Assembly: GCA_947179485.1 (NCBI GenBank)
Contig: OX359246.1
Span: 23,746,001-23,810,000 of the forward strand
DNA length: 64,000 bases
Direction: 5' to 3'
Origin: Allacma fusca
Lineage: Eukaryota; Arthropoda; Collembola; Symphypleona; Sminthuridae
Part shown: positions 1 through 64,000 of the stretch, piece by piece
Numbering within the stretch: position 1 is the stretch's first letter
Layout of the letters: each line of letters opens with the position of its first letter
Made by a program: the position numbers and the translations under genes
Notes under the pieces: model-generated
Seen by the model: the letters and a program-made list of their open reading frames with translations, nothing else
What the model was told of the DNA's origin: nothing
Databases searched by the model: none

Positions 1-4
1 TTAC

Positions 5-1145
5 CTTCCCCTTCAGTACTGTCTTTGTTTTGTGCGCCCATATCAATGCTCTGCTGTGCAGGAAAGCCATACGGCTGCTTTCCGGGAAATAACTAAAACA
101 ACAAACCGGGTAATTAAAACACAATAAATTGTAGGTTGAAACATAACTGCAATGAAGTTTTAAGTGTATGAGAAATATTTCAATATTTAATTTTATTTAC
201 TTCGGTGACAAACTTCAAAACCGAGGGTTTGCTAATCTCCTTCTCTGCTCTTAAGCCCCAATCATATCGATATTGGCCCGAGCTGCTTTCTTCTGGTTTC
301 AGCAACAATGTTGAAACATATTCCTTAAAGTGTAAAACCAATGTAGTTATAATCTTCCTATCATTATGTCTAAATGTTTGCAAAAGCATTTGATTTTGAC
401 AATTTAAAACCGATATAATTTACATGCGTTTACTTGGTTCAAAATGCATCGCAGGTTCTGTCTTTGCTTGCATATAGCCTTCGACAGCTGCAAACGTTCC
501 AGCACTGTCCAAATCATATCTTCAAAACATTTAAACTAAGGATGGAATAAACATCTCTAAAAATGTTTTTTTCTTGAAATATTCAAATGTATGTTGATTA
601 AAAACGTGACAACGATGAATAAAACTAAAGGAATAAAACTTACCTTCATCTATTGGATGACAAAGCATAATGCGGAGAATCAATATGACCAATAGAACCG
701 ATCGTTTTACTTTCACGTCTTCAGCATCTTGAGCAGTTATCTGTGTGATATGCGAGGGAAACATGCTTACAAGAATGTAATTTCCATAGCTACATCTACC
801 GCTCTTTTGTCCGACTCCAGTCAACTCAATGCCAAAACTCTGCAAATGGAAAAGGGACATGCTAAAATTACTGGATATCGAATTAAGAAAGCAATTGAAT
901 TTAATTTTCATTCGCTGTTCAATAGAGCAAATTGGATAAGTTTACCTTTTCCAGAATTTCCGAAATGTTTGCCATTACTTCAGCAAAAGATGTATGCTGA
1001 TTATTCATGGCATTTGCGACAATATCCCCTCTCGCTATTGGGGTCTTTTTAAAATTTTGCATGAATAAGTACAAAATGGTATTGGGTATCATGCCACCCA
1101 TTGTGTACACTGAAGCCGACATAGTAACTGCTTTGAGGCGTGGCT
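5..1145 (-). CDS. NSMCE3/MAGE-family protein, 3' part of a spliced gene
   Basis: Five exons are supported on the minus strand: 1145-946, 839-644, 519-434, 369-201 and 53-5, all with GT donors and AG acceptors. The translation follows the MAGE homology domain in order: an opening helix with KKTPIARGDI, then FGIELTGV and NYILVS, a hydrophobic LLVILILRIM segment, PIDE followed by MIWTVLERLQL, and a C-terminal YRYDWGLRAEKEISK block like the WGPRA..E.SK signature. Known role of the family: NSE3 is a subunit of the SMC5/6 complex and a partner of the NSE1 ubiquitin ligase in nuclear DNA repair. Invertebrates usually carry one such gene. Exons upstream of 1145 and the 3' end beyond base 1 are not seen. 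Phase between exons 519-434 and 369-201 does not resolve with the obvious donor, so that junction may differ. There is no sign of decay in the domain itself. Confidence 0.8.
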
Positions 1146-1199
1146 CTGAAAAAAGAAACCCCATGTAAGTCTGATGTCAAACTAGTCTTGCTGTTTTAT

Positions 1200-2373
1200 A
1201 AACACCACATTTTATTTAAAATGAGCAGTTTAGAAGTTTTGTTAATGTAAACAAACATTTCAACATTCAATTACATTTGAATGGCTAATTCGACAAAGGT
1301 TTCTGGCGGTTTTTGTATTACCATCAGATAACATATGTTGTACCAGCAGAAAACGTTTCCGACTTGTTTGGTTAATACATACATACGTATAGTGTACATA
1401 TTAAACATTTAATTGCAAGTAGTTATACAAATCTCTGGCTTGTCATTAGGGATAACTAAAATGAACTGATTATTGGACACAAAATTGGACTATTAGTGCT
1501 AATAACTATAGCTTGTATTAGTGTGGAATAAATGTTGATTAATGTAAATTATCAATTATATTTAGTTAATAATATAGTATAAACTATAATATACAGAAAA
1601 CCAGGTTACCACTATACGGAAAATCATTATATGGAGGGAGTTTCCTATGTTAAAGGGTAGGAGGCGGGATCGGGAGGTAAAACGTGACCACTATTAACAG
1701 GAATCCATTATTGGACGGCCATTATATACAGCTTATACTGTAGTTGAAAAAACTGAAGCATTGGCTAATTTGCAAGGATTCATATGAACCTGCCTTAGTC
1801 GATTCTTTGGATGCAAATAAAAATATTGTAGCCAAACATCTTCCAATTGTTTCTCTACGGCCAAATTATTATTTCATTTCAACCAAAAATTAATTGTATA
1901 ATAAAAAATGTTTAAATAATAATTGGCCCTGGAACCTTATGTATTGTTTACTGATGTCTTTTTAGCGCATTTATATAATGTAAACCAGTATTGCAATGTA
2001 TTTAGATACATGTTCCTTATAGGAGCATACCGTTATAAGGGCGCTTTTGGAGTGTTTTTAGTGGTGCCCTTATAGCGGGAGTGCACTGTTGATACACTGG
2101 TAGGCTTCAACTTTGCACTACACTTATGTGCAAATGGTCTCAGGGGGACTTGTACTAAAGGGCTGCAATTTTTGGAACATACAAATAGATGTACTACGAG
2201 GAGATAAATATGGGGAAAGTAAGGAATGTTTGGGTTATACCCGTATACAGTTTAAAAACAAAAATCATTGCTACTCGTTAATTTGAGGGTTTGCGTAGGG
2301 TGGCGTCAGACACCGCCGTCAAAGTAGCATGAATTTTGAGCAGATTTTCAAAGTTTCAGATTTAAAAAAACTA
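1200..2373. other. AT-rich intron or intergenic DNA without a gene
   Basis: No coding exon recognised. Around 1586-2085 there are stretches such as CCACTATACGG and CCCTTATAGCGGG that resemble the pogo-like MITEs elsewhere in the window, probably an old diverged copy; its ends are not clear. The stretch could lie in an intron of the MAGE gene, whose first exons have not been found. Confidence 0.4.
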
Positions 2374-3257
2374 CAGTGAATTTCCTATATAGTGGTTTCC
2401 AAGGGATTGGCAAATTCCTGCCACTATATAGAGATGCCACTATATGGTATTAATGGCTAACTATATACTATTAATGTTTATAACTAATAACTGGCTAAAT
2501 ATATTTATAAAATAATTTATTTGTACAGAATGCGTAAAACTATGAGGTATGCAAAGGTCAGTAAGTTTAAAATATTCAGTAAATATAGATACCCTCACAC
2601 TGGTAATATTGTAAGTAGTAGCAAACTTTTCAACTGCAAGGTCACCATTCCAGACCGATTGGTCGGAGCTACTTGCGAAGAAATCCAAATTTTTATGGCA
2701 GGTACACTTTCCAAAACATCATCAAAATAATACAGCGTCCTTCCAAACACCGAATTTTGGCTTCAGATTATGGAAAACGTTTAAATTACGTTAAAAAATA
2801 AATAACGAATTGAAACTTATTAAAAGTGGGCCAAGGTAAAAATACCAATGCTTTGTTGTGTAACCATTCGTTTTACCTTTTAAGTCAATGATACTATTAC
2901 GTAACTTCAGCTAATCATACATGAACTTCAGTATACCACAATAAGAATTTCTTGGTATGCAGTAACAGTTAGAATTAAAATTGAACCAATCGACACAAAC
3001 ATTATTTACCTCCCGCACGTTTTATAACACCGTGTTATACCATTAACTAGCTAATTTTATGCCAACTGCCATTGTATCTAATTTTGCAGGGCCGAGCCAC
3101 CGTAACACATGATGGTGCCATTATAGAGGGAATACCATTATAGTGGGTGCCACTATATTGTATACCTTTAACATTGCAAACCTCTAGGGAGGGATTTTTG
3201 ATGCCACTAAAGAGGAAATGCCATCTAAGAGGAAACCACTATAGGGGAAATCCACTG
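2374..3257. mobile_element. pogo/Tigger-like MITE, copy A
   Basis: The 884-bp element begins CAGTGAATTTCC and ends in the inverted form of the same motif, flanked by TA on both sides as expected for Tc1/mariner-pogo transposons. Near-identical copies occur at 29649-30526 (inverted) and 34068-35147. No transposase is present, so it moved using enzymes supplied elsewhere. At 2574/2575 it preserves the empty site of the Helitron that sits in the third copy. Confidence 0.85.
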
Positions 3258-3282
3258 TATAGAGCTGATTTCAGCCATATAA

Positions 3283-3600
3283 GCAATATCCACGAAAACG
3301 TTCGTTGAAATCGATTTAGTAGTTTTAGAGATAAGAATTTGTTTTCGAAAAAGCTGCAAGCCGATTTTAACAACAGATATTACTGTTTACATAGCCAATA
3401 TTCACAAAACATTTCATCGAAATACATTAAGTAGTTTTGGAGATAACAGTCATTTGACTTGAAAATGTCAAAACCTTTTTTCTTAAAAACTATCCGGTCG
3501 ATTTTTACCGACTACGAACTTATCGTTACTTTTGAAACAAGCAATGCCCACGAAAATTTCATTGAAATCGGACCAGCGGATTTTGCGTAATCGTGCAGAG
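3283..3600. repeat. degenerate tandem repeat
   Basis: Three diverged copies of a sequence reading roughly CACGAAAAYTTCRTTGAAAT followed by a run like AGTAGTTTTNGAGATAA occur at about 3290, 3400 and 3548. This is a common type of ancient transposon-derived repeat. No coding function is proposed. Confidence 0.4.
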
Positions 3601-5090
3601 TTTTAATTTAAAGTTTTAATAATATTATACATAATTTAAGTAGCTGAAAATTAAATCGTGGACACATTATGAAAAACGAAAAAATAAAGTAAGTACCGGT
3701 AATACTGCTAACATCGTATATATTTGTTTACACATTTATGTTTACACATATATGTTGTTTACAAATACATAACAATATATTTGTTTTTACTATTCTGGTC
3801 TCACTGATTTATCATATAAATCCAAATTGATCAACGATAATTGTGATACCTGATAAAAAATATCTGAAAACAAGACTTCAATCAGGGGTAAATACAGGAT
3901 TGAAACTTAATCTATACGGCAATTGACAAATTAAACTTACTTTACGAGGTGTTCTAGATTTCGTAGAACTTAAAACTATGGATACGGATGCACTGATTCA
4001 GAATTAAAAATAATTTTGTGACCCTGAGCAACCGCTTTGTATTTATCGAAGGCGAAATCTCACTTGTAGAGTGACTGTACAGTTTAACGGTGAGACAGAA
4101 ATGAGATTGCCAACATATTGTTAATATTTCGCGATTTCCCGACAAGCTGCACGCAGTATTTTCAAACACATGCTCTGTAGAGCTCGGAGAGTGATCTTGT
4201 TTGTCTTCCCATAGTATTGTGCACTCCCATTACCTTGAAATGATATAAGAGCATATAAACTCTGGGAAGGGATGCTCCAGTCCACGTACTTCGACTTTCC
4301 CCTTCCCACTGTCTCCTACGTATAGCTGCTAGCTTTGTTTCGTTACCCTATTCACTCACATCAGCACACTTCTATATATATATGTGCCTTCTGCCCAACT
4401 GTAACTACTATTGGGATGCTGTTTCCCGTCCCTATGGTCTTAGTTTCTTCTACATCTCTCCTTCCAATTTCTCTTGATTTCTTCCAAACAGGTTTGAACT
4501 GTTTTTACTTTGTGTGTATGAATTTTATTTATATGTGTCGTTGCTGACACACCGGTTTTTCCAAAAAAATTAGTTATTATCAGGGTTGGACAAAACCGGA
4601 ATGTATTGATAAAGTCCACTCCAGTGGAACAAACCGGATATTACCCCGTTTTTATTGGATACTGGCATTAAATGTCAATTTCCAATTGTTTAATTACAAA
4701 TTACAGTTACTGACAAATTGGCTTATAACTATTAATCAATAAATATTACTATTAACGATTACGTTTAAGCAGTTAAAACCTTTTGCTTCAGCTTATCCAA
4801 TGTAAGTGACAACAAATAAGGGTTTATTTTTCTGCAAATTCTCAAAAGCAATAGCTCACATGTGTTAGCACAGATTATAGCCCCTGAAACGGTATTTTTT
4901 GACCTATTCAGGTGATTTCAGAAACAATTGAATCCCATTGAAATTTGAATCGAGAACGCAAATTTGAAATATTTTGATAACCAACGGACTGTCCAGATTT
5001 TTCTTAAGTATTCGACACCGAATTTGAATAATTTTCCCGCTATCCCTTCCCTGATTTCTACATGTTAAAGTAATTTCTGATTTTACTCTT
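3600..5090. other. no recognisable gene
   Basis: AT-rich sequence with short open frames only. An open minus-strand stretch at 4121-4309 has no splice context or family resemblance. Nothing else is supported here. Confidence 0.4.
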
Positions 5091-5093
5091 TAC

Positions 5094-5142
5094 CTTCCCC
5101 TTCAGTACTTTCCTTGTTTTGTGCGCCCATATCAATGGTTTG
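5094..5142 (-). pseudogene. duplicated copy of the NSMCE3-like exon at 5-53
   Basis: The 49-base exon, its acceptor (GCACAG) and donor (GTAAAG) and about 80 bases of upstream intron repeat the sequence at 1-138 with few differences. The encoded peptide differs from the first copy by conservative changes only (S to T, D to E). The intron copy runs directly into the A/P/K-rich coding segment at 5225-5353 with no GT donor between them, so the join looks like a rearrangement breakpoint rather than a normal gene. Confidence 0.6.
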
Positions 5143-5224
5143 CTGTGCAGAAAAACCATAGGGCTGCTTTCCGGGAAATAACTAAAACAAACCGGGCAAT
5201 TAAAGCACAATAAATTGTAGCCTT

Positions 5225-5353
5225 GGGTTCCTTTGGTGGTTTGGGGGCCTTCGGAGTGGCGGGTTTTTTCGGGGCCTTTGCTTTCTTTCCAGCTGCAGCT
5301 GGGGCCGGTACTGGGGCTTCTGGGGCTTCTACCTCTGGTGATCCGTCTGCCAT
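5225..5353 (-). CDS. Ala/Pro/Lys-rich N-terminal coding segment, partial
   Basis: An ATG at 5353 opens a frame with the compositional signature of a coding exon: MADGSPEVEAPEAP, then a KKAKAPKKPATPKAPK type stretch. GC content here is far above the surrounding DNA. Linkers of this kind are found in H1-like chromatin proteins and at the N terminus of some essential myosin light chains; the fragment is too short to choose. It loses coding character at about 5225, where duplicated intron sequence begins. It may be the first exon of a truncated gene, or the first exon of the MAGE gene after a rearrangement. Confidence 0.35.
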
Positions 5354-5499
5354 CCTTGCTTAGTCACCCAAAACAGTAATCAACATATTATCATCATTGT
5401 AAAAATAAACTCACTAAACATCACCCATCACGGTTTCACAACAAAGATTACGTCAACATGTGCTTCCGATAAACATATATACGCAGAGTTCAAGTTACT

Positions 5500-5649
5500 A
5501 CTTAGTTCAATTCAGTTCATAAAGTAAAACTGAACTGAATTGAACTGAAATTTGTCAAACTGAATTAAACCACACTCGTTCAATTCAATTCAGCTTACAA
5601 ACTGAATTGAATGGTTTTGTTGAACCAAACTGAACCAGTCCGACCACTA
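5500..5649. repeat. TTCAGTTCA/GAATTGAA motif array with one hAT-like end
   Basis: Palindromic repeats of CTGAACTGAA/TTCAGTTCA type end at 5649 in GTCCGACCACTA, the same terminus as the complete hAT-type elements at 8521-28104 and 59206-60016. The left end and a target duplication are not recognisable, so this is a partial copy of that family. Confidence 0.55.
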
Positions 5650-7547
5650 CTATCAAGTAATCCCATCACAAAATCCACAACTCTACCACAAATTCATCCC
5701 CAAATCACTCCACAATGCTTTAAGGCTACACTTACTACAAAATACAAAACAATACACAAAATAAGCTCCATCGTATTTGTTTTTAAAATATTCCCCGAAC
5801 TTCAAAAACTCTCAACCTTCCTAACAAGCACAAAATACATCTTGCTCCTTTAAAGGTCACAAATGAAATCACACAATTTAAGTCCCACATAAAATTCACA
5901 CAAAAATATATTTACAATCAAAATTTATTATTTTTAAAATTAAATAAAATACATCTTTACAAAAATAAACTCCCCCTAATATGTAACATAAACCTTTCCC
6001 CGAAGTCACTTAAAAAACATTGACAAGTACCATAAACCCTCACAAAAAATAACATCCACAAAAACCCGTTTCTACATAAAATATTAAAGTTGAAAAACTT
6101 CTAAATACAAACTATCACTAAATTACAATCTTTTCAAAAATTATTTTTTATTTCCATTAATTTAGATTAAAAACAATGAATAAAAAACATTTTAAACTAT
6201 GGTCAGAATTTGTCCAGGAAAGAATTACAAAAAATATGGGATTTCGATTATAATTGAAATAATAAAATAATAATTGATCAATTGTAATAAATATTCTTGA
6301 GAGTAATCGTTAATAAATAACTAATCTTTTTAATTAAAACTGAAAGCGTTGAAATAAATATCTTGTTGAGTTGAAATTTGTAATGTTGTTTAGCAGAGCA
6401 AATTGTTAAAATCCCTTGAAAAATCCACGTCGTGATTGTGTGTGAGAGGTTTGAATTGGGACGTGGAGAGTTTTGTTCCGGAGTGCGGACGTCAAAGAAA
6501 CACATCAACTTTCATCTCACTCACAAGCTCCTTTGGCAGCCCTCTCCGTCTCTCGTATGTGTTTCTTGATTGACTTCCTAGTTTAATACTACCACCCCTG
6601 CACCTCCCCCATCAATTCCATCCCCCCAAATCACCCCTCCTAGATTTATCCTTCCCCTCAAAAAACACCCGACTCAAATCCAATGACCTTTCCTCCCTCA
6701 AATGCCCATTTACGAAACCCTCCTTCAAAATTCTCTACTCCTAAGGCAAACCTTTCTCCAAATTTCGAAAATCCCTGGACCCTTCAAGAATCTCAGTCCT
6801 CAGGGATTCCCACAAATGTATGAGCCATCCCATGACATTAAAAATCTCCCAAAATATAGAGTCCGAACCCCTTACAAAAATCATTTTCCTCAGGAAAGTC
6901 ACACAAATTTTTATGCTGTGTTAAGGCCATATGAAAATTTTTGATTTTGTTTCTCAAAAATGGGGGCGTATTTTGAGCTGGGACTCGGGCTGGAGGCTTG
7001 TATAATATTATCCTAGGAGTTGGATTTTTTTGAGGGCATTGACTCCCCAGGGTGGGAGATACAATGAAAAGTGTATATAAATATTATTAGCAAAATCCTG
7101 GGTTTCTGTGGACGTCGTTTGGAGCCTCGCCTATTTTCTCGCCTTTCCACATTCAAAACAAGCAGAGTTTTCGTATGGAAGACTTTTCCCTACATTTTCA
7201 GTCCTACCTACCCGCTTGGGTAGTTAATTTTTGAGGAGAATTGTTTTAGCGTATTTTTTTTCGGTTGGGATTAAATTAATTTTTGAATTTTTTGAGTAGA
7301 TTTTTATTTCTCATGAACTTTGTAATAATTCTGATGAATATCCCAATACTACGTATTGTACAGCGGGAAGGGAACATTTCTTGGCTCTGCAATGTACTTA
7401 TACTGACTCTAGGCTGGATTTTATTCTCATCTTGTCCTCTCAGATGGGATAGTCGTTTTTCTCGACTTACTCTTCTCTCATCATGCTAAATCCTTTCATA
7501 CTAAAATATATTTACACAGGGCCTTCTCTCTCACTGTCCCTCTTTCC
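5650..7547. other. AT-rich DNA without a supported gene
   Basis: C-rich and T-rich stretches (for example around 6590-6700) and short open frames without splice sites or family resemblance. I see no repeat with definable ends in this interval. Confidence 0.4.
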
Positions 7548-8896
7548 CTTTACACCAGAGATGCGCATCCACAGTTTCGTTACGTTACGTTACACTATTA
7601 TGATGGGTTTTAAAATTGTCGTTAATTATCGTTACATTACTAAATATCGTATGAAAAATTCAGCGTTACCGTTCCGTTACTACAAGACAACGGTAATACT
7701 CAAGCGTTAATTTTCGTTACCATTAAAAAATATGAAATAGCCGTTACTTTTCGTTATCGTTACTATTATTGTCCGCTCGTTATAAACTAAAATGCCAAAC
7801 AACTAGTGTTGCCAGACGTACCTGGTATGCAGAAAATGTAGCAAAAGGCAATTTACTGTTTCTGTGTAGTTCTTGATTCACCTGCAATGTGATCCGCATC
7901 CCGACCAGTGGTCGTCACTGGGACATGGGAACGGGAACGAGTACAGGAACGGGTACGGGAACAAATATTTTGTTCCCAGCCAGTTTGGACACGGGAACAG
8001 GAACACTCTCAGGTGGACCCGATCACCGGGAACAGGAGCAGGAGTGGGAACAGGAACAGATATTTTTAATTTGTTCCCGTTCCCATCGGGAACGGGTACG
8101 GTCTACGCATGAACCCGTTCCTATACCTGTTGTTCCCGGGATCGAGTGGATACTTTTACCATCTTCTAGGAACACACTCAAAAATGATCTTGGAAGACTT
8201 TGCAAATTCCATTGTAGTCTTTTTTTCTTGCAATTTCTACACACATATCCTTGCCTTAAAGATAATAATGTTAGAACTTCTGTTTCAGTACAACTGAGGT
8301 ATTTTCTAGAATAATTCTACAAATTTAATTCAATAAATATTAAAATAATTATTATTAGTTTAATCTTTTTTTGCAAGTTTTACTCTTGAAAAATTGATTG
8401 CTCGAATTAATGTTTTTTTAAAATAAGACTAACAAAGGGAAACTAATCCGTGCTGGTATATATTTTTCAGATATTGTGTGTATGCAGAAAATTATATATG
8501 GGCCAGCAATGATCTTAAATTAGTAGTCGGACTAGTTCAGCTCAAAACTAAAAATTTCAGTTCAGATTGGTTCATACAAATTTTGGTTCAGTTCAATACA
8601 CAAACCAAACTGAATGGTTCCGTTTCAGCTTAAAACTGAACTGAACTGAATCGTTTGAACTGATTGTTACACATGCACAATAAATCCTGTTTCTGTAATG
8701 ACGCACTTCTCATCTCTGACGGTTGCATTTGCCGTGCTATATAATTATACATATCTCACATACATACATATCTTATATGTATGTGTGCATATACAAGCAT
8801 ATTATATATCCCTAAAATATAAAACGCGCGTGATGGGGCGATAATTTCAAAACTTCCCTCCCTCTCCTAAACGCGCTTTATAGGGTCGCGGATACA

Positions 8897-8902
8897 AATT
8901 AC
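8897..8902. repeat. Polinton target-site duplication, left (AATTAC)
   Basis: AATTAC occurs immediately outside the left terminus and again at 23792-23797 outside the right terminus. Six bases is the duplication length known for Polinton/Maverick integration. Confidence 0.92.
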
Positions 8903-9000
8903 AGTAGTAGCAAGAATGTCGATCTATCTCATAATCAATAAAATCAAGGATATCTGAGATTTTATTGATTATGAGAAAGAATGGGGTAGAGTGAGACGCG
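8903..9000. repeat. Polinton left terminal inverted repeat
   Basis: Inverted match to 23688-23791, near-perfect for the first 75 bases and then with small gaps up to the shared AGACGCG. It carries the internal hairpin at 8927-8976. Confidence 0.9.
8927..8976. other. hairpin inside the left Polinton terminus
   Basis: A perfect 19-bp inverted repeat (arms 8927-8945 and 8958-8976) surrounds a 12-base loop, AAGGATATCTGA. The equivalent hairpin in the right terminus is longer. Such a structure could fold at a terminus during replication or mark a protein-binding site; that is inference. Confidence 0.9.
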
Positions 9001-9108
9001 AACCCCTTGCGTGCTAAAACCGGTTGAAGACAGGGGGTTCGTGTTGTTGATGAAGAGTGTGAAGGGTATTGGACGAATGGGGGAAATTGTGCTCGTATTC
9101 ATTTAGGT

Positions 9109-9864
9109 ATGGGTGCGACTCAGAGTGTTTCGGGAGCTGGGTCGGAGTGTGAAAACTTCAAGGGGTGTAAAGATTGGCCTGAGTCTGGTGGTCAAATAGA
9201 TTGGGAGAAAAATGAGGATGGAAGTTGGTTTGTGTATTGTTGTGTGGATCGAATATTTCCTTGTCATTTATGCAAGGCGCGACAGGTGGGAAAGGTTGAT
9301 GTGAAAATGTTGAGAGAGGAGTATGAGAGGCTAAAATCATTTTATGAGCCTGCGCGCTGGAAGAATATGAACGTTTCCCCTCTGGCGTTGGCTCGAGTGG
9401 GATTCTGGTATTTTGGAGAAACGGATAATGTATGTATGAATAAACGTTTTAGCTTAGATTCAATGAATTGAGTTGAAAGAATTTGAATTTCTAGGTCGGG
9501 TGTGTATTCTGTGGCGTGACTTTACGAAACTGGAAGGACGGAGACGATCCTAGAAGGGAGCATAGAAAGTACTGGAATAGATGTCCCTTTCTGTGTGGAC
9601 TCCCTGTGGAGAATATGGCTATACGCGAGGGGAAGTGAGTAGGGTGTATTTAATAAATGTTGTATGCAAAGTGGAGATGGTTTAGGGGGAGTGGGCTGGC
9701 GGGTGAATTCGTTTACTGGGATCTGCCCGTTTGTTCCAAGGCTTTCAACGGGGGAGCCTTGTCCATACAGAAAACCCGCGACAAGGCCAGATGAATCCGA
9801 ATACGAATATGTACAGTTAAGTGAACGCATGCTTTATACTGGATTCGGGTGGGGGAAGATATAA
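9109..9864 (+). CDS. BIR-domain (IAP-type) cargo protein, spliced
   Basis: Exon 1 (9109-9429) and exon 2 (9495-9634) join in frame across a 65-nt GT-AG intron and give one complete BIR zinc fold: RLKSF, then LALARVGFWYFGETDN before the junction, and CVFCG, a W.DGDDP.REH block and RCPF after it. The zinc ligands C-x2-C, H and C are all present. BIR proteins bind caspases or IAP-antagonist peptides and block apoptosis; several large DNA viruses of insects carry them. The N terminus, MGATQS, fits the N-myristoylation consensus (G2, S6). A Cys-rich segment containing CHLC precedes the BIR. A GTGAGT donor at 9635 leads to a final exon near 9670-9864; that acceptor is weak. No RING finger is seen, so ligase activity is not predicted. 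It is the first gene inside the left terminus and was probably taken from a host. Confidence 0.8.
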
Positions 9865-9869
9865 AGTTT

Positions 9870-10230
9870 GTCTTTGAACGATTTTGGAGCAAGTGATTGT
9901 GCTTTGTTTTCTATGCAAGAAATATAGCAGTGTCTAACGAGAATGTAATACGAATACAAATTTAATGGAAAAAAGTAAATTGATTTTAAAATGATGACAT
10001 GGAAAAACAAAAACCTGTCACGGGCATTGTGTAAAATAAGTATAAAATGATGAAATAAACCATGAGTATTGTGTAAAAATATTAAGCTGAATAAAGGAAT
10101 TGTAAATAAATTTCCAGTCTTGATCGGTGGCATTATGCTGAAAACAAAATCATTCATTATAAGTCAAAAGCATATGTTGAAGTCCTGCAAAAAAAACATA
10201 CATAAATTAATCATTACATGTTAATCATTT
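9870..10230. other. A/T-rich spacer between two cargo genes
   Basis: No exon recognised. It lies between the convergent 3' ends of the BIR gene (plus strand) and the seven-exon gene (minus strand), so it probably holds both 3' untranslated regions. Confidence 0.4.
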
Positions 10231-12413
10231 CTATGCCGAGTATACGGACTCGGAGGATTGAGATACTCCCGACTGAGATCTTAACTCAGAAGCCAGTGAC
10301 TTCTGAAGTTTCTTTTTCTGGCGGTTCTTGGCATTTTGACGGGAGGTTCGGCTACTACCGGAACCACTCTGTCCAACTGATTGGTCTGAGGGTGTGCAAG
10401 CTGACAAAGAAATCGACCTTTTCTTTTCCTTACGCCGAGCATTTTGCAATGCGCAGCTACTTTTGCCTGTGGATGAATCTAGTGCGCGTAGCGCTTTCTC
10501 TTTCTGTCTCCTTTTGAATTTCTTTACATATGCCTTGCTGTATTTTTGGCCAGGAGGCAAAGGTGGAACCTGTATTATTATAATGTATTTTGTTTAACAC
10601 TGTGCATCCCCTGGAAAAAGAAGCTAAAATATAAAGCAATTACCACCGAATGTTCTGAAGTGGTAGAAGACCCATTTTGGGCAGGAGACAAAGGCGAAAC
10701 CTGTATCGGTATAATGTATTTTGTTTAACACTGAGCATCCTCTGAAAACAAAGCTATATAAATTAACTATAAATTAATTACCGCAGGATGTTCTGAAGCG
10801 GAATTAGACCCATTGAATGAATACATGGGTCCTACTAAAGTATCATTATTATAATTTGCCGGCAATTGAGCATCATTCGCTGAATAATACGGGGCATCAA
10901 TTGCGGGATATGGTCCGGCTAGCTCTGGTGCTTCACCGAGTATTTGGTCAGGGTCCTATGATACAATTTGAATTTAGGAAAGAACAAATGAAGTATATGA
11001 GGTATAAAAACAAAAACAAGTGATTACTGCAGGCTCTTCTCTGGTCACATAATTCAGAGGCGGGCAAATTCTAGGAAACCCGAAATTCTGCAAGGATTGG
11101 AATTCTCCTAGTGCAGCTCGGGCATCGGCATAGGACACAATTTTATTGAGTTTTTGTCCATGCACTCGTTGAATGGATTTTCGCATTTCGGACGAGCGCC
11201 TGCACTTGCACTCGGGAATTACATCATCACAAGTAAACCATGACTATAAAACCAAATGATCATACATAAATAACAATAATGATTAAATCATAGGAAATAT
11301 AATCTTGTTAGTGACTTATAATTACCAGATCCAGATAGCTGGATGCAAAGCTCGAAGATTTGGTCAGACCCAATGTGGTTTTGCAACACACGGGTCTAGT
11401 TATCAGTATTTGTCCAACACCTTGAAAGACAATGTAGAATCGAATACGAAGCATGAACAATGCGCGAAGGGTTAATAGAAACCGTTTCGACATCATCCAT
11501 GCATCGCATTCTGTTGGATGAATTTGTTTTTCCCCAACAGTTCGAGGTGGAGGAAAGGCGCGCTCAATGTCAATCATTGCAACACGAAGTAGTTGCAGTC
11601 GTTTGACATTGACCAGGCCATATCCAAAAACAATATGAAGTTTATTGGGATGGTTGTCAGTTCCAGTGACAATAAAGTCAATTTCTGGCCACACTAATAT
11701 AATAATGATAATAAACAAATATTAGTTGGGATTAAACTTGAATATAAATTAGTGACGTATATCAAATTTCACTTACACATCTCATTGTAATGAGATGGAG
11801 AAACGTAGTCCGCTGGTAAGTGTGTCAAAACACTACGCTGATGTCCAAACGTCTTAGACATCAGGAATCTCATCCCTGATTCAATCCCACACGGATTCAG
11901 TGGATGCATGTAATCAAGTCCTGACAAATACGACAGGTCACCTGGATGCGGATATTCAACGAGAGCCGCCTCCATATCGGTGCCTGTGCAAGACGAAATA
12001 TGCACATAAAGGCGACCTAGTGTAGTGGAACTCGTAACAGCGGAAAACGAACTCGCGGATTTGAGCTCCGAAGTGCTGTACGGTCCTTCCACTAAATCAA
12101 ACAATTCAAACAATTTATATTACATATTTCGCATGGGACGTAATGATTCGTTGGATCGCAATACAAGTAATTTGTATGGAAATATAAAATTGGTACCATC
12201 ACTAACTAAATTGAGCTTATCATAGTAGACTCCTTTGAAGTCAAGAGTCTTTTCTCCATATTCTTTGAATTGGAGGGTTTTGATGAACCTAGCGAACCGG
12301 TACTTACGCAAAGATTTGATGTCAAAATTCCGATCCGTGAATTTTGTCGCATTAAACTTTTGACTTGTGTCTATCACAAGTGCGGGTACCTCACCGCCCA
12401 ACTCTCGGAACAT
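10231..12413 (-). CDS. seven-exon cargo protein, 524 residues, Rel-like features possible
   Basis: Exons (minus strand) run from the ATG at 12413: 12413-12308, 12091-11777, 11693-11326, 11243-11028, 10955-10782, 10700-10644 and 10569-10231. Each has GT donor and AG acceptor, all six junctions keep phase, and there is no internal stop, so this is very likely an intact expressed gene. An in-frame TAG at 12446-12444 sits just upstream of the chosen Met; the first exon extends to an acceptor at 12561. The middle exons contain an LRIRF.IVF segment, a RPV and a spaced TKSSSF..SYL pattern, preceded by a VFGYGLVNVKRL block. Spacing and pattern faintly resemble the end of a Rel/NF-kB DNA-binding domain, but its RFRY.CEG loop is absent. 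The C-terminal half is low-complexity (Pro/Ser/Asn) and ends in a strongly basic, bipartite-NLS-like region (KKFKRRQ, RRKEKKR, KNRQKKK). Function unknown; a nuclear or DNA-binding role is inferred. Confidence 0.6.
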
Positions 12414-12561
12414 ATCTTCTTTCAGTTCGTTGAAGGTTTTTCCCTACTGTTCGGTAGTGGGTTTTTGAACAGGAAGCAGTACATTCTCAATTTTGAATCT
12501 ACACAAAAACGCATTGACGTTCATGTCAAAGAGTTTTTCATGTTCCCAGAAGGTCCTGTAG

Positions 12562-12701
12562 CTGAAACAAAAAAATCAGAAAAATGTATTTTCATGTATT
12601 AAATAAAGTCATAAGAAATTAAGAGGAAAAGGTAACCGTATATATATGACATATATGAACGTAAAATATGTTAGTATGCTAATGAAACTTATAGTGAGAG
12701 C
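12562..12701. promoter_or_regulatory. probable divergent promoter region
   Basis: About 140 bases separate the minus-strand cargo gene from the plus-strand ATPase start. The stretch holds a TATATATGACATATATG palindrome-like core. The arrangement implies transcription in both directions, but the 3' acceptor at 12562 means an additional small first exon for the minus gene must lie here or beyond. Confidence 0.3.
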
Positions 12702-13346
12702 ATGGACAGTGTGGATTTTGCAATAGCACATCCGTCTACCTGCATTATTGCAGGCGTAACAGGAAGTGGAAAAACCCGCCTGACTTTAGATATAATACGG
12801 AATAGAAACAAAGTGTTTGATAAACCTATACAAAAGGTCCTGTACGTATATTCAGACTTTCAACCATCCTTCTACGAAATTCAGGAAACTGATCCTGACG
12901 TTACTTTTACTAAGCGGTTAGAAGACATTGAATCTGCGCCTAACCCTAGCCTAGTTGTTGTAGACGATCAGATTGATTCTTTGGGGAAAGGACAAGCTCA
13001 TGATATTATTACAAACTTTTTTACAAAACATTCGCATCACCGAGGGGTCTCTATAATAGTGATATTACAAAACCTCTATCATAAAAACCTTCGGGAGCTA
13101 TCCATTAATACGCAGTGGTTGTGTTACTTTGACTCTGCAAGGGACAGATCAATAGTATCGACAATTGCACGTCAGGTTTGTCCCGGAAACGTATCTTTCC
13201 TGGTCGACGCATACAGAAAGGCTGTCATAGGTAAAGAGTATAGCTATATTATACTGGACCTGCACCCGAAGCATAAGAAATACGTTTTCTTTGTGAGAAA
13301 TTCATTATACGCTACCCCTGATACAGAAGTATATGGTCCGAAATAA
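12702..13346 (+). CDS. Polinton FtsK/HerA-type DNA-packaging ATPase
   Basis: This 214-residue intact frame has a Walker A loop GVTGSGKT at residues 18-25 and a Walker B strand LVVVDD at 84-89, followed by a sensor-like VILQN and an arginine-containing SARDRS segment. Length and motif spacing match the A32-like packaging ATPases of Polintons, virophages and adintoviruses, which drive the genome into preformed capsids. It starts at the first ATG after the divergent spacer and is followed closely by the next plus-strand frame. No lesion is visible, which contrasts with the broken capsid gene downstream. Confidence 0.88.
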   Translation: MDSVDFAIAHPSTCIIAGVTGSGKTRLTLDIIRNRNKVFDKPIQKVLYVYSDFQPSFYEIQETDPDVTFTKRLEDIESAPNPSLVVVDDQIDSLGKGQAHDIITNFFTKHSHHRGVSIIVILQNLYHKNLRELSINTQWLCYFDSARDRSIVSTIARQVCPGNVSFLVDAYRKAVIGKEYSYIILDLHPKHKKYVFFVRNSLYATPDTEVYGPK

Positions 13347-13352
13347 TGATAA

Positions 13353-13655
13353 CTAAACTTGCGAAAAACTTTGTTCTTATATACTTTGTGCAAAGCTGAA
13401 AACAAATTATTTACAAAGTTGCTCGTTCAGGCATCGGACTGGCAACTGAGTGCTGTTACAGAATGTCTTGTGAATTTTTCTATATTCAGTAACTCAAGGC
13501 GAACGTGGGTTAGTAGTGTACTGAAGGAAATCAAATCTTCTAAATCATTAAAAACGGCGTTAACTAAAAGAAAGGCTGAAGTTAAAAAAAAATTGTGTAC
13601 TGTGGTTTCTCGAATTCTACAGGACGAATTTGCTAGTGTCATGTTGTATGAATAA
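13353..13655 (+). CDS. small Polinton-associated protein
   Basis: A frame of about 100 residues sits between the ATPase and the next gene. It contains ASDWQLSAVTECLVNFSI followed by a basic stretch (KRKAEVKKKL), a pattern like the small protein often encoded next to Polinton ATPase and capsid genes; the role of that family is not known to me. There is no ATG at the beginning of the frame: the open reading starts after a stop at 13350-13352, and the first plausible start is TTG at 13359. The start may have been lost, or a non-ATG start may be used. The stop is followed two bases later by the next ATG. Confidence 0.5.
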   Translation, partial: LNLRKTLFLYTLCKAENKLFTKLLVQASDWQLSAVTECLVNFSIFSNSRRTWVSSVLKEIKSSKSLKTALTKRKAEVKKKLCTVVSRILQDEFASVMLYE

Positions 13656-13657
13656 TC

Positions 13658-14197
13658 ATGGCGCAAATTTACAAAGTTATCGAACCTCAGCTTTACGAAA
13701 AACTAATGAGCTTATACAAAGATGATAGCAAAAAGACTACTGAGTTAAGCGATGTTTCGGTTACAGAGAATGCGCACACTGATCAGGAAACACTTAATGA
13801 ACCTGTGACAGTGCTATTGACTAATTCGAATGTCACCAAAACTCATACACAGACTGAAGACAAAACATTACCTCGAAAAAGAAAATCTCAAACCCTACAG
13901 TTATGCTGCTGCAGATTTCACAAAGGGGAGAACTATATCTTGGAACCAGAATGGAAAACGTTCGGGAATGATGTGTCCTTTGGCGAGAAGGAAAAAGGTG
14001 ATCAAATAGTTGACCCTTTGGAAATACAATTCAGCGAAAACAGACAAGATCTAAGTACTCCTGGTCCAGACATTGTTGAGAAAACTGGTCGAAAACTACG
14101 TCCGCGAAAGCAAGTTGGCAAAGGGAAAAAGAGAAATAAAAAATGGAAGCGACGAAAGTTGACGAAGAAAGATCGGAAATACAAAAGACGTACTTGA
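13658..14197 (+). CDS. unrecognised Polinton protein with basic C terminus
   Basis: The 179-residue frame begins MAQIYKVIEPQLYEKL two bases after the preceding stop. The N-terminal 25 residues are helix-like; the middle is acidic and Thr/Glu rich; residues 140-179 are very basic (RKLRPRKQVGKGKKRNKK). The tail could bind DNA, but no family can be named. Its last 55 bases overlap the integrase start in another frame, a compact arrangement typical of virus-like elements. Confidence 0.6.
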   Translation: MAQIYKVIEPQLYEKLMSLYKDDSKKTTELSDVSVTENAHTDQETLNEPVTVLLTNSNVTKTHTQTEDKTLPRKRKSQTLQLCCCRFHKGENYILEPEWKTFGNDVSFGEKEKGDQIVDPLEIQFSENRQDLSTPGPDIVEKTGRKLRPRKQVGKGKKRNKKWKRRKLTKKDRKYKRRT

Positions 14198-15057
14198 ATC
14201 AGAAATTATCTGGGTCATTCTCTGGTTTAAGTAGTTTTTTTCAAAACCGTAAAGAGTTTGCAGACAAGGATGAAGTTGCAAAAGAGCTGAGAGCTCTGGA
14301 TACATTTTCATTGCACAAGCAAGCAAGAAAAAAGTTTCCAAGACGGAAAATTATGGTTAATTTTATAAATGAAATTTTCACAGCTGACCTGAAAGATTTG
14401 GCTGGACTTTTCAAGTCAAACAGTGGCAATCACTTTGTTCTGGTTGTGGTTGACACTATCTCTAGAAAAGCGTATACACGCTTGTTGAAAAACAAGAATT
14501 CAGACACGATGATTAAAGCTTTCAAGTCCGTTTTTGCGGAGGCGGGAGTTACACCTGTGTACTTATATACAGATAGGGGAACTGAATTTATGTCAGCTGC
14601 ATTTGGAAAGTTTCTTAATGCCAGTCAAGTACAACTGTATAATATCCATTCGCCTATGAAAGCCAGTATGAGCGAAAGATTTATTAGAACACTTTTTACA
14701 AAGCTTCAACGATACATGACCATAGAGAACACGAAAAGAATTGTTGAAGTACTCCCAGACTTTACAAGAGCATATAATGCTACGAAACACAGATCTATTG
14801 GTATAGCTCCAAATGATGTGACTACTACAAATTCTTATGAGGTGTGGGAGCGCATATACAAGACGTATTTAGAAGAGACAAAAAGACCAAGAAAGCCTCC
14901 AGAGTACTCAGTAGGTGATGTGGTTCGTATTTCTCGGATAAAAATGATATTTGAAAAAGGATATAAGGAATCCTTTTCGAGAGAACTATTTAAAGTTGTT
15001 CAGGTTGTGAATACATACCCGTATACATTCCGATTAGTCGACATGAATTCCGAATAG
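14143..15057 (+). CDS. Polinton integrase (retroviral-type, DDE), C terminus cut by a stop
   Basis: The 304-residue frame has the rve core with catalytic residues D82 (TADLKDL), D144 (YTDRGTEF) and E178 (MSERFIRT), a D-D-33-E spacing. It resembles the F54H12.3-type Polinton integrases. The C-terminal segment YSVGDVVRISR...F.KGY is the usual DNA-binding-type tail. A TAG at 15055-15057 ends the frame; the same frame continues downstream for 17 codons to a TAA at 15109-15111 and includes the FYxxEL motif normally found at this position. The stop is therefore probably a recent nonsense change, or a readthrough site. The catalytic core is complete. The start ATG overlaps the previous gene by 55 bases. 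Confidence 0.9.
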   Translation: MEATKVDEERSEIQKTYLNQKLSGSFSGLSSFFQNRKEFADKDEVAKELRALDTFSLHKQARKKFPRRKIMVNFINEIFTADLKDLAGLFKSNSGNHFVLVVVDTISRKAYTRLLKNKNSDTMIKAFKSVFAEAGVTPVYLYTDRGTEFMSAAFGKFLNASQVQLYNIHSPMKASMSERFIRTLFTKLQRYMTIENTKRIVEVLPDFTRAYNATKHRSIGIAPNDVTTTNSYEVWERIYKTYLEETKRPRKPPEYSVGDVVRISRIKMIFEKGYKESFSRELFKVVQVVNTYPYTFRLVDMNSE

Positions 15058-15177
15058 TTAAATGCGAGTTTTTATGCGCCTGAGCTAAGTCTAGTTAAGA
15101 AGGCGGATTAAAGAGATTTCCATATATATTCGGCGTCATTCACAATTTGTCGTTCGAATTGACAACAGACAATTAAA

Positions 15178-16677
15178 ATGTACCCTCAAAGAAACGCGCG
15201 ATTTGTTCAGCAGGATAATGAACTGGACCACTACATTGTCCTAACAAATTCGAATGATATGTCACAGTCTTCAATTATACATCAGTTGCCCAACCCAATA
15301 CATTGTCCAAGGGGAAAATATGAAGTTGGACTTTTAAAGCTTCGATACAAACCGAGAAAAACAATGCTGGAAAGTCTACGAAGTATACCGCAAGTCGCAA
15401 CGAGCGAACCTCAGCTGCGTCTTACAAGGAAACGACGACGAGTTGTCAAACGGTCTATTCCCATTCACACGTCTGCTTTTCCGATTGGTCCGTTGTACCC
15501 CGGTTACGTACCGCCCGTGGAAACATCTTATCAATTCAAGAAGACGGATGCTAATATTAGCGAATTCATATCTCAATTTAACAAGCAATATGCAGCCCTC
15601 AAAATAAACATGGGCATCGCTTATGTTGAGGGAGCAAACAAAATGATTATCTTTATTAACCCAGAACTTGGCAAGGCGTATGATTACTTGTATCTGTCGA
15701 CTGACTTTGCAAAAGTCTTGGGCTTCACTAGAAAACTGTTCGAATCCGGATCAACAAGTGGGGACTTTATATTGGATCAAACCGAATTTGTCAAAACTCC
15801 GATAAACACAATATTCGACTTCAAATTTTTGAAGGAAACATATTTTTTAAATCGTGTTGGGGTTAAACAACAGCATAACAACCTAATTGTTTTAAAGAAA
15901 CTTAACGATAAAGATTATGTGCAATATTTTGTGAAAGGGAAATCTAAGCTCGAACAGTTCTTGGAGACGATTGTAGACTTTGTCTGGGACAGTGCCTTTC
16001 GATGTTCGATTATTGTCAAGTTAGGAGCAGATGATGATCGCAATCATATAGTTTTCCCTACAAAGATAGCAAATTGCTTAGGGTTTACCGACGACAGGTT
16101 CTACTCGGGAAGTGTTTACGTTTCTAAGGCTCCATTCGACCAAGCTATGTTTAATAAAATTGGAAAGACAGATATTCTGATATATAAAGTTCGTAGATCG
16201 GTACCAATGAACTTGTACATGAAAGATCCTGCGTCGATGGCGCTTCAAGTCGTTTTGCCGCTTTCCCTGGTCAAGTACCTTGGAATATCTCGGAATCATG
16301 TGTATAAGAGCGGTTCGAGGTATGTGGCAAAGCGCGAACTAGTTGAGGAGGAAGAGGAAGATGAATATGAAAAGGAGGAAATCCCGCCTCCTGTACCAAA
16401 GCCAGCTCCCGGTCAGGCAAATCGCCTGCTGGTTCTTTCAAATTTGATTGAGAATCAGACATATGAAGACCGTTGTATCCCTCTACTTAAGGAGCTAAAA
16501 CTAAGCCATGATTATAATTCAGAATGCGAGCACGAATTTTTCCCAGTGTCTTATTTGCCTTTGCACGGCGAGGAGCAAAATCAGATTCGTGTAGATTTTG
16601 CTGACGAATCATTGAGTCCTATTAATTTCGGAGGTACTACATTAGGAGTGACGCTTCACATTCGACCAAAAGTATGA
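15178..16677 (+). CDS. virion-type protein (minor capsid/penton candidate)
   Basis: A single intact 499-residue frame. The N-terminal region contains LPNPIHCPRGKYEVGLL, a strand pattern shared by a family of proteins found next to capsid genes in animal Polintons. Two internal segments (KVLGFTRKLF and NCLGFTDDRFY) look like an internally repeated module. Residues about 385-410 form an acidic EEEEEDEYEKEE linker followed by a proline-rich stretch, and the C terminus closes with INFGGTTLGVTLHIRPK, again family-like. The exact virion role is inferred from position between the integrase and the capsid-like gene. It overlaps the next gene by ATGA. Confidence 0.6.
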   Translation: MYPQRNARFVQQDNELDHYIVLTNSNDMSQSSIIHQLPNPIHCPRGKYEVGLLKLRYKPRKTMLESLRSIPQVATSEPQLRLTRKRRRVVKRSIPIHTSAFPIGPLYPGYVPPVETSYQFKKTDANISEFISQFNKQYAALKINMGIAYVEGANKMIIFINPELGKAYDYLYLSTDFAKVLGFTRKLFESGSTSGDFILDQTEFVKTPINTIFDFKFLKETYFLNRVGVKQQHNNLIVLKKLNDKDYVQYFVKGKSKLEQFLETIVDFVWDSAFRCSIIVKLGADDDRNHIVFPTKIANCLGFTDDRFYSGSVYVSKAPFDQAMFNKIGKTDILIYKVRRSVPMNLYMKDPASMALQVVLPLSLVKYLGISRNHVYKSGSRYVAKRELVEEEEEDEYEKEEIPPPVPKPAPGQANRLLVLSNLIENQTYEDRCIPLLKELKLSHDYNSECEHEFFPVSYLPLHGEEQNQIRVDFADESLSPINFGGTTLGVTLHIRPKV

Positions 16678-16985
16678 GACAGGTCCAGTGTGATGATAAA
16701 GCTTGTGTCCTAGAACCTGGTGGTCAGAACCAAGTTGGAGGAGCAAGTGTAAGCACTAATTTAATGGCGACTGGCGGTCTAAATCCGGAGGCGTCTTCTT
16801 ACCTCATCCCGCTAAAGAGATCAGCTGGTGTGAAGAAAAAGGAGCAAACGGGCAAAGGAAAGATGAAAAGAAGGCGTACAGTTCAAAAACCAGTTCAGTT
16901 GGGATTGGCTGGAGACGAAGAAAGTCACATACGAAAAAGAAGCGCGGACGAACTAAGAAGAAGAATATTATACGCGTGTAGTTAG
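16674..16985 (+). CDS. small basic protein next to the capsid gene
   Basis: The 103-residue frame starts at an ATG that overlaps the stop of the preceding gene (ATGA), so the two are probably cotranscribed. It has a Gly/Asn-rich N-terminal part and several basic clusters (KGKMKRRRTV, HIRKRS, LRRRIL). Position and charge recall small core or maturation proteins that accompany capsid genes in adenovirus-like systems; that is inference only, since no family motif is recognised. Confidence 0.5.
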   Translation: MRQVQCDDKACVLEPGGQNQVGGASVSTNLMATGGLNPEASSYLIPLKRSAGVKKKEQTGKGKMKRRRTVQKPVQLGLAGDEESHIRKRSADELRRRILYACS

Positions 16986-17030
16986 TAGCAGGAAGAAAAC
17001 GAAAGAACCGTCGGTGTGTAAAATAGTCCA

Positions 17031-17830
17031 ATGGATTTAAATAGCGTTTTTGAGAGGGGCTACGGTCTATGAAGGGTCTACAGAGAGCATTCGATCTAAG
17101 TTGGCCACTTTAGACCTACTGCCCACTGATATTTCTACTCAATTGAGTAGCAACTATATCCAGGCATTTCCTCTCGTCTCCATAAAAGAAGATTTCAATC
17201 CTTTGGAATTTCAAATTACTTTGGATACGTCTGGCTATCTGGATCCGCTAGACAGCTTCATATCTCTTACTTGTCGAATTGTAAATCAGGATGGTAGCCT
17301 GTGCGATCCAGCACATGACCTCGTAGCCCCGTGCAACTTAATTTTCCAAACAAAGTTTAGCAATCTAGAAATCTATCTATATGGGCAACTGATATCGGAT
17401 ACGTCTAATTTTTACCCGTGGATTCGATACATGCAACGTCTGTTGAGTGCCAGTCCTCAGGAATAGGCTGGACGACTCAAGCACGAGTTGTGGTATCCGA
17501 ATGAAACACCAGAAGTATTTTAAGAGGGCATGGCAGAAGTCATTGTAACATTTTGGACCAGTTTAACGATCACGGTTTCCAGCAATGGAAGCATTTTTCC
17601 TCCGTGACCATCGCTACCGATCGGCTTATGTCCGAAATGGACTTCTTTGGATGAGCCCATGGGTTTCACATCCCCTGCCTACTAAAATATCTTTCCAGGG
17701 AATTCAACGACCCCGATGTTGTACAAACCAAGGACTACACCATCCGATGTTGACTTTGCTCAGCAAAGTGCCGCTGGTTTTGTGAACTTCGTCCAGCAAT
17801 GTCCATGAATTACTGGCTTCGCCAGTATGA
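17031..17830 (+). pseudogene. major-capsid-like (F54H12.2-type) gene, broken
   Basis: The frame open from about 17050 to 17466 matches the N-terminal part of F54H12.2-like Polinton capsid proteins: LDLLPTD near the start, a LEFQITLDTSGYLDP strand, then APCNLIF, LYGQLISDTSNFYPW and RYMQRLL. The natural ATG is probably at 17031 in another frame, implying a frameshift near 17070. A TAG at 17464 ends the frame; capsid-like coding continues only briefly afterwards (LKHELWYPNE), followed by further stops. The family is usually about 400-450 residues, so most of the jelly-roll region is missing or unreadable. The copy cannot encode a complete capsid protein. The 3' part runs into the start of the next spliced gene. 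Confidence 0.65.
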
Positions 17831-18981
17831 GTACATGTATTGTAAGTACCTGTTTATACATTCTTGAATTAACTAAATGTATGTGTATATTTTTATCAAC
17901 CTTTTTGTGTATATTTTTATCAAGCAACTATTCTTAGATTTTATTTTTTTTGTCCTGCAGTTCCTCAAGACCAGTTTTACCCCGAACTGAATGAGCACTA
18001 TGACATTTTCCGGAGGGTCAATAGTGGTATGGTTCGAGACGGTGGGATTGTACCAGTCTTATTTGCGCCTGGTGACGCAAGGCTAGAAAGACCTTGGACT
18101 GGTACGCTATCCTAGTAATTTTCTTCCCATATATAGCTCTAACCCTTACAAACTTATTAAGCTAACCGAAACAAAATCTTTATTTTCAGATGATGTCCCT
18201 AAAACCTCGAATCAGCCAGCACCTGTCCCATGTCCATTCTTTCAGGAGCCTTGGGTCAGTGATGGGACACATCGTGGTGCCGTTGACGGAAATCTACTTC
18301 AAATTCCGTCTAGCAACGTTTGGCTGACGCCACCGGCCTCACCATCACCAACATTTCAAGATCTTATATTACCCGGAGTCAACCACATGGGACCTCCGGA
18401 AGCGATCATATTTGATAGTGATGATGAAATTGACGGACCTGTTGAAACATTTCAAGGTCGTATATCTACCGGAGTCAACAACATGGGACCTCCGGAAGCG
18501 ATCATACTTGATAGTGATGATGACTTAGACGGGCCTGATGAAACATTTCAAGATCTTATATCTACCGGAGCCAACCACACGGAACCTCCAGAAGTGATCA
18601 TTTTTGATAGTGATGACGGTGACATTGACAAGCCTGTTGAACCACCGAGGTCACCCGAGGTTATAACTCTAGACGAGGATAGTGTCCCCAGAAAATGCGA
18701 TCGAGAACCCGTCAAATGAGAACCCACCAGTTGAGAACCCCCTAGTTGAGAACCCTCCAGTTGAGACATCAACAGTGATTGACTACAACCACGGCATTGA
18801 TTCAACCAACGAGGATCTGTCACTCGAAGACGCCTTTGCGTTCCTCGAGGAATTGGATTTTGTCGAATTGGACCAGATTACCAACGTTCAAAGTGTTCTA
18901 CAAGATATCAGAAAAGAAAAGCAGGCTGATATCGAGCTCATCATCGAAAACCAGTTAAATAATTATGAAAATCTTAATTGA
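17799..18981 (+). CDS. spliced cargo protein with tandem SUMO-interaction-like motifs
   Basis: Exons are supported at 17799-17840, 17961-18107 and 18190-18719, with GT-AG introns (GTAAGT donor at 17841; CTGCAG and TTTCAG acceptors). The third exon encodes three 32-residue repeats, each with a hydrophobic core followed by acids: AIIFDSDDEID, AIILDSDDDLD, VIIFDSDDGDID, then a fourth, VITLDEDS. This hydrophobic-plus-acidic layout is that of SUMO-interacting motifs; poly-SIM proteins bind SUMO chains. After the fourth motif the frame ends, while a second frame (18682-18981) continues with VENP repeats and a helical acidic C terminus (SLEDAFAFLEELDFVELDQ). A one-base change in the CCCC run at 18686-18689 would separate the two. 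No homologue is recognised. It follows the capsid gene and is probably host-derived cargo. Confidence 0.5.
18349..18636 (+). repeat. three 96-bp coding tandem repeats
   Basis: Units at 18349-18444, 18445-18540 and 18541-18636, each beginning ACATTTCAAG. All keep frame (32 codons). Differences between copies spare the acidic-hydrophobic motif. Confidence 0.88.
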
Positions 18982-19129
18982 TTAAATTCATAATCTCAGG
19001 TTTGTATAAATTATTTTTCTAAAGTATTAAACTGAATTATGTAAGTAATATTTCTAACTTGCACTTATTATTTATCATGTGCATACACCCCTCCCATTCA
19101 GCAAAAATCCAATGTATTCGGTATATCTG

Positions 19130-19710
19130 TAGACACCTCTCCACAGTGCACAATAAATCCTACGGAGTTATACTCCACTATGTTCATTAAGTCCTCAGGA
19201 AACCCTTCCACTTTGTGCAATTAGTCTCTTCGAGTCCCACCTCATTTGAAGAGAGTCCCAAAAAGACACTTGCACGGTGCGGAATAGGTTTCTACAAAAG
19301 GCTCTCTGAACTCGGTGGAGGTTTTCTCCAAGAGATTCCTGCGCTGTGCGGAATAAGTAAAAAAGATAATTTTGTCGGAGATAAAATTTGCATCCAGTAT
19401 TCCACATATGCAAGTCTAAAGCATGAGCATTATTACATGAATCTAACTAAGACAGTAAGTTTTTGGACACCTCTCCACCGTGCACAATAAATCCTGCGGA
19501 GTTCTACTCCTCTATGTTCATTAAGTCCTCAGGAAACCCTTCCACTTTGTGCAATTAGTCTCTTCGAGTACCACTTCATTTGAAGCGAGTCCCAAACAGA
19601 CACTTGCACGGTGCGGAATAGGTTTCTACAAAAGGCTCTCTGAACTCGGTGGAGGTTTTCTCCAAGAGATTCCTGCGCTGTGCGGAATAAGTGAAAAGGA
19701 TAATTTCATT
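19130..19710. repeat. two-copy tandem repeat, about 333-bp period, with sub-repeats
   Basis: The segment from about 19130 (GACACCTCTCCAC) to 19375 recurs at 19463-19708 with about 95 percent identity. Within each copy, GTGCRSAATA-type motifs recur every 60 bases or so (TGCACAATAAATCC, TGCAATTAGTCT, TGCGGAATAGG, TGCGGAATAAG). Both strands are largely open here, but a coding role is unproven. Confidence 0.8.
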
Positions 19711-19799
19711 GGATTTAAATTTGCAACATTGATGCTACAATTCCGAGCTATGCAAGTACATTCTAGTTACAAAGAATATGCAGCTGAATACATGTAAAA

Positions 19800-20018
19800 A
19801 GAGATAGGATAGAACAAAAGGACCAACGTATATATCACTGAAACTAAATAATGAATTATTCCCTTACTTCATTTCCGGTAGGCTGTCCATGACGAATCCT
19901 TTAGATGAACTAGGAGTATTCGCTAAATAGGAACGAGTAATATACATTTACATACATTTTGCATAAATCTAAATCTAATCCGGAAAACAAAAAAAGCCCT
20001 GGGTGGAAGGTCAAAATG
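19800..20018. other. spacer in the right half of the Polinton
   Basis: No exon or repeat with definable ends. Confidence 0.35.
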
Positions 20019-20389
20019 GCAATTTAGTTAACAGCCAAGCTTCTTCCAGCATTCTATATTTGATCAAACCTTCGCCGTTTTGCTCGTAGTAGCTTCTGAC
20101 ATCCATTTGTAACAGTTCCAGTGTCTTCGACAAATGAATTTTCGCTTCGTGCAAGTATCGTATAGTAACGCTGTTGTTAGAAAAATTCTTGAACTTCATT
20201 GCATAATCGATAACTGAGAAATTCTCTAACGACAACGCAAATATAAAATACTTGCACGAGGTGCAATTCCATTTTCCGAAGACATTGGAAATGTTACTAT
20301 TGGATTTAAGAAATTCGATACGAACAAATTGATAAAGGATCGATAAAGTATGGAATGCTGGAGGTAGCTTGAGAGCTGACTAAATTGTT
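20019..20389 (-). CDS. probable 3'-terminal exon of an unknown cargo gene
   Basis: On the minus strand an AATTTAG acceptor at about 20390 opens a frame of roughly 120 residues that runs to a stop. The peptide is amphipathic and helical in pattern (SVIDYAMKFKNFSN, HEAKIHLSKTLELLQMDV, YRMLEEAWLLTKLPF) and its codon use looks coding. No family is recognised. Upstream exons are not resolved; the open frame at 20987-21307 on the same strand may belong to the same gene. Confidence 0.4.
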
Positions 20390-20986
20390 TTTTGAAAATT
20401 TCAACCCAGAGCTTTTGGTCCCATAAAATGTCAACTGTAGCACCATCAAATAGCCCGATTAACCTGCTGTTATTTTTATTATTAGTGCAAAGAACGCTTG
20501 CATGTATATATATATATATCTATACCTAAAACATATCTAATTATTATTATTTACAATTAATTCCATTCTTTTTACTAAATCATGTGGTGAAGGAACCGAT
20601 TTATTTTTGAAAATTTAAAATTCCGAATTATCATCTTTACTTAAGCTTCAAAATACATTTCTAATCTTTTGATTTCAAACTGATACAACATAGCAGTCAG
20701 CCTTTATTGTTATAAAGGGTAGGCATGCCGTGTAAAACCCGAGAACAATGTTCGGAAAATTAACTTACAGAAGCAAAGGAAAGAACTAGCTGTACCCAAA
20801 GTTTCATAAATAACCTCTGTCGGTTATGAAAAATATTTAATAACGTTGGGGAGATGTATTTGTACAAAACCAATACGTGTGACCTATACTTTATATGATT
20901 ATATACGATCATTATTTAAGGTCTCATATTTCGAACATGTGAAATTATTTCAAACTATATACGCATTATCCGTTGCTTCGTTGTCA

Positions 20987-21307
20987 TTAATGCAGTTTGG
21001 CTTCCTGACTGCTTTCTACGATCTTGACGTTCTCGTAATGATGACCGTTTGCGTGTACGAGTCGTGTTATGCTCGCAATGCTGCTATGCAGACATATATC
21101 TAATATCTGCCTGAGAAGCCCTTTTTTGTACGTTCCAATGCCAAAATGTGGACAAATTTCGAAATGCAAGGAAACAATTTCAACCCTATCAAGATTTGAT
21201 ACAGCTATAAAAATCCTGACTTTGCTCCCGTTTAGGAAAGATACCTCATGTTCTTGGTACTTTATGGAATGAGCATTCATTGTCTCATCGACTAGATACA
21301 ATATCAA
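20987..21307 (-). CDS. unknown minus-strand open frame, 106 residues
   Basis: An uninterrupted frame starting MILYLVDETMNAHS, with a conventional mix of residues (VEIVSLHFEICPHFGIG, LLRQILDICLHSS) that is unlike translated repeats. No signal peptide, membrane span or family motif is evident. It lies in the otherwise poorly open right half of the Polinton, upstream of the exon at 20019-20389 on the same strand, so the two may form one gene. Confidence 0.35.
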   Translation of the reverse strand: MILYLVDETMNAHSIKYQEHEVSFLNGSKVRIFIAVSNLDRVEIVSLHFEICPHFGIGTYKKGLLRQILDICLHSSIASITRLVHANGHHYENVKIVESSQEAKLH

Positions 21308-21309
21308 TC

Positions 21310-22600
21310 TATGCTACTAGATACAATAATTTAGTTCAACGACAATTTGATACTGGAATTTCAGGACAACAACACCCCTCCTGATTATGTCTTTGAATTA
21401 CGTAGACCCAAATATTTCTCATGAAACTGACATAAACCAGTCCTAAAACATAACTACGTTCCGTTTCCATCGAAATCCTAGTCTTAAATACTCAAATTAC
21501 GACGACTACTAATTCTAAGAGTGCTTCTAATAATAATAAATGTTTACATTAAAAATATTCACCTTTTGAATAACAAATTTTAAATAGAACAATTCCCAGA
21601 CACATTTTTATTTTCACAACAATAGCACACCATATATACATTTTATCCCTGGCTATTATAACTCCCCGTCTGGAGATCTTTGCGACAGATTCCGTCTTGC
21701 AAAATACAAAAGAACAAAATATTTTCCCCCGTAATTGTTCCGTCCCGTTCCTGTCACTAAAATCTTTGTGCGTCCCGTATCTAACTGAAGCCCAGCTACT
21801 AATATATCCCACAGTCATATTTAGAGACAGTACTGAAGCTAAATACTAAGTCTGATAACTCTTTATGGACATATATCAAGATCAGGAAACTCATTTTGAA
21901 AAATATGAAGCACGATTGCACCAGCGGGAAGAGATTTATACTTGGAATTAATTTCGCATCTTTAATTCAGGAGACTGCGATTTTTAATTGCAGAAAACCG
22001 TATTATACTCAACTGAGTTGACACAAAATTTTGTACAACTCATTAGCGTCCCGAGTAAACTTTCTGAAACGACAGATCCCATCTGTGAAAAGTTGATTAG
22101 ATCAGAAACTTCTAGCTCTCATCATTGCTTCTGAACCTCGAATTTTCTCAATATTACTCTCACGTTTTACGGATAATTTCTAGCATTTTCTACGACAAAC
22201 CAAATCCAAAACATACCTTACTATCAATCCCGTAAAAGTTTCCACCAAAATTATGAGCACGTATTTTGAAGTTTGATTAAAATAAATTAAATTCAAATTG
22301 ACCTTTTCAAAAGCAGTTCCTCCAGTCTTCATCATGATTTCAAGATTTTTGTTGAGAATTGTACATTTACAACAGGGTAGCTAACCTGCACAATTTTTGC
22401 TCCGTTTTTAAGGAATTCCAAGGAGCTAGATTTTCGCGAAACTCCAGGATTTTTTTTCTCAATCAGAACCAGATTTCACAAAGGGGATGTTCCGAAATCC
22501 GAGCTAAAAAAATCCCAGTTCCAGAAATTCATTGCATCCTCAGTCAAACATCCGTACAGTCATTTTAAAATTTCCTCCCCAACAAATGTTCATTTCACAG
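21310..22600. other. right-half Polinton DNA without a recognised gene
   Basis: AT-rich with many stops on both strands. This is the region in which a polymerase gene might have been expected; no such frame is visible. Confidence 0.4.
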
Positions 22601-23400
22601 TGGCTAGCTACTTACAAAATGTTTTGATCCGGTTTAAAAGTCCCCAAATGAATGTTATGTAAATATACCTAAGCGAAAATTTTTGTTTCCCCCGACTGTG
22701 TCTGTTGCCAGGAACGTAAGTTCAAAAATCCTGGCTAAAAAATGTTACAGCTAAACATTTTTGTTAGTCCAACATTAGCATATTTAACAATTCATAGGAG
22801 AAACCCTCAAACAATTTTAAAATCCCTGTTTATCAAAGCAAATTTCACGTCTCCATGAAATTGTCCTTGTTCTAATTTTCGCCCAGACAAATGTTTTTTT
22901 ATTCAGATTCTTCCCGTCATTACCACAAAATTAAATCTTCGAGAGCTCCGAAGAATAGTAACTTCTAACCAGTATCTCCGATAAATACGACTTGCGTGCT
23001 TACCTACAAAATTTTTGATCCTTTTTGAAAGTATCCGAAATGAATAATTCTTTTGTAAATATACTCGAACGATAATTTTTCCCCCCGTACTGTATCGGTT
23101 GTCACGAACGGAAGTTTTAAAAATCCGGGCTGAAAACAAATATATTGCAGTTGATAATTTTTGTCAGTGAAACATTCACATATTTAAAAATTCATCAATC
23201 AATTTTAAAATCCATTTTCATCAAAACAAATTTTACGTCTCCATGAAATTGTTCCCGTCCAAATTTTCTTCCGACAAAAATGTTTTTTCCTCCAACGATT
23301 CTACCAATCTTTACCACAAAATTAAATCCTCGAGACCTCGGAGGGAAACTAACTTAATAACTAGTCAATATCTCCGTCACATACAACCTAATGCTTACGT
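22600..23400. repeat. diverged tandem repeat, about 387-bp period
   Basis: Marker sequences recur about 387 bases apart: GTCTCCATGAAATTGT at 22850 and 23236; ACCACAAAATTAAATC at 22921 and 23308; TTACNNACAAAAT near 22610 and 23000. The copies are diverged (roughly 75-85 percent). A further degenerate copy may precede them. The array lies just inside the right terminus. Confidence 0.7.
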
Positions 23401-23687
23401 AATATAAAATTAAAAGTTAACATTACCTTAAATTCCCACTAAGTCACTGCGTTCCAATGAAACTTCAATCAGTATCATCCCTCCAAGAAAAAGGATCCCT
23501 TGAAATTTCCCTCACAAAAGGAAAAGCTAAGTGTACCCTCCTACACGCAACAGGTGGCTTGAGCACGCACTTAAAGGGAAAGCAAAGGGATTTCCCACGC
23601 ATTATGCAACAAGTATCTCAAGCCACCGCCTACGCTCAGTCCACTTTTTTTGCCCAAAGGGTGCACTGGGACCCTTCGAACAAATGC

Positions 23688-23791
23688 CGCGTCTAACTGT
23701 GCCCCTATGCAGATCTATCTCATAATCAATAAAATCTCAGATATCCTTGATTTTATTGATTATGAGATAGATAAACATTATTGCTACTACT
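23688..23791. repeat. Polinton right terminal inverted repeat
   Basis: Inverted counterpart of 8903-9000, ending TTGCTACTACT directly before AATTAC. Confidence 0.9.
23713..23772. other. hairpin inside the right Polinton terminus
   Basis: A perfect 24-bp inverted repeat (23713-23736 and 23749-23772) around loop TCAGATATCCTT, the reverse complement of the left loop. Confidence 0.9.
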
Positions 23792-24620
23792 AATTACCAT
23801 AAAGATTATGTGGCTTAACAAGTAGTAGCAAAGGCGGTGATACAGTCACGGGCTACATTTATAATACCATAAACGGTGGCTACCTGGCTACCCATTTGCT
23901 TATAGTAAAGAGAAGAGACATTTTCTTATTAGAGTATGCTTTGCAAAAACAGTAACTTAATAAATGTCTGGGACAAAGTTTTGGTTAAGTTGGCATTAAT
24001 TTTCACATAGACAACTGTATGTTGCTTTTTCGAGGGATAAGTCTAAAGAAAATATCAAGGTCGGTAAAGGTACATACAAAAGTAATTGTGTTTTAAAGAA
24101 GTTTTGTAAATTGTTGCAATTAAAAATGCTTTAATAAGGCTACTGGCTTTCGTAATACTAGAATTTGACGATGAGGGGACATTTTTAAATCTTCACGCTC
24201 TCCTAAACGCGCTTTATAGGTTTGCGAGTACAAATTGCAAATTGTATGTTTAAAAATGTTCTGTAATGTTATGTTGTATTTCAGAAGCAAATGTCATTTA
24301 AAAAATATTCTATTAGAAAAAAACTATTTCGGCAATGGAATTTTGATACTGGCAGATCAAACCACTAGACTTCGTTGGTGTTGCTATTGGGAAATGGGGG
24401 TTATCCACCACTTTCCGTCATGTGGTGGCTTGATCCGCTATCGGACATCTATTGGTTTGCGATTTCGATTACCAATTGCCTTAAAGACTAACTACCCGGC
24501 TTATTTGTAGTATGTAATATGAATGTATTTACAACTGGGGTGTATTTCTGAATCATGTGCTATTCGACTGAACCAACAAGCTATGAAGCCTTTCGAAGCC
24601 AGCAATAGCTGGCTGTGCAG
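23792..24620. other. target duplication and flank, no gene
   Basis: AATTAC (23792-23797) closes the Polinton. At 23821 the motif AGTAGTAGCAA, identical to the Polinton terminus, appears once more. At 24199-24240 a sequence starting CTCTCCTAAACGCGCTTTA copies the DNA just left of the Polinton (8865-8902) with a few changes. A 91-codon frame at 24235-24510 has no recognisable features. Confidence 0.5.
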
Positions 24621-27600
24621 TGCTAGTCCTTTATCCTTTATTATTATTGAGCACTTCTGTTGATTTAAACCTTCGCGCGTTTGTAGTACAATTCAAACCT
24701 TCGCAGCTTATTTCACGAATTCAAACCTTCCCGGCTTATTTCACTACATAGCAAGCCAAGCCGGTATGTACTATATTATTTCACTATATAGCCAAGCAAG
24801 TCTGTGGTATATACAACAAGCCGAGAAGTAGAGCGGGCTGAAAGCTGAAACTCTGTCGCAGTGGAGAGGTTTTTCAGCTCGCTCAGCTCGCTGATCTTCT
24901 CGGCATATACCAACTGCTTGCAGCATACTGGAAGCTCGCAATATTACGCCATTTTAGATTATCACTTAACAGCGCTAACCATAATTATTATAAACATTAG
25001 ACATAAATCATCTAATTTGGATTAAATAACGACTGGTAGTGATAAAAACTACGTTCGGTTACAGTACTGATTAATTTGATAAGAGGAGAATTTTAATGAC
25101 TGGACTTTGTTCACATTAGTGTGGGATTCTTATTAGGAAGAATAATTACAAGCCTTAGCATCCAGAGTTTTGATCTTTATAACCCTAAAAATATCATTAG
25201 GATGTAAGGATTGATTTGAAGGAACCATCGACTTTAGTAACTATAGCAAGTTAAATGTGTTGCGCTAATATGAAATCCTTTCATTTTTCCTATTTTAAAT
25301 AATCAGTGCGTCCAGTGTCTGAGGCTTCAGTTACAATATTGCGGTACAACGGATTTATATACAAATTATAATAACATAAAAAATCATATTTGATCAGCAC
25401 GTTGTGCCGATCCACTAAGGGGTGAAGCACCATACAGTGATGCAACAGCAAGGTTTAATAACGATGTTTGTATTAAATTGATCAAGGGATTAGTTAAATT
25501 CCACGTGTATAGCCAAATATTGAGTTTGGGAGAAAACTTTAGTGGGCCGAAAGCTGTTGTCCCATAATATTTTGATGATGAATTACCAACTACCTATATG
25601 AAACGAATTGTTAGTCTTACAGTTAATACTTCACGTCTTATATGAGATTACTTTGCCTGGCGAAGCGGGATATCAATATTAATACTTCTCGACAGACCTT
25701 GATACGAGATCTATTGCGTTTAAACTTTTATTATTTACGATATTTATTTACACAAGTAATTGCTCCTGTGCGAAGCACGGGGCTTTTACTAGTTAATATT
25801 GACCACTTCCTGTCCTTTGATTTAAACCTTCGCGGCTTATTTCACGAATTCAAACCATCCGGGCTTAAGCCAAGCAAGTTGGTGGTATATACAAGAGAAG
25901 CACAGCGGGCTGAAAGCTTAAACCCTGTCGCAGAGGAGGAGGAGAGCTTGTTCAGCTCGCTCAGCTCGCTTTTCTTCTCGGCTAATCATATATGTACCAA
26001 CTGCTTGCAGCCTACTGGAAGGGAAGCTCTCAATATTACGCCATTTTAGATTATCACTTAAAAGCGCTAATCATAATTATTATATAAACATCAGACATAA
26101 ATCATCAATAATTTGGATTAAATTAAGACTGGTAGTGAGAAAAACTACGTTCGGTTACAGTACAGAATAATTTGATAAGAGGAGAATTTTAATGACTGAA
26201 CTTTGTTCACATTAGTGTGGGATTCTTACTAGAAAAAATAATTACAAGCCTTAGCATCCATAGATTTGATCTTTATATCCCTAAAAATATCATTAGCAAG
26301 TAAGGATTGATTTGTAGGAACCATGGACTTTAGTAACTATAGCAAGTTAAATGTGTTGCGCTAATATGAAATCCTTTCATTTTTCCTATTTTAAATAATC
26401 AGTGCGTCCAGTGTCTGAGGCTTCAGTTACAATATTGCGGTACAACGGATTTATATACAAATTATAATAACATAAAAAATCATATTTGATCAGCACGGTG
26501 TGCTGATCCACTAACAATAAGGGTGAATAGTGTTTCTGTCAGTGCAAGTTTTGGGAATAACCGAACTTGCAATTACAATTAAATTGATAATGCAAGTACT
26601 AGTAATGCCGTAACTGGTACTTGCTAAAATGTGGCAATTTAATCATGCAAATAACCGAAGTTGAACTTGCAATTAGTTCATAAGTTACTTGCGGAAGTAA
26701 TTGCAGCGATAAGTACAATTGCAAGTGCAATTGCAATTTGTAATTGCAAGTTAACTGATATATACAGTATAAATAGTCGGTGAAGAGACAAAATGATCCG
26801 TGCATTTTTGATTGGTAGCAAGATGGTATACATGCTGTTTCACGAAATTGAACAAAGTGTATTAAATAAAATAATCTAGATGCAATGCATAATGAAACAG
26901 AGATGCAAAAATGAAATTGCCTTCCTTCAAGGCCTCCAAGGCTGAAATATTGTAAAATTTCATCGTTCAGCATATCTTTCGTATCCTTAAAATATTTGGC
27001 CTATTTTTATATAATTTTGTGCAAATGGGAACATTTTAATTTTAATCGAAAATGCATTTAGATCATTTTGCGTCCTCAACGACGAAATTGTACAGGAAGT
27101 ACAGTAACTGAACTCGTTGAGACAATACTCAAGGTTATTATAATTAGTTACTAGAGCTAAATGACTTATTGAGGCATTTTATGGAATTTTGCGCTCAAAT
27201 TCGAAAGGGTTTCAAGCTGCAATTAAATTGATAAATATTTTTAAAATTGCAACTTTTTGCAGTTCAAACACTTGCAATTGCAATTGAATCTCTTGCAATT
27301 TCAGTTGTGCTTAACCGGTAATTGCCAGTACTTAATGCTTTTGTAATTGCAATTTAAGTACACATAAATTGCACTTGCACCGACAATTGCAATTCCCTGG
27401 TGTAAAATAACCGGAATTGAACCGAACTTGCAAGTTCAATTAGTAATTGCGGTTAACTTGCAATTGACAAGAAACACTAGGGGTGAAGCACCATACAGTG
27501 ATGCAACAGCAAGATTTAATAACGACGTTGGTATTAAATTGGTCAAGCGGTTAGTTAAATTCCACGTGTATAGCCAAATATTGAGTTTGGGAGAAAACTT

Positions 27601-27900
27601 TAGTGGGCCGGAAGCTGTTGTCCCATAATATTTTGATGATGAATTGCCAACTACCTATATGAAACGAATTGTTAGTCTTATAGTTAATAGTTCACGTCTT
27701 ATATGAGATTACTTTGCCTGGCGAAGCGGGATATTAATATTAAGCCTTCTCGACAGGGATATACGGGATATACGGATATACTCTTCTTGATACGGGATCT
27801 ATTGCTATTTACACTATTATTATTCACACTATTTACACTATTTATTTACACAAGTAATTGCTCCTGTGCGAAGCACGGAACTTTTACTAGTATATTGTAC
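24620..27900 (+). mobile_element. two tandem Helitron-like copies
   Basis: Two direct copies, about 24620-25792 and 25793-27900, share long blocks (GATTTAAACCTTCGCG near the start; GGTGAAGCACCATACAGTG; GGCGAAGCGGGATATCAAT). Both end in a GC-rich hairpin (CCTGTGC GAA GCACGG) followed by CTTTTACTAG and then T, the Helitron 3' signature (hairpin, CTRR, target T). The second copy is interrupted by the hAT at 26528-27479. No Rep/helicase gene is present, so they are non-autonomous. The 5' boundary is uncertain, perhaps TCCTTTAT near 24627. Confidence 0.6.
26528..27479. mobile_element. hAT MITE, TTGCAATTGCAA family
   Basis: Ends TAGTGTTTCTGTC and GACAAGAAACACTA, with flanks AGGGTGAA and GGGGTGAA (7 of 8). 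The intact site GGGGTGAAGCACC is preserved in the first Helitron-like copy at 25421. The interior is dominated by palindromic TTGCAATTGCAAGT motifs. Same family as 43080-43953. Confidence 0.88.
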
Positions 27901-29257
27901 TTACCAAAATGGAAACTATTTAAGTTATAATTTAAACCTGGCGCATTAAACTGTTTTGTAATCAGTTCAGTTCATAGACGAAACTGAACTGAACTGAACC
28001 GAAGAATAGCTAACTGAACTGAAATTTTGATTTTCGATTCAGTTCACTTTGTGAACCGAACTAAACCGAATTTTGCGAGCCAAACTTAACTGGTCCGAAT
28101 ACTATCTTAAATATTAAGTACCGTCTTGAAACCCTTATCAACATTCAACTTTATTGTTGGAGAAGCAACATCACTGCTTTATTTGTTGTTGCTACCTTTC
28201 CCAGTATGGGATTTTAAAGTGTTGATATTCGTTCTATTTGGTACATAATCTCTGAGGAATTAAAAAATTAAGAAATTCTGATGATAATTTTTACCACACC
28301 GAATTATAACATGATCTGGACCCGGGAACGGGACCGGGAACACCAGCTGTGGGAACGGGTATGGGTCCAGAAAATTTTAAATTTCTGGGTACGGGAACAG
28401 GAACAGGTCCGGGAACGAATTTTATTAAATTCATGGGAACAGGTATTTAAAATACTGTTCCCACTACCACGGGAACGGGTCCGGGTACGGGAACACTTAA
28501 TGGAAGTACCCATTCAGTGGGAGCAGGAACGGGAACGGGAACAACCTTTTTGTACCCATGACGACCACTGATCCCGACTACCCGGTGTGGTAATTTTAAC
28601 ATTTGTCCTTTTTTCAAATTTATTTTTCTCCTTTTCCTAGCAGCAGTATTCTCCATGGTTAGTTCTTATCTACTAAAAACTTCGTTAGAACCAAAACTTA
28701 ATTAGTAAGCCGATCACACATCGTTTTTTTGTGAGCAAAAGCGTGTGGATTGAGCAAAATAAAGGGTCAAAAACTTCCTATTGAAATTTGCCATGTTTTC
28801 AGTAACGTGCATAATGATGCACAGGGATCAGGGTATCCACAACCAACTCAAGTTGTTAATATTTCCCCCGTTTATTTGCACTCACAGTTACTCCAAGCGA
28901 ATCCAATAATATATATATAAATAATATTATAGTATATAATAATGTACATGCATGTATTTATTTGATAGCGTTACGTTACGTTACAATATTGTTTTCTGTT
29001 TACACACGCTTAAGCGTTATAGTTATTCTGATAAATGTTTAGCACACCCTAAGTTCCGTTACCGTTACGTTATTGCCTGCTCCAAATATAGGCCGTTACT
29101 TTAAAAAACGGCGTTATTCCGTTATTGTCGGGCAAAAGTAACTTAACGGGCGCATCACTGCTTTACACAGATATCTATCTATCCAGTCTATACACATTAA
29201 TAATTAATTTAAAAAAATGGTGTCAGTTCTCGTTGATGATTCGAAGGATTTTTGTTA

Positions 29258-29324
29258 CAGGAAAAACTTGAAGTACTATGTGGATAGTAAATATGTGGAT
29301 GGATTGACAATATTCTTGACTTAG
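29258..29324 (+). pseudogene. chemoreceptor C-terminal exon fragment (copy 0)
   Basis: A short frame KNLKYYVDSKYVDG, then LTIFLT and a TAG, aligns with the end of the receptor exon 3 at 33.9 kb and, more closely at the very end, with the distal fragment at 57986-58003. The rest of the gene is missing; the right end of hAT element A lies 100 bases upstream. Confidence 0.5.
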
Positions 29325-29648
29325 TCATCATTCCGTTTATCTTCGTGTGTAAGTAGATATGTATAGTCAGTCCTCACATCCTTTCCCATAAGCGTCAGGA
29401 TTGTAAGGGAATTAGGGTGATTTTCTTAATCAATATTTATGTATTTTCATGCATGGTTGGATGGGAGTTCGGAATATTTTGATGCAATATTTAAAGTAAT
29501 TGATCTAATTTTGGAATTAATAATAATTGGTTTTTAAGTAGTTGTTGTAGTTTGACTTGGTTGGTGTATGGTATTTTTAGGAGGGATGGATTTTAGAGGG
29601 ATTAAATTATGGGGGGATAATGGGTTAAAATTGAGGAGATTTCGATTA

Positions 29649-30526
29649 CAGTAAATTCCCCATATAGTGGTTTCCTCTTAGATGGCATTCCCTCTTTAAT
29701 GGCATCAAAAAACCCTCCCTAGAGGTTTGCAATGTTAAAGGTATACAGTATAGTGGCACCCGCTATAATGGTATTCCCTCTATAATGGCACTATTAGGTG
29801 TTACGGTGGCTCAGACAATGCAAAATTATAATGGCAGTTGGCATAAAATTAGCTAGATAATGGCTACAAAAGTATAACATGATGTTATAAAATGTGCGGG
29901 CGGTTAATAAGTCTTATGGCGGTTGGTTCAATTTTAATTTCAAATGTTAATACAGTTTGATTATTATTGTGGTTTACTGACGCCCTGGTATGATTAGCTG
30001 GATTTACGGCATATGATCCGTGACTTAAGTTAAAACGAACAGTTAACACAAATCATTGCCATTTTTGCCTTGGCTCACTTCTAATAAGTTTCAATCGTGC
30101 TGGTTTTTTTAAAACAATTGAATTATTATATTGAAGATTTAAAATGACATGAAAAAGACAGTCAAGCAAAACCTCATTGTGAAAAAACCGCAGAGTACTC
30201 AGTGGAAGTAATTCCCATTGCCATAATTCCAGGATTTGGGTTTCTGGAATGGTGACCTTGCAGTCAAAAAGTTTGTTACGACTAATATTATTAATATTAT
30301 GAGGAAACCTAAAGTTACTGAACATCTTAAACTCAATGAAGCTTAGCATACCTCATAATTTTGAGTATTCTGTGAAAATAAATAAATTTATAAATGTATT
30401 TAGTTACAGTTATTGTCTAAAAACATTAATAGTATACAGTTAAACATTAGTAACATGTAGTGGCATCCCTATATAGTGGCAGGAATTTGTCACTCCCTTG
30501 GAAACCACTATATAGGAAATTCACTG
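29649..30526. mobile_element. pogo/Tigger-like MITE, copy B
   Basis: Inverted relative to copies A and C. Starts CAGTAAATTCCCC and ends GAAATTCACTG, flanked by TA. Unit 2 has no insertion at the matching site near 40065. Confidence 0.85.
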
Positions 30527-32760
30527 TATTGGATTTTTGATAGGCTTCTTTGAAATATTTGAGGGATTTTGTAGGTGGGACTTTTTGGAGTGGATAAATA
30601 TGATAATATAATAAGTAATATATAATAGTGATGGAACTATTATAAATAATTTGAGAGTGTTTTTGAACAGTTTTTAAATTCAAGGGTTTGGAAGCTTTAA
30701 AGTTTCAAAATTTGGTTAAAATTTTGATAAAATTTGGAAGAATTGAAAGTTATACGGGAGTTCATACTGTATATATAGTTCTGATGTAATTTTAGCTACT
30801 GTTTATCAATTTGGAACGTTTATTTCAGGCGAAAATAATATTGTTATCAAAATTTTATAGATTTTTTAAAAAATTTTGAATAGTGTAAAGGAAAATGCGG
30901 GATACTTTTGTCGCGCTGGGAAAATGTGCTGATATTGATATTTTTCGAAACTTGAAAAATAGCATGTATTGAATATTTTCTGTTCTGTTTGCATGTGTGC
31001 ATGGGATTACAGGGTTCATGTGGATTGTAGATAATTATATGGATTTATACTATGCATTATACATATGTGTAACGTTATGAGGATTGAATATTCCTTTAGT
31101 ATGTATTAGCCGGAATTTGTTGTACTTTCAAATTGGAAATCTACGGAAAAAAAGGTTTTGGGATGTTTTACAGTTTTACTGCACGTTTCTTTCGCGCACA
31201 TCGATTCCGCTACGTTGTAATAATTCTCAGTTGTTTTTACACTATAGTGACATGGCATCTTAAAGTGTGCCCGAAATTCTTGACAAACATGGTGGGAATT
31301 TGTTGGTGGGTGTTTCGGAATTACATTTAAGGTCATAATTCAATGATAATTCAGCTAATCCAGCTAGCATGAAATTGGAATACAAGTAATAAGTACCAGA
31401 GCTATGTACATATGTTGTAGTATTTTAAAACAGAGCATTTGAAAATACGCATTTTGAAACCTCAAAGTAATTTGTAATTCATATTTTTAAATATTTGAGC
31501 TACAAAAGTATTTTGTACTTTACATTTTAAAATATTTGAGCTACAAAAGTATTTTGTACTTCATATTTTAAAATGTTTGAAGTACAAAAATATTTTCTTA
31601 GTATTATATAAGACTGAAAGTACAAAAAGTATTTTATGTTAACTTACTTTGGATGACATACAAAATTATTGATTTTTTAAAGTTTTTTGCAGTAGCCGAT
31701 TTACAAAATCTGCTTACACAGTATGTTAGGCTGATGGCTGTACGCGAGACAGATTTTGGAACCCGGAATGTTCGCATAAAGAGCCTGATTAAATATTTGC
31801 GTTTATTTGCGTATTTATATTCTTAATTGTTTCACAATGCACTTATGTAGCCTCTCTTGTTTGCAGTAACATCCGGTTTAGAATAAATAACTTGTTTAAA
31901 GGTATGAATGGTCAATTTAGTCAGGTAAATAATTCTTGTGAGTTTCAGGTTTATAGATTATTTTTGTGTGTGTATTTTAACATTTTGCCTTTTTAAGTGA
32001 AGAATAAATAATGGGTTTTATTAAAACTGTTTGTACTGTATGCATGAACGCATTTGTTAACAAGACTGTCTCATCAATCTGTCTAAAGAAAATTAAAACA
32101 AACAAGAATGATCTCTACATTTCAGCTTGATGTGCACATATTCTTCACGTATGTACATACATACATAAATAACCGATAAAATCCCGCAAGTTAAATATCA
32201 TGGAACACATAGCGTACATCAATATTCTATGCACAAATGTCGTTAGTTTCTCGGCAATATTTTACGTAAATGCCCAATATATGTAAAATCCAGACCTATA
32301 GCTTCACTGATACATGAACCCAGAGGAAAATCTGGGATACCAACGGTTTCCAAATTCTTAGGGACATTATTTAGTTATTTTTAAATATCTACTTTTTTGC
32401 TTACAATTTAAATCCAAATTTGATGGTTAATTTTAAAGAGCACATATTTCCAAAGAATCAATCATTTCGCAGGGTCCTTTCAACGGTCAATTTCTTCATT
32501 TTTGTATAAATTCTGGAATTTGTTCCTGCTCTTCGTAAGGAACTGTCGTATTGAGAGTCAATCACTTTAAAACATCAGCTATTAATCTATGCACTCTGTG
32601 ACACGAACATTATCATTTTAATACAGTAAATTTAGCTCTTCAAATACTCCATTAGTTAGTACCGACTCAAAAATAATTATTTTTTCACAAATTGACATAC
32701 TACGGGAACGCCTGTTGGAAAAATACACATATCAAAGCATAAAGTGAATCCAGACAAGAA
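30527..32760. other. upstream region of chemoreceptor copy 1
   Basis: Shared with unit 2 (41560-44159) and partly with unit 3 (from 63500). It includes ATTTTAAAATATTTGAGCTA repeats at 31440-31580. No additional exon recognised. Confidence 0.45.
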
Positions 32761-34028
32761 ATGTGGATTTTTGGACCCTTGACGATATTTTCGATACGAG
32801 TAGTGACCTTAGTAGGGCGGAGCTTTGGGACGCTTATGTTTATATGGGATCAAAATCAGAAACGCTTACACCAAGATATTTCTTTGTGGCCGATTAATTT
32901 GGCTGGCAAATATTGCATTCTGCCATCTCTATTACATTCTGGCAGTTCAAAGAGCAGTGAGCGTACAATTCTCCAAAACCACGCCCCAGATGTTGAGGAT
33001 ATCCACGCAAATTATGGTGGGTTTCCTGAGTACACCTATAATATTTCAATGGTTGACATTTGTAAACCGGAAGCAAGTCTGCGCCATGTTAAATGGCATC
33101 CTCACTTACTTTGAAGAATTTGAAAGTAAGTGGCCGTTTAATTTAAACAACAAGAAAGCCCACTTTACGATTCTATAAAATGAACCAATATTTAGGAAAC
33201 AACTTTCGGGATCGGTTTGCTAAGCAGTCACTACTGACAGATATACCAGGGCTCTTTCTCATCAGCCTAGTATCCGCAACTTACAACTGCTGCTTCATGT
33301 CCCTCATTGTTGGTGTGATAATTCCAGAGTACGATTTATTCCTCTCGTCCCTGTTCCAAGAGAAAACAGCTCTTGTGATATCGATCTCAGCAGCCACCCA
33401 TGCATACTTCCTCGTATGCATGTGTACCAACTTGGTCATTCATGGAGTCATTGCTTTATCCTCTCTAATGCATTTAAATTTTGCATTGAGTACTATCAGG
33501 TAATGTGTGTGTAATTATTTTGAACATTTTCATGAAAAATACTATTTTAATGGGTGGAAAACATTTAATTGTACAATTAGACGAAAGAAAATATCAAATG
33601 AAGATTATTTGCGGGATTACGAATGTCTCGGTCTTCTGACGATAAATTTGAACGCAGTGTATTCGAGGGTGATTATGCCGGTCCACAAAGTCTCATACAT
33701 CATAAAGTGCATTCTGAGCTTGTACTTTACCATCTTGGGGAATGATACAACTTTCAGAGCTTTTATGTTCTCAACTGCGGCCAGCATCTTGCTTTACCTC
33801 ACCTTTGGATTCACATTTATGGCAAAGTTGTATGAATTATCTAAAACGTTGCTCGAATCCAGATGGATTGAAGTACAAGGAAAGCTGATGACCAGAGAAT
33901 TTCGGAAACTCCGACCCTTGAAGTACCGGGTGGGGAGTTATTACTTTGTGGATAGAATGATGGTACTAACAATGCTGGAAACTATTTTGACATCTCTTGC
34001 AAGTCTTTTAGTTGCGCATGAAAAGTGA
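32761..34028 (+). pseudogene. seven-transmembrane chemoreceptor-like gene, copy 1, frameshifted
   Basis: Three exons are supported: 32761-33125, 33196-33499 and 33581-34028, with GT-AG introns and matching phases (each junction completes an AGA codon). The protein of about 370 residues has long hydrophobic segments (FLISLVSATYNCCFMSL; AYFLVCMCTNLVIHGVIAL; AASILLYLTFGFTFMAKL) and ends with a LETILTSLASLLV helix. Layout and C terminus suggest an arthropod gustatory-receptor-like family acting as a ligand-gated channel in sensory neurons; exact membership is not certain. Comparison with copy 2 shows a short net deletion near 32868-32892 that throws exon 1 out of frame for its second half. It is therefore probably a pseudogene, though exons 2 and 3 are clean. 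Confidence 0.65.
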
Positions 34029-34067
34029 GGAATAAATTCGTACTAATTTTCCAGGACTTGTGCAATA

Positions 34068-35147
34068 CAGTGAATTTCCTATATAGTGGTTTCCAAGGGA
34101 GTAGCAAATTCCTGCCACTATATAGAGATGCCACTATATGGTATTAATGGCTAACTATATACTATTAATGTTTATAACTAATAACTGGCTAAATATATTT
34201 ATGAAATAATTTATTTGTACAGAATGCGTAAAACTATGAGGTATGCAAAGGTCAGTAAGTTTAAAATACTAGTAGCAGCCCTGTGCTTCACAGGAACAAT
34301 TACTTGGAGAGGTGGTAGTGTGAGTGTAGAGGCTTAACTGCTTACAAATCAAGCCCAGTCGTGGAGACTTACTGTATGCCTAAAACTTGCGCGCTGATCT
34401 TAAGAGTAGAGCGCGAAAATTTAATAGCCACAAACTCCATCCCTAGGTCATTAATTTATAAGGATTCAGTAAATATAGATACCCTCACACTGGTAATATT
34501 GTAAGTAGTAGCGAATTTTTCAACTGCAAGGTCACCATTCCAGACCGATTGGTCGGAGCTACTTGCGAAGAAATCCAAATTTTTATGGCAGGTACACTTT
34601 CCAAAACATCATCAAAATAATACAGCGTCCTTCCAAACACCGAATTTTGGCTTCAGATTATGGAAAACGTTTAAATTACGTTAAAAAATAAATAACGAAT
34701 TGAAACTTATTAAAAGTGGGCCAAGGTAAAAATACCAATGCTTTGTTGTGTAACCATTCGTTTTACCTTTTAAGTCAATGATACTATTACGTAACTTCAG
34801 CTAATCATACATGAACTTCAGTATACCACAATAAGAATTTCTTGGTATGCAGTAACAGTTAGAATTAAAATTGAACCAATCGACACAAACATTATTTACC
34901 TCCCGCACGTTTTATAACACCGTGTTATACCATTAACTAGCTAATTTTATGCCAACTGCCATTGTATCTAATTTTGCAGGGCCGAGCCACCGTAACACAT
35001 GATGGTGCCATTATAGAGGGAATACCATTATAGTGGGTGCCACTATATTGTATACCTTTAACATTGCAAACCTCTAGGGAGGGATTTTTGATGCCACTAA
35101 AGAGGAAATGCCATCTAAGAGGAAACCACTATATGGGAAATTCACTG
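34068..35147. mobile_element. pogo/Tigger-like MITE, copy C, carrying a Helitron
   Basis: Ends CAGTGAATTTCC and GGAAATTCACTG, with TA on both sides. The empty site CAATATCTGTATCG is preserved in unit 2 near 48703. Without the 196-bp Helitron it is 884 bp, the length of copy A. Confidence 0.92.
34269..34464 (-). mobile_element. 196-bp non-autonomous Helitron
   Basis: Read on the minus strand, it starts TCCTTATAAA and ends GCTACTAG after a perfect CCTGTG AAG CACAGG hairpin. It lies exactly between A (34268) and T (34465). MITE copy A keeps the uninterrupted site AAAATA|TTCAGT at 2574/2575. TC...CTAG ends, the A|T target and the terminal hairpin are the complete Helitron signature. Confidence 0.95.
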
Positions 35148-35800
35148 TATCTGTATCGAATGCTTCAACTGCATAAATAGCCCTTATGTATTGAAGTGCT
35201 GGTAAATGTTTTATGTAAGGGTAGTTAAAGAAAAATTGTCATAAAACTTTGTGCATAGTAGTTGTACATTTGATATAAACGGATTATAATAAATTATTTA
35301 ATTTTTAAATACATTGTTAAACTAAGATACTGGACTATCGTTGGACCACTATTGGCAATTACAATCAAACGTTTCCATGGTAGTTTTAAGGTCAACTAGA
35401 ATGTCTCCAATGAAATTTTGCTCAACCGAATACACACGGTAGTTGAGCTTGGTGATGACAGTTGTGGCAATACCTCTGTATGGGAATACTTTACAAACGA
35501 TATAACAGTTCATTAATGGATTTGACAGCAGGGGTTTAATCTGCTGGCATCCTGTTTGTTAATTCCACATGCAACTCGTGGGCCTTTTAAAAAGTACCGT
35601 TTTCACACCTTTAAAAGCACAGGTTACGAAATCCAGATGGTAATTTTAAAACTTAGACAACGAATTATATATGTTGACGTAGATGTAAGGACAGTTCTCC
35701 CAATGTAATGATACATGAGAGCTGCTGAAGAGAATGACTCATAATTAGGGAGATATAGTGACATCAAAGGTGGCGCTATGAAATCCAATATAGTTATAAC

Positions 35801-37443
35801 TAGTGCTGTCCATGGGAACGGAAATTTGGTACACATTCCTGTTCCCGTACCTATACCCATTTTGGAACATATGGAATTATCCCGTTCCCATAAAAATGGG
35901 TACCAATATAAAGTTCCTAGACCCGTTTCAGTTCCCAAAAGTACTTCAAGACTAGCAGAGAAATGAAAGCACAATTGTACACATACATATATCACTCAAT
36001 TTATGCATCGCTTTAAAAAACCAAATATCAAATATATAATTACATCTCTCAGTTTCTTTAACCCATTGGAAATGTTAGTACACTTCAGATCTGTGTTGAG
36101 TTGTCCCTTTATTTTCCTCATTGTCAGTTTCGCTCTGTAATACTTATCGCATCATAGCAATTGCTTGAACTTTGGTCTCCCATAATATTACAAATGAATT
36201 TAATTTACATTTTTATCGTATTTGAAATTAGCTATGACAAGTAGCATCTTCGTTATTCTTTTACTAAGCTAATAAGGAAAACAACACTAGCGTTTCCTTA
36301 GCTCTGATTTTGAGTTTAATTTCCAGAGAATTTCATTTGTCGTTGATTTAATGGAATACGACACGATTCCACCTCCGATAGCTCTTGATGGTGGAGAACC
36401 AACCCTAACATTAGAATTTGATGATAGTTTAGGATAATAATTTTAGGATGATAGGATCTTTAACGGATGTAATAATTATCCACTAGGTCACTTTATTATA
36501 TAAGGAATATTTTGTGAAAGATAGTAACTCATTTGATTTCAAACTATAATATTTAAGAATAATAATATTTAATTGTGGCGACTACTTTAGTCACCGATCG
36601 GGATAGTAAATAAAAATAATTGATTTACAAAATAAAACTCAGAAGGAAATACAATAAATCACTTTGATTTCACTTCCACAATTTCGTTCGGCTTCGGAGC
36701 AAGTATCGGGCACGTCTGTTCTCCTTCAGGTCTCGATCCAACTCTCTGACTCCTTTTCCAAAACGTTCGCGTCTCCATGAGTCCATTTCAGGCTCCTCGT
36801 CTTTCATTGGTCGGCCATTTTCTTCCCTTTCGGCCACCTGCTCTGAGATTGGCTGCTCCTCTGCTTGACGTTCTTGCTCCATGTCGTCAGCCATCTTCAC
36901 CCTAACGTTTCGATCGTGCTGGCATTTCCCAGCTCCCTCGATCGTCCTGACTCCACATTCACTTCCTTCACAGAGTCACTTTGGGTAACGGTGGCAATTC
37001 AGGAATAACTTCTGACATTCCTGACTGCACCTGGCTTGTGACTTCCGGCAATAAATCTATTTTTGTCCCTGCTGGAACCCTATTGGTTGCTGGAACCTTT
37101 TCTGATTCCTTTCCAACTATGACTTTATTTTTCCTCGACAACATCATTCTTGTCACGTGGTTCAGTCCATTTGAAATAAATGTATGCCAAAGGGTGACTT
37201 ATATGGTATCCTGTGCTGTATTTTTAAAATTCTATTTTGTGTGTGAGATATTTTTATTTTATCAACTTCATGTGAATAACCAGGTAGGTACACGTTTTGT
37301 CATTGTTCCCAAACCCGCTTTTGTTCCCATATTCCCAAACGTTCTCATAGTGTTTTGGTTCCAAAATTTGCGTTCCCGTACGCACCCATTCCTGTTCCCG
37401 TTCCCAAAAACCTGGATGTCTCCTGTTCCCATGGGCAGCACTA
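35801..37443. mobile_element. hAT-type element E, unit 1 copy, with solo LTR inside
   Basis: Ends TAGTGCTGTCCATGGGAAC and the inverted GTTCCCATGGGCAGCACTA. Flanks are GTTATAAC and GTTAAAAC (7 of 8). It is present at the same place in unit 2, so it predates the duplication. The interior near both ends is rich in GGGAAC/GTTCCC motifs. Confidence 0.88.
36338..37143 (+). mobile_element. solo LTR, 806 bp
   Basis: Starts TGTCGTTGA and ends CTCGACAACA, flanked by the 5-bp duplication TCATT on both sides. Unit 2 has the empty site TTTCATTCTTGTC. AATAAA-type signals near 36630-36655 would suit the R region. A 76-codon Glu/Arg-rich frame runs on the minus strand (36670-36900) without family resemblance. 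Internal retrotransposon genes have been lost, presumably by LTR-LTR recombination. Confidence 0.88.
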
Positions 37444-38129
37444 GTTAAAACCATGTGTGTTCCATATATTTCTGTCTAACTTGAACAGCTTGTAGTAGGG
37501 ACAGGGGAAACTGTACACTGTATGTGCTATGGATAGCGAAACCATGTGTGCTGGTACAGCCTCCGAGTAGCTGCAATGATACTGGCTTCAACGTCTTTTC
37601 CAACTCAGTTGGTTGAGTGTAGATTTCGAAGGACCAGCAGTACCCGTCGCAGCGCCCTTAGACTTTTCTCCTACTTTCCCTTACTTTCAATGACTCAAGT
37701 ACTGACGGTAGCCTTTGCTACCAGTGTGAATACAAAGTACAAGAGCTATAGTACGAATGTACTATTATTCAAAATAACATTGTAAGCTTTATTGTGGCTA
37801 TGTTCGCACATTTACACCAAAGATCATAATGACAGTTCCTTCAGAATTCGTACCATCTCACATTACACAACATTCCCTCAATATTTTCTTTACATTCTAC
37901 CAATACAATCACATAAACAATTAGCTACAGGAACAATCAGGAACATCAATAGAAATCAACATGCGTTGTTTCAGGGACTCTCCAGGAAACCATAGAGTGC
38001 AAATATTAAACAATCACATTTTATCCAGTGAAATTCTTGTTATTATCGCCAGAAATGACATTTTTAATTTGTTCCATGGGATTTCGTTGACCCATAATTT
38101 TTTATTTTGCATACTTTTTTTACCATGGT

Positions 38130-38265
38130 CCCTGTGATCTGGTCTGGTCTGTTCCAGAAGCTGGACCAATTGTGTCTGGTCTGGTCCAAGTGTTGGATCA
38201 GACCGGACCAGACCAATAACGGGCCATTATAAATTATCCGGACCAGACCATTGGCATCCGATCAT
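38130..38265. repeat. GGTCTGGTCC palindromic motif array
   Basis: Repeats of TCTGGTCTGG and the inverse GGACCAGACCA. A shorter copy lies at 51430-51530 in unit 2. It looks like the interior of an old element of the same style as the other motif-array transposons, but I cannot define ends. Confidence 0.5.
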
Positions 38266-38313
38266 ACAGATCACTACCGTACTTCTTCTTGCTTCACTTT
38301 TTCTAGTCGTCAC

Positions 38314-39275
38314 TAGGGCTCCTCACAACTCAATTTCCTGAGATAGTTGAAATTGAAATTGTATTTGAAATTGAATTTTCAATTCAATTTGCAGTGGTAA
38401 ATTGTAATTGCTTATTTCAAAATCAAAATCTAGACGAATAATCAATTTCTATTAATCAAGTTGCAGCGTCAATAGTTGAAATTGTCAATTTCAACTTTTA
38501 AAACTTCCGCAAATTGAAATTGACTTGAAATTGAGATTTAATTGAATTGAAATTGAATTGAAATTGATATTGAAGTTTAACTTCTTAGCAGTACGTACAA
38601 GCATGCAAAGTCTGTTTGAGGTCAACAGCTCATTCGCAGTGGAAAACAAACATTCCAGAGAAGCATTAGTAGCAGAAGCTCGCAGAAAGTCTCGATCGTT
38701 CCAGGAAAGATTAGAAGTTTCCTACAGTATGACAAAGTATATACAGATTGTATATAAGCCTGAAACGTTTACGAAAGTAAAAACCATTGTTCCCGTATTT
38801 ATAAATGCAAAAGCTTCCACTAACAATAAGCCATTTTTCTGATCTGTAAATTTTGTAGGGGGCTCTGAACGATACTGCTCGAATTCATCCTTGGAATCGT
38901 ATTTACAACGATTTATATTATAACCCTATATGTAACACGGTGAGGTGACATTTTTTGTAGGAATTTGTGTAATCTCCTCGCTTTGATAACACATTCGCGC
39001 ATGCTTTCTTTAATATTCACTAGTTGTCAACTATTTACTTCAACTATCAATTATTGATAACGTAGCCACTTGAAATTGAATTGGTGGAAGTTATCAATTA
39101 TAATGCCTAAATTGCTAGTTGATTTGTAATTGAAATTTATTCAACAACTAAAATACTGTTTTATTTGAAATTGATTTCAATTTACAACTTGAAGATTAGA
39201 ATCAATTGAAATTGAATCGAAATTGTATTTGTAATTGACAGTTGCAATTACTACTTGAAATTGTGAGGAGCCCTA
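38314..39275. mobile_element. hAT MITE, AATTGAAATTG family
   Basis: Ends TAGGGCTCCTCACAA and TTGTGAGGAGCCCTA are a perfect 15-bp inverted repeat, with perfect 8-bp duplication GTCGTCAC on both sides. Unit 2 keeps the empty site TCTAGTCGTCACATGTG near 51580. The ends are followed by arrays of AATTGAAATTG. Confidence 0.95.
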
Positions 39276-40033
39276 GTCGTCACATGTGCTGCGGTGGGAT
39301 CGTAACTGGTTCTGCGAGAATGTCAGAAATAGGAGGCACAGATTCCATAGTTAACTAAGTTGGAACAATGTTTTTATAATGTGGAATCGGACCTGTATTT
39401 AAACTCCAGGGTGCCGACATGTAGAGTCACACTGGAATCCGATATGCCCTGAGCAAACTGTTCCCATTTAATTACAGGAAAGTACCACTCTCCATTTACT
39501 CTGTGAAGTAAAATAGTGTGACGGCCGCAGAGACGTCACCCGCCACTTATGTGTAATGTAAATTCTAGAATTGTCACTTCCAATATACTAAAACGATATA
39601 ATCGGTCATTTTTTAGCAAACAGTTTGTACAGTAATTATTTATCCACATTTAATGACGATATATCAATGACATGCAATAGATCGGTTCCCTTACGTAGGA
39701 TCACAAAAATCGTTTAATGCGCATTTCCTCTAACGTTCAGAAACAAAAGCTCATCATTCCCTTTATCTTCGTGTGTATGTAGTCAGCCCTCACATCCTTT
39801 CCCAAGCCTCAGGTTTGTAAGGGTATTATGCTGATTTTCTTAATTAATATTTATGTATTTTCATGCATAGTCGAATGGGAATTTGGAAGAGAATATTTTG
39901 ATGCAATATTTAAAGTAATTGTTCGAATTTGACTAATTGGTTTTTAAGTAGTTGTTATAGTTTGACTAGGCTGGTGCACAATATTTTGGAGGCATGGAAT
40001 ATACAGGGATTAAATTACTTACGGGGGAATAAT

Positions 40034-40437
40034 AGGTTAAAATTGGGGGGATTTAGATCACGGATTTTTAATAAGCATCTTTGAAATATTGGAGGGATTT
40101 TGTAGGTGGGATACTAGAGGTATAGTAATTATACTGTATGATTATAGTGGCTCGAATACAGTGATCCTTAAATTAGGGATATAAATTATGCGTAAGACTC
40201 CCAGGAAGGGTATGGGCTTTAATTGGGTTAAAAATAGGTTAAAATTGGGGGGATTTAGATCACGGATTTTTAATAAGCATCTTTGAAATATTGGAGGGAT
40301 TTTGTAGGTGGGATACTAGAGGTATAGTAATTATACTGTATGATTATAGTGGCTCGAATACAGTGATCCTTAAATTAGGGATATAAATTATGCGTAAGAC
40401 TCCCAGGAAGGGTATGGGCTTTAATTTTTTAAATTAA
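40034..40437. repeat. 202-bp tandem duplication
   Basis: The block starting AGGTTAAAATTGGGGGG at 40034 recurs almost without change at 40236. Unit 3 has a single copy at 63175. Confidence 0.9.
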
Positions 40438-43079
40438 TTGCTTATCAGTGGATAAATTTGATAATAGTGATGGAATTGTTATATCTAGTTGGAGTATGGT
40501 TTTGAACTGTTTTTGAATTCGCGGATTTGAACTCATTAAATTTTTAAAATTTGGTCAAAATTTTGAAGAATTGAAAGTTACACGGAAGTTCATATTGTAT
40601 ATATTTCTGATGTAATTTTAGCTCCTCTATGAGTTTGGAACGTTTACTTCAGGCAAAAATTATATTGTTTTCAAAATTGTATAGATTTTTTTTTAATTTC
40701 GAAAAGTGTAAAGGAAAATGCGGGATACTTTTTTCATCGTGAGAAAAATGTGCTGGTTTTGATTTTTACATGCTATTTTTGAAAAATCGTTCGTATTATT
40801 GAATGTTTTCCTGTTCTGTTTGCATGTGTGCATGGGACTATTCATGTGGATTGTAGATAATTACATGGATTTGTACTATGCACTATATGTGTAACATTAT
40901 GAAGGATTGAATAAACCTTTGGGATGTACCGGAATTTGTTGTAAATCCAAGTTGGAAATCTACGGAAGAAAATGCTTTGGGATGTTTTACTGCAATTTCT
41001 GCGGGCTCATATTCTCGCAAGCAGATTCTGCGATGTTAAAGTAATTACTTTTAGATGCTTTTTTGTAAGCCATCGTTGAAAGTACAAACTCCTCCCATTT
41101 TTATTTTATCAGGTCAAATAATAGCACACGGAATGCTCTCATTTAAATAAAATACAATAAAAATATTTAATGATGATTTCCATTTCCTTCATTTTCATTT
41201 TATGATTTCTACTACTTCACATTAATGCACTATTGCAGTATGCTGCAGAAATGAAACAATGAGCAGAATTTGAGTTCAAATGATAGACCTACTTTTACAT
41301 AGAAAGACGTTAATGATTCGACAATTTATAGGTAACAAGTTCTAAAATGTTGGATAAGTGTCACTTGATCGTGCTCACATTTCCTAGCACAGAATAATTT
41401 TACAATTATTTTAGACAAATAGTAGAGTTTAGAAGCTTTTTCAATCAAATAGTAGACTTAGTAGATCTCATGATTTTTTAGTAAACTGTCTTCCCAAATA
41501 GTAGCTAGTCTACTAAAAAAGTAGGCATCTGGCAGCTTTATTTATATAGTTCTGTCATTTCAGGAGAAAATAATATTGTTTTCGAAATTGTATAGATCAT
41601 TGTTTAACATTTCAAAAATTGTGACGGGAAATGCGAGATACTTTTTTCATGGTGGGTAAAATATGCTGATTTTAATTTTTTGTTACTACTTTTGAAAAGT
41701 AATTTGTATTATTGAGTGTTATCCTGTTCTGTTTGATTGTGTACATGAAATTATTCATGTGGATTGTGGATAATTACATGGATTTGCACTATGCACTATA
41801 TGTGTAACGTTATGAAGGATTGAGTAATCCTTTGGTACGTGCCGGAATTTGTTGTAAATCCAAGTTGGAAATCTACGGAATAAATTGTTTTGAGATGTTT
41901 TGCTGCAATTTCTGCGGGCTCATATATTCCGACGTTGTAATAATTCTCGGCTGTTTTTACAACATAGTGAACAGTGACAAGGCATTTTAAATTGTGCCCG
42001 AAATTCCTGACAAATATCGCGGGAGTTTGTTAGCGGGTGTTTCGGAATTACATTTAAGGTCATAGTCCAGCAGTCCAGCATGAAATGATGAAATTGATAC
42101 TTATACAAGAAATTACTCGAGATACATATGCAGTATTTTATAATTTGACTAGTAAAAATCATTGCTAGGCGATAATTTGAGGCTTCGTTTAGGGCTTTAA
42201 ATAAATGGACATGAAATTGAAATACAAGGAATTACCAGAGCTACGCAGTATTTAAAAATATGTATGTGTTTTGACACCTTTGAAATATTCCGGCTACAAA
42301 AGTAAATAAAAGTAGAATATAACCTGTTTACACATTTTGTTATAGACTGTAGGCTGTAAGTAAGACAGGTTTTGGAACTCACCATGTTCGGATAAATAGA
42401 AGGATTAAATATTTGTTTTTATTTGCGTATTTATTTCTTTAATTGTTTCACGCTGCAGTTATGTAGCTTCTTCTCTTTGCCGTAACATACGGATTCAGAA
42501 TAAATAATCGTTTTTATTAAAAAATTTTGTACTGTATGTACGACCACATTTGTTAACATGACTATCTCATCAGTCAGCCTAAAAAAAATTAAAACAAACA
42601 AGAATGATCTTTGCTTTTCATATGTCACCTTGATGTGCACATGCATATCAAGGTGCATATATTATATTGTGCACGTATGTACATCAATATCCGATGATAT
42701 CTTGCAAGTTAAATATCATGAATAACACAAATAGCGCACATCAATATTCTATACATAAATGTCAAACGTTTCTCTGCAATATTTTACTTAAATGTCCAAT
42801 AAAATTGTAAATTCCAGGCGTCGCTTCACTCATACATGAACGCAGAGGAAAATCGTTGATGCCGACGGTTTCCAAATTATTAGGGACATTATTTAGTAAT
42901 TTGTAAATATTGACTTTTTTTGTTGCAATTTAAATGCAAATTTGATGTTTAACTTTAAAGAGCAGATACTCTCTAAGCAATAATAATTTTCCAGCGTCCT
43001 TTCAAAAGACAATTTTCTCATTTTTAGATAAATACTGGAATTTGCTCCTGGACTTCGCAAGGAACTGTATTATTGTTAG

Positions 43080-43953
43080 TAGTGTTTCTTGTCAATTGCA
43101 AGTTAACCGCAATTACTAATTGAACTTGCAAGTTCGGTTCAATTCCGGTTATTTTACACCAGGGAATTGCAATTGTCGGTGCAAGTGCAATTTGTGTGTA
43201 CTTAAATTTCAATTACAAAAGCATTAAGTACTTGCAATTACCGGTTAAGCACAACTGAAATTGCAAGAGATTCAATTGCAATTGCAAGTGTTTGCACTGC
43301 AAAAAGTTGCAATTTTAAAAATATTTATCAATTTAATTGCAACTTGAAACCCTTTCGAATTTGAGCGCAAAATTCCATAAAATGCCTCAATAAGTCATTT
43401 CGCTCTAGTAACTAATTATAATAATCTTGAGTATTGTCTCAACGAGTGCAGTTACTGTACTTCCTGTACAATTTCGTCGGTGAGGACGCAAAATGATCTA
43501 AATGCATTTTCGATTAAATGTTCGAAGATAGTATACGAAAGATATGCTGAACGATGAAATTTTACAATATTTCAGCCTTGGAGGCCTTGAAGGAAGGCAA
43601 TTTCATTTTTGCATCTCTGTTTCATTATGCATTGCATCTAGATTATTTTATTTAATACACTTTGTTCAATTTCGTGATCACGGATCATTTTGTCTCTTCA
43701 CCGACTATTTATACTGTATATATCAGTTAACTTGCAATTACAAATTGCAATTGCACTTACAATTGTACTTATCGCTGCAATTACTTCCGCAAGTAACTTA
43801 TGAACTAATTGCAAGTTCAACTTCGGTTATTTGCATGATTAAATTGCCACATTTTAGCAAGTACCAGTTACGGCATTACTAGTACTTGCATTATCAATTT
43901 AATTGTAATTGCAATTTCGGTTATTCCCAAAACTTGCACCGACAGAAACACTA
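43080..43953. mobile_element. hAT MITE, TTGCAATTGCAA family, unit 2 copy
   Basis: Ends TAGTGTTTCTTGTC and GACAGAAACACTA; perfect 8-bp duplication ATTGTTAG at 43072-43079 and 43954-43961. Unit 1 has no insertion near 32553. It is in the opposite orientation to 26528-27479 and highly similar to it, which suggests recent spread. Confidence 0.94.
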
Positions 43954-45041
43954 ATTGTTAGTCAATTACTTTAAAATATCAGCTATTAATTTATGCGCTC
44001 TTTGATACGGACATGATCATTTTAATACAGTAACTTTAGCTCCACAAATATTCCATTAGTTAATACTGCCTCAATATTACTGTCTTCAAAACTGATATAA
44101 TACGATTCCTTCTGCTGGAAAAATCCAAAGATCAAGCATAAGGTAAATCCAGGTTAAAAATGTGGATTTTTGGGCCCTTGACGATATTTTCGATTCGAGT
44201 AGTGACCTTAGTAGGGCGGAGCTTCGGAACCCTTATGTTTACATGGGATCCGAATCAGAAACGCTTACGTCAAGCTAATTCCAATTGCGCTCAATTAATT
44301 TGGCGGGCTAATATTGCATTCTGCCACCTCTATTACATTCTGGCAGTTCAAAGAGCAGTGAGCGTACAATTCTCCAAAACTACTCCCCAGATGATGAGAA
44401 AGTCCACGCAAATTATGGTTGGTTTTTTAATCACACCTATCATAATTCAATGGTTGACATTTGTAAACCGGAAGCAAGTCTGTGCCATGCTAAATGATAT
44501 CATCACTTACTTTGAAGGATTTGAAAGTAAGTAACCACTTAATCTAAAGAAACGTCGCTTTTGAAGGTAAAATCCATGAATTTATAAAATTAACCAATTT
44601 TTAGGAAAAAACGTTCAGGATCGGTTTGCTAAGCAGTCATTACTGACAGATACACCTGGGATCTTTCTCATCAGTCTAGTATCCGCAACTTACAACTGCT
44701 GTTGCATGTCCCTCATTGTTGGTGTGATAATTCCTCAGTACGATTTATTCCTTTCGTCCATGTTCCAAGAGAAAATTGCTCTTGTTATATCGATCTCAGC
44801 AGCCAACCATGCTTACTTCCTCGTATGCATGTGTACTAACTTGGTCATTAACGGAGTCATTGCTATATCCTCGTTAATGCATTTAAATTTTGCATTGAGT
44901 GCTATCAGGTAATGTGTGTTATTTTTTTGAACATTTTCAGGATAGATAATTTTTTTTAATAGGCGGAAAAAATTTTATTGTACAATTAGCCGAAGGAAAA
45001 TATCAAACGAAGATTTTTTGCGGGATTACGAATGTCTCGGC

Positions 45042-46560
45042 CAGTGCTGCCCGCCAGGCTACCTAGTCAAGTCTAGTCTAGTCTTTAATGTTTATAGCCG
45101 CAACTAGTCAAGTCTAGTCAAGTCACCTGTATGTTTAATTATCAATAGTCAAGTCTAGTCCTAGTCTTGATTCTGCAGCTGGTTCCCTAGTCAAGTCTAG
45201 TCAGTTCCCCTAGTCACAGTGTGTTTTTCCTTCATTTTGATTTGCAAAATACGAAAAATATAATCGTTTTAAAACATGAGCTTCGTTGAGTTCAAAATTT
45301 TCAGATTTTAGCAAATACATCTATCAAAAAACCAGTTCGTGTCTGCGTTGATGCGTAATTGCATCAAACGACGTAAAGATGTGAAACAACAATTGTCAGT
45401 ATATAAATTAGTTAGTTAACCGCAAGTTCGGAATCATATTTTTCCAAGAAAATAGGGCTTTATAACAATATATGGGCAAATTTTTTAAATCTAATATATA
45501 GGGATTTATCAGTGGGATATATGTTATGCGAAAATTCCACTGGGACGCACCAGGGGAAATACCCGGTGCAAGTTGTTGAATTTGTAGTAGGCTGTACAGA
45601 CGGGTCGAATTTTTGTAAATTTCCCTGGAAGAACATTTCTGAATATCCTGTTGAAACAAAGGTCAGTGATTTTGAAAATACCTGTTGACAACTAAAATGT
45701 TCCTAGAAGACTCTTTATTCCTGTCAAATAAAGTCAAACATTCCAAAAATTCCTGTTGTCTTACCTAATTTTCCTGAAACACACCAAAAAATTGAAAATC
45801 CCTATCAAGGGATTTTCATTTCAAAGGCCAACAAATTAGAATATCCTTGTCCTCAAAAAGGAATCCCTTCACTTGTGATTTTCCCTGCCAGAATAATTTT
45901 TGCCCTGGGAAGAATGATCTGTTCTAATATAATGATAATACATAACAATGTTAAAGGGCACGTTAGAAAGATTGGTTCTTTGGTTTGAGGAGGGGTTTTG
46001 GTTTAAAGAAAGAAGTACCAGGTATGTAATTTTCATTTTAGTTGCAATTTGAAAAGTATTAATAACAAAATTGTTTTGCAAAAAATCAATTCTTTTAACT
46101 ATAGAAAGTAATATGGAAAATGTATCCTAGCTATCGTTGTGATCAATTGCACTGTTAAGGAATAAATTGTAACATGATCCTTAACACTTTACGTACCTAG
46201 TAGAAAATTTTATGTTTTGTTCTTTCGAAACAAAGCCATATACTTAAGCATACCAAACGGTACTGACGATGATCATTTCGTGGACACTGGAATTTCACGC
46301 TGGATTTCTAGCTTCGATTTTCAGCTACATAATTAGCCTGAAGTAATTGTGACTTGACTAGCATTTCAATGAAGTCATGCAAGTCAAGTCTAGTCAAGTC
46401 CTGTGTTTTGGCGATTCGCCCTAGTCTATTCTAGTCAAGTCACGTAATAGTAACAGAAGGCCTAGTCAAGTCAAGTATATTCTTTTACGTCCTTTTTGCC
46501 TCCTAGTCTAGTCAAGTCTAGACTTTCCTAGTCAAGTCTGACTAGACTAGGGCAGCAGTG
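45042..46560. mobile_element. hAT-type element F1, CTAGTCAAGTC family
   Basis: Ends CAGTGCTGCCCGCC and GGGCAGCAGTG; perfect 8-bp duplication GTCTCGGC (45034-45041, 46561-46568). Long arrays of CTAGTCAAGTCTAGTC lie inside both ends. No transposase frame. It sits inside receptor exon 3. Confidence 0.95.
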
Positions 46561-46589
46561 GTCTCGGCCTTGTGACGATAAATTTGAAC

Positions 46590-48300
46590 CACTGCTGCCC
46601 TAGTCTAGTCAGACTTGACTAGGAAAGTTTAGACTTGACTAGACTAGGAGGCAAAAAGGGCGTAAAAGAATAGACTTGACTTGACTAGGAGGCAAAAAGG
46701 GCGTAACAGAATAGACTTGACTTGACTAGGCCTGCTGTTACTATTATGTGACTTGACTAGAATAGACTAGGGCGACTCGCCAAAACACAGGACTTGACTG
46801 GACTTGACTTGCACGGCTTCATGGAAATGCTAGTCAAGTCACAATTACTTGAGGCTCCCTTATGTCGCTGAAAATCAAAGCTAGAAAGCCACCGTGAAAT
46901 TCCAGTGTACACGAAATGATCATCGTCAGTACCATTTGCTATGATTAAGTATATGGCTTCGTTTCGAAAGAACAAAACAAAAAATTTTCTACTAGATACG
47001 TAAAGTGTTTAGGAACATATTACAATTTATTCCTTAACAGTGCAATTTATCATAACGATAGCTAGGATACATTTCCCAAATTACTTTCTATAGTTGAAAG
47101 AATTAATTTTTTGAAAAACATTTTTGTATTAATACTTTCAAATTGCAACTAAAATGAAAATGACATACCTGGTACTTCTTTCTTTAAACCAAAACCCCTC
47201 CCCAAACCAAAGAACCAATCTTTCTAACGTGCCCTTTAACATTGTTTTTTATTATCATTACATTAGAAGAGATCATTCTTCCCAGGGCAAACATTATTCT
47301 GGCAGGGAAAATCACCAAGGAAAGGGATTCCTTTTTGAGGACAAGGATAGTCAAATTTGTTGGCCTTTGAAATGAAAATCCCTTGACAGGGATTTTCAAT
47401 TTTTTGGCGTGTTTCAGGAAAATTAGGTTAGAAAATAGGAATTTCTAGATTGTTTGACTTTATTTGACAGGAATATAACGTCTTCTAGGGACATTTTTGT
47501 TGTCAACAGGTATTTTGAAAATCGCTGACCTTTGTTTCAGAAGGATATTCAGAAATGTTCTTCCAGAGAAATTTACAAAAATTCGACCCCTGGGCACAGC
47601 CTACTACAAATTGCACTACTTGCACCGGGTATTTCCCGTGGTGCGTCCCAGTGAAAATTTCGTATAATATACCAGAAAATATCCCACTGATAAATCCCTA
47701 TATATTAGATAAAAAAGTTTACCCATAAATTGTTATAAAGCCCTATTTTCTTAGAAAAATTTGATTCCGAACTTGCGATTAAAGTTGCAAAAACTAACCA
47801 ATTTATTAAATTGACAATTGTTGATAGTGCAAAAATCTTACCGATCATTATTTTTGTATTGATGTAAACTACACGGTGTTTCACATCCTTACATCGTTTG
47901 ATGCAAATAAACACGAACTGGTTTTTTGATAGAGGTACTTGCTAAAATCTGAAAATTTTGACTGTACGATGCTCAAATTTTAAAAAATAATATTTTTCAT
48001 ATTTTGTGAATCAAAATGAAGGAATTTTTAGAAAAATACACTGACTAGGGGAATTGACTAGACTTGACTAGGGAATCAACTGCAGAATCAAGACTAGGAC
48101 TAGACTTGACTAGGGAATCAACTGCAGAATCAAGACTAGGACTAGACTTGACTAGGGAATCAACTGCAGAATCAAGACTAGGACTAGACTTGACTATTGC
48201 TAATTAAAAGTACAGCTGACTTGACTAGACTTCACTAGTTGCGGCTCTAAACTTTAAAGACTAGACTAGACTTGACTAGGTAGGTTGGCGGGCAGCACTG
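46590..48300. mobile_element. hAT-type element F2, inverted sibling of F1
   Basis: Ends CACTGCTGCCC and GGGCAGCACTG; perfect 8-bp duplication ATTTGAAC (46582-46589, 48301-48308). Same family as F1 in the opposite orientation; interiors align in inverse (for example GCCAGAATAATTTTTGCCC near 45888 against its complement near 47290). It has a threefold repeat of AGGGAATCAACTGCAGAATC at 48070-48180. Confidence 0.95.
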
Positions 48301-48666
48301 ATTTGAACGCTGTGTATCAGAGGGTGATGACGTCACATCATAACGTGCATTCTGAGCTTGTACTTTACCATCTTGGGGAATGATACAACTTTCAGAGCTT
48401 TTATGTTCTCAACTGCGGCCTGCATCTTGCTTTACCTCACCTTTGGATTCACATTTATGGCAAAGTTGTATGAATTATCTAAAACGTTTTTGGAATCCAG
48501 ATGGATTGAAGTACAAGGAAAGATAATGACCAGAGAATTTCGGAAACTCCGACCCTTGAAGTACCGAGTGGGGAGTTATTACTTTGTGGATAGAATGATG
48601 GTTCTAACAATGCTGGAAACTATTTTGACATCTCTCGCAAGTCTTTTAGTTGCGCATGAAAAGTGA

Positions 48667-49359
48667 GAACTAAATTGAAAGAATTATCCCGGACTTGAAC
48701 AATATCTGTATCGAATACTTCAACTGCATAAATAGCCCTTGTGTATTGAAGTGCTGGTAAATTTAATGTTTTATGTAATGGTAGTTAATTGTCATAAAAC
48801 TTTGTAGTAGTTGTACATTTGATTTAAACAGATTATAAATATTTAATTTGTAAATACATTGTTAAACTAAGGGACTGGACTATCGTTGGGCCACTATTGG
48901 CAATTACAATCAAACGTTGCCATGTTAGATTTAAGGTCAACTAGAATGTCTCCAATGAAATTTTGTTCAACCGAATACACACGGTAGTTGAGCTCGGTGA
49001 TGACAGTTGACAATTTGTGGCATTGCCTTTGTATGGGAATACATTACAAAAGTTCATGAATGGATTTGACAGCATGGTTTTTATCTGCCGGCATCCGGTT
49101 TGCTATTTCCACATGCAACTCGTTGGCCTTTTAAAAAGTACCGTTTTCACACCTTTAAAAGCACAGGTTACGAAATCCAGATGGTAATTTTAAAACTTAG
49201 CCAACGAATTATGTATGTTGACGTAGATGTAAGGACAGTTATCCAAATGTAATAATACATGAGAGCTGCTGAAGGGACAATGAATCATAATTAGGGAGAT
49301 AAAGGGACATCACAGGTGGCGCTATGAAACGTTACGCGTTTCTCCAATATAGTTAAAAC
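48667..49359. other. 3' flank of chemoreceptor copy 2
   Basis: Homologous to 35148-35800 of unit 1. It contains the empty site of pogo MITE C near 48703. No gene seen. Confidence 0.5.
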
Positions 49360-50194
49360 TAGTGCTGTCCATGGGAACGGAAATTTGGTACACATTCCTG
49401 TTCCCGTACCTATACCCATTTTGGAACATATGGAATTATCCCGTTCCCATAAAAATGGGCACCAATCTAAAGTTCCTGGACCCGTTCCTGTTCCCAAAAG
49501 TACTTCAAGACCAGCAGAGAAATGAAAGCACAACTTGCACACACATGTATATGACTCAATTTATGCATCGCTTTAAAGAACCAAATATCAAATATATAAT
49601 TACATCTCTCAGTTTCTTTAACCCATTGGAAATGTTAGTACACTTCAGATCTGTGTTGAATTGTCCCTTTATTTTCCTCATTGTCAGTTTCGCTCTGTAA
49701 TACTTATCGCATCATAGCTGTTGCTTGAACTTTGGTCTCCCATAATATTACAAATGAATTTAATTTATATTTTCATCGTATATGAAATTAGCTATGACAA
49801 GTAGAATCTTCCTTATGATTTTGCTAAGCTAATAAGGAAAACAACACTCTGGCGTTTTCTTAGGTCTGATTTTGGGTTTAATTTCCAGAGAATTTCATTC
49901 TTGTCACGTGGTTCAGTGCATTTGAAATAAATGCATGCCAAAGGGTGACTTATACGGTATGCTGTGATGTACTTTTAAAATTCTATTTTGTGTGTGAGGT
50001 ATTTTTATTTTATCAACTTCATGTGAATAACCAGGTAGGTACACGTTTTGTTCCTGTTCCCAAACCCGCTTTTGTTCCCATATTCCCAAACGTTCTCAAA
50101 GCGTTTTGGTTACAAAATTTGGGTTTCCTTACGCACCCATTCCTGTTCCCGTTCCCAAATACCTGGTTGTATCCTGTTCCCATGGGCAGCACTA
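49360..50194. mobile_element. hAT-type element E, unit 2 copy
   Basis: Ends TAGTGCTGTCC and GGGCAGCACTA with perfect 8-bp duplication GTTAAAAC. It is the allele of 35801-37443 without the LTR, which places the LTR insertion after the duplication. Confidence 0.93.
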
Positions 50195-50352
50195 GTTAAA
50201 ACCATTTGTGTTCCATGTATTTCTGTTTCACTTGAAGGTCTTTCAGCAGTAGGGATAGGGGAAACTGTATGCGCTATGGATAGCGAAACCACGTGTGCTG
50301 GTACAGCCTCAGAGTAGCTGCAATGATAATGGCTTCAATGTCTTTTCCAACT

Positions 50353-50920
50353 CACAAGCAAAGTCTTCCGATGTGACCTTCAGAATTGAATGAAAATTGG
50401 TGGAATTGTAGGCACTACTAATAGTGTTCACACAAACCAAAAAGTTGATGCCATCTCCTCACGGTTCGGGCAGTAGGACATCTGAAAGTTTATTTACATT
50501 ATTTTTAGGTTGTGAAAGTGAAAAAAGTATATTTATGTGAAACAAATTATAGCCGAATTGAATAAAATAATTCCGATAATGTTGAGAATTGGCTTATTTC
50601 TGCTCAAATTGTGTAAACTTAAAGGCGGGACTAGAGCATTTTTATGTGTGAACATATTTCGAGCATGTGTGAACATTGGTTTGGATTTTGTTCGAGTTGC
50701 GAAAATGGATTTTTCTTATGGGATTTAACATGAAAAAATTCAATCGAGGAAGGGTCCCCCTGTCAAACTTTATAAAAAAAACAAACTTTCAGATGTCCTA
50801 CTGCCCGAACCCAGAGGATATGGCATCAACTTTTTGGTTTGTGTGAACACTATTAGTAGTGCCTACAATTCCACCAATTTTCATTTAATTCTGAAGGTCA
50901 CATCGGAAGACTTTGCTTGT
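50353..50920. mobile_element. foldback element with arms of about 135 bp
   Basis: The left arm starts ACAAGCAAAGTCTTCCGATG and the right arm ends with its inverse, CTTTGCTTGT near 50920; the arms match over about 135 bp (also AGGCACTACTAATAGTG and its inverse). Unit 1 has the uninterrupted sequence CCAACTCAGTTGG. The target duplication is not clear (at most one or two bases). The interior is AT-rich and non-coding. Confidence 0.82.
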
Positions 50921-52814
50921 CAGTTGTTTGAGTGTAAATTTCGAAGGACCAGCACTACCCGTTGCAGTGCCCTTAGACTTTTCTCTTACTTTCCCTTACT
51001 TTCAACGACTCAAGTATCTACTGATGGTAGCCTTTGCTACCAGTGTGAATACAAAGTACAAGAGCTATAGTACGAATGTACTATTATTCAAAATAACATT
51101 GTAAGCTTTATTGTGGCTATGTTCGCACATTTACACCAAAGAGCATAATGACAGTTCCTTCAGAATTCGTACCATCTCACATTACACAACATTCCCTCAA
51201 TATTTTCTTTACATTCTACCAATACAATCACATAAACAATTAGCTACAGTAACATTCAATAGAAATCAACATGCGTTGCTTCAGGGACTCTCCAGGAAAC
51301 CATAGAGTGCAATTATTAAACAATCACATTTTATCCAGTGAAATTCTTGTTTTATCGCCAGAAATGACATTTTTGATTTGTTCCATGGGATTTCGTTGAC
51401 TCATAATTTTTTATTTTGCATACTTTTTGTACCATGATCGACCAATTGTATCTGGTCTGGTCCAAGTGTTGGATCAGACTGGACCAGACCAATAACGGAC
51501 CATTATAAATGGTACGGACCAGACCATTGGCATCTCATCATAGAGATCGCCACCGTACTTCTTCTTGCTTCACTTTTTCTAGTCGTCACATGTGCTGCGG
51601 TTGGATCGTGACTGGTTCTGCGAGAATGTCCGAATTAGGAGGCACTGATTCCATAGTTAACTAAGCTGGAACAATATTTTTATAATGTGGAATCGGACCT
51701 GTATTTAAACTCCAGGGTGCCGACATGTAGAGTCACACTGGAATCCGATATGCCATGACCAAACTGTTCCCATTTAATTACCGGAAAGTACCACTCTACA
51801 TTTACTGTGTGAAGGAAAAAAGTGTGACGGCTGCAGAGACGCTACCCGCCATTTATGTGTGGCGTAGATTCTAGAATTGTCACCTCCAATATACTAAAAC
51901 GATGTAATCGGTCATTTTTTAGCAAACATTTTGTACAGTAATTATTTATCGACATTTAATGACGATATATCAATGGCATGGGATAGATCGGTTCCCTTAC
52001 GTAGTATCACAAAAATTATTTAATGGACATTCCCCCTAACGTTCAGAAACAAAAGCTCAAAACGAATGTAATTGAGGGAAACGCTTTACATGTGCAGTGT
52101 TGCATTGGAATGTATTGGAAGTACTGACGTTTTTGTGCGAATGTTCATGGTCTGATTAAATCACAGTCTTCAGATACTTATCCGTAGTATTTTATTTTGT
52201 TCTTTCTAAATAAATCTCCAAAGAATTTAAAAATTGTTCATTCCAAAAACCTTTTCGCCCGGCGATCTTGGGAAATGATACAGCCTTGAGAGCTTACATA
52301 TATGCTCTCAGTTGCGGCCTGCATCTTATTTTACCTCATCTTTGGATTCGCATTTATGGCAAACCTGTTTGCATTGTCTAAAACGTTAATGGAATCAAGA
52401 CAGATCGAAGTGAAAGGGAAGTTAATGGCTAAACAATTTCGAATGTTCAAGCCTTTAAAGTTTGAGTGGGCAGGGGATTTCCCAGCAAGCACCAGATATC
52501 ACGAAGATTTCGCATTAATTTCTTATGATTCTTGAATTCGATAACGCACAAACGAAAGAATGGAGCCATCTTAACGATATCGTACGAACGAAAACTTTGC
52601 GATCAGTTTCTTAAATTTGTCTCAAGTAAGTCTAATTTACGAAATGCCTGTTTTCCTCGGCGGAATTTCCTAAAAAGTGACTTGGGATTGCAGCGCTTAA
52701 GCGGATGACAATGTAGTTAGTGACTTGCATGCGGTTATGCCGACCACATCTTTTAGATCCGTTCTCAGAAGATCAAGAAAGGTAAGATTTCATTAATTTC
52801 AAGTTAATTTAACA

Positions 52815-54833
52815 ATGTATCCACAATATAAATCTTATTCTGAAAGACACACACGAAGAAAAAAGAGTCAGGAGGTACAAAATCAATTAGTCGCTTTAAA
52901 TCAAGAAACCAATATTAACATTGGTATTAATGTGAGATCAAAGTGCTTGCAACAACCTGTGCTACATCCAGCATCAACAAGCAACCAAAGTGTAGAAAAC
53001 ATTGTTACAAATTCTAACGAAAATAATTCAAATTTTTCTTCCCCATTAATACTACCAGAATTACTTCCGCTAGAATATAATTGTGAGTCATCCAGCGATG
53101 AAGATGTTTACAACGCTGAATCCTTTAAGGAATTTTTAAGCAGTTGGGTTCTTCGACATAAAATACCGACTGTAGCCGTCTCAGAAATTTTGAAGCACCT
53201 AAGGCTTTACCCTGGATTTGAAAATTTGCCAAGCGACTATCGAACCGTAATGAAAACTCCGAGGTCAACAGACATTCAAATTATAGCTCCTGGTCTATAT
53301 TGTCACTTCGGGTTAAAAACTCAGCTATTGCATCTTTTGCAGTCAAGTTCGCTGGAGGAAAAACATGTTCTTCGGAAAGGCATCCAACTCCAGTTTAATA
53401 TTGACGGAATTCCTTTATTTAAAAGTTCCTCACAACAGTTTTGGCCTATTCTTGGCTACGTCAAAGCTTTTACTTACCCTGTTTTTGTCATCGGTATGTA
53501 TTCCGGAAAAGCAAAACCAGAAGATATACGACAGTATTTGGAACCCTTTGTAATGGAGCTGAAGGAGCTCATGGAAAGTGGGTTAATATTTCAAGACTTT
53601 CAATTCAGAGTTTTAATTAATTGTTTTACATGTGATGCCCCAGCAAGAGCATACATTTTGTCCACCAAGGGACATGCGGGTTACAAGTGTTGCACTAAAT
53701 GTGAGATACCTGGTGAGTACAAAGAACATAGAGTTGTTCTTTGCGGCACTGGATACACCCCAAGAACCGATGCAAGCTTCCGAAACAGAGCAGACGAAGA
53801 CCATCACACAGGAATTTCCCCACTAGTTGATTTAAAGTTTGATGTAATTAAATCTTTCCCATTCGAGTTTATGCATTTGGTTTGTCTAGGGGTAACTCGC
53901 AAACTTTTAAATTTATGGACACGTAGCAGGCCGTCAAAATTTAAAATAAGCCATCAACAGCAGGAGTTACTTTCCCTACAACTGACTAAACTCTCTGCAT
54001 TTACACCAAAGGAATTTTCCAGGAAGCCTCGGGGAATCAATGAATTGGACCGCTGGAAAGCAAGTGAATTTAGATTTTTTGTTCTCTACGCTGGTCCTGT
54101 GGTACTGGAAAATGTCTTGGAAGAAAGCGTTTATAAACATTTTCTATGTATGCATGTCGCAATACGAATACTTTGCTGTAAAATTTTGTACAAACAATTG
54201 AACGCTTATGCAAAATCTTTATTGGAATATTTTGTTAACGAATTTAAAGAAATATATGGAAGCAGCAACATGTCATACAATGTCCACGGCCTGGAGCATT
54301 TAGCAGATGATTCCAATCATTTGGGGCCGCTGGACGATTTTAGTGGTTTCAGGTTCGAGAATTACTTGGGTTATCTGAAGTCGCTTCTAAAGAATCCCAA
54401 TTATCCAATCCAACAGGTTCACAGAAGATTAGCAGAAAATCGAGGAAGACAGCCCGCAAAACCAGTAAATCACAAGAGACGATGCAGCTTTCATCCGCTT
54501 CCGAGAGGCATAACAAACCCTCAATTTTCAAATTATTATTTAACAACTTTTGAGCTAAATTCATCTGTTGGAAATAATGTTTGCATAATGCAAAATGCGA
54601 CAATAATTGTCATAAAGTGCTTCGCTACGTTGCAAAAGAGGGAAGTAGTTGTTGGACGTAAATACATTGATTGTGAACCTTTTTATAGTCACCCGTGTGA
54701 TTCCACCAAAATAAGCGTATTTAAAGCATGCATTCTTGGCCCAGAATATTTTTGGAATTGTGACGATATTTTAACCAAATGTATTGCTTTACCATATAAA
54801 GATAACTTTGTTATTTTTCCAGCGTTCTTATAA
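52815..54833 (+). CDS. CACTA/EnSpm (Tnp2-like) transposase
   Basis: A single 672-residue frame without introns or stops. Catalytic-type motifs in order: FNIDGIPLFKSS with the first Asp (about residue 196), CFTCDAPARAYI with the second Asp (about 275), a zinc-knuckle-like GHAGYKCCTKCE insertion, FPFEFMHLVCLGV, a WKASEFRFFVLYAGPVVL block, YNVHGLEHL, and FRFENYLGYLK with the likely third acidic residue. This set is shared by the animal transposases related to plant Tnp2. The enzyme cuts at the CCCAGC termini. The N terminus is low-complexity (Asn/Ser rich). It starts at the first ATG after the subterminal region. Confidence 0.85.
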   Translation: MYPQYKSYSERHTRRKKSQEVQNQLVALNQETNINIGINVRSKCLQQPVLHPASTSNQSVENIVTNSNENNSNFSSPLILPELLPLEYNCESSSDEDVYNAESFKEFLSSWVLRHKIPTVAVSEILKHLRLYPGFENLPSDYRTVMKTPRSTDIQIIAPGLYCHFGLKTQLLHLLQSSSLEEKHVLRKGIQLQFNIDGIPLFKSSSQQFWPILGYVKAFTYPVFVIGMYSGKAKPEDIRQYLEPFVMELKELMESGLIFQDFQFRVLINCFTCDAPARAYILSTKGHAGYKCCTKCEIPGEYKEHRVVLCGTGYTPRTDASFRNRADEDHHTGISPLVDLKFDVIKSFPFEFMHLVCLGVTRKLLNLWTRSRPSKFKISHQQQELLSLQLTKLSAFTPKEFSRKPRGINELDRWKASEFRFFVLYAGPVVLENVLEESVYKHFLCMHVAIRILCCKILYKQLNAYAKSLLEYFVNEFKEIYGSSNMSYNVHGLEHLADDSNHLGPLDDFSGFRFENYLGYLKSLLKNPNYPIQQVHRRLAENRGRQPAKPVNHKRRCSFHPLPRGITNPQFSNYYLTTFELNSSVGNNVCIMQNATIIVIKCFATLQKREVVVGRKYIDCEPFYSHPCDSTKISVFKACILGPEYFWNCDDILTKCIALPYKDNFVIFPAFL

Positions 54834-54841
54834 AACTAGCT

Positions 54842-57106
54842 ATGTCCAGTTTATCTGTCCCGTTTGGCGTTGTACATTTCTTGGATACTAATGAGGTCGA
54901 AGTTATGCCCATGAATTGGGCGTATACACAAAATGATAGTCTTCGCTGCTACTGGCCAAATATAAAGAATGTTGCAAAAATTCTCTTGGCAGTTAAGAAA
55001 CAGCAGCATCCAGTGAAATCATTGTGGTCCAACCACCCGATTCGAATTTTCCATGAGTATGGTTAGTGGCTTTTATTGTTTAAATTACAATTATATTAAC
55101 TCTCCCCATTACGACAAGACCCACGAATCCATAATCTTTATGTGATATTTGCACGCCCCTTAAAGAATCCTTTTATTCCTTTAATTTAAATTTATTCCTG
55201 CAAACTTTGTTAATTGTGGAAATTTGAATCAAATTTTTTACTGTTAATCTCTAAATAATCCTAAATTTTTGGTTTTATAAAACTGGATTTCTTTGCTTGC
55301 TTCAGATGTAATCTTGATATTCTTGACTAATATGTTTATAGATCATTTTATTAGGTCAAAATTTCATTATTAGATAATAATTTATGGTCTGTGTGTTACT
55401 ATGTCCAGTTTAAATAATGGACATAGTAAGAACTTTCAAACGGCGAGTTTAGTTAACACAAAAAACATGAAGGGTCATTGAAATATTATATGTGGCGTAG
55501 AACATTCTATTGTCAGGTTTAGTTTTAATTTTTATATTTTACCCGCAGGCACATTTGAAGAAGCATCATCACACGTGGAGTATTTTGAAAATCATTCCGA
55601 TTTCAGCGAGGCCGAAATTAATCAAGACATTTTACCGACATTTAAGTCTCGTTCAGGACGAGCAATTAAAAGAACGCGTATTGATTTCAATATTGCGTCG
55701 ACTGTACAAGCCCAAAAAGTTCAAAAATCAACAAATTCGGTTCCAGCCTTTCCAGACGTTGCCAGCACCTCCAACCTGGTACACCCTGAGAGTCCCGACA
55801 TTTTATTTCCAAACACATCTGACAGTGCATCTAATATTGGATCTGTCAAAAATTCGTGCGTTGATTCTTTTGATGATCAGTCATCAACGTGTCATTTTTA
55901 CAAATGGATGTTCAGAAAAATGGGAGGACTTTTGGACGAAATTTTCAGGTTAAAACTTGTAAACAGAAGCAAATTTTTATAATGATACTCTGAATTATTT
56001 CAGGATCTAGATTAATTTTTCCTAAAAATTAGCTTCTTAAAATATCTTAAAAGAACATAAATCACTAAGCCTTCTCAAGTACACCATATTTTGCTCAATA
56101 TTTAGAATTTAAGGAGGCTCCATTATTTCCGTGGTCCAATTAATTTTTTATGTAACAAGCTGCTGCTGCATTTTGAACCACTACGAAACGAGGAACTCCA
56201 AAGTGACTTACTCTAAATACGGATTTTCGTTATTGTGACACTGTATATATTTATATATTTTAATGAATATTTTAAGGTTTTGAGGCTATGTGCATTTGGA
56301 ATTTTGCAACAATTCAAGCTAACCAAAATGCTTTGATCCGTATGATGGAATCGTTGGTACATAATGCAGCTGCCAATACAATTTGCCCGGGAGCTCTTCA
56401 GCCAACACCAAATTTTGGGTTTCCTTTTACTACCAGAGATAAACTTTTGGAATTTAACTCTAAACTTGTGACTGATAATTCTTTTAAAGCAGCTTGTGTA
56501 TGTGTTTTAATTCATTCAAATATGTTCTATTTCACAATGTTTTGAAGAAAATAATCTCAATAAGACAAGTGTTATGTTTTGGGGTTTAGATTGTTTATTT
56601 AGGCAGCATAGGAGGTTGTGATCTTACAACTACCGTGTACGAAGTCCTCAAGAAAGTTTTAACATATGAACTGGCCTACACTTACAATTTTTCTGGAACA
56701 AATGGCAAGAATTGCTTTGCGTCCTTGAATTTGGTCGATTTGATATTTGGTAATTTCAAATAGCTCATGGGTGACGGGATCAAAGGTCCAGTAGTATCTT
56801 AGATAAAAATCAAAATGATCCACATGCATGAACCATTACAATCGCATTTGGGACAATTTGATCTTAATGAGAATAGTATGCGGATCATTTTGCTTTCAAT
56901 ATAAAATGCATTTGAACCGCTTTGCCTCTTCACCCACGATATATTTGAATGGAATAATTATATGTTTTCATACATGCAACACAATTATTACTGGCTTTAT
57001 TTTAACTAAGCAATAATTTTTTCATTAACTATTAGATGTTGTAAAAATAAATCCAAGAACGGCCACGGAGACCATGACAGCAGTAAGGAAGAAAATTCAA
57101 ACCTGA
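54842..57106 (+). CDS. DUF4806-type second protein of the CACTA element, spliced
   Basis: Exons are supported near 54842-55061, 55549-55948, 56283-56503, 56603-56754 and 57036-57106. The N-terminal part has a VVHFLDTNEVEVMPMNW...CYWP pattern typical of accessory proteins in these elements. The middle is Ser-rich and acidic. The C-terminal exons give FPFTTRDKLLEFN and SIGGCDLTTTVYEVLKKVL...NGKNCFASLNLVDLIF, the DUF4806 signature. It starts eight bases after the transposase stop. Phase between the second and third exons is not fully resolved. The TGA at 57104 lies where the family usually has a Trp, and the frame stays open for a further 23 codons, so it may be a recent nonsense change. Function is unknown; perhaps a DNA-binding partner. 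Confidence 0.65.
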
Positions 57107-58193
57107 GTTCAACATGCTGGTGACCACCTGCCCAAGTCATTGAAAAATGGAAGAAGAGCAATAGCTCTGAATTTGGTAATTTTAAAACTGCAAATTATTT
57201 TAATTTTAATTTACTATTTGTTTATTAATACTATACTGCAGTACAGAACTGTTATCAACCATTTCACACCAGAAATAATTTGGATCGCAAAATGTTCTGT
57301 TAGTTTAGACTATGCTTTACTATAATTTATTTAAATTTCACTTAAGCTTTTTTTTGTTTTTGCAGTCCGATGAGGGTGCCGCGAATTTGTCAGCAGATAT
57401 TTGAATTAATGTGGAATCACTGTCCCTTCAATTGAATTAATATTTTTACAATTAAAATGAGATTGTCATTACACCCTTTGTTTAATTTTAGGCCGTTCGT
57501 TTAATTGAAATGTGCGACTTTATTGACTCCATGTATGTATCATTTGTATTAATTTTGATACTTCATTGTGAATTTTCGGTTAATTTTTAACTTTTTATTC
57601 ACATTTAAAGGACAATATTATTATAACCACTAAAGTCTTGAATGATTTATTAAATCGGCTTTGATTTGAATTGCTGGTGGTTGAAGAAAAACTTATTTAT
57701 TATGTGTTTATTAAAAAGATCATGAGTGCATATGTACGCGTATATTAAAAATATGCGATGCGCAGTCTCGGCGTCCTTCTTATAACTGTCGTCTGCGCAA
57801 CGTGAAACTTTCGCGGTAGGAATCACTGGAGATTCATCGAAGAAGGGTTCGAGCGGCCATTCAGAAGTCTTAGCAGTATCGTAAAGACTTCGTCGCTAAT
57901 CTTTCATGTGATCTTTAAGACATCGGATGTTCGAGCTAAAGAATTCTGAAATTTGTCTTTAAGATATCTTTGTGCTAGCTGGGTTACAATATTCTTCTCT
58001 TAGTCATCATTCCTTTATCTTCGTGTGTATGTAGTCAGTCCTCACATCCTTTCCCAAGCCCCAGGATTGTAAAGGAATTGGGCTGATTTTCTTAACCCTA
58101 CAGTACCTACGCAATTTCACTACCATCAGGGCCTAAGCTATGGTCAGCCTGCCCAAAGCCTTTAACATAGGGGACATAACATGTTACATTTAA

Positions 58194-59124
58194 GGTTCTC
58201 AACGGATCGGATATATCCGAACGGATACGGATCGGATACGGATACGGATAGGATAAAACTGAAGATTATCCGATCCGATATTTATCCGAACGGATCGGTT
58301 ATGTCATTCCCATCCGAAAAAAATCCCGGATAGGATCGGATACTACTACATAAAATATCCGAACGGATCGGATGGCTACTTTTTGTTTTACGGATAATCC
58401 GACGGATATCCGAGGATATCCGCGGATAAACGAATTTTTGAAAACATGACAACCACTGTAATAATTACTATCTGCTGCAATCACCTACAGGACATTTGTT
58501 CAGTAATTTCTCAAAATTTTCGTACATTTTTCAGTTGGTGTAACTTTTATATAAACCTAAGACCGAACTTCACGAATATAAGCATTCGAGTATTTATGTT
58601 ATGACCAGAAATTCAGTCATATTTTGAATTTCAGCTGCTTGTTCTAGTTACCTGTTCTTATAGGCTTCAAATTGTTAAAGGTTTGCAGTAATTTAATTTT
58701 TGAGAACATCTGATATTTAAAACAAATCTCTCAATTCTTAAATTATTTATATTAAATAATTTATCAAGCAAACATATATGCACGGTTTCTTCTGTCATTA
58801 CAATACGTTATAAGTTAACAGTATATTGTATTTAAAACTAAAAGCCACACTCTAGGATCAATTTCAACTTCTGCAATAATTGATTCGTGTATCCGCAGAT
58901 AGGATCGGATATCCGCGGATAGGATCGGATAGCTCCTTTTTCTTATCCGATCGCTTCGGATAGGATAAATACGCCATCCGAAAGTTTACGGATAAGCTTC
59001 GGATAAGATTATCTTTAATCCGATGGAAGCGGATAGGATCGGATACGCTTCAGTTTTATCGGTAAAAATTCGGATCGGATAGGATACGGATAGGATAAGG
59101 GAATTATCCTATCCGTTGAGAACC
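58194..59124. mobile_element. TTAA MITE made of GGATCGGATA palindromes
   Basis: Ends GGTTCTCAACGGAT and ATCCGTTGAGAACC are a perfect inverted repeat between TTAA (58190-58193) and TTAA (59125-59128). The outer 200 bases on each side are arrays of CGGATCGGATACGGATAGG and inverses; the core is AT-rich. Confidence 0.93.
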
Positions 59125-59205
59125 TTAATTACATTGCAACTCAATTCAAACGTTCAAAAAATAGTAAGAGGCTTTGTATCAATGTCTGTGGACTGTTGAC
59201 TTGTT

Positions 59206-60016
59206 TAGTGGTCGGAACAATTCAATTCAATTCAAAATTTACAATTCAATCCAGTTTGAATACTGAACTGAATTGAAATTGGGGTTTCAATTCGGTTCAG
59301 TAAAAAACAATTCAATTCAATTCAGTTCACTCTATGAACTGAACTGAATTGTAAACCATTTGGTTCGCCGAGCATATTTGCAAATAAATACTGCAAAGGT
59401 GGCTAGGGTGGCGTTTCAGCTAAGTCCATCTGTCCTTACCCTTTTTATAGTATTATATTGAGCTCATTTAAAAAATAAAAGTGCAAAATTGTAAAAAAAT
59501 AAAATTTTGATAATTTGTGAAAAAATTAGGCTAGTAGTACTGACTGGTAAGTGTAAAAAATTCCATTGAAATCGGTGCCACAGTTTGTCGTTTTTTACAT
59601 AAGAAAACGCATTACGATTTCAACCAATAACGAACTGCTCCAAGAGAGTGACCTAAAGAATTTTCACAAACCGTTTGAACTAAATTGGTTCGAAAGAATA
59701 CGTCGGGACAAACAGTCCCACTCCACGGACAACAGGATCAACGGACATCCTAAAAATATTAACACATACGTTTGAAATGCTGGTTACATTGACGCAAAGA
59801 TGGTGCTTAACTTATCCTTACAATATCGGTTTTGATTCAGCCTGAAATTGTTTTGAATTGGAATTCAAAGAAAACAATTCAATTCGATTCAACAGGTGAA
59901 TTGAATTATTCGGTTTAGTATACGATCGAATTGAATTGAAAAATTCCTGAATTGAACTGAACTGAATTGAATTGAATTGTAAAATTGCAATTTAAACTGA
60001 ATTGGTCCGACCACTA
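59206..60016. mobile_element. hAT MITE, TTCAGTTCAATT family
   Basis: Ends TAGTGGTCGGAACA and TGGTCCGACCACTA; perfect 8-bp duplication GACTTGTT (59198-59205, 60017-60024). Subterminal arrays of CAATTCAATTCAGTTC. It represents the unbroken form of element C and of the fragment at 5500-5649. Confidence 0.94.
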
Positions 60017-60245
60017 GACTTGTTATTAACGGTGAGGTCAGGTCAAACACATGGGTGACCTCTGACCTCACGATTCTAAACAGCGTAAATGCGTTCAAGT
60101 AGATATGCACGACAAAGAACTAGACTAGAAGTTGGGCAGACAAGAACGCATTCCTCCGGGTGAATGGAATCGGGAAAACCGAAATCCGGAATTGTGTAGC
60201 TATAAAAATCTGAAACTCGGCTACATAGAAAATGTTGCCAGGAAC

Positions 60246-60535
60246 TAGAGCTTCTTTTGGGGACCAAATTCCTGTCCCGTCACGTCCCAACAATCGCGAC
60301 ACGGTTACAAAAACCATGTCACCGTCCCGAATACAATGATGACAATTTTTTCGTCCCCGTCCCGAATATAATGGGGGCAATTATTTTGTCCCCGTCCCGT
60401 CCCGAATATAATGGGGACAGTTTTTTGTCCCCGTCCCGACTACGACATGGGGACAATTATTTTGTCCCCCGGGGCCGTCCCGTCCGGTTCGTCCAGTGTC
60501 TCGATGGGACGTCCCCATCCCCGGTATAAGCTCTA
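60246..60535. mobile_element. hAT MITE, GGGGACAGTCCCC family, 290 bp
   Basis: Ends TAGAGCTT and AAGCTCTA; perfect 8-bp duplication CCAGGAAC (60238-60245, 60536-60543). The interior consists of CCCGTCCCGAATATAATGGG repeats. Confidence 0.93.
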
Positions 60536-60562
60536 CCAGGAACAGTGTACAAGTTCTGAAAA

Positions 60563-60650
60563 TCATCGGTGATCAGCAGTATGTGCTCAGTCACTAAGGG
60601 GCGAAGCGCCATTACAGGATGTAACAACAGTCAGTAACTATAACTAAACG
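60563..60650. repeat. Helitron-like family fragment
   Basis: CACTAAGGGGCGAAGCGCC followed by ACAGGATGTAACAACAG resembles the inner part of the Helitron-like copies at 25.4 and 27.5 kb. It is a fragment only. Confidence 0.45.
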
Positions 60651-60661
60651 TTCTTCTATAA

Positions 60662-61031
60662 ATATATCGTCGCTGAAGAGGCAAAATGGACTAAGTGCAA
60701 TTTCGATTAAAATCAAAATGGTCTACATGCAGTTTTACTAAATGCAAAATGGAATAGATGCATCAAGTTTTAAAAGCAAAATGAACTACATGCAGTTTTC
60801 ACTAAAAGCAAAATGGACTACATACAATTTCGTTTTAAAGCAGAATTGCCTTATGAAAGTATACACGCATGTAGACCATTTTGCTTTTAGTGAAAACTGC
60901 ATGTAGTTCATTTTGCTTTCAGGAAAGCTTGCAACTATTCCGTTTTGCCTTTAAGGAAAAAGGCATGTAGACCATTTTGCTTCTAGTCGAAATTGCACTT
61001 AGTCCATTTTGCCTCTTCAGCGACGATATAT
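60662..61031. mobile_element. foldback element with perfect 45-bp terminal arms
   Basis: Arms 60662-60706 and 60987-61031 are perfect inverse copies beginning ATATATCGTCGCTGAAGAGG. The middle is an imperfect palindrome of GCAAAATGGACTACATGCA motifs. Related pieces occur in the CACTA gene intron at 56815-56945 and inside the hAT at 26780-27080. Confidence 0.9.
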
Positions 61032-61469
61032 ACTCTACAGTCAACTCTCAATGTCAAAGGGGTCAGATTTTTGTGGGAAGATTCTTCTCACGGAAAACAT
61101 ATTTCTTGCAGAAAAAATGACAAAGGGATGATTTTCAAAATGGGTTTTTTCAACTTGACCATTCGCGCAATCGTTCGGCAGGAAAATTGAAACAATTTCC
61201 AGGGAGGTTTCCAAAAATCTAACCCATGAGATATGGTATATATAATCCATTTTGTTATAATAATTTTGTACTTGTGATAATTATTGCAATGAAAGAAATT
61301 ATTTTGTGGAGAAAGCTGACTGAGCACATGCTAGACATCCACATTTGTCATCTAATCCCAGTTCAATAGTTGGAATAGAAGTAAAATTTGGACCGATGTA
61401 ACTAAACAATTTTCCTACTTTGTGACCACCTAACCTAAAGTTTCACCATGCAATGAAGTTTACCGTTAG

Positions 61470-61940
61470 TGACCTAAATTGCGACCGCTGAAACTACATT
61501 TTCGACAATTGAAGTTGCAATTTTGACCACATCAATCAAGATTTTGATCGATGCAATCGAAGATTTCCGTTGAGGCCAAACGTTTGATCGATGTAACAAC
61601 AATTTTGACCTGAGTAACCTAAATTTCGACCGTCGAAGCCAAAATATTGACCGGTGCAACCGGACTGTTGACCGACGCAGTCGGAATGTTAAAGCCGATA
61701 TAAACGGAATGTTGACCGGTACTACCGGAATACTGACCGATAATACCGGAATGTTGACCGGTAATAACGGAATAATGACCGATGCAATCGGAATTTTGAC
61801 CGATGCAACCGGAATGTTGACCGGTGTAAACGGAATGTGGACCGATAATACCGGAATGTTGACCGGTAATACCGGAATACTGACCGATAATACCAGAATG
61901 TTGACCGGTAATACCGGAATACTGACCGATGCAAAATAAA
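61470..61940. repeat. 21-bp minisatellite, about 22 copies
   Basis: The unit is like ACCGGAATGTTGACCGGTAAT with alternation of GACCGGT and GACCGAT versions. Copies in the left half are more diverged. A 21-bp period keeps both strands open, so long frames here are an artefact of the repeat. Confidence 0.92.
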
Positions 61941-62480
61941 CAGACTAATCGAAATTTTGAACGACCTATTCCTCAATAATTGTAAATGCTAAAAGACTAA
62001 AATCGCGTCTCCGGCGTATGACCTGGCTGTGACCTTTTAGACTTCTTACACCATTATGACTTCGATAACTGCCATTTTTTCACTGGATTTTAATGTTACA
62101 GTAGCTTTCGTAATATTTCGGATTTACCTGCAATGTGTAAATGCTCCCCATAAACACTACTGCGTCGTAAGCTTACTATTGAAAATGGGGGCTAAATCTA
62201 AAAGTTTGCAACTTCAGGAATTTTTTTCCCTTGTTTGGCTCCACAAGTCTTGATGAAATTTTTACAAAAGGTCAGCAAAATGACAAGCAACGATTACAAA
62301 AATTATTGGCCTCTTCACTTTTAAATTCTCTGTTAAATAAAATAAAACTCTTTAAAATTTTCCACTCTTGGCCAGCCTGACCATAGCTTAGGTATTCTAG
62401 GGTTTTAATCAATATTTATGTATTTTCATGCATGGTCCGATGGGAGTTTGGAAGGGAATATTTTGATGCAATATTTAAAG

Positions 62481-63084
62481 CATACATGCAACTTTGGGGA
62501 AAAGTTCAATTCAAGTTCAGTTCATTTTATTTTCTTTCGCGCAGCGTTCACTCACACTCAGTTCATTGTTATTGGTTTTACCATTCACACTCAGTTCAGT
62601 TCATAAGCATATCTTTTTGCGTTCAGTCACGTTCACTCAAATTGAACGTTAAAATAAAAAGTTACGTTCATATTATCCGTCCCGTGAATCCATTCAGTTC
62701 AATCATGAATATTTAATTTAAAGTTAATATTTCAATCTTAAATATTATTTGTAGTTGAAAAAATTAGAAATTTCCAGGGATATCTGCCGAAAATATTTAG
62801 TTCTTTGATGGTTTGAATCAGTTTAAGTATTAGAAACGTATACGTTAAATCAGAGTTCCGTAATAAGTACAGATATTCTCACATTCAGTTCAATTCAGAT
62901 CTCTTAATCGTACCTAGACATTCACGTTCATTCACGTTCGTGGAATTTGCCAAACAGTTCGATTCAAACCCATTCATTACATAAATTGATAAGTTTTGAG
63001 TTCACTCAAGTTCACTCAAATCTTGAAATATTTCAGAAAAGTTCAATTAACGAACTAGTTCATGAATAAATTGATGCATGCATG
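62481..63084. mobile_element. hAT-type MITE, GTTCACTCA family
   Basis: Ends CATACATGCA and TGCATGCATG; flanks ATTTAAAG and ATTTAAAA (7 of 8). Units 1 and 2 have the uninterrupted ATATTTAAAGTAATTG. The interior is an array of CAGTTCA and GTTCACTCA. Confidence 0.78.
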
Positions 63085-64000
63085 ATTTAAAATTGTTCCA
63101 TTTTGACTAATTGGTTTTTAAGTATTTTGGAGGCATGGAATATACAGGGATTAAATTACTTACGGGGGAATAATAGGTTAAAATTGGGGGGATTTAGATC
63201 ACGGATTTTTAATAAGCTTCTTTGAAACATTTGAGGGATCTTGTAGGTGGGATACTAGAGGTGAAGTAGTTACATGATTAGAGTGGCTCAAATACAGTAA
63301 TCCTTAAATTAGGGATATAAATTATACGTAAGACTCCCTGGAATGGTATGGACTTTAATTTTTAAAATTAATTGCTTTTCAGTGGATAAATATGCTAATA
63401 GTGATCGAATTTTTATATCTACCTGGAGTATGTTTTTGAACTGTTTTTGAATTCACGGATTTGAACTCCTAAAATTTGTAAAATTTGGTCAAAATTTTGA
63501 AGAATTGAAAGTTTTACGGGAGTTCCTACTGTATATAGTTCTGATGTAATTTTAGTTCCTGTTAAGAATTTGGAACATTTATTTCAGGAGAAGATAATAT
63601 TGTTTTCGAAATTTTATAGATAATTTTTTTAAATTCCTTCAATTGTGATAGGAAATGCGAGATATTTTTTTCATGGTGGGTCAAATATGCTGATTTTGAT
63701 TTTTATATACTACTTTTGAAAAATCATTTGTATTATTGAATGTTATCCTGTTCTGTTTGCTTGTGTGCATGAAATTATTCATGTGGATTGTAGATAATTA
63801 CATGGATTTGAACTATGCACTATATGTGTAACGTTATGAAGGATTGAGTAATCCTTTGGTACGTGCCGGAATTTGTTGTAAATCCAAGTTGGAAATCTAC
63901 GGAATAAATTGTTTTGAGATGTTTTGCTGCAATTTCTGCGGGCTCATATATTACGACGCTGTAATAATTCTCGGTTGTTTTTACAATATAGTGAATAGTG

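Follow-up and report, generated by a model that had tools for sequence, protein, structure and literature searches.

Mavericks of vertebrates, in the available text of PMC8097293, span 12,723 to 24,620 bp and carry terminal inverted repeats (TIRs) of 46 to 1,447 bp. For adintoviruses, anti-apoptotic homologs are mentioned for mammal-associated species in the portion of PMC11071296 at hand, and the NS3 protein of bidnaviruses has been proposed as a different apoptosis inhibitor (PMC4061559, in part). In the accessible sections of three further sources, Polinton and inhibitor of apoptosis occur in unrelated places (PMC8905726), Drosophila adintoviruses are described with no mention of "apopto" or "IAP" (PMC8363768), and none of "apopto," "IAP," or "cargo" is mentioned (PMC11071308). 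Our literature search found nothing joining a Polinton and a BIR domain, an adintovirus and inhibitor of apoptosis, or a springtail and a Polinton. Insect baculoviruses carry IAP-type genes. Here, we describe an element with an integrase gene and genes with predicted introns, one of these encoding a BIR domain, in a 64,000-nucleotide window of the genome of the springtail Allacma fusca (contig OX359246.1).

Results

Termini and architecture of the element. The element is 14,889 bp long (8903-23791) and is bounded by TIRs and a target-site duplication (TSD) (Table 1). The TIRs are 78 bp, and 74 of their 78 positions pair (8903-8980 versus the reverse complement of 23714-23791), leaving 4 mismatches; the termini bear the Maverick-type end motif AGTAGT...ACTACT, and the 6-bp duplication, AATTAC, is identical at both flanks. 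The ends at 8903 and 23791 and the 6-bp duplication of the preliminary description were thus recovered exactly, as was its compact intron-free block, which corresponds to unspliced frames running from 12702 to about 17463. TIRs with an AG-type end motif, a 6-bp TSD, and an rve integrase, all of them Polinton/Maverick criteria, are present together. The AT-rich right third contains tandem copies (19132-19392/19466-19725 and 22609-23006/23001-23401) and an inverted repeat (20094-20312). An open reading frame adjoining the element has a weak chemosensory-receptor match (Pfam 7tm_7, 1.3e-4, under the cut-off).

Table 1. Features of the Allacma fusca element and its flanks (positions within the window)
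Feature	Position	Strand	Basis or detail
TSD, left copy, AATTAC	8897..8902	.	same as 23792-23797
Left TIR, starts AGTAGTAG, holds internal 23-nt inverted repeat	8903..8980	+	matches reverse complement of right TIR
BIR gene, exon 1, 107 codons	9109..9429	+	positions 1-37 of the 70-position Pfam BIR profile, E 0.017
BIR gene, exon 2, C-terminal half of domain	9495..9634	+	positions 37-69 of the 70-position Pfam BIR profile, E 4.8e-9
Possible last BIR-gene exon, uncertain end	9643..9864	+	exon 9686-9794, or exon 9643 to 9864
Predicted seven-exon gene, 559 aa	10231..12413	-	exons 12413-12203, 12091-11777, 11693-11326, 11243-11028, 10955-10782, 10700-10644, 10569-10231
Packaging-type P-loop ATPase, 214 aa, GSGKT	12702..13346	+	Pox_A32 0.0023, Adeno_IVa2 0.037, both under cut-off
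Basic protein, 179 aa, overlaps integrase start	13658..14197	+	open frame; no meaningful Pfam match
rve integrase, 304 aa	14143..15057	+	Pfam rve 3.3e-9, above cut-off
Presumed penton-like (minor capsid) protein, 499 aa	15178..16677	+	by position: after integrase, one gene from capsid frame
Basic protein, 103 aa, sits where PW of vertebrate Mavericks does	16674..16985	+	position versus PMC8097293 (available text)
Presumed major capsid protein, N-terminal fragment, 141 open codons	17041..17463	+	gene order and resemblance
Candidate spliced gene, 96-bp repeat, IIFDSDDE-type motif	17585..18981	+	repeats and spliced-frame search
AT-rich right third, no recognised genes	19001..23713	.	tandem copies and inverted repeat inside
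Right TIR, ends ACTACT	23714..23791	-	pairs with left TIR
TSD, right copy, AATTAC	23792..23797	.	same as left copy

Core virus-like genes. The integrase called in the preliminary description is borne out by its rve match (Table 1). It has 53 relatives at E values up to 1e-3, and in alignment it keeps D82, D144, and E178, which we take to be its catalytic residues. Its frame ends about 18 codons ahead of the relatives' C-terminus; no match to the chromodomain profile (PF00385) was obtained up to an E value of 1, and the early frame end may hide one. The ATPase, likewise upheld as a P-loop ATPase, finds its best Pfam match in Pox_A32, below that family's cut-off. In PHROGs and NCBIfam, the integrase matched transposases; weak matches to ATPases in general were also returned.

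By gene order and resemblance, the 499-aa protein is presumed to be penton-like and the fragment downstream, which we take to resemble a major capsid protein, to be what remains of that gene; its frame is broken after 141 codons, with stops at 17464-17466 and 17521-17523, after which the frame is lost. The fragment has no match in Pfam, NCBIfam, or PDB, and the 499-aa protein was recognized by none of the profile and structure libraries searched. Scans of all 34 open stretches of at least 90 aa (45 of the 106 of at least 50 aa) gave no Pfam match to DNA polymerase B (PolB) and none to an adenovirus-like protease, nor did they contain a PolB with the N-terminal OTU-like domain that serves as an adintovirus criterion. 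The preliminary description mentioned neither these gaps, nor the capsid break, nor the early integrase end.

The closest relative of the integrase is P0001, a predicted protein of Allacma fusca that shares 78% identity across 63% of the integrase and also holds the C-terminal portion of that 499-aa protein (74% across 32%), for which it is the sole relative found. In P0001, the integrase and the 499-aa gene are fused and the middle is absent, a fusion that could be a gene-model artefact. Viral contigs searched with the integrase, the integrase alignment, the 499-aa protein, exon 3 of the minus-strand gene, and the capsid fragment yielded no confirmed relative, and prokaryote genome contigs searched with the integrase alignment yielded none; phage records gave no match to BIR exon 1 and one weak match, covering 39%, to the integrase.

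Genes with predicted introns. Judged from the sequence, the BIR gene is real and has a predicted intron inside its domain, as initially proposed: the two halves of the domain (profile positions 1-37, then 37-69 of 70) meet at the predicted intron 9430-9494, which splits the domain mid-way and is common to all spliced frames listed for this region. Exon 1 alone (query 9109-9471) stays under the Pfam cut-off for BIR (E 0.017) and matches XIAP in PDB at 0.055, and exon 2 (query 9495-9635) scores 37 bits versus a Pfam cut-off of 22.9 and matches NAIP (BIRC1e) in PDB at 2.3e-13 summed across repeats, or 7.7e-6 for the best single repeat. The spacing C-x2-C-x16-H-x6-C, presumably the BIR zinc-ligand pattern, can be read in the sequence. 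At the 3' end, spliced frames of 477 and 471 compete on almost equal terms, the latter of which would trim exon 2; Pfam gave no match for 9643-9861. Survivin, for one, is a BIR protein with further roles besides apoptosis.

The model of the minus-strand gene starts at the ATG that comes first after an in-frame stop (12446-12444) and contains six predicted introns; a spliced-frame search independently recovered it with equal start and end. Its exon number, seven, is that of the preliminary description, and its length, counted from this ATG, is 559 aa, not 524. The protein matches no Pfam family up to an E value of 10, none of 8000 candidate proteins scored is a relative at E values up to 1, and PDB offers only chance-level chains (best E, 0.83), so that the role in immune transcription once suggested for it has no basis.

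The third gene, a candidate with 2.8 copies of a 96-bp repeat (18350-18616), has a weaker model than the other two. The repeat stands as first reported; the start is uncertain (17585 or 17827), as is the last junction (18619-18682), and the last approximately 100 codons lie in another frame, joined only via a further predicted intron. The repeated IIFDSDDE resembles, in our reading, a SUMO-interacting motif (SIM), and this short motif gives no support to a role in SUMO biology.

GT-AG spliced frames were compared with chance in 100 dinucleotide shuffles per region. The minus-strand gene reached 1470 versus 882 in the highest shuffle, the BIR gene 477 versus 366, and the SIM region 783 versus 621. 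The test is permissive, since two control strands also beat all shuffles: the region of the minus-strand gene read on the plus strand (708 versus 579) and the AT-rich third read on the minus strand (714 versus 702). Two others did not pass, the AT-rich third read on the plus strand (408, reached by 12/100 shuffles) and the SIM region read on the minus strand (219, reached by 77/100).

Decay of the copy. At least four in-frame stops are present: the capsid frame has two, the integrase is cut short by one, and one lies upstream of the minus-strand gene. Neutral decay was simulated with substitutions only (1000 runs) over 5,891 nt of open pieces, which were chosen for being open. At 0.026 substitutions/site, half the TIR divergence, the mean was 5.8 stops and 2/1000 runs were stop-free; at 0.01, the mean was 2.3 with 96/1000 stop-free, and at 0.05, it was 11.2 with 0/1000. 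These values are not evidence for selection, because the pieces were preselected as open and the omitted stops bring the total near the neutral expectation. With its presumed capsid gene broken and neither PolB nor a protease found, this copy is unable to replicate or to make particles alone. We read the failure to find PolB as loss and hence describe the element as an old, decayed Polinton remnant, not a complete Polinton.

Discussion

Most likely, the element is a Polinton fossil with captured intron-bearing cargo. The evidence bears out the proposed Polinton with exact ends and, inside it, genes with predicted introns, and we assign a probability of about 0.72 to an integrated arthropod Polinton/Maverick that was inserted by its integrase, has since decayed, and contains genes picked up at the DNA level. 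Consistent with a Polinton, its end motif and 6-bp duplication are the same as in vertebrate Mavericks. The ends and the duplication are observed, and the integrase would have made the insertion; in active relatives, going by the family, a protein-primed DNA polymerase B would replicate the element, the ATPase would package it, and the integrase would insert it. Accessory regions may have acquired genes at the DNA level, as the kept introns imply. An IAP-type BIR protein of an active element would probably bind caspases or IAP antagonists and so delay the death of the infected cell, and the second acquired gene would be the six-intron gene, to which we assign no role. A working host-manipulation module, as originally envisaged, is not supported: a recognisable host-interaction domain occurs in the BIR gene only, and the copy is decayed. 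Against this overall reading, position and resemblance are the basis for assigning both the 499-aa protein and the capsid fragment, the ATPase match is under its cut-off, PolB, which defines the family, was not found, the ATPase and integrase lie on the same strand, and the splicing is predicted.

The extra genes might instead be no cargo at all: host or other mobile sequences would have entered an already dead Polinton, taking the place of PolB at its left side and of the protease and the end of the capsid gene at its right. The failure to find PolB and protease, the placement of spliced genes where accessory or missing genes would be, the break in the capsid frame shortly before the SIM-repeat gene, the tandem copies and inverted repeat of the right third, and the lack of observed introns in intact vertebrate Mavericks (PMC8097293, available text) would all fit such a history. 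However, among inverted repeats of at least 18 nt between 7000 and 26000, no pair flanks an individual spliced gene; in intact vertebrate Mavericks, accessory regions lie next to the core (PMC8097293, same text), and cargo capture by Mavericks is already known. We infer capture by the element and regard later insertion into it as somewhat unlikely.

Alternatively, a non-autonomous Polinton that already lacked PolB and capsid may have moved with the help of a full element that supplied both, taking the spliced genes along as passengers. Its ends and duplication are clean despite the missing genes, and P0001 suggests the existence of deletion derivatives in this family, but postinsertion loss accounts for the same facts, and the in-frame stops, at least four, are in keeping with neutral decay at half the TIR divergence; we consider this history unlikely. 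Also unlikely is a bolder version, in which a trans-mobilised springtail Polinton swapped its polymerase and capsid for intron-bearing, host-derived genes (among them those for an anti-apoptotic BIR protein and a protein with no known relatives) and, riding along with full Polintons, spreads host-manipulation genes. That unrelated inverted repeats surround a chance set of virus-like genes would agree with the absence of PolB and the weak or missing library matches of all core proteins except the integrase, but is highly improbable given 78-bp TIRs, an exact end motif, a 6-bp duplication, and an rve integrase together.

Should the cargo recur in other copies, this would mean that arthropod Polintons take up genes as DNA, together with their introns, and transport IAP-type genes in the manner of insect baculoviruses, a point of interest for how host genes are acquired and spread by virus-like transposons. 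A single decayed copy is a lead, and it probably adds a springtail to the hosts with a Polinton described to its exact ends.

Comparison with described systems, each from the available part of its source, places the element as follows. The giant Gypsy-like Burro elements of planarians also combine a mobile element with a BIR domain but are LTR retrotransposons with their domains in one polyprotein and unrelated machinery (PMC6431247). Nematode Mavericks (Widen; meeting report PMC10680173) likewise carry host-type genes, although their cargo, wosp and krma, is different, and their description includes a putative fusogen and a DNA polymerase. Adintoviruses are similarly animal-associated and combine an rve integrase with capsid-type genes, but are defined by a PolB with an OTU-like domain, a hexon recognized by BLASTp, and an integrase chromodomain (PMC11071296), of which PolB and the chromodomain were not found here. 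From vertebrate Mavericks (PMC8097293), the element differs in its arthropod host, in its extra genes with predicted introns, where intact vertebrate elements have none observed, in the PolB and protease not found and the presumed major capsid gene broken, and in having the ATPase and integrase modules on the same strand, whereas these mostly lie on opposite strands, Xenopus tropicalis excepted. Yet its 14,889 bp and 78-bp TIRs fall inside the vertebrate ranges; the AGT-AGT//ACT-ACT ends, 6-bp duplication, and accessory regions beside the core are shared; and the integrase, 499-aa protein, 103-aa protein, and presumed capsid fragment follow the listed vertebrate order of int, minor capsid, PW, and MCP.

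Results

The element is a decayed Polinton/Maverick copy that retains its insertion ends with a 6-bp duplication, an integrase gene and an intron-bearing BIR gene. It is 14,889 bp long, starts with AGTAGTAG and finishes with CTACTACT, has terminal inverted repeats of 78 bases with 4 mismatches between the two ends, and is flanked on both sides by the duplicated AATTAC; the coordinates (8903-23791) proposed in the preliminary description proved exact. For vertebrate Mavericks, PMC8097293 gives (AGT)2//(ACT)2 ends, duplications of 6 bp, lengths between 12,723 and 24,620 bp and terminal repeats from 46 to 1,447 bp. Each terminal repeat contains, about 20 bases from the tip, a 23-24-nt inverted repeat with a 12-nt centre, which could form a hairpin. 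The sequence immediately left of the element, ending at the insertion point (8832-8903), has a second copy on the right-hand side at 24170-24239 (79%), which places the insertion at the border of a short repeat of the host. The duplicated blocks nearby, in which one ORF weakly matches chemosensory receptors, probably represent a receptor gene family arranged in tandem.

Features of the element and its neighbourhood (window positions)
Feature	Position	Strand	Evidence
Element	8903-23791		ends, duplication
Terminal repeats	8903-8980, 23714-23791		
BIR exon 1	9109-9429		BIR profile positions 1-37 of 70, weak, 0.017, below cut-off; PDB: XIAP 0.055
BIR exon 2	9495-9634		BIR profile positions 37-69, 4.8e-9, above cut-off; PDB: NAIP and other IAP chains (2.3e-13 for several repeats together, 7.7e-6 for the best one alone)
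Seven-exon gene	12413-10231	-	spliced frame
P-loop ATPase	from 12702	+	Pox_A32 0.0023, below cut-off
Basic 179-aa protein	core block	+	unspliced frame
rve integrase	core block	+	Pfam rve 3.3e-9
499-aa protein	core block	+	gene order, resemblance
103-aa basic protein	core block	+	gene order, resemblance
Capsid-like frame, 141 codons	to 17463	+	gene order, resemblance
Candidate repeat gene	~17.6-19.0 kb		spliced frame
Duplicated blocks	32001-39753, 42497-52059		79-95% identity; within the 25 longest further matches listed
ORF in duplicated blocks	44160-44534		7tm_7 chemosensory receptor, weak, 1.3e-4, below cut-off
672-aa ORF	52815-54833		Transposase_21 (tnp2), weak, 1.8e-4, below cut-off

Six unspliced core frames span 12702 to about 17463. 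The last three are assigned putatively, by resemblance and by gene order, which follows the sequence int, minor capsid, PW, MCP listed in PMC8097293; neither the 499-aa protein nor the capsid-like frame is recognised by Pfam, PHROGs, NCBIfam or PDB sequences. The ATPase and integrase lie on the same strand, whereas PMC8097293 places these modules mostly on opposite strands in vertebrate Mavericks. Searching with the integrase yielded 53 proteins (E ≤ 1e-3), among which P0001, a predicted protein of the springtail (Collembola) Allacma fusca, ranks first (78% identity over 63%). The 499-aa query retrieved P0001 alone (74% over 32%). This relative and the receptor-like ORF fit a springtail host. 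In P0001, an integrase seems to continue into the end of the 499-aa protein, for which the simplest reading is another, internally deleted copy; because P0001 is a predicted protein, its fusion may instead be a gene-model artefact.

Decay is evident in several frames. The capsid-like frame meets stops at 17464-17466 and 17521-17523 and is then lost. A further stop lies in the open stretch that precedes the minus-strand gene. The integrase retains D82, D144 and E178, presumably the catalytic residues, which are invariant in 13/13 rows of A1, an alignment of the window integrase with 12 relatives. Five of these relatives extend past its end as integrase, all five with a conserved tail, to which the codons after the window stop are still similar; six stop short of that end, and P0001 switches into the other protein. 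Across all six reading frames, none of the 34 open stretches at least 90 aa long matched PolB or protease; scans of stretches of 50 aa or more covered 45 of 106. Altogether, the coding parts hold at least 4 in-frame stops, a count of the order given by neutral decay at half the terminal-repeat divergence (4/78), for which the mean expectation is 5.8 stops in 5,891 nt. Among vertebrate Maverick loci, 96% are eroded, according to PMC8097293.

The best-supported extra gene is the intron-bearing BIR gene, since its two halves, tested separately, abut at a single position of the profile and are separated by a GT-AG intron. Its end is uncertain; the segment behind exon 2 (9643-9861) is without a Pfam match, and thus no RING was found in this gene. 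The predicted protein begins with MGATQS (9109-9126), which resembles an N-myristoylation signal.

On the minus strand, six predicted GT-AG introns yield 559 codons plus a stop, every junction being open. A search for the best GT-AG spliced frame returned a six-intron solution with identical start and end (score 1470; highest of 100 dinucleotide shuffles, 882); the opposite strand also beats its shuffles, at a lower level (708 versus 579). Exons 6 and 7 have similar beginnings, and the sequence around them is tandemly duplicated (10544-10676 and 10675-10814, 79%), apparently so that one exon start was doubled together with its intron. For the 559-aa protein, Pfam gave nothing up to E 10, the 8000 candidates scored included no relative at E ≤ 1, and matches in PDB were only at chance level; by these searches the protein is an orphan, and the earlier hint at immune transcription is left unsupported.

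The third extra gene is only a candidate. Its spliced frame contains 2.8 copies of a 96-bp repeat encoding IIFDSDDE-like motifs, which resemble SUMO-interaction motifs, and scores 783 against 621 for shuffles, but the minus strand of the AT-rich right third (19001-23713), which looks non-coding, passes the same test (714 versus 702). The gene starts at 17827, or at 17585 with 35-base introns permitted, and its final roughly 100 codons hinge on a predicted intron (18619-18682).

Discussion

By analogy with its family, the element would have replicated through a protein-primed polymerase (not found in this copy) and been packaged by its ATPase, and it would have formed capsids. As introns remain in the extra genes, these were presumably taken up as DNA, and they may have entered accessory regions beside the core; such regions occur in most vertebrate Mavericks, according to PMC8097293. 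The BIR protein, in a relative that is still active, would be expected to postpone the death of the cell.

A literature search, with subscription journals mostly outside its scope, never paired Polinton with BIR domain, adintovirus with inhibitor of apoptosis, or springtail with Polinton; Polinton and inhibitor of apoptosis do co-occur, for example in PMC8905726, where the two stand in unrelated contexts. Elsewhere, PMC10680173 reports host-type cargo in nematode Polintons, PMC11071296 mentions anti-apoptotic homologs in mammal-associated adintoviruses, and PMC6431247 describes BIR domains in Burro retroelements. What distinguishes the Allacma fusca element is the presence of introns in its putative cargo, together with the orphan gene.
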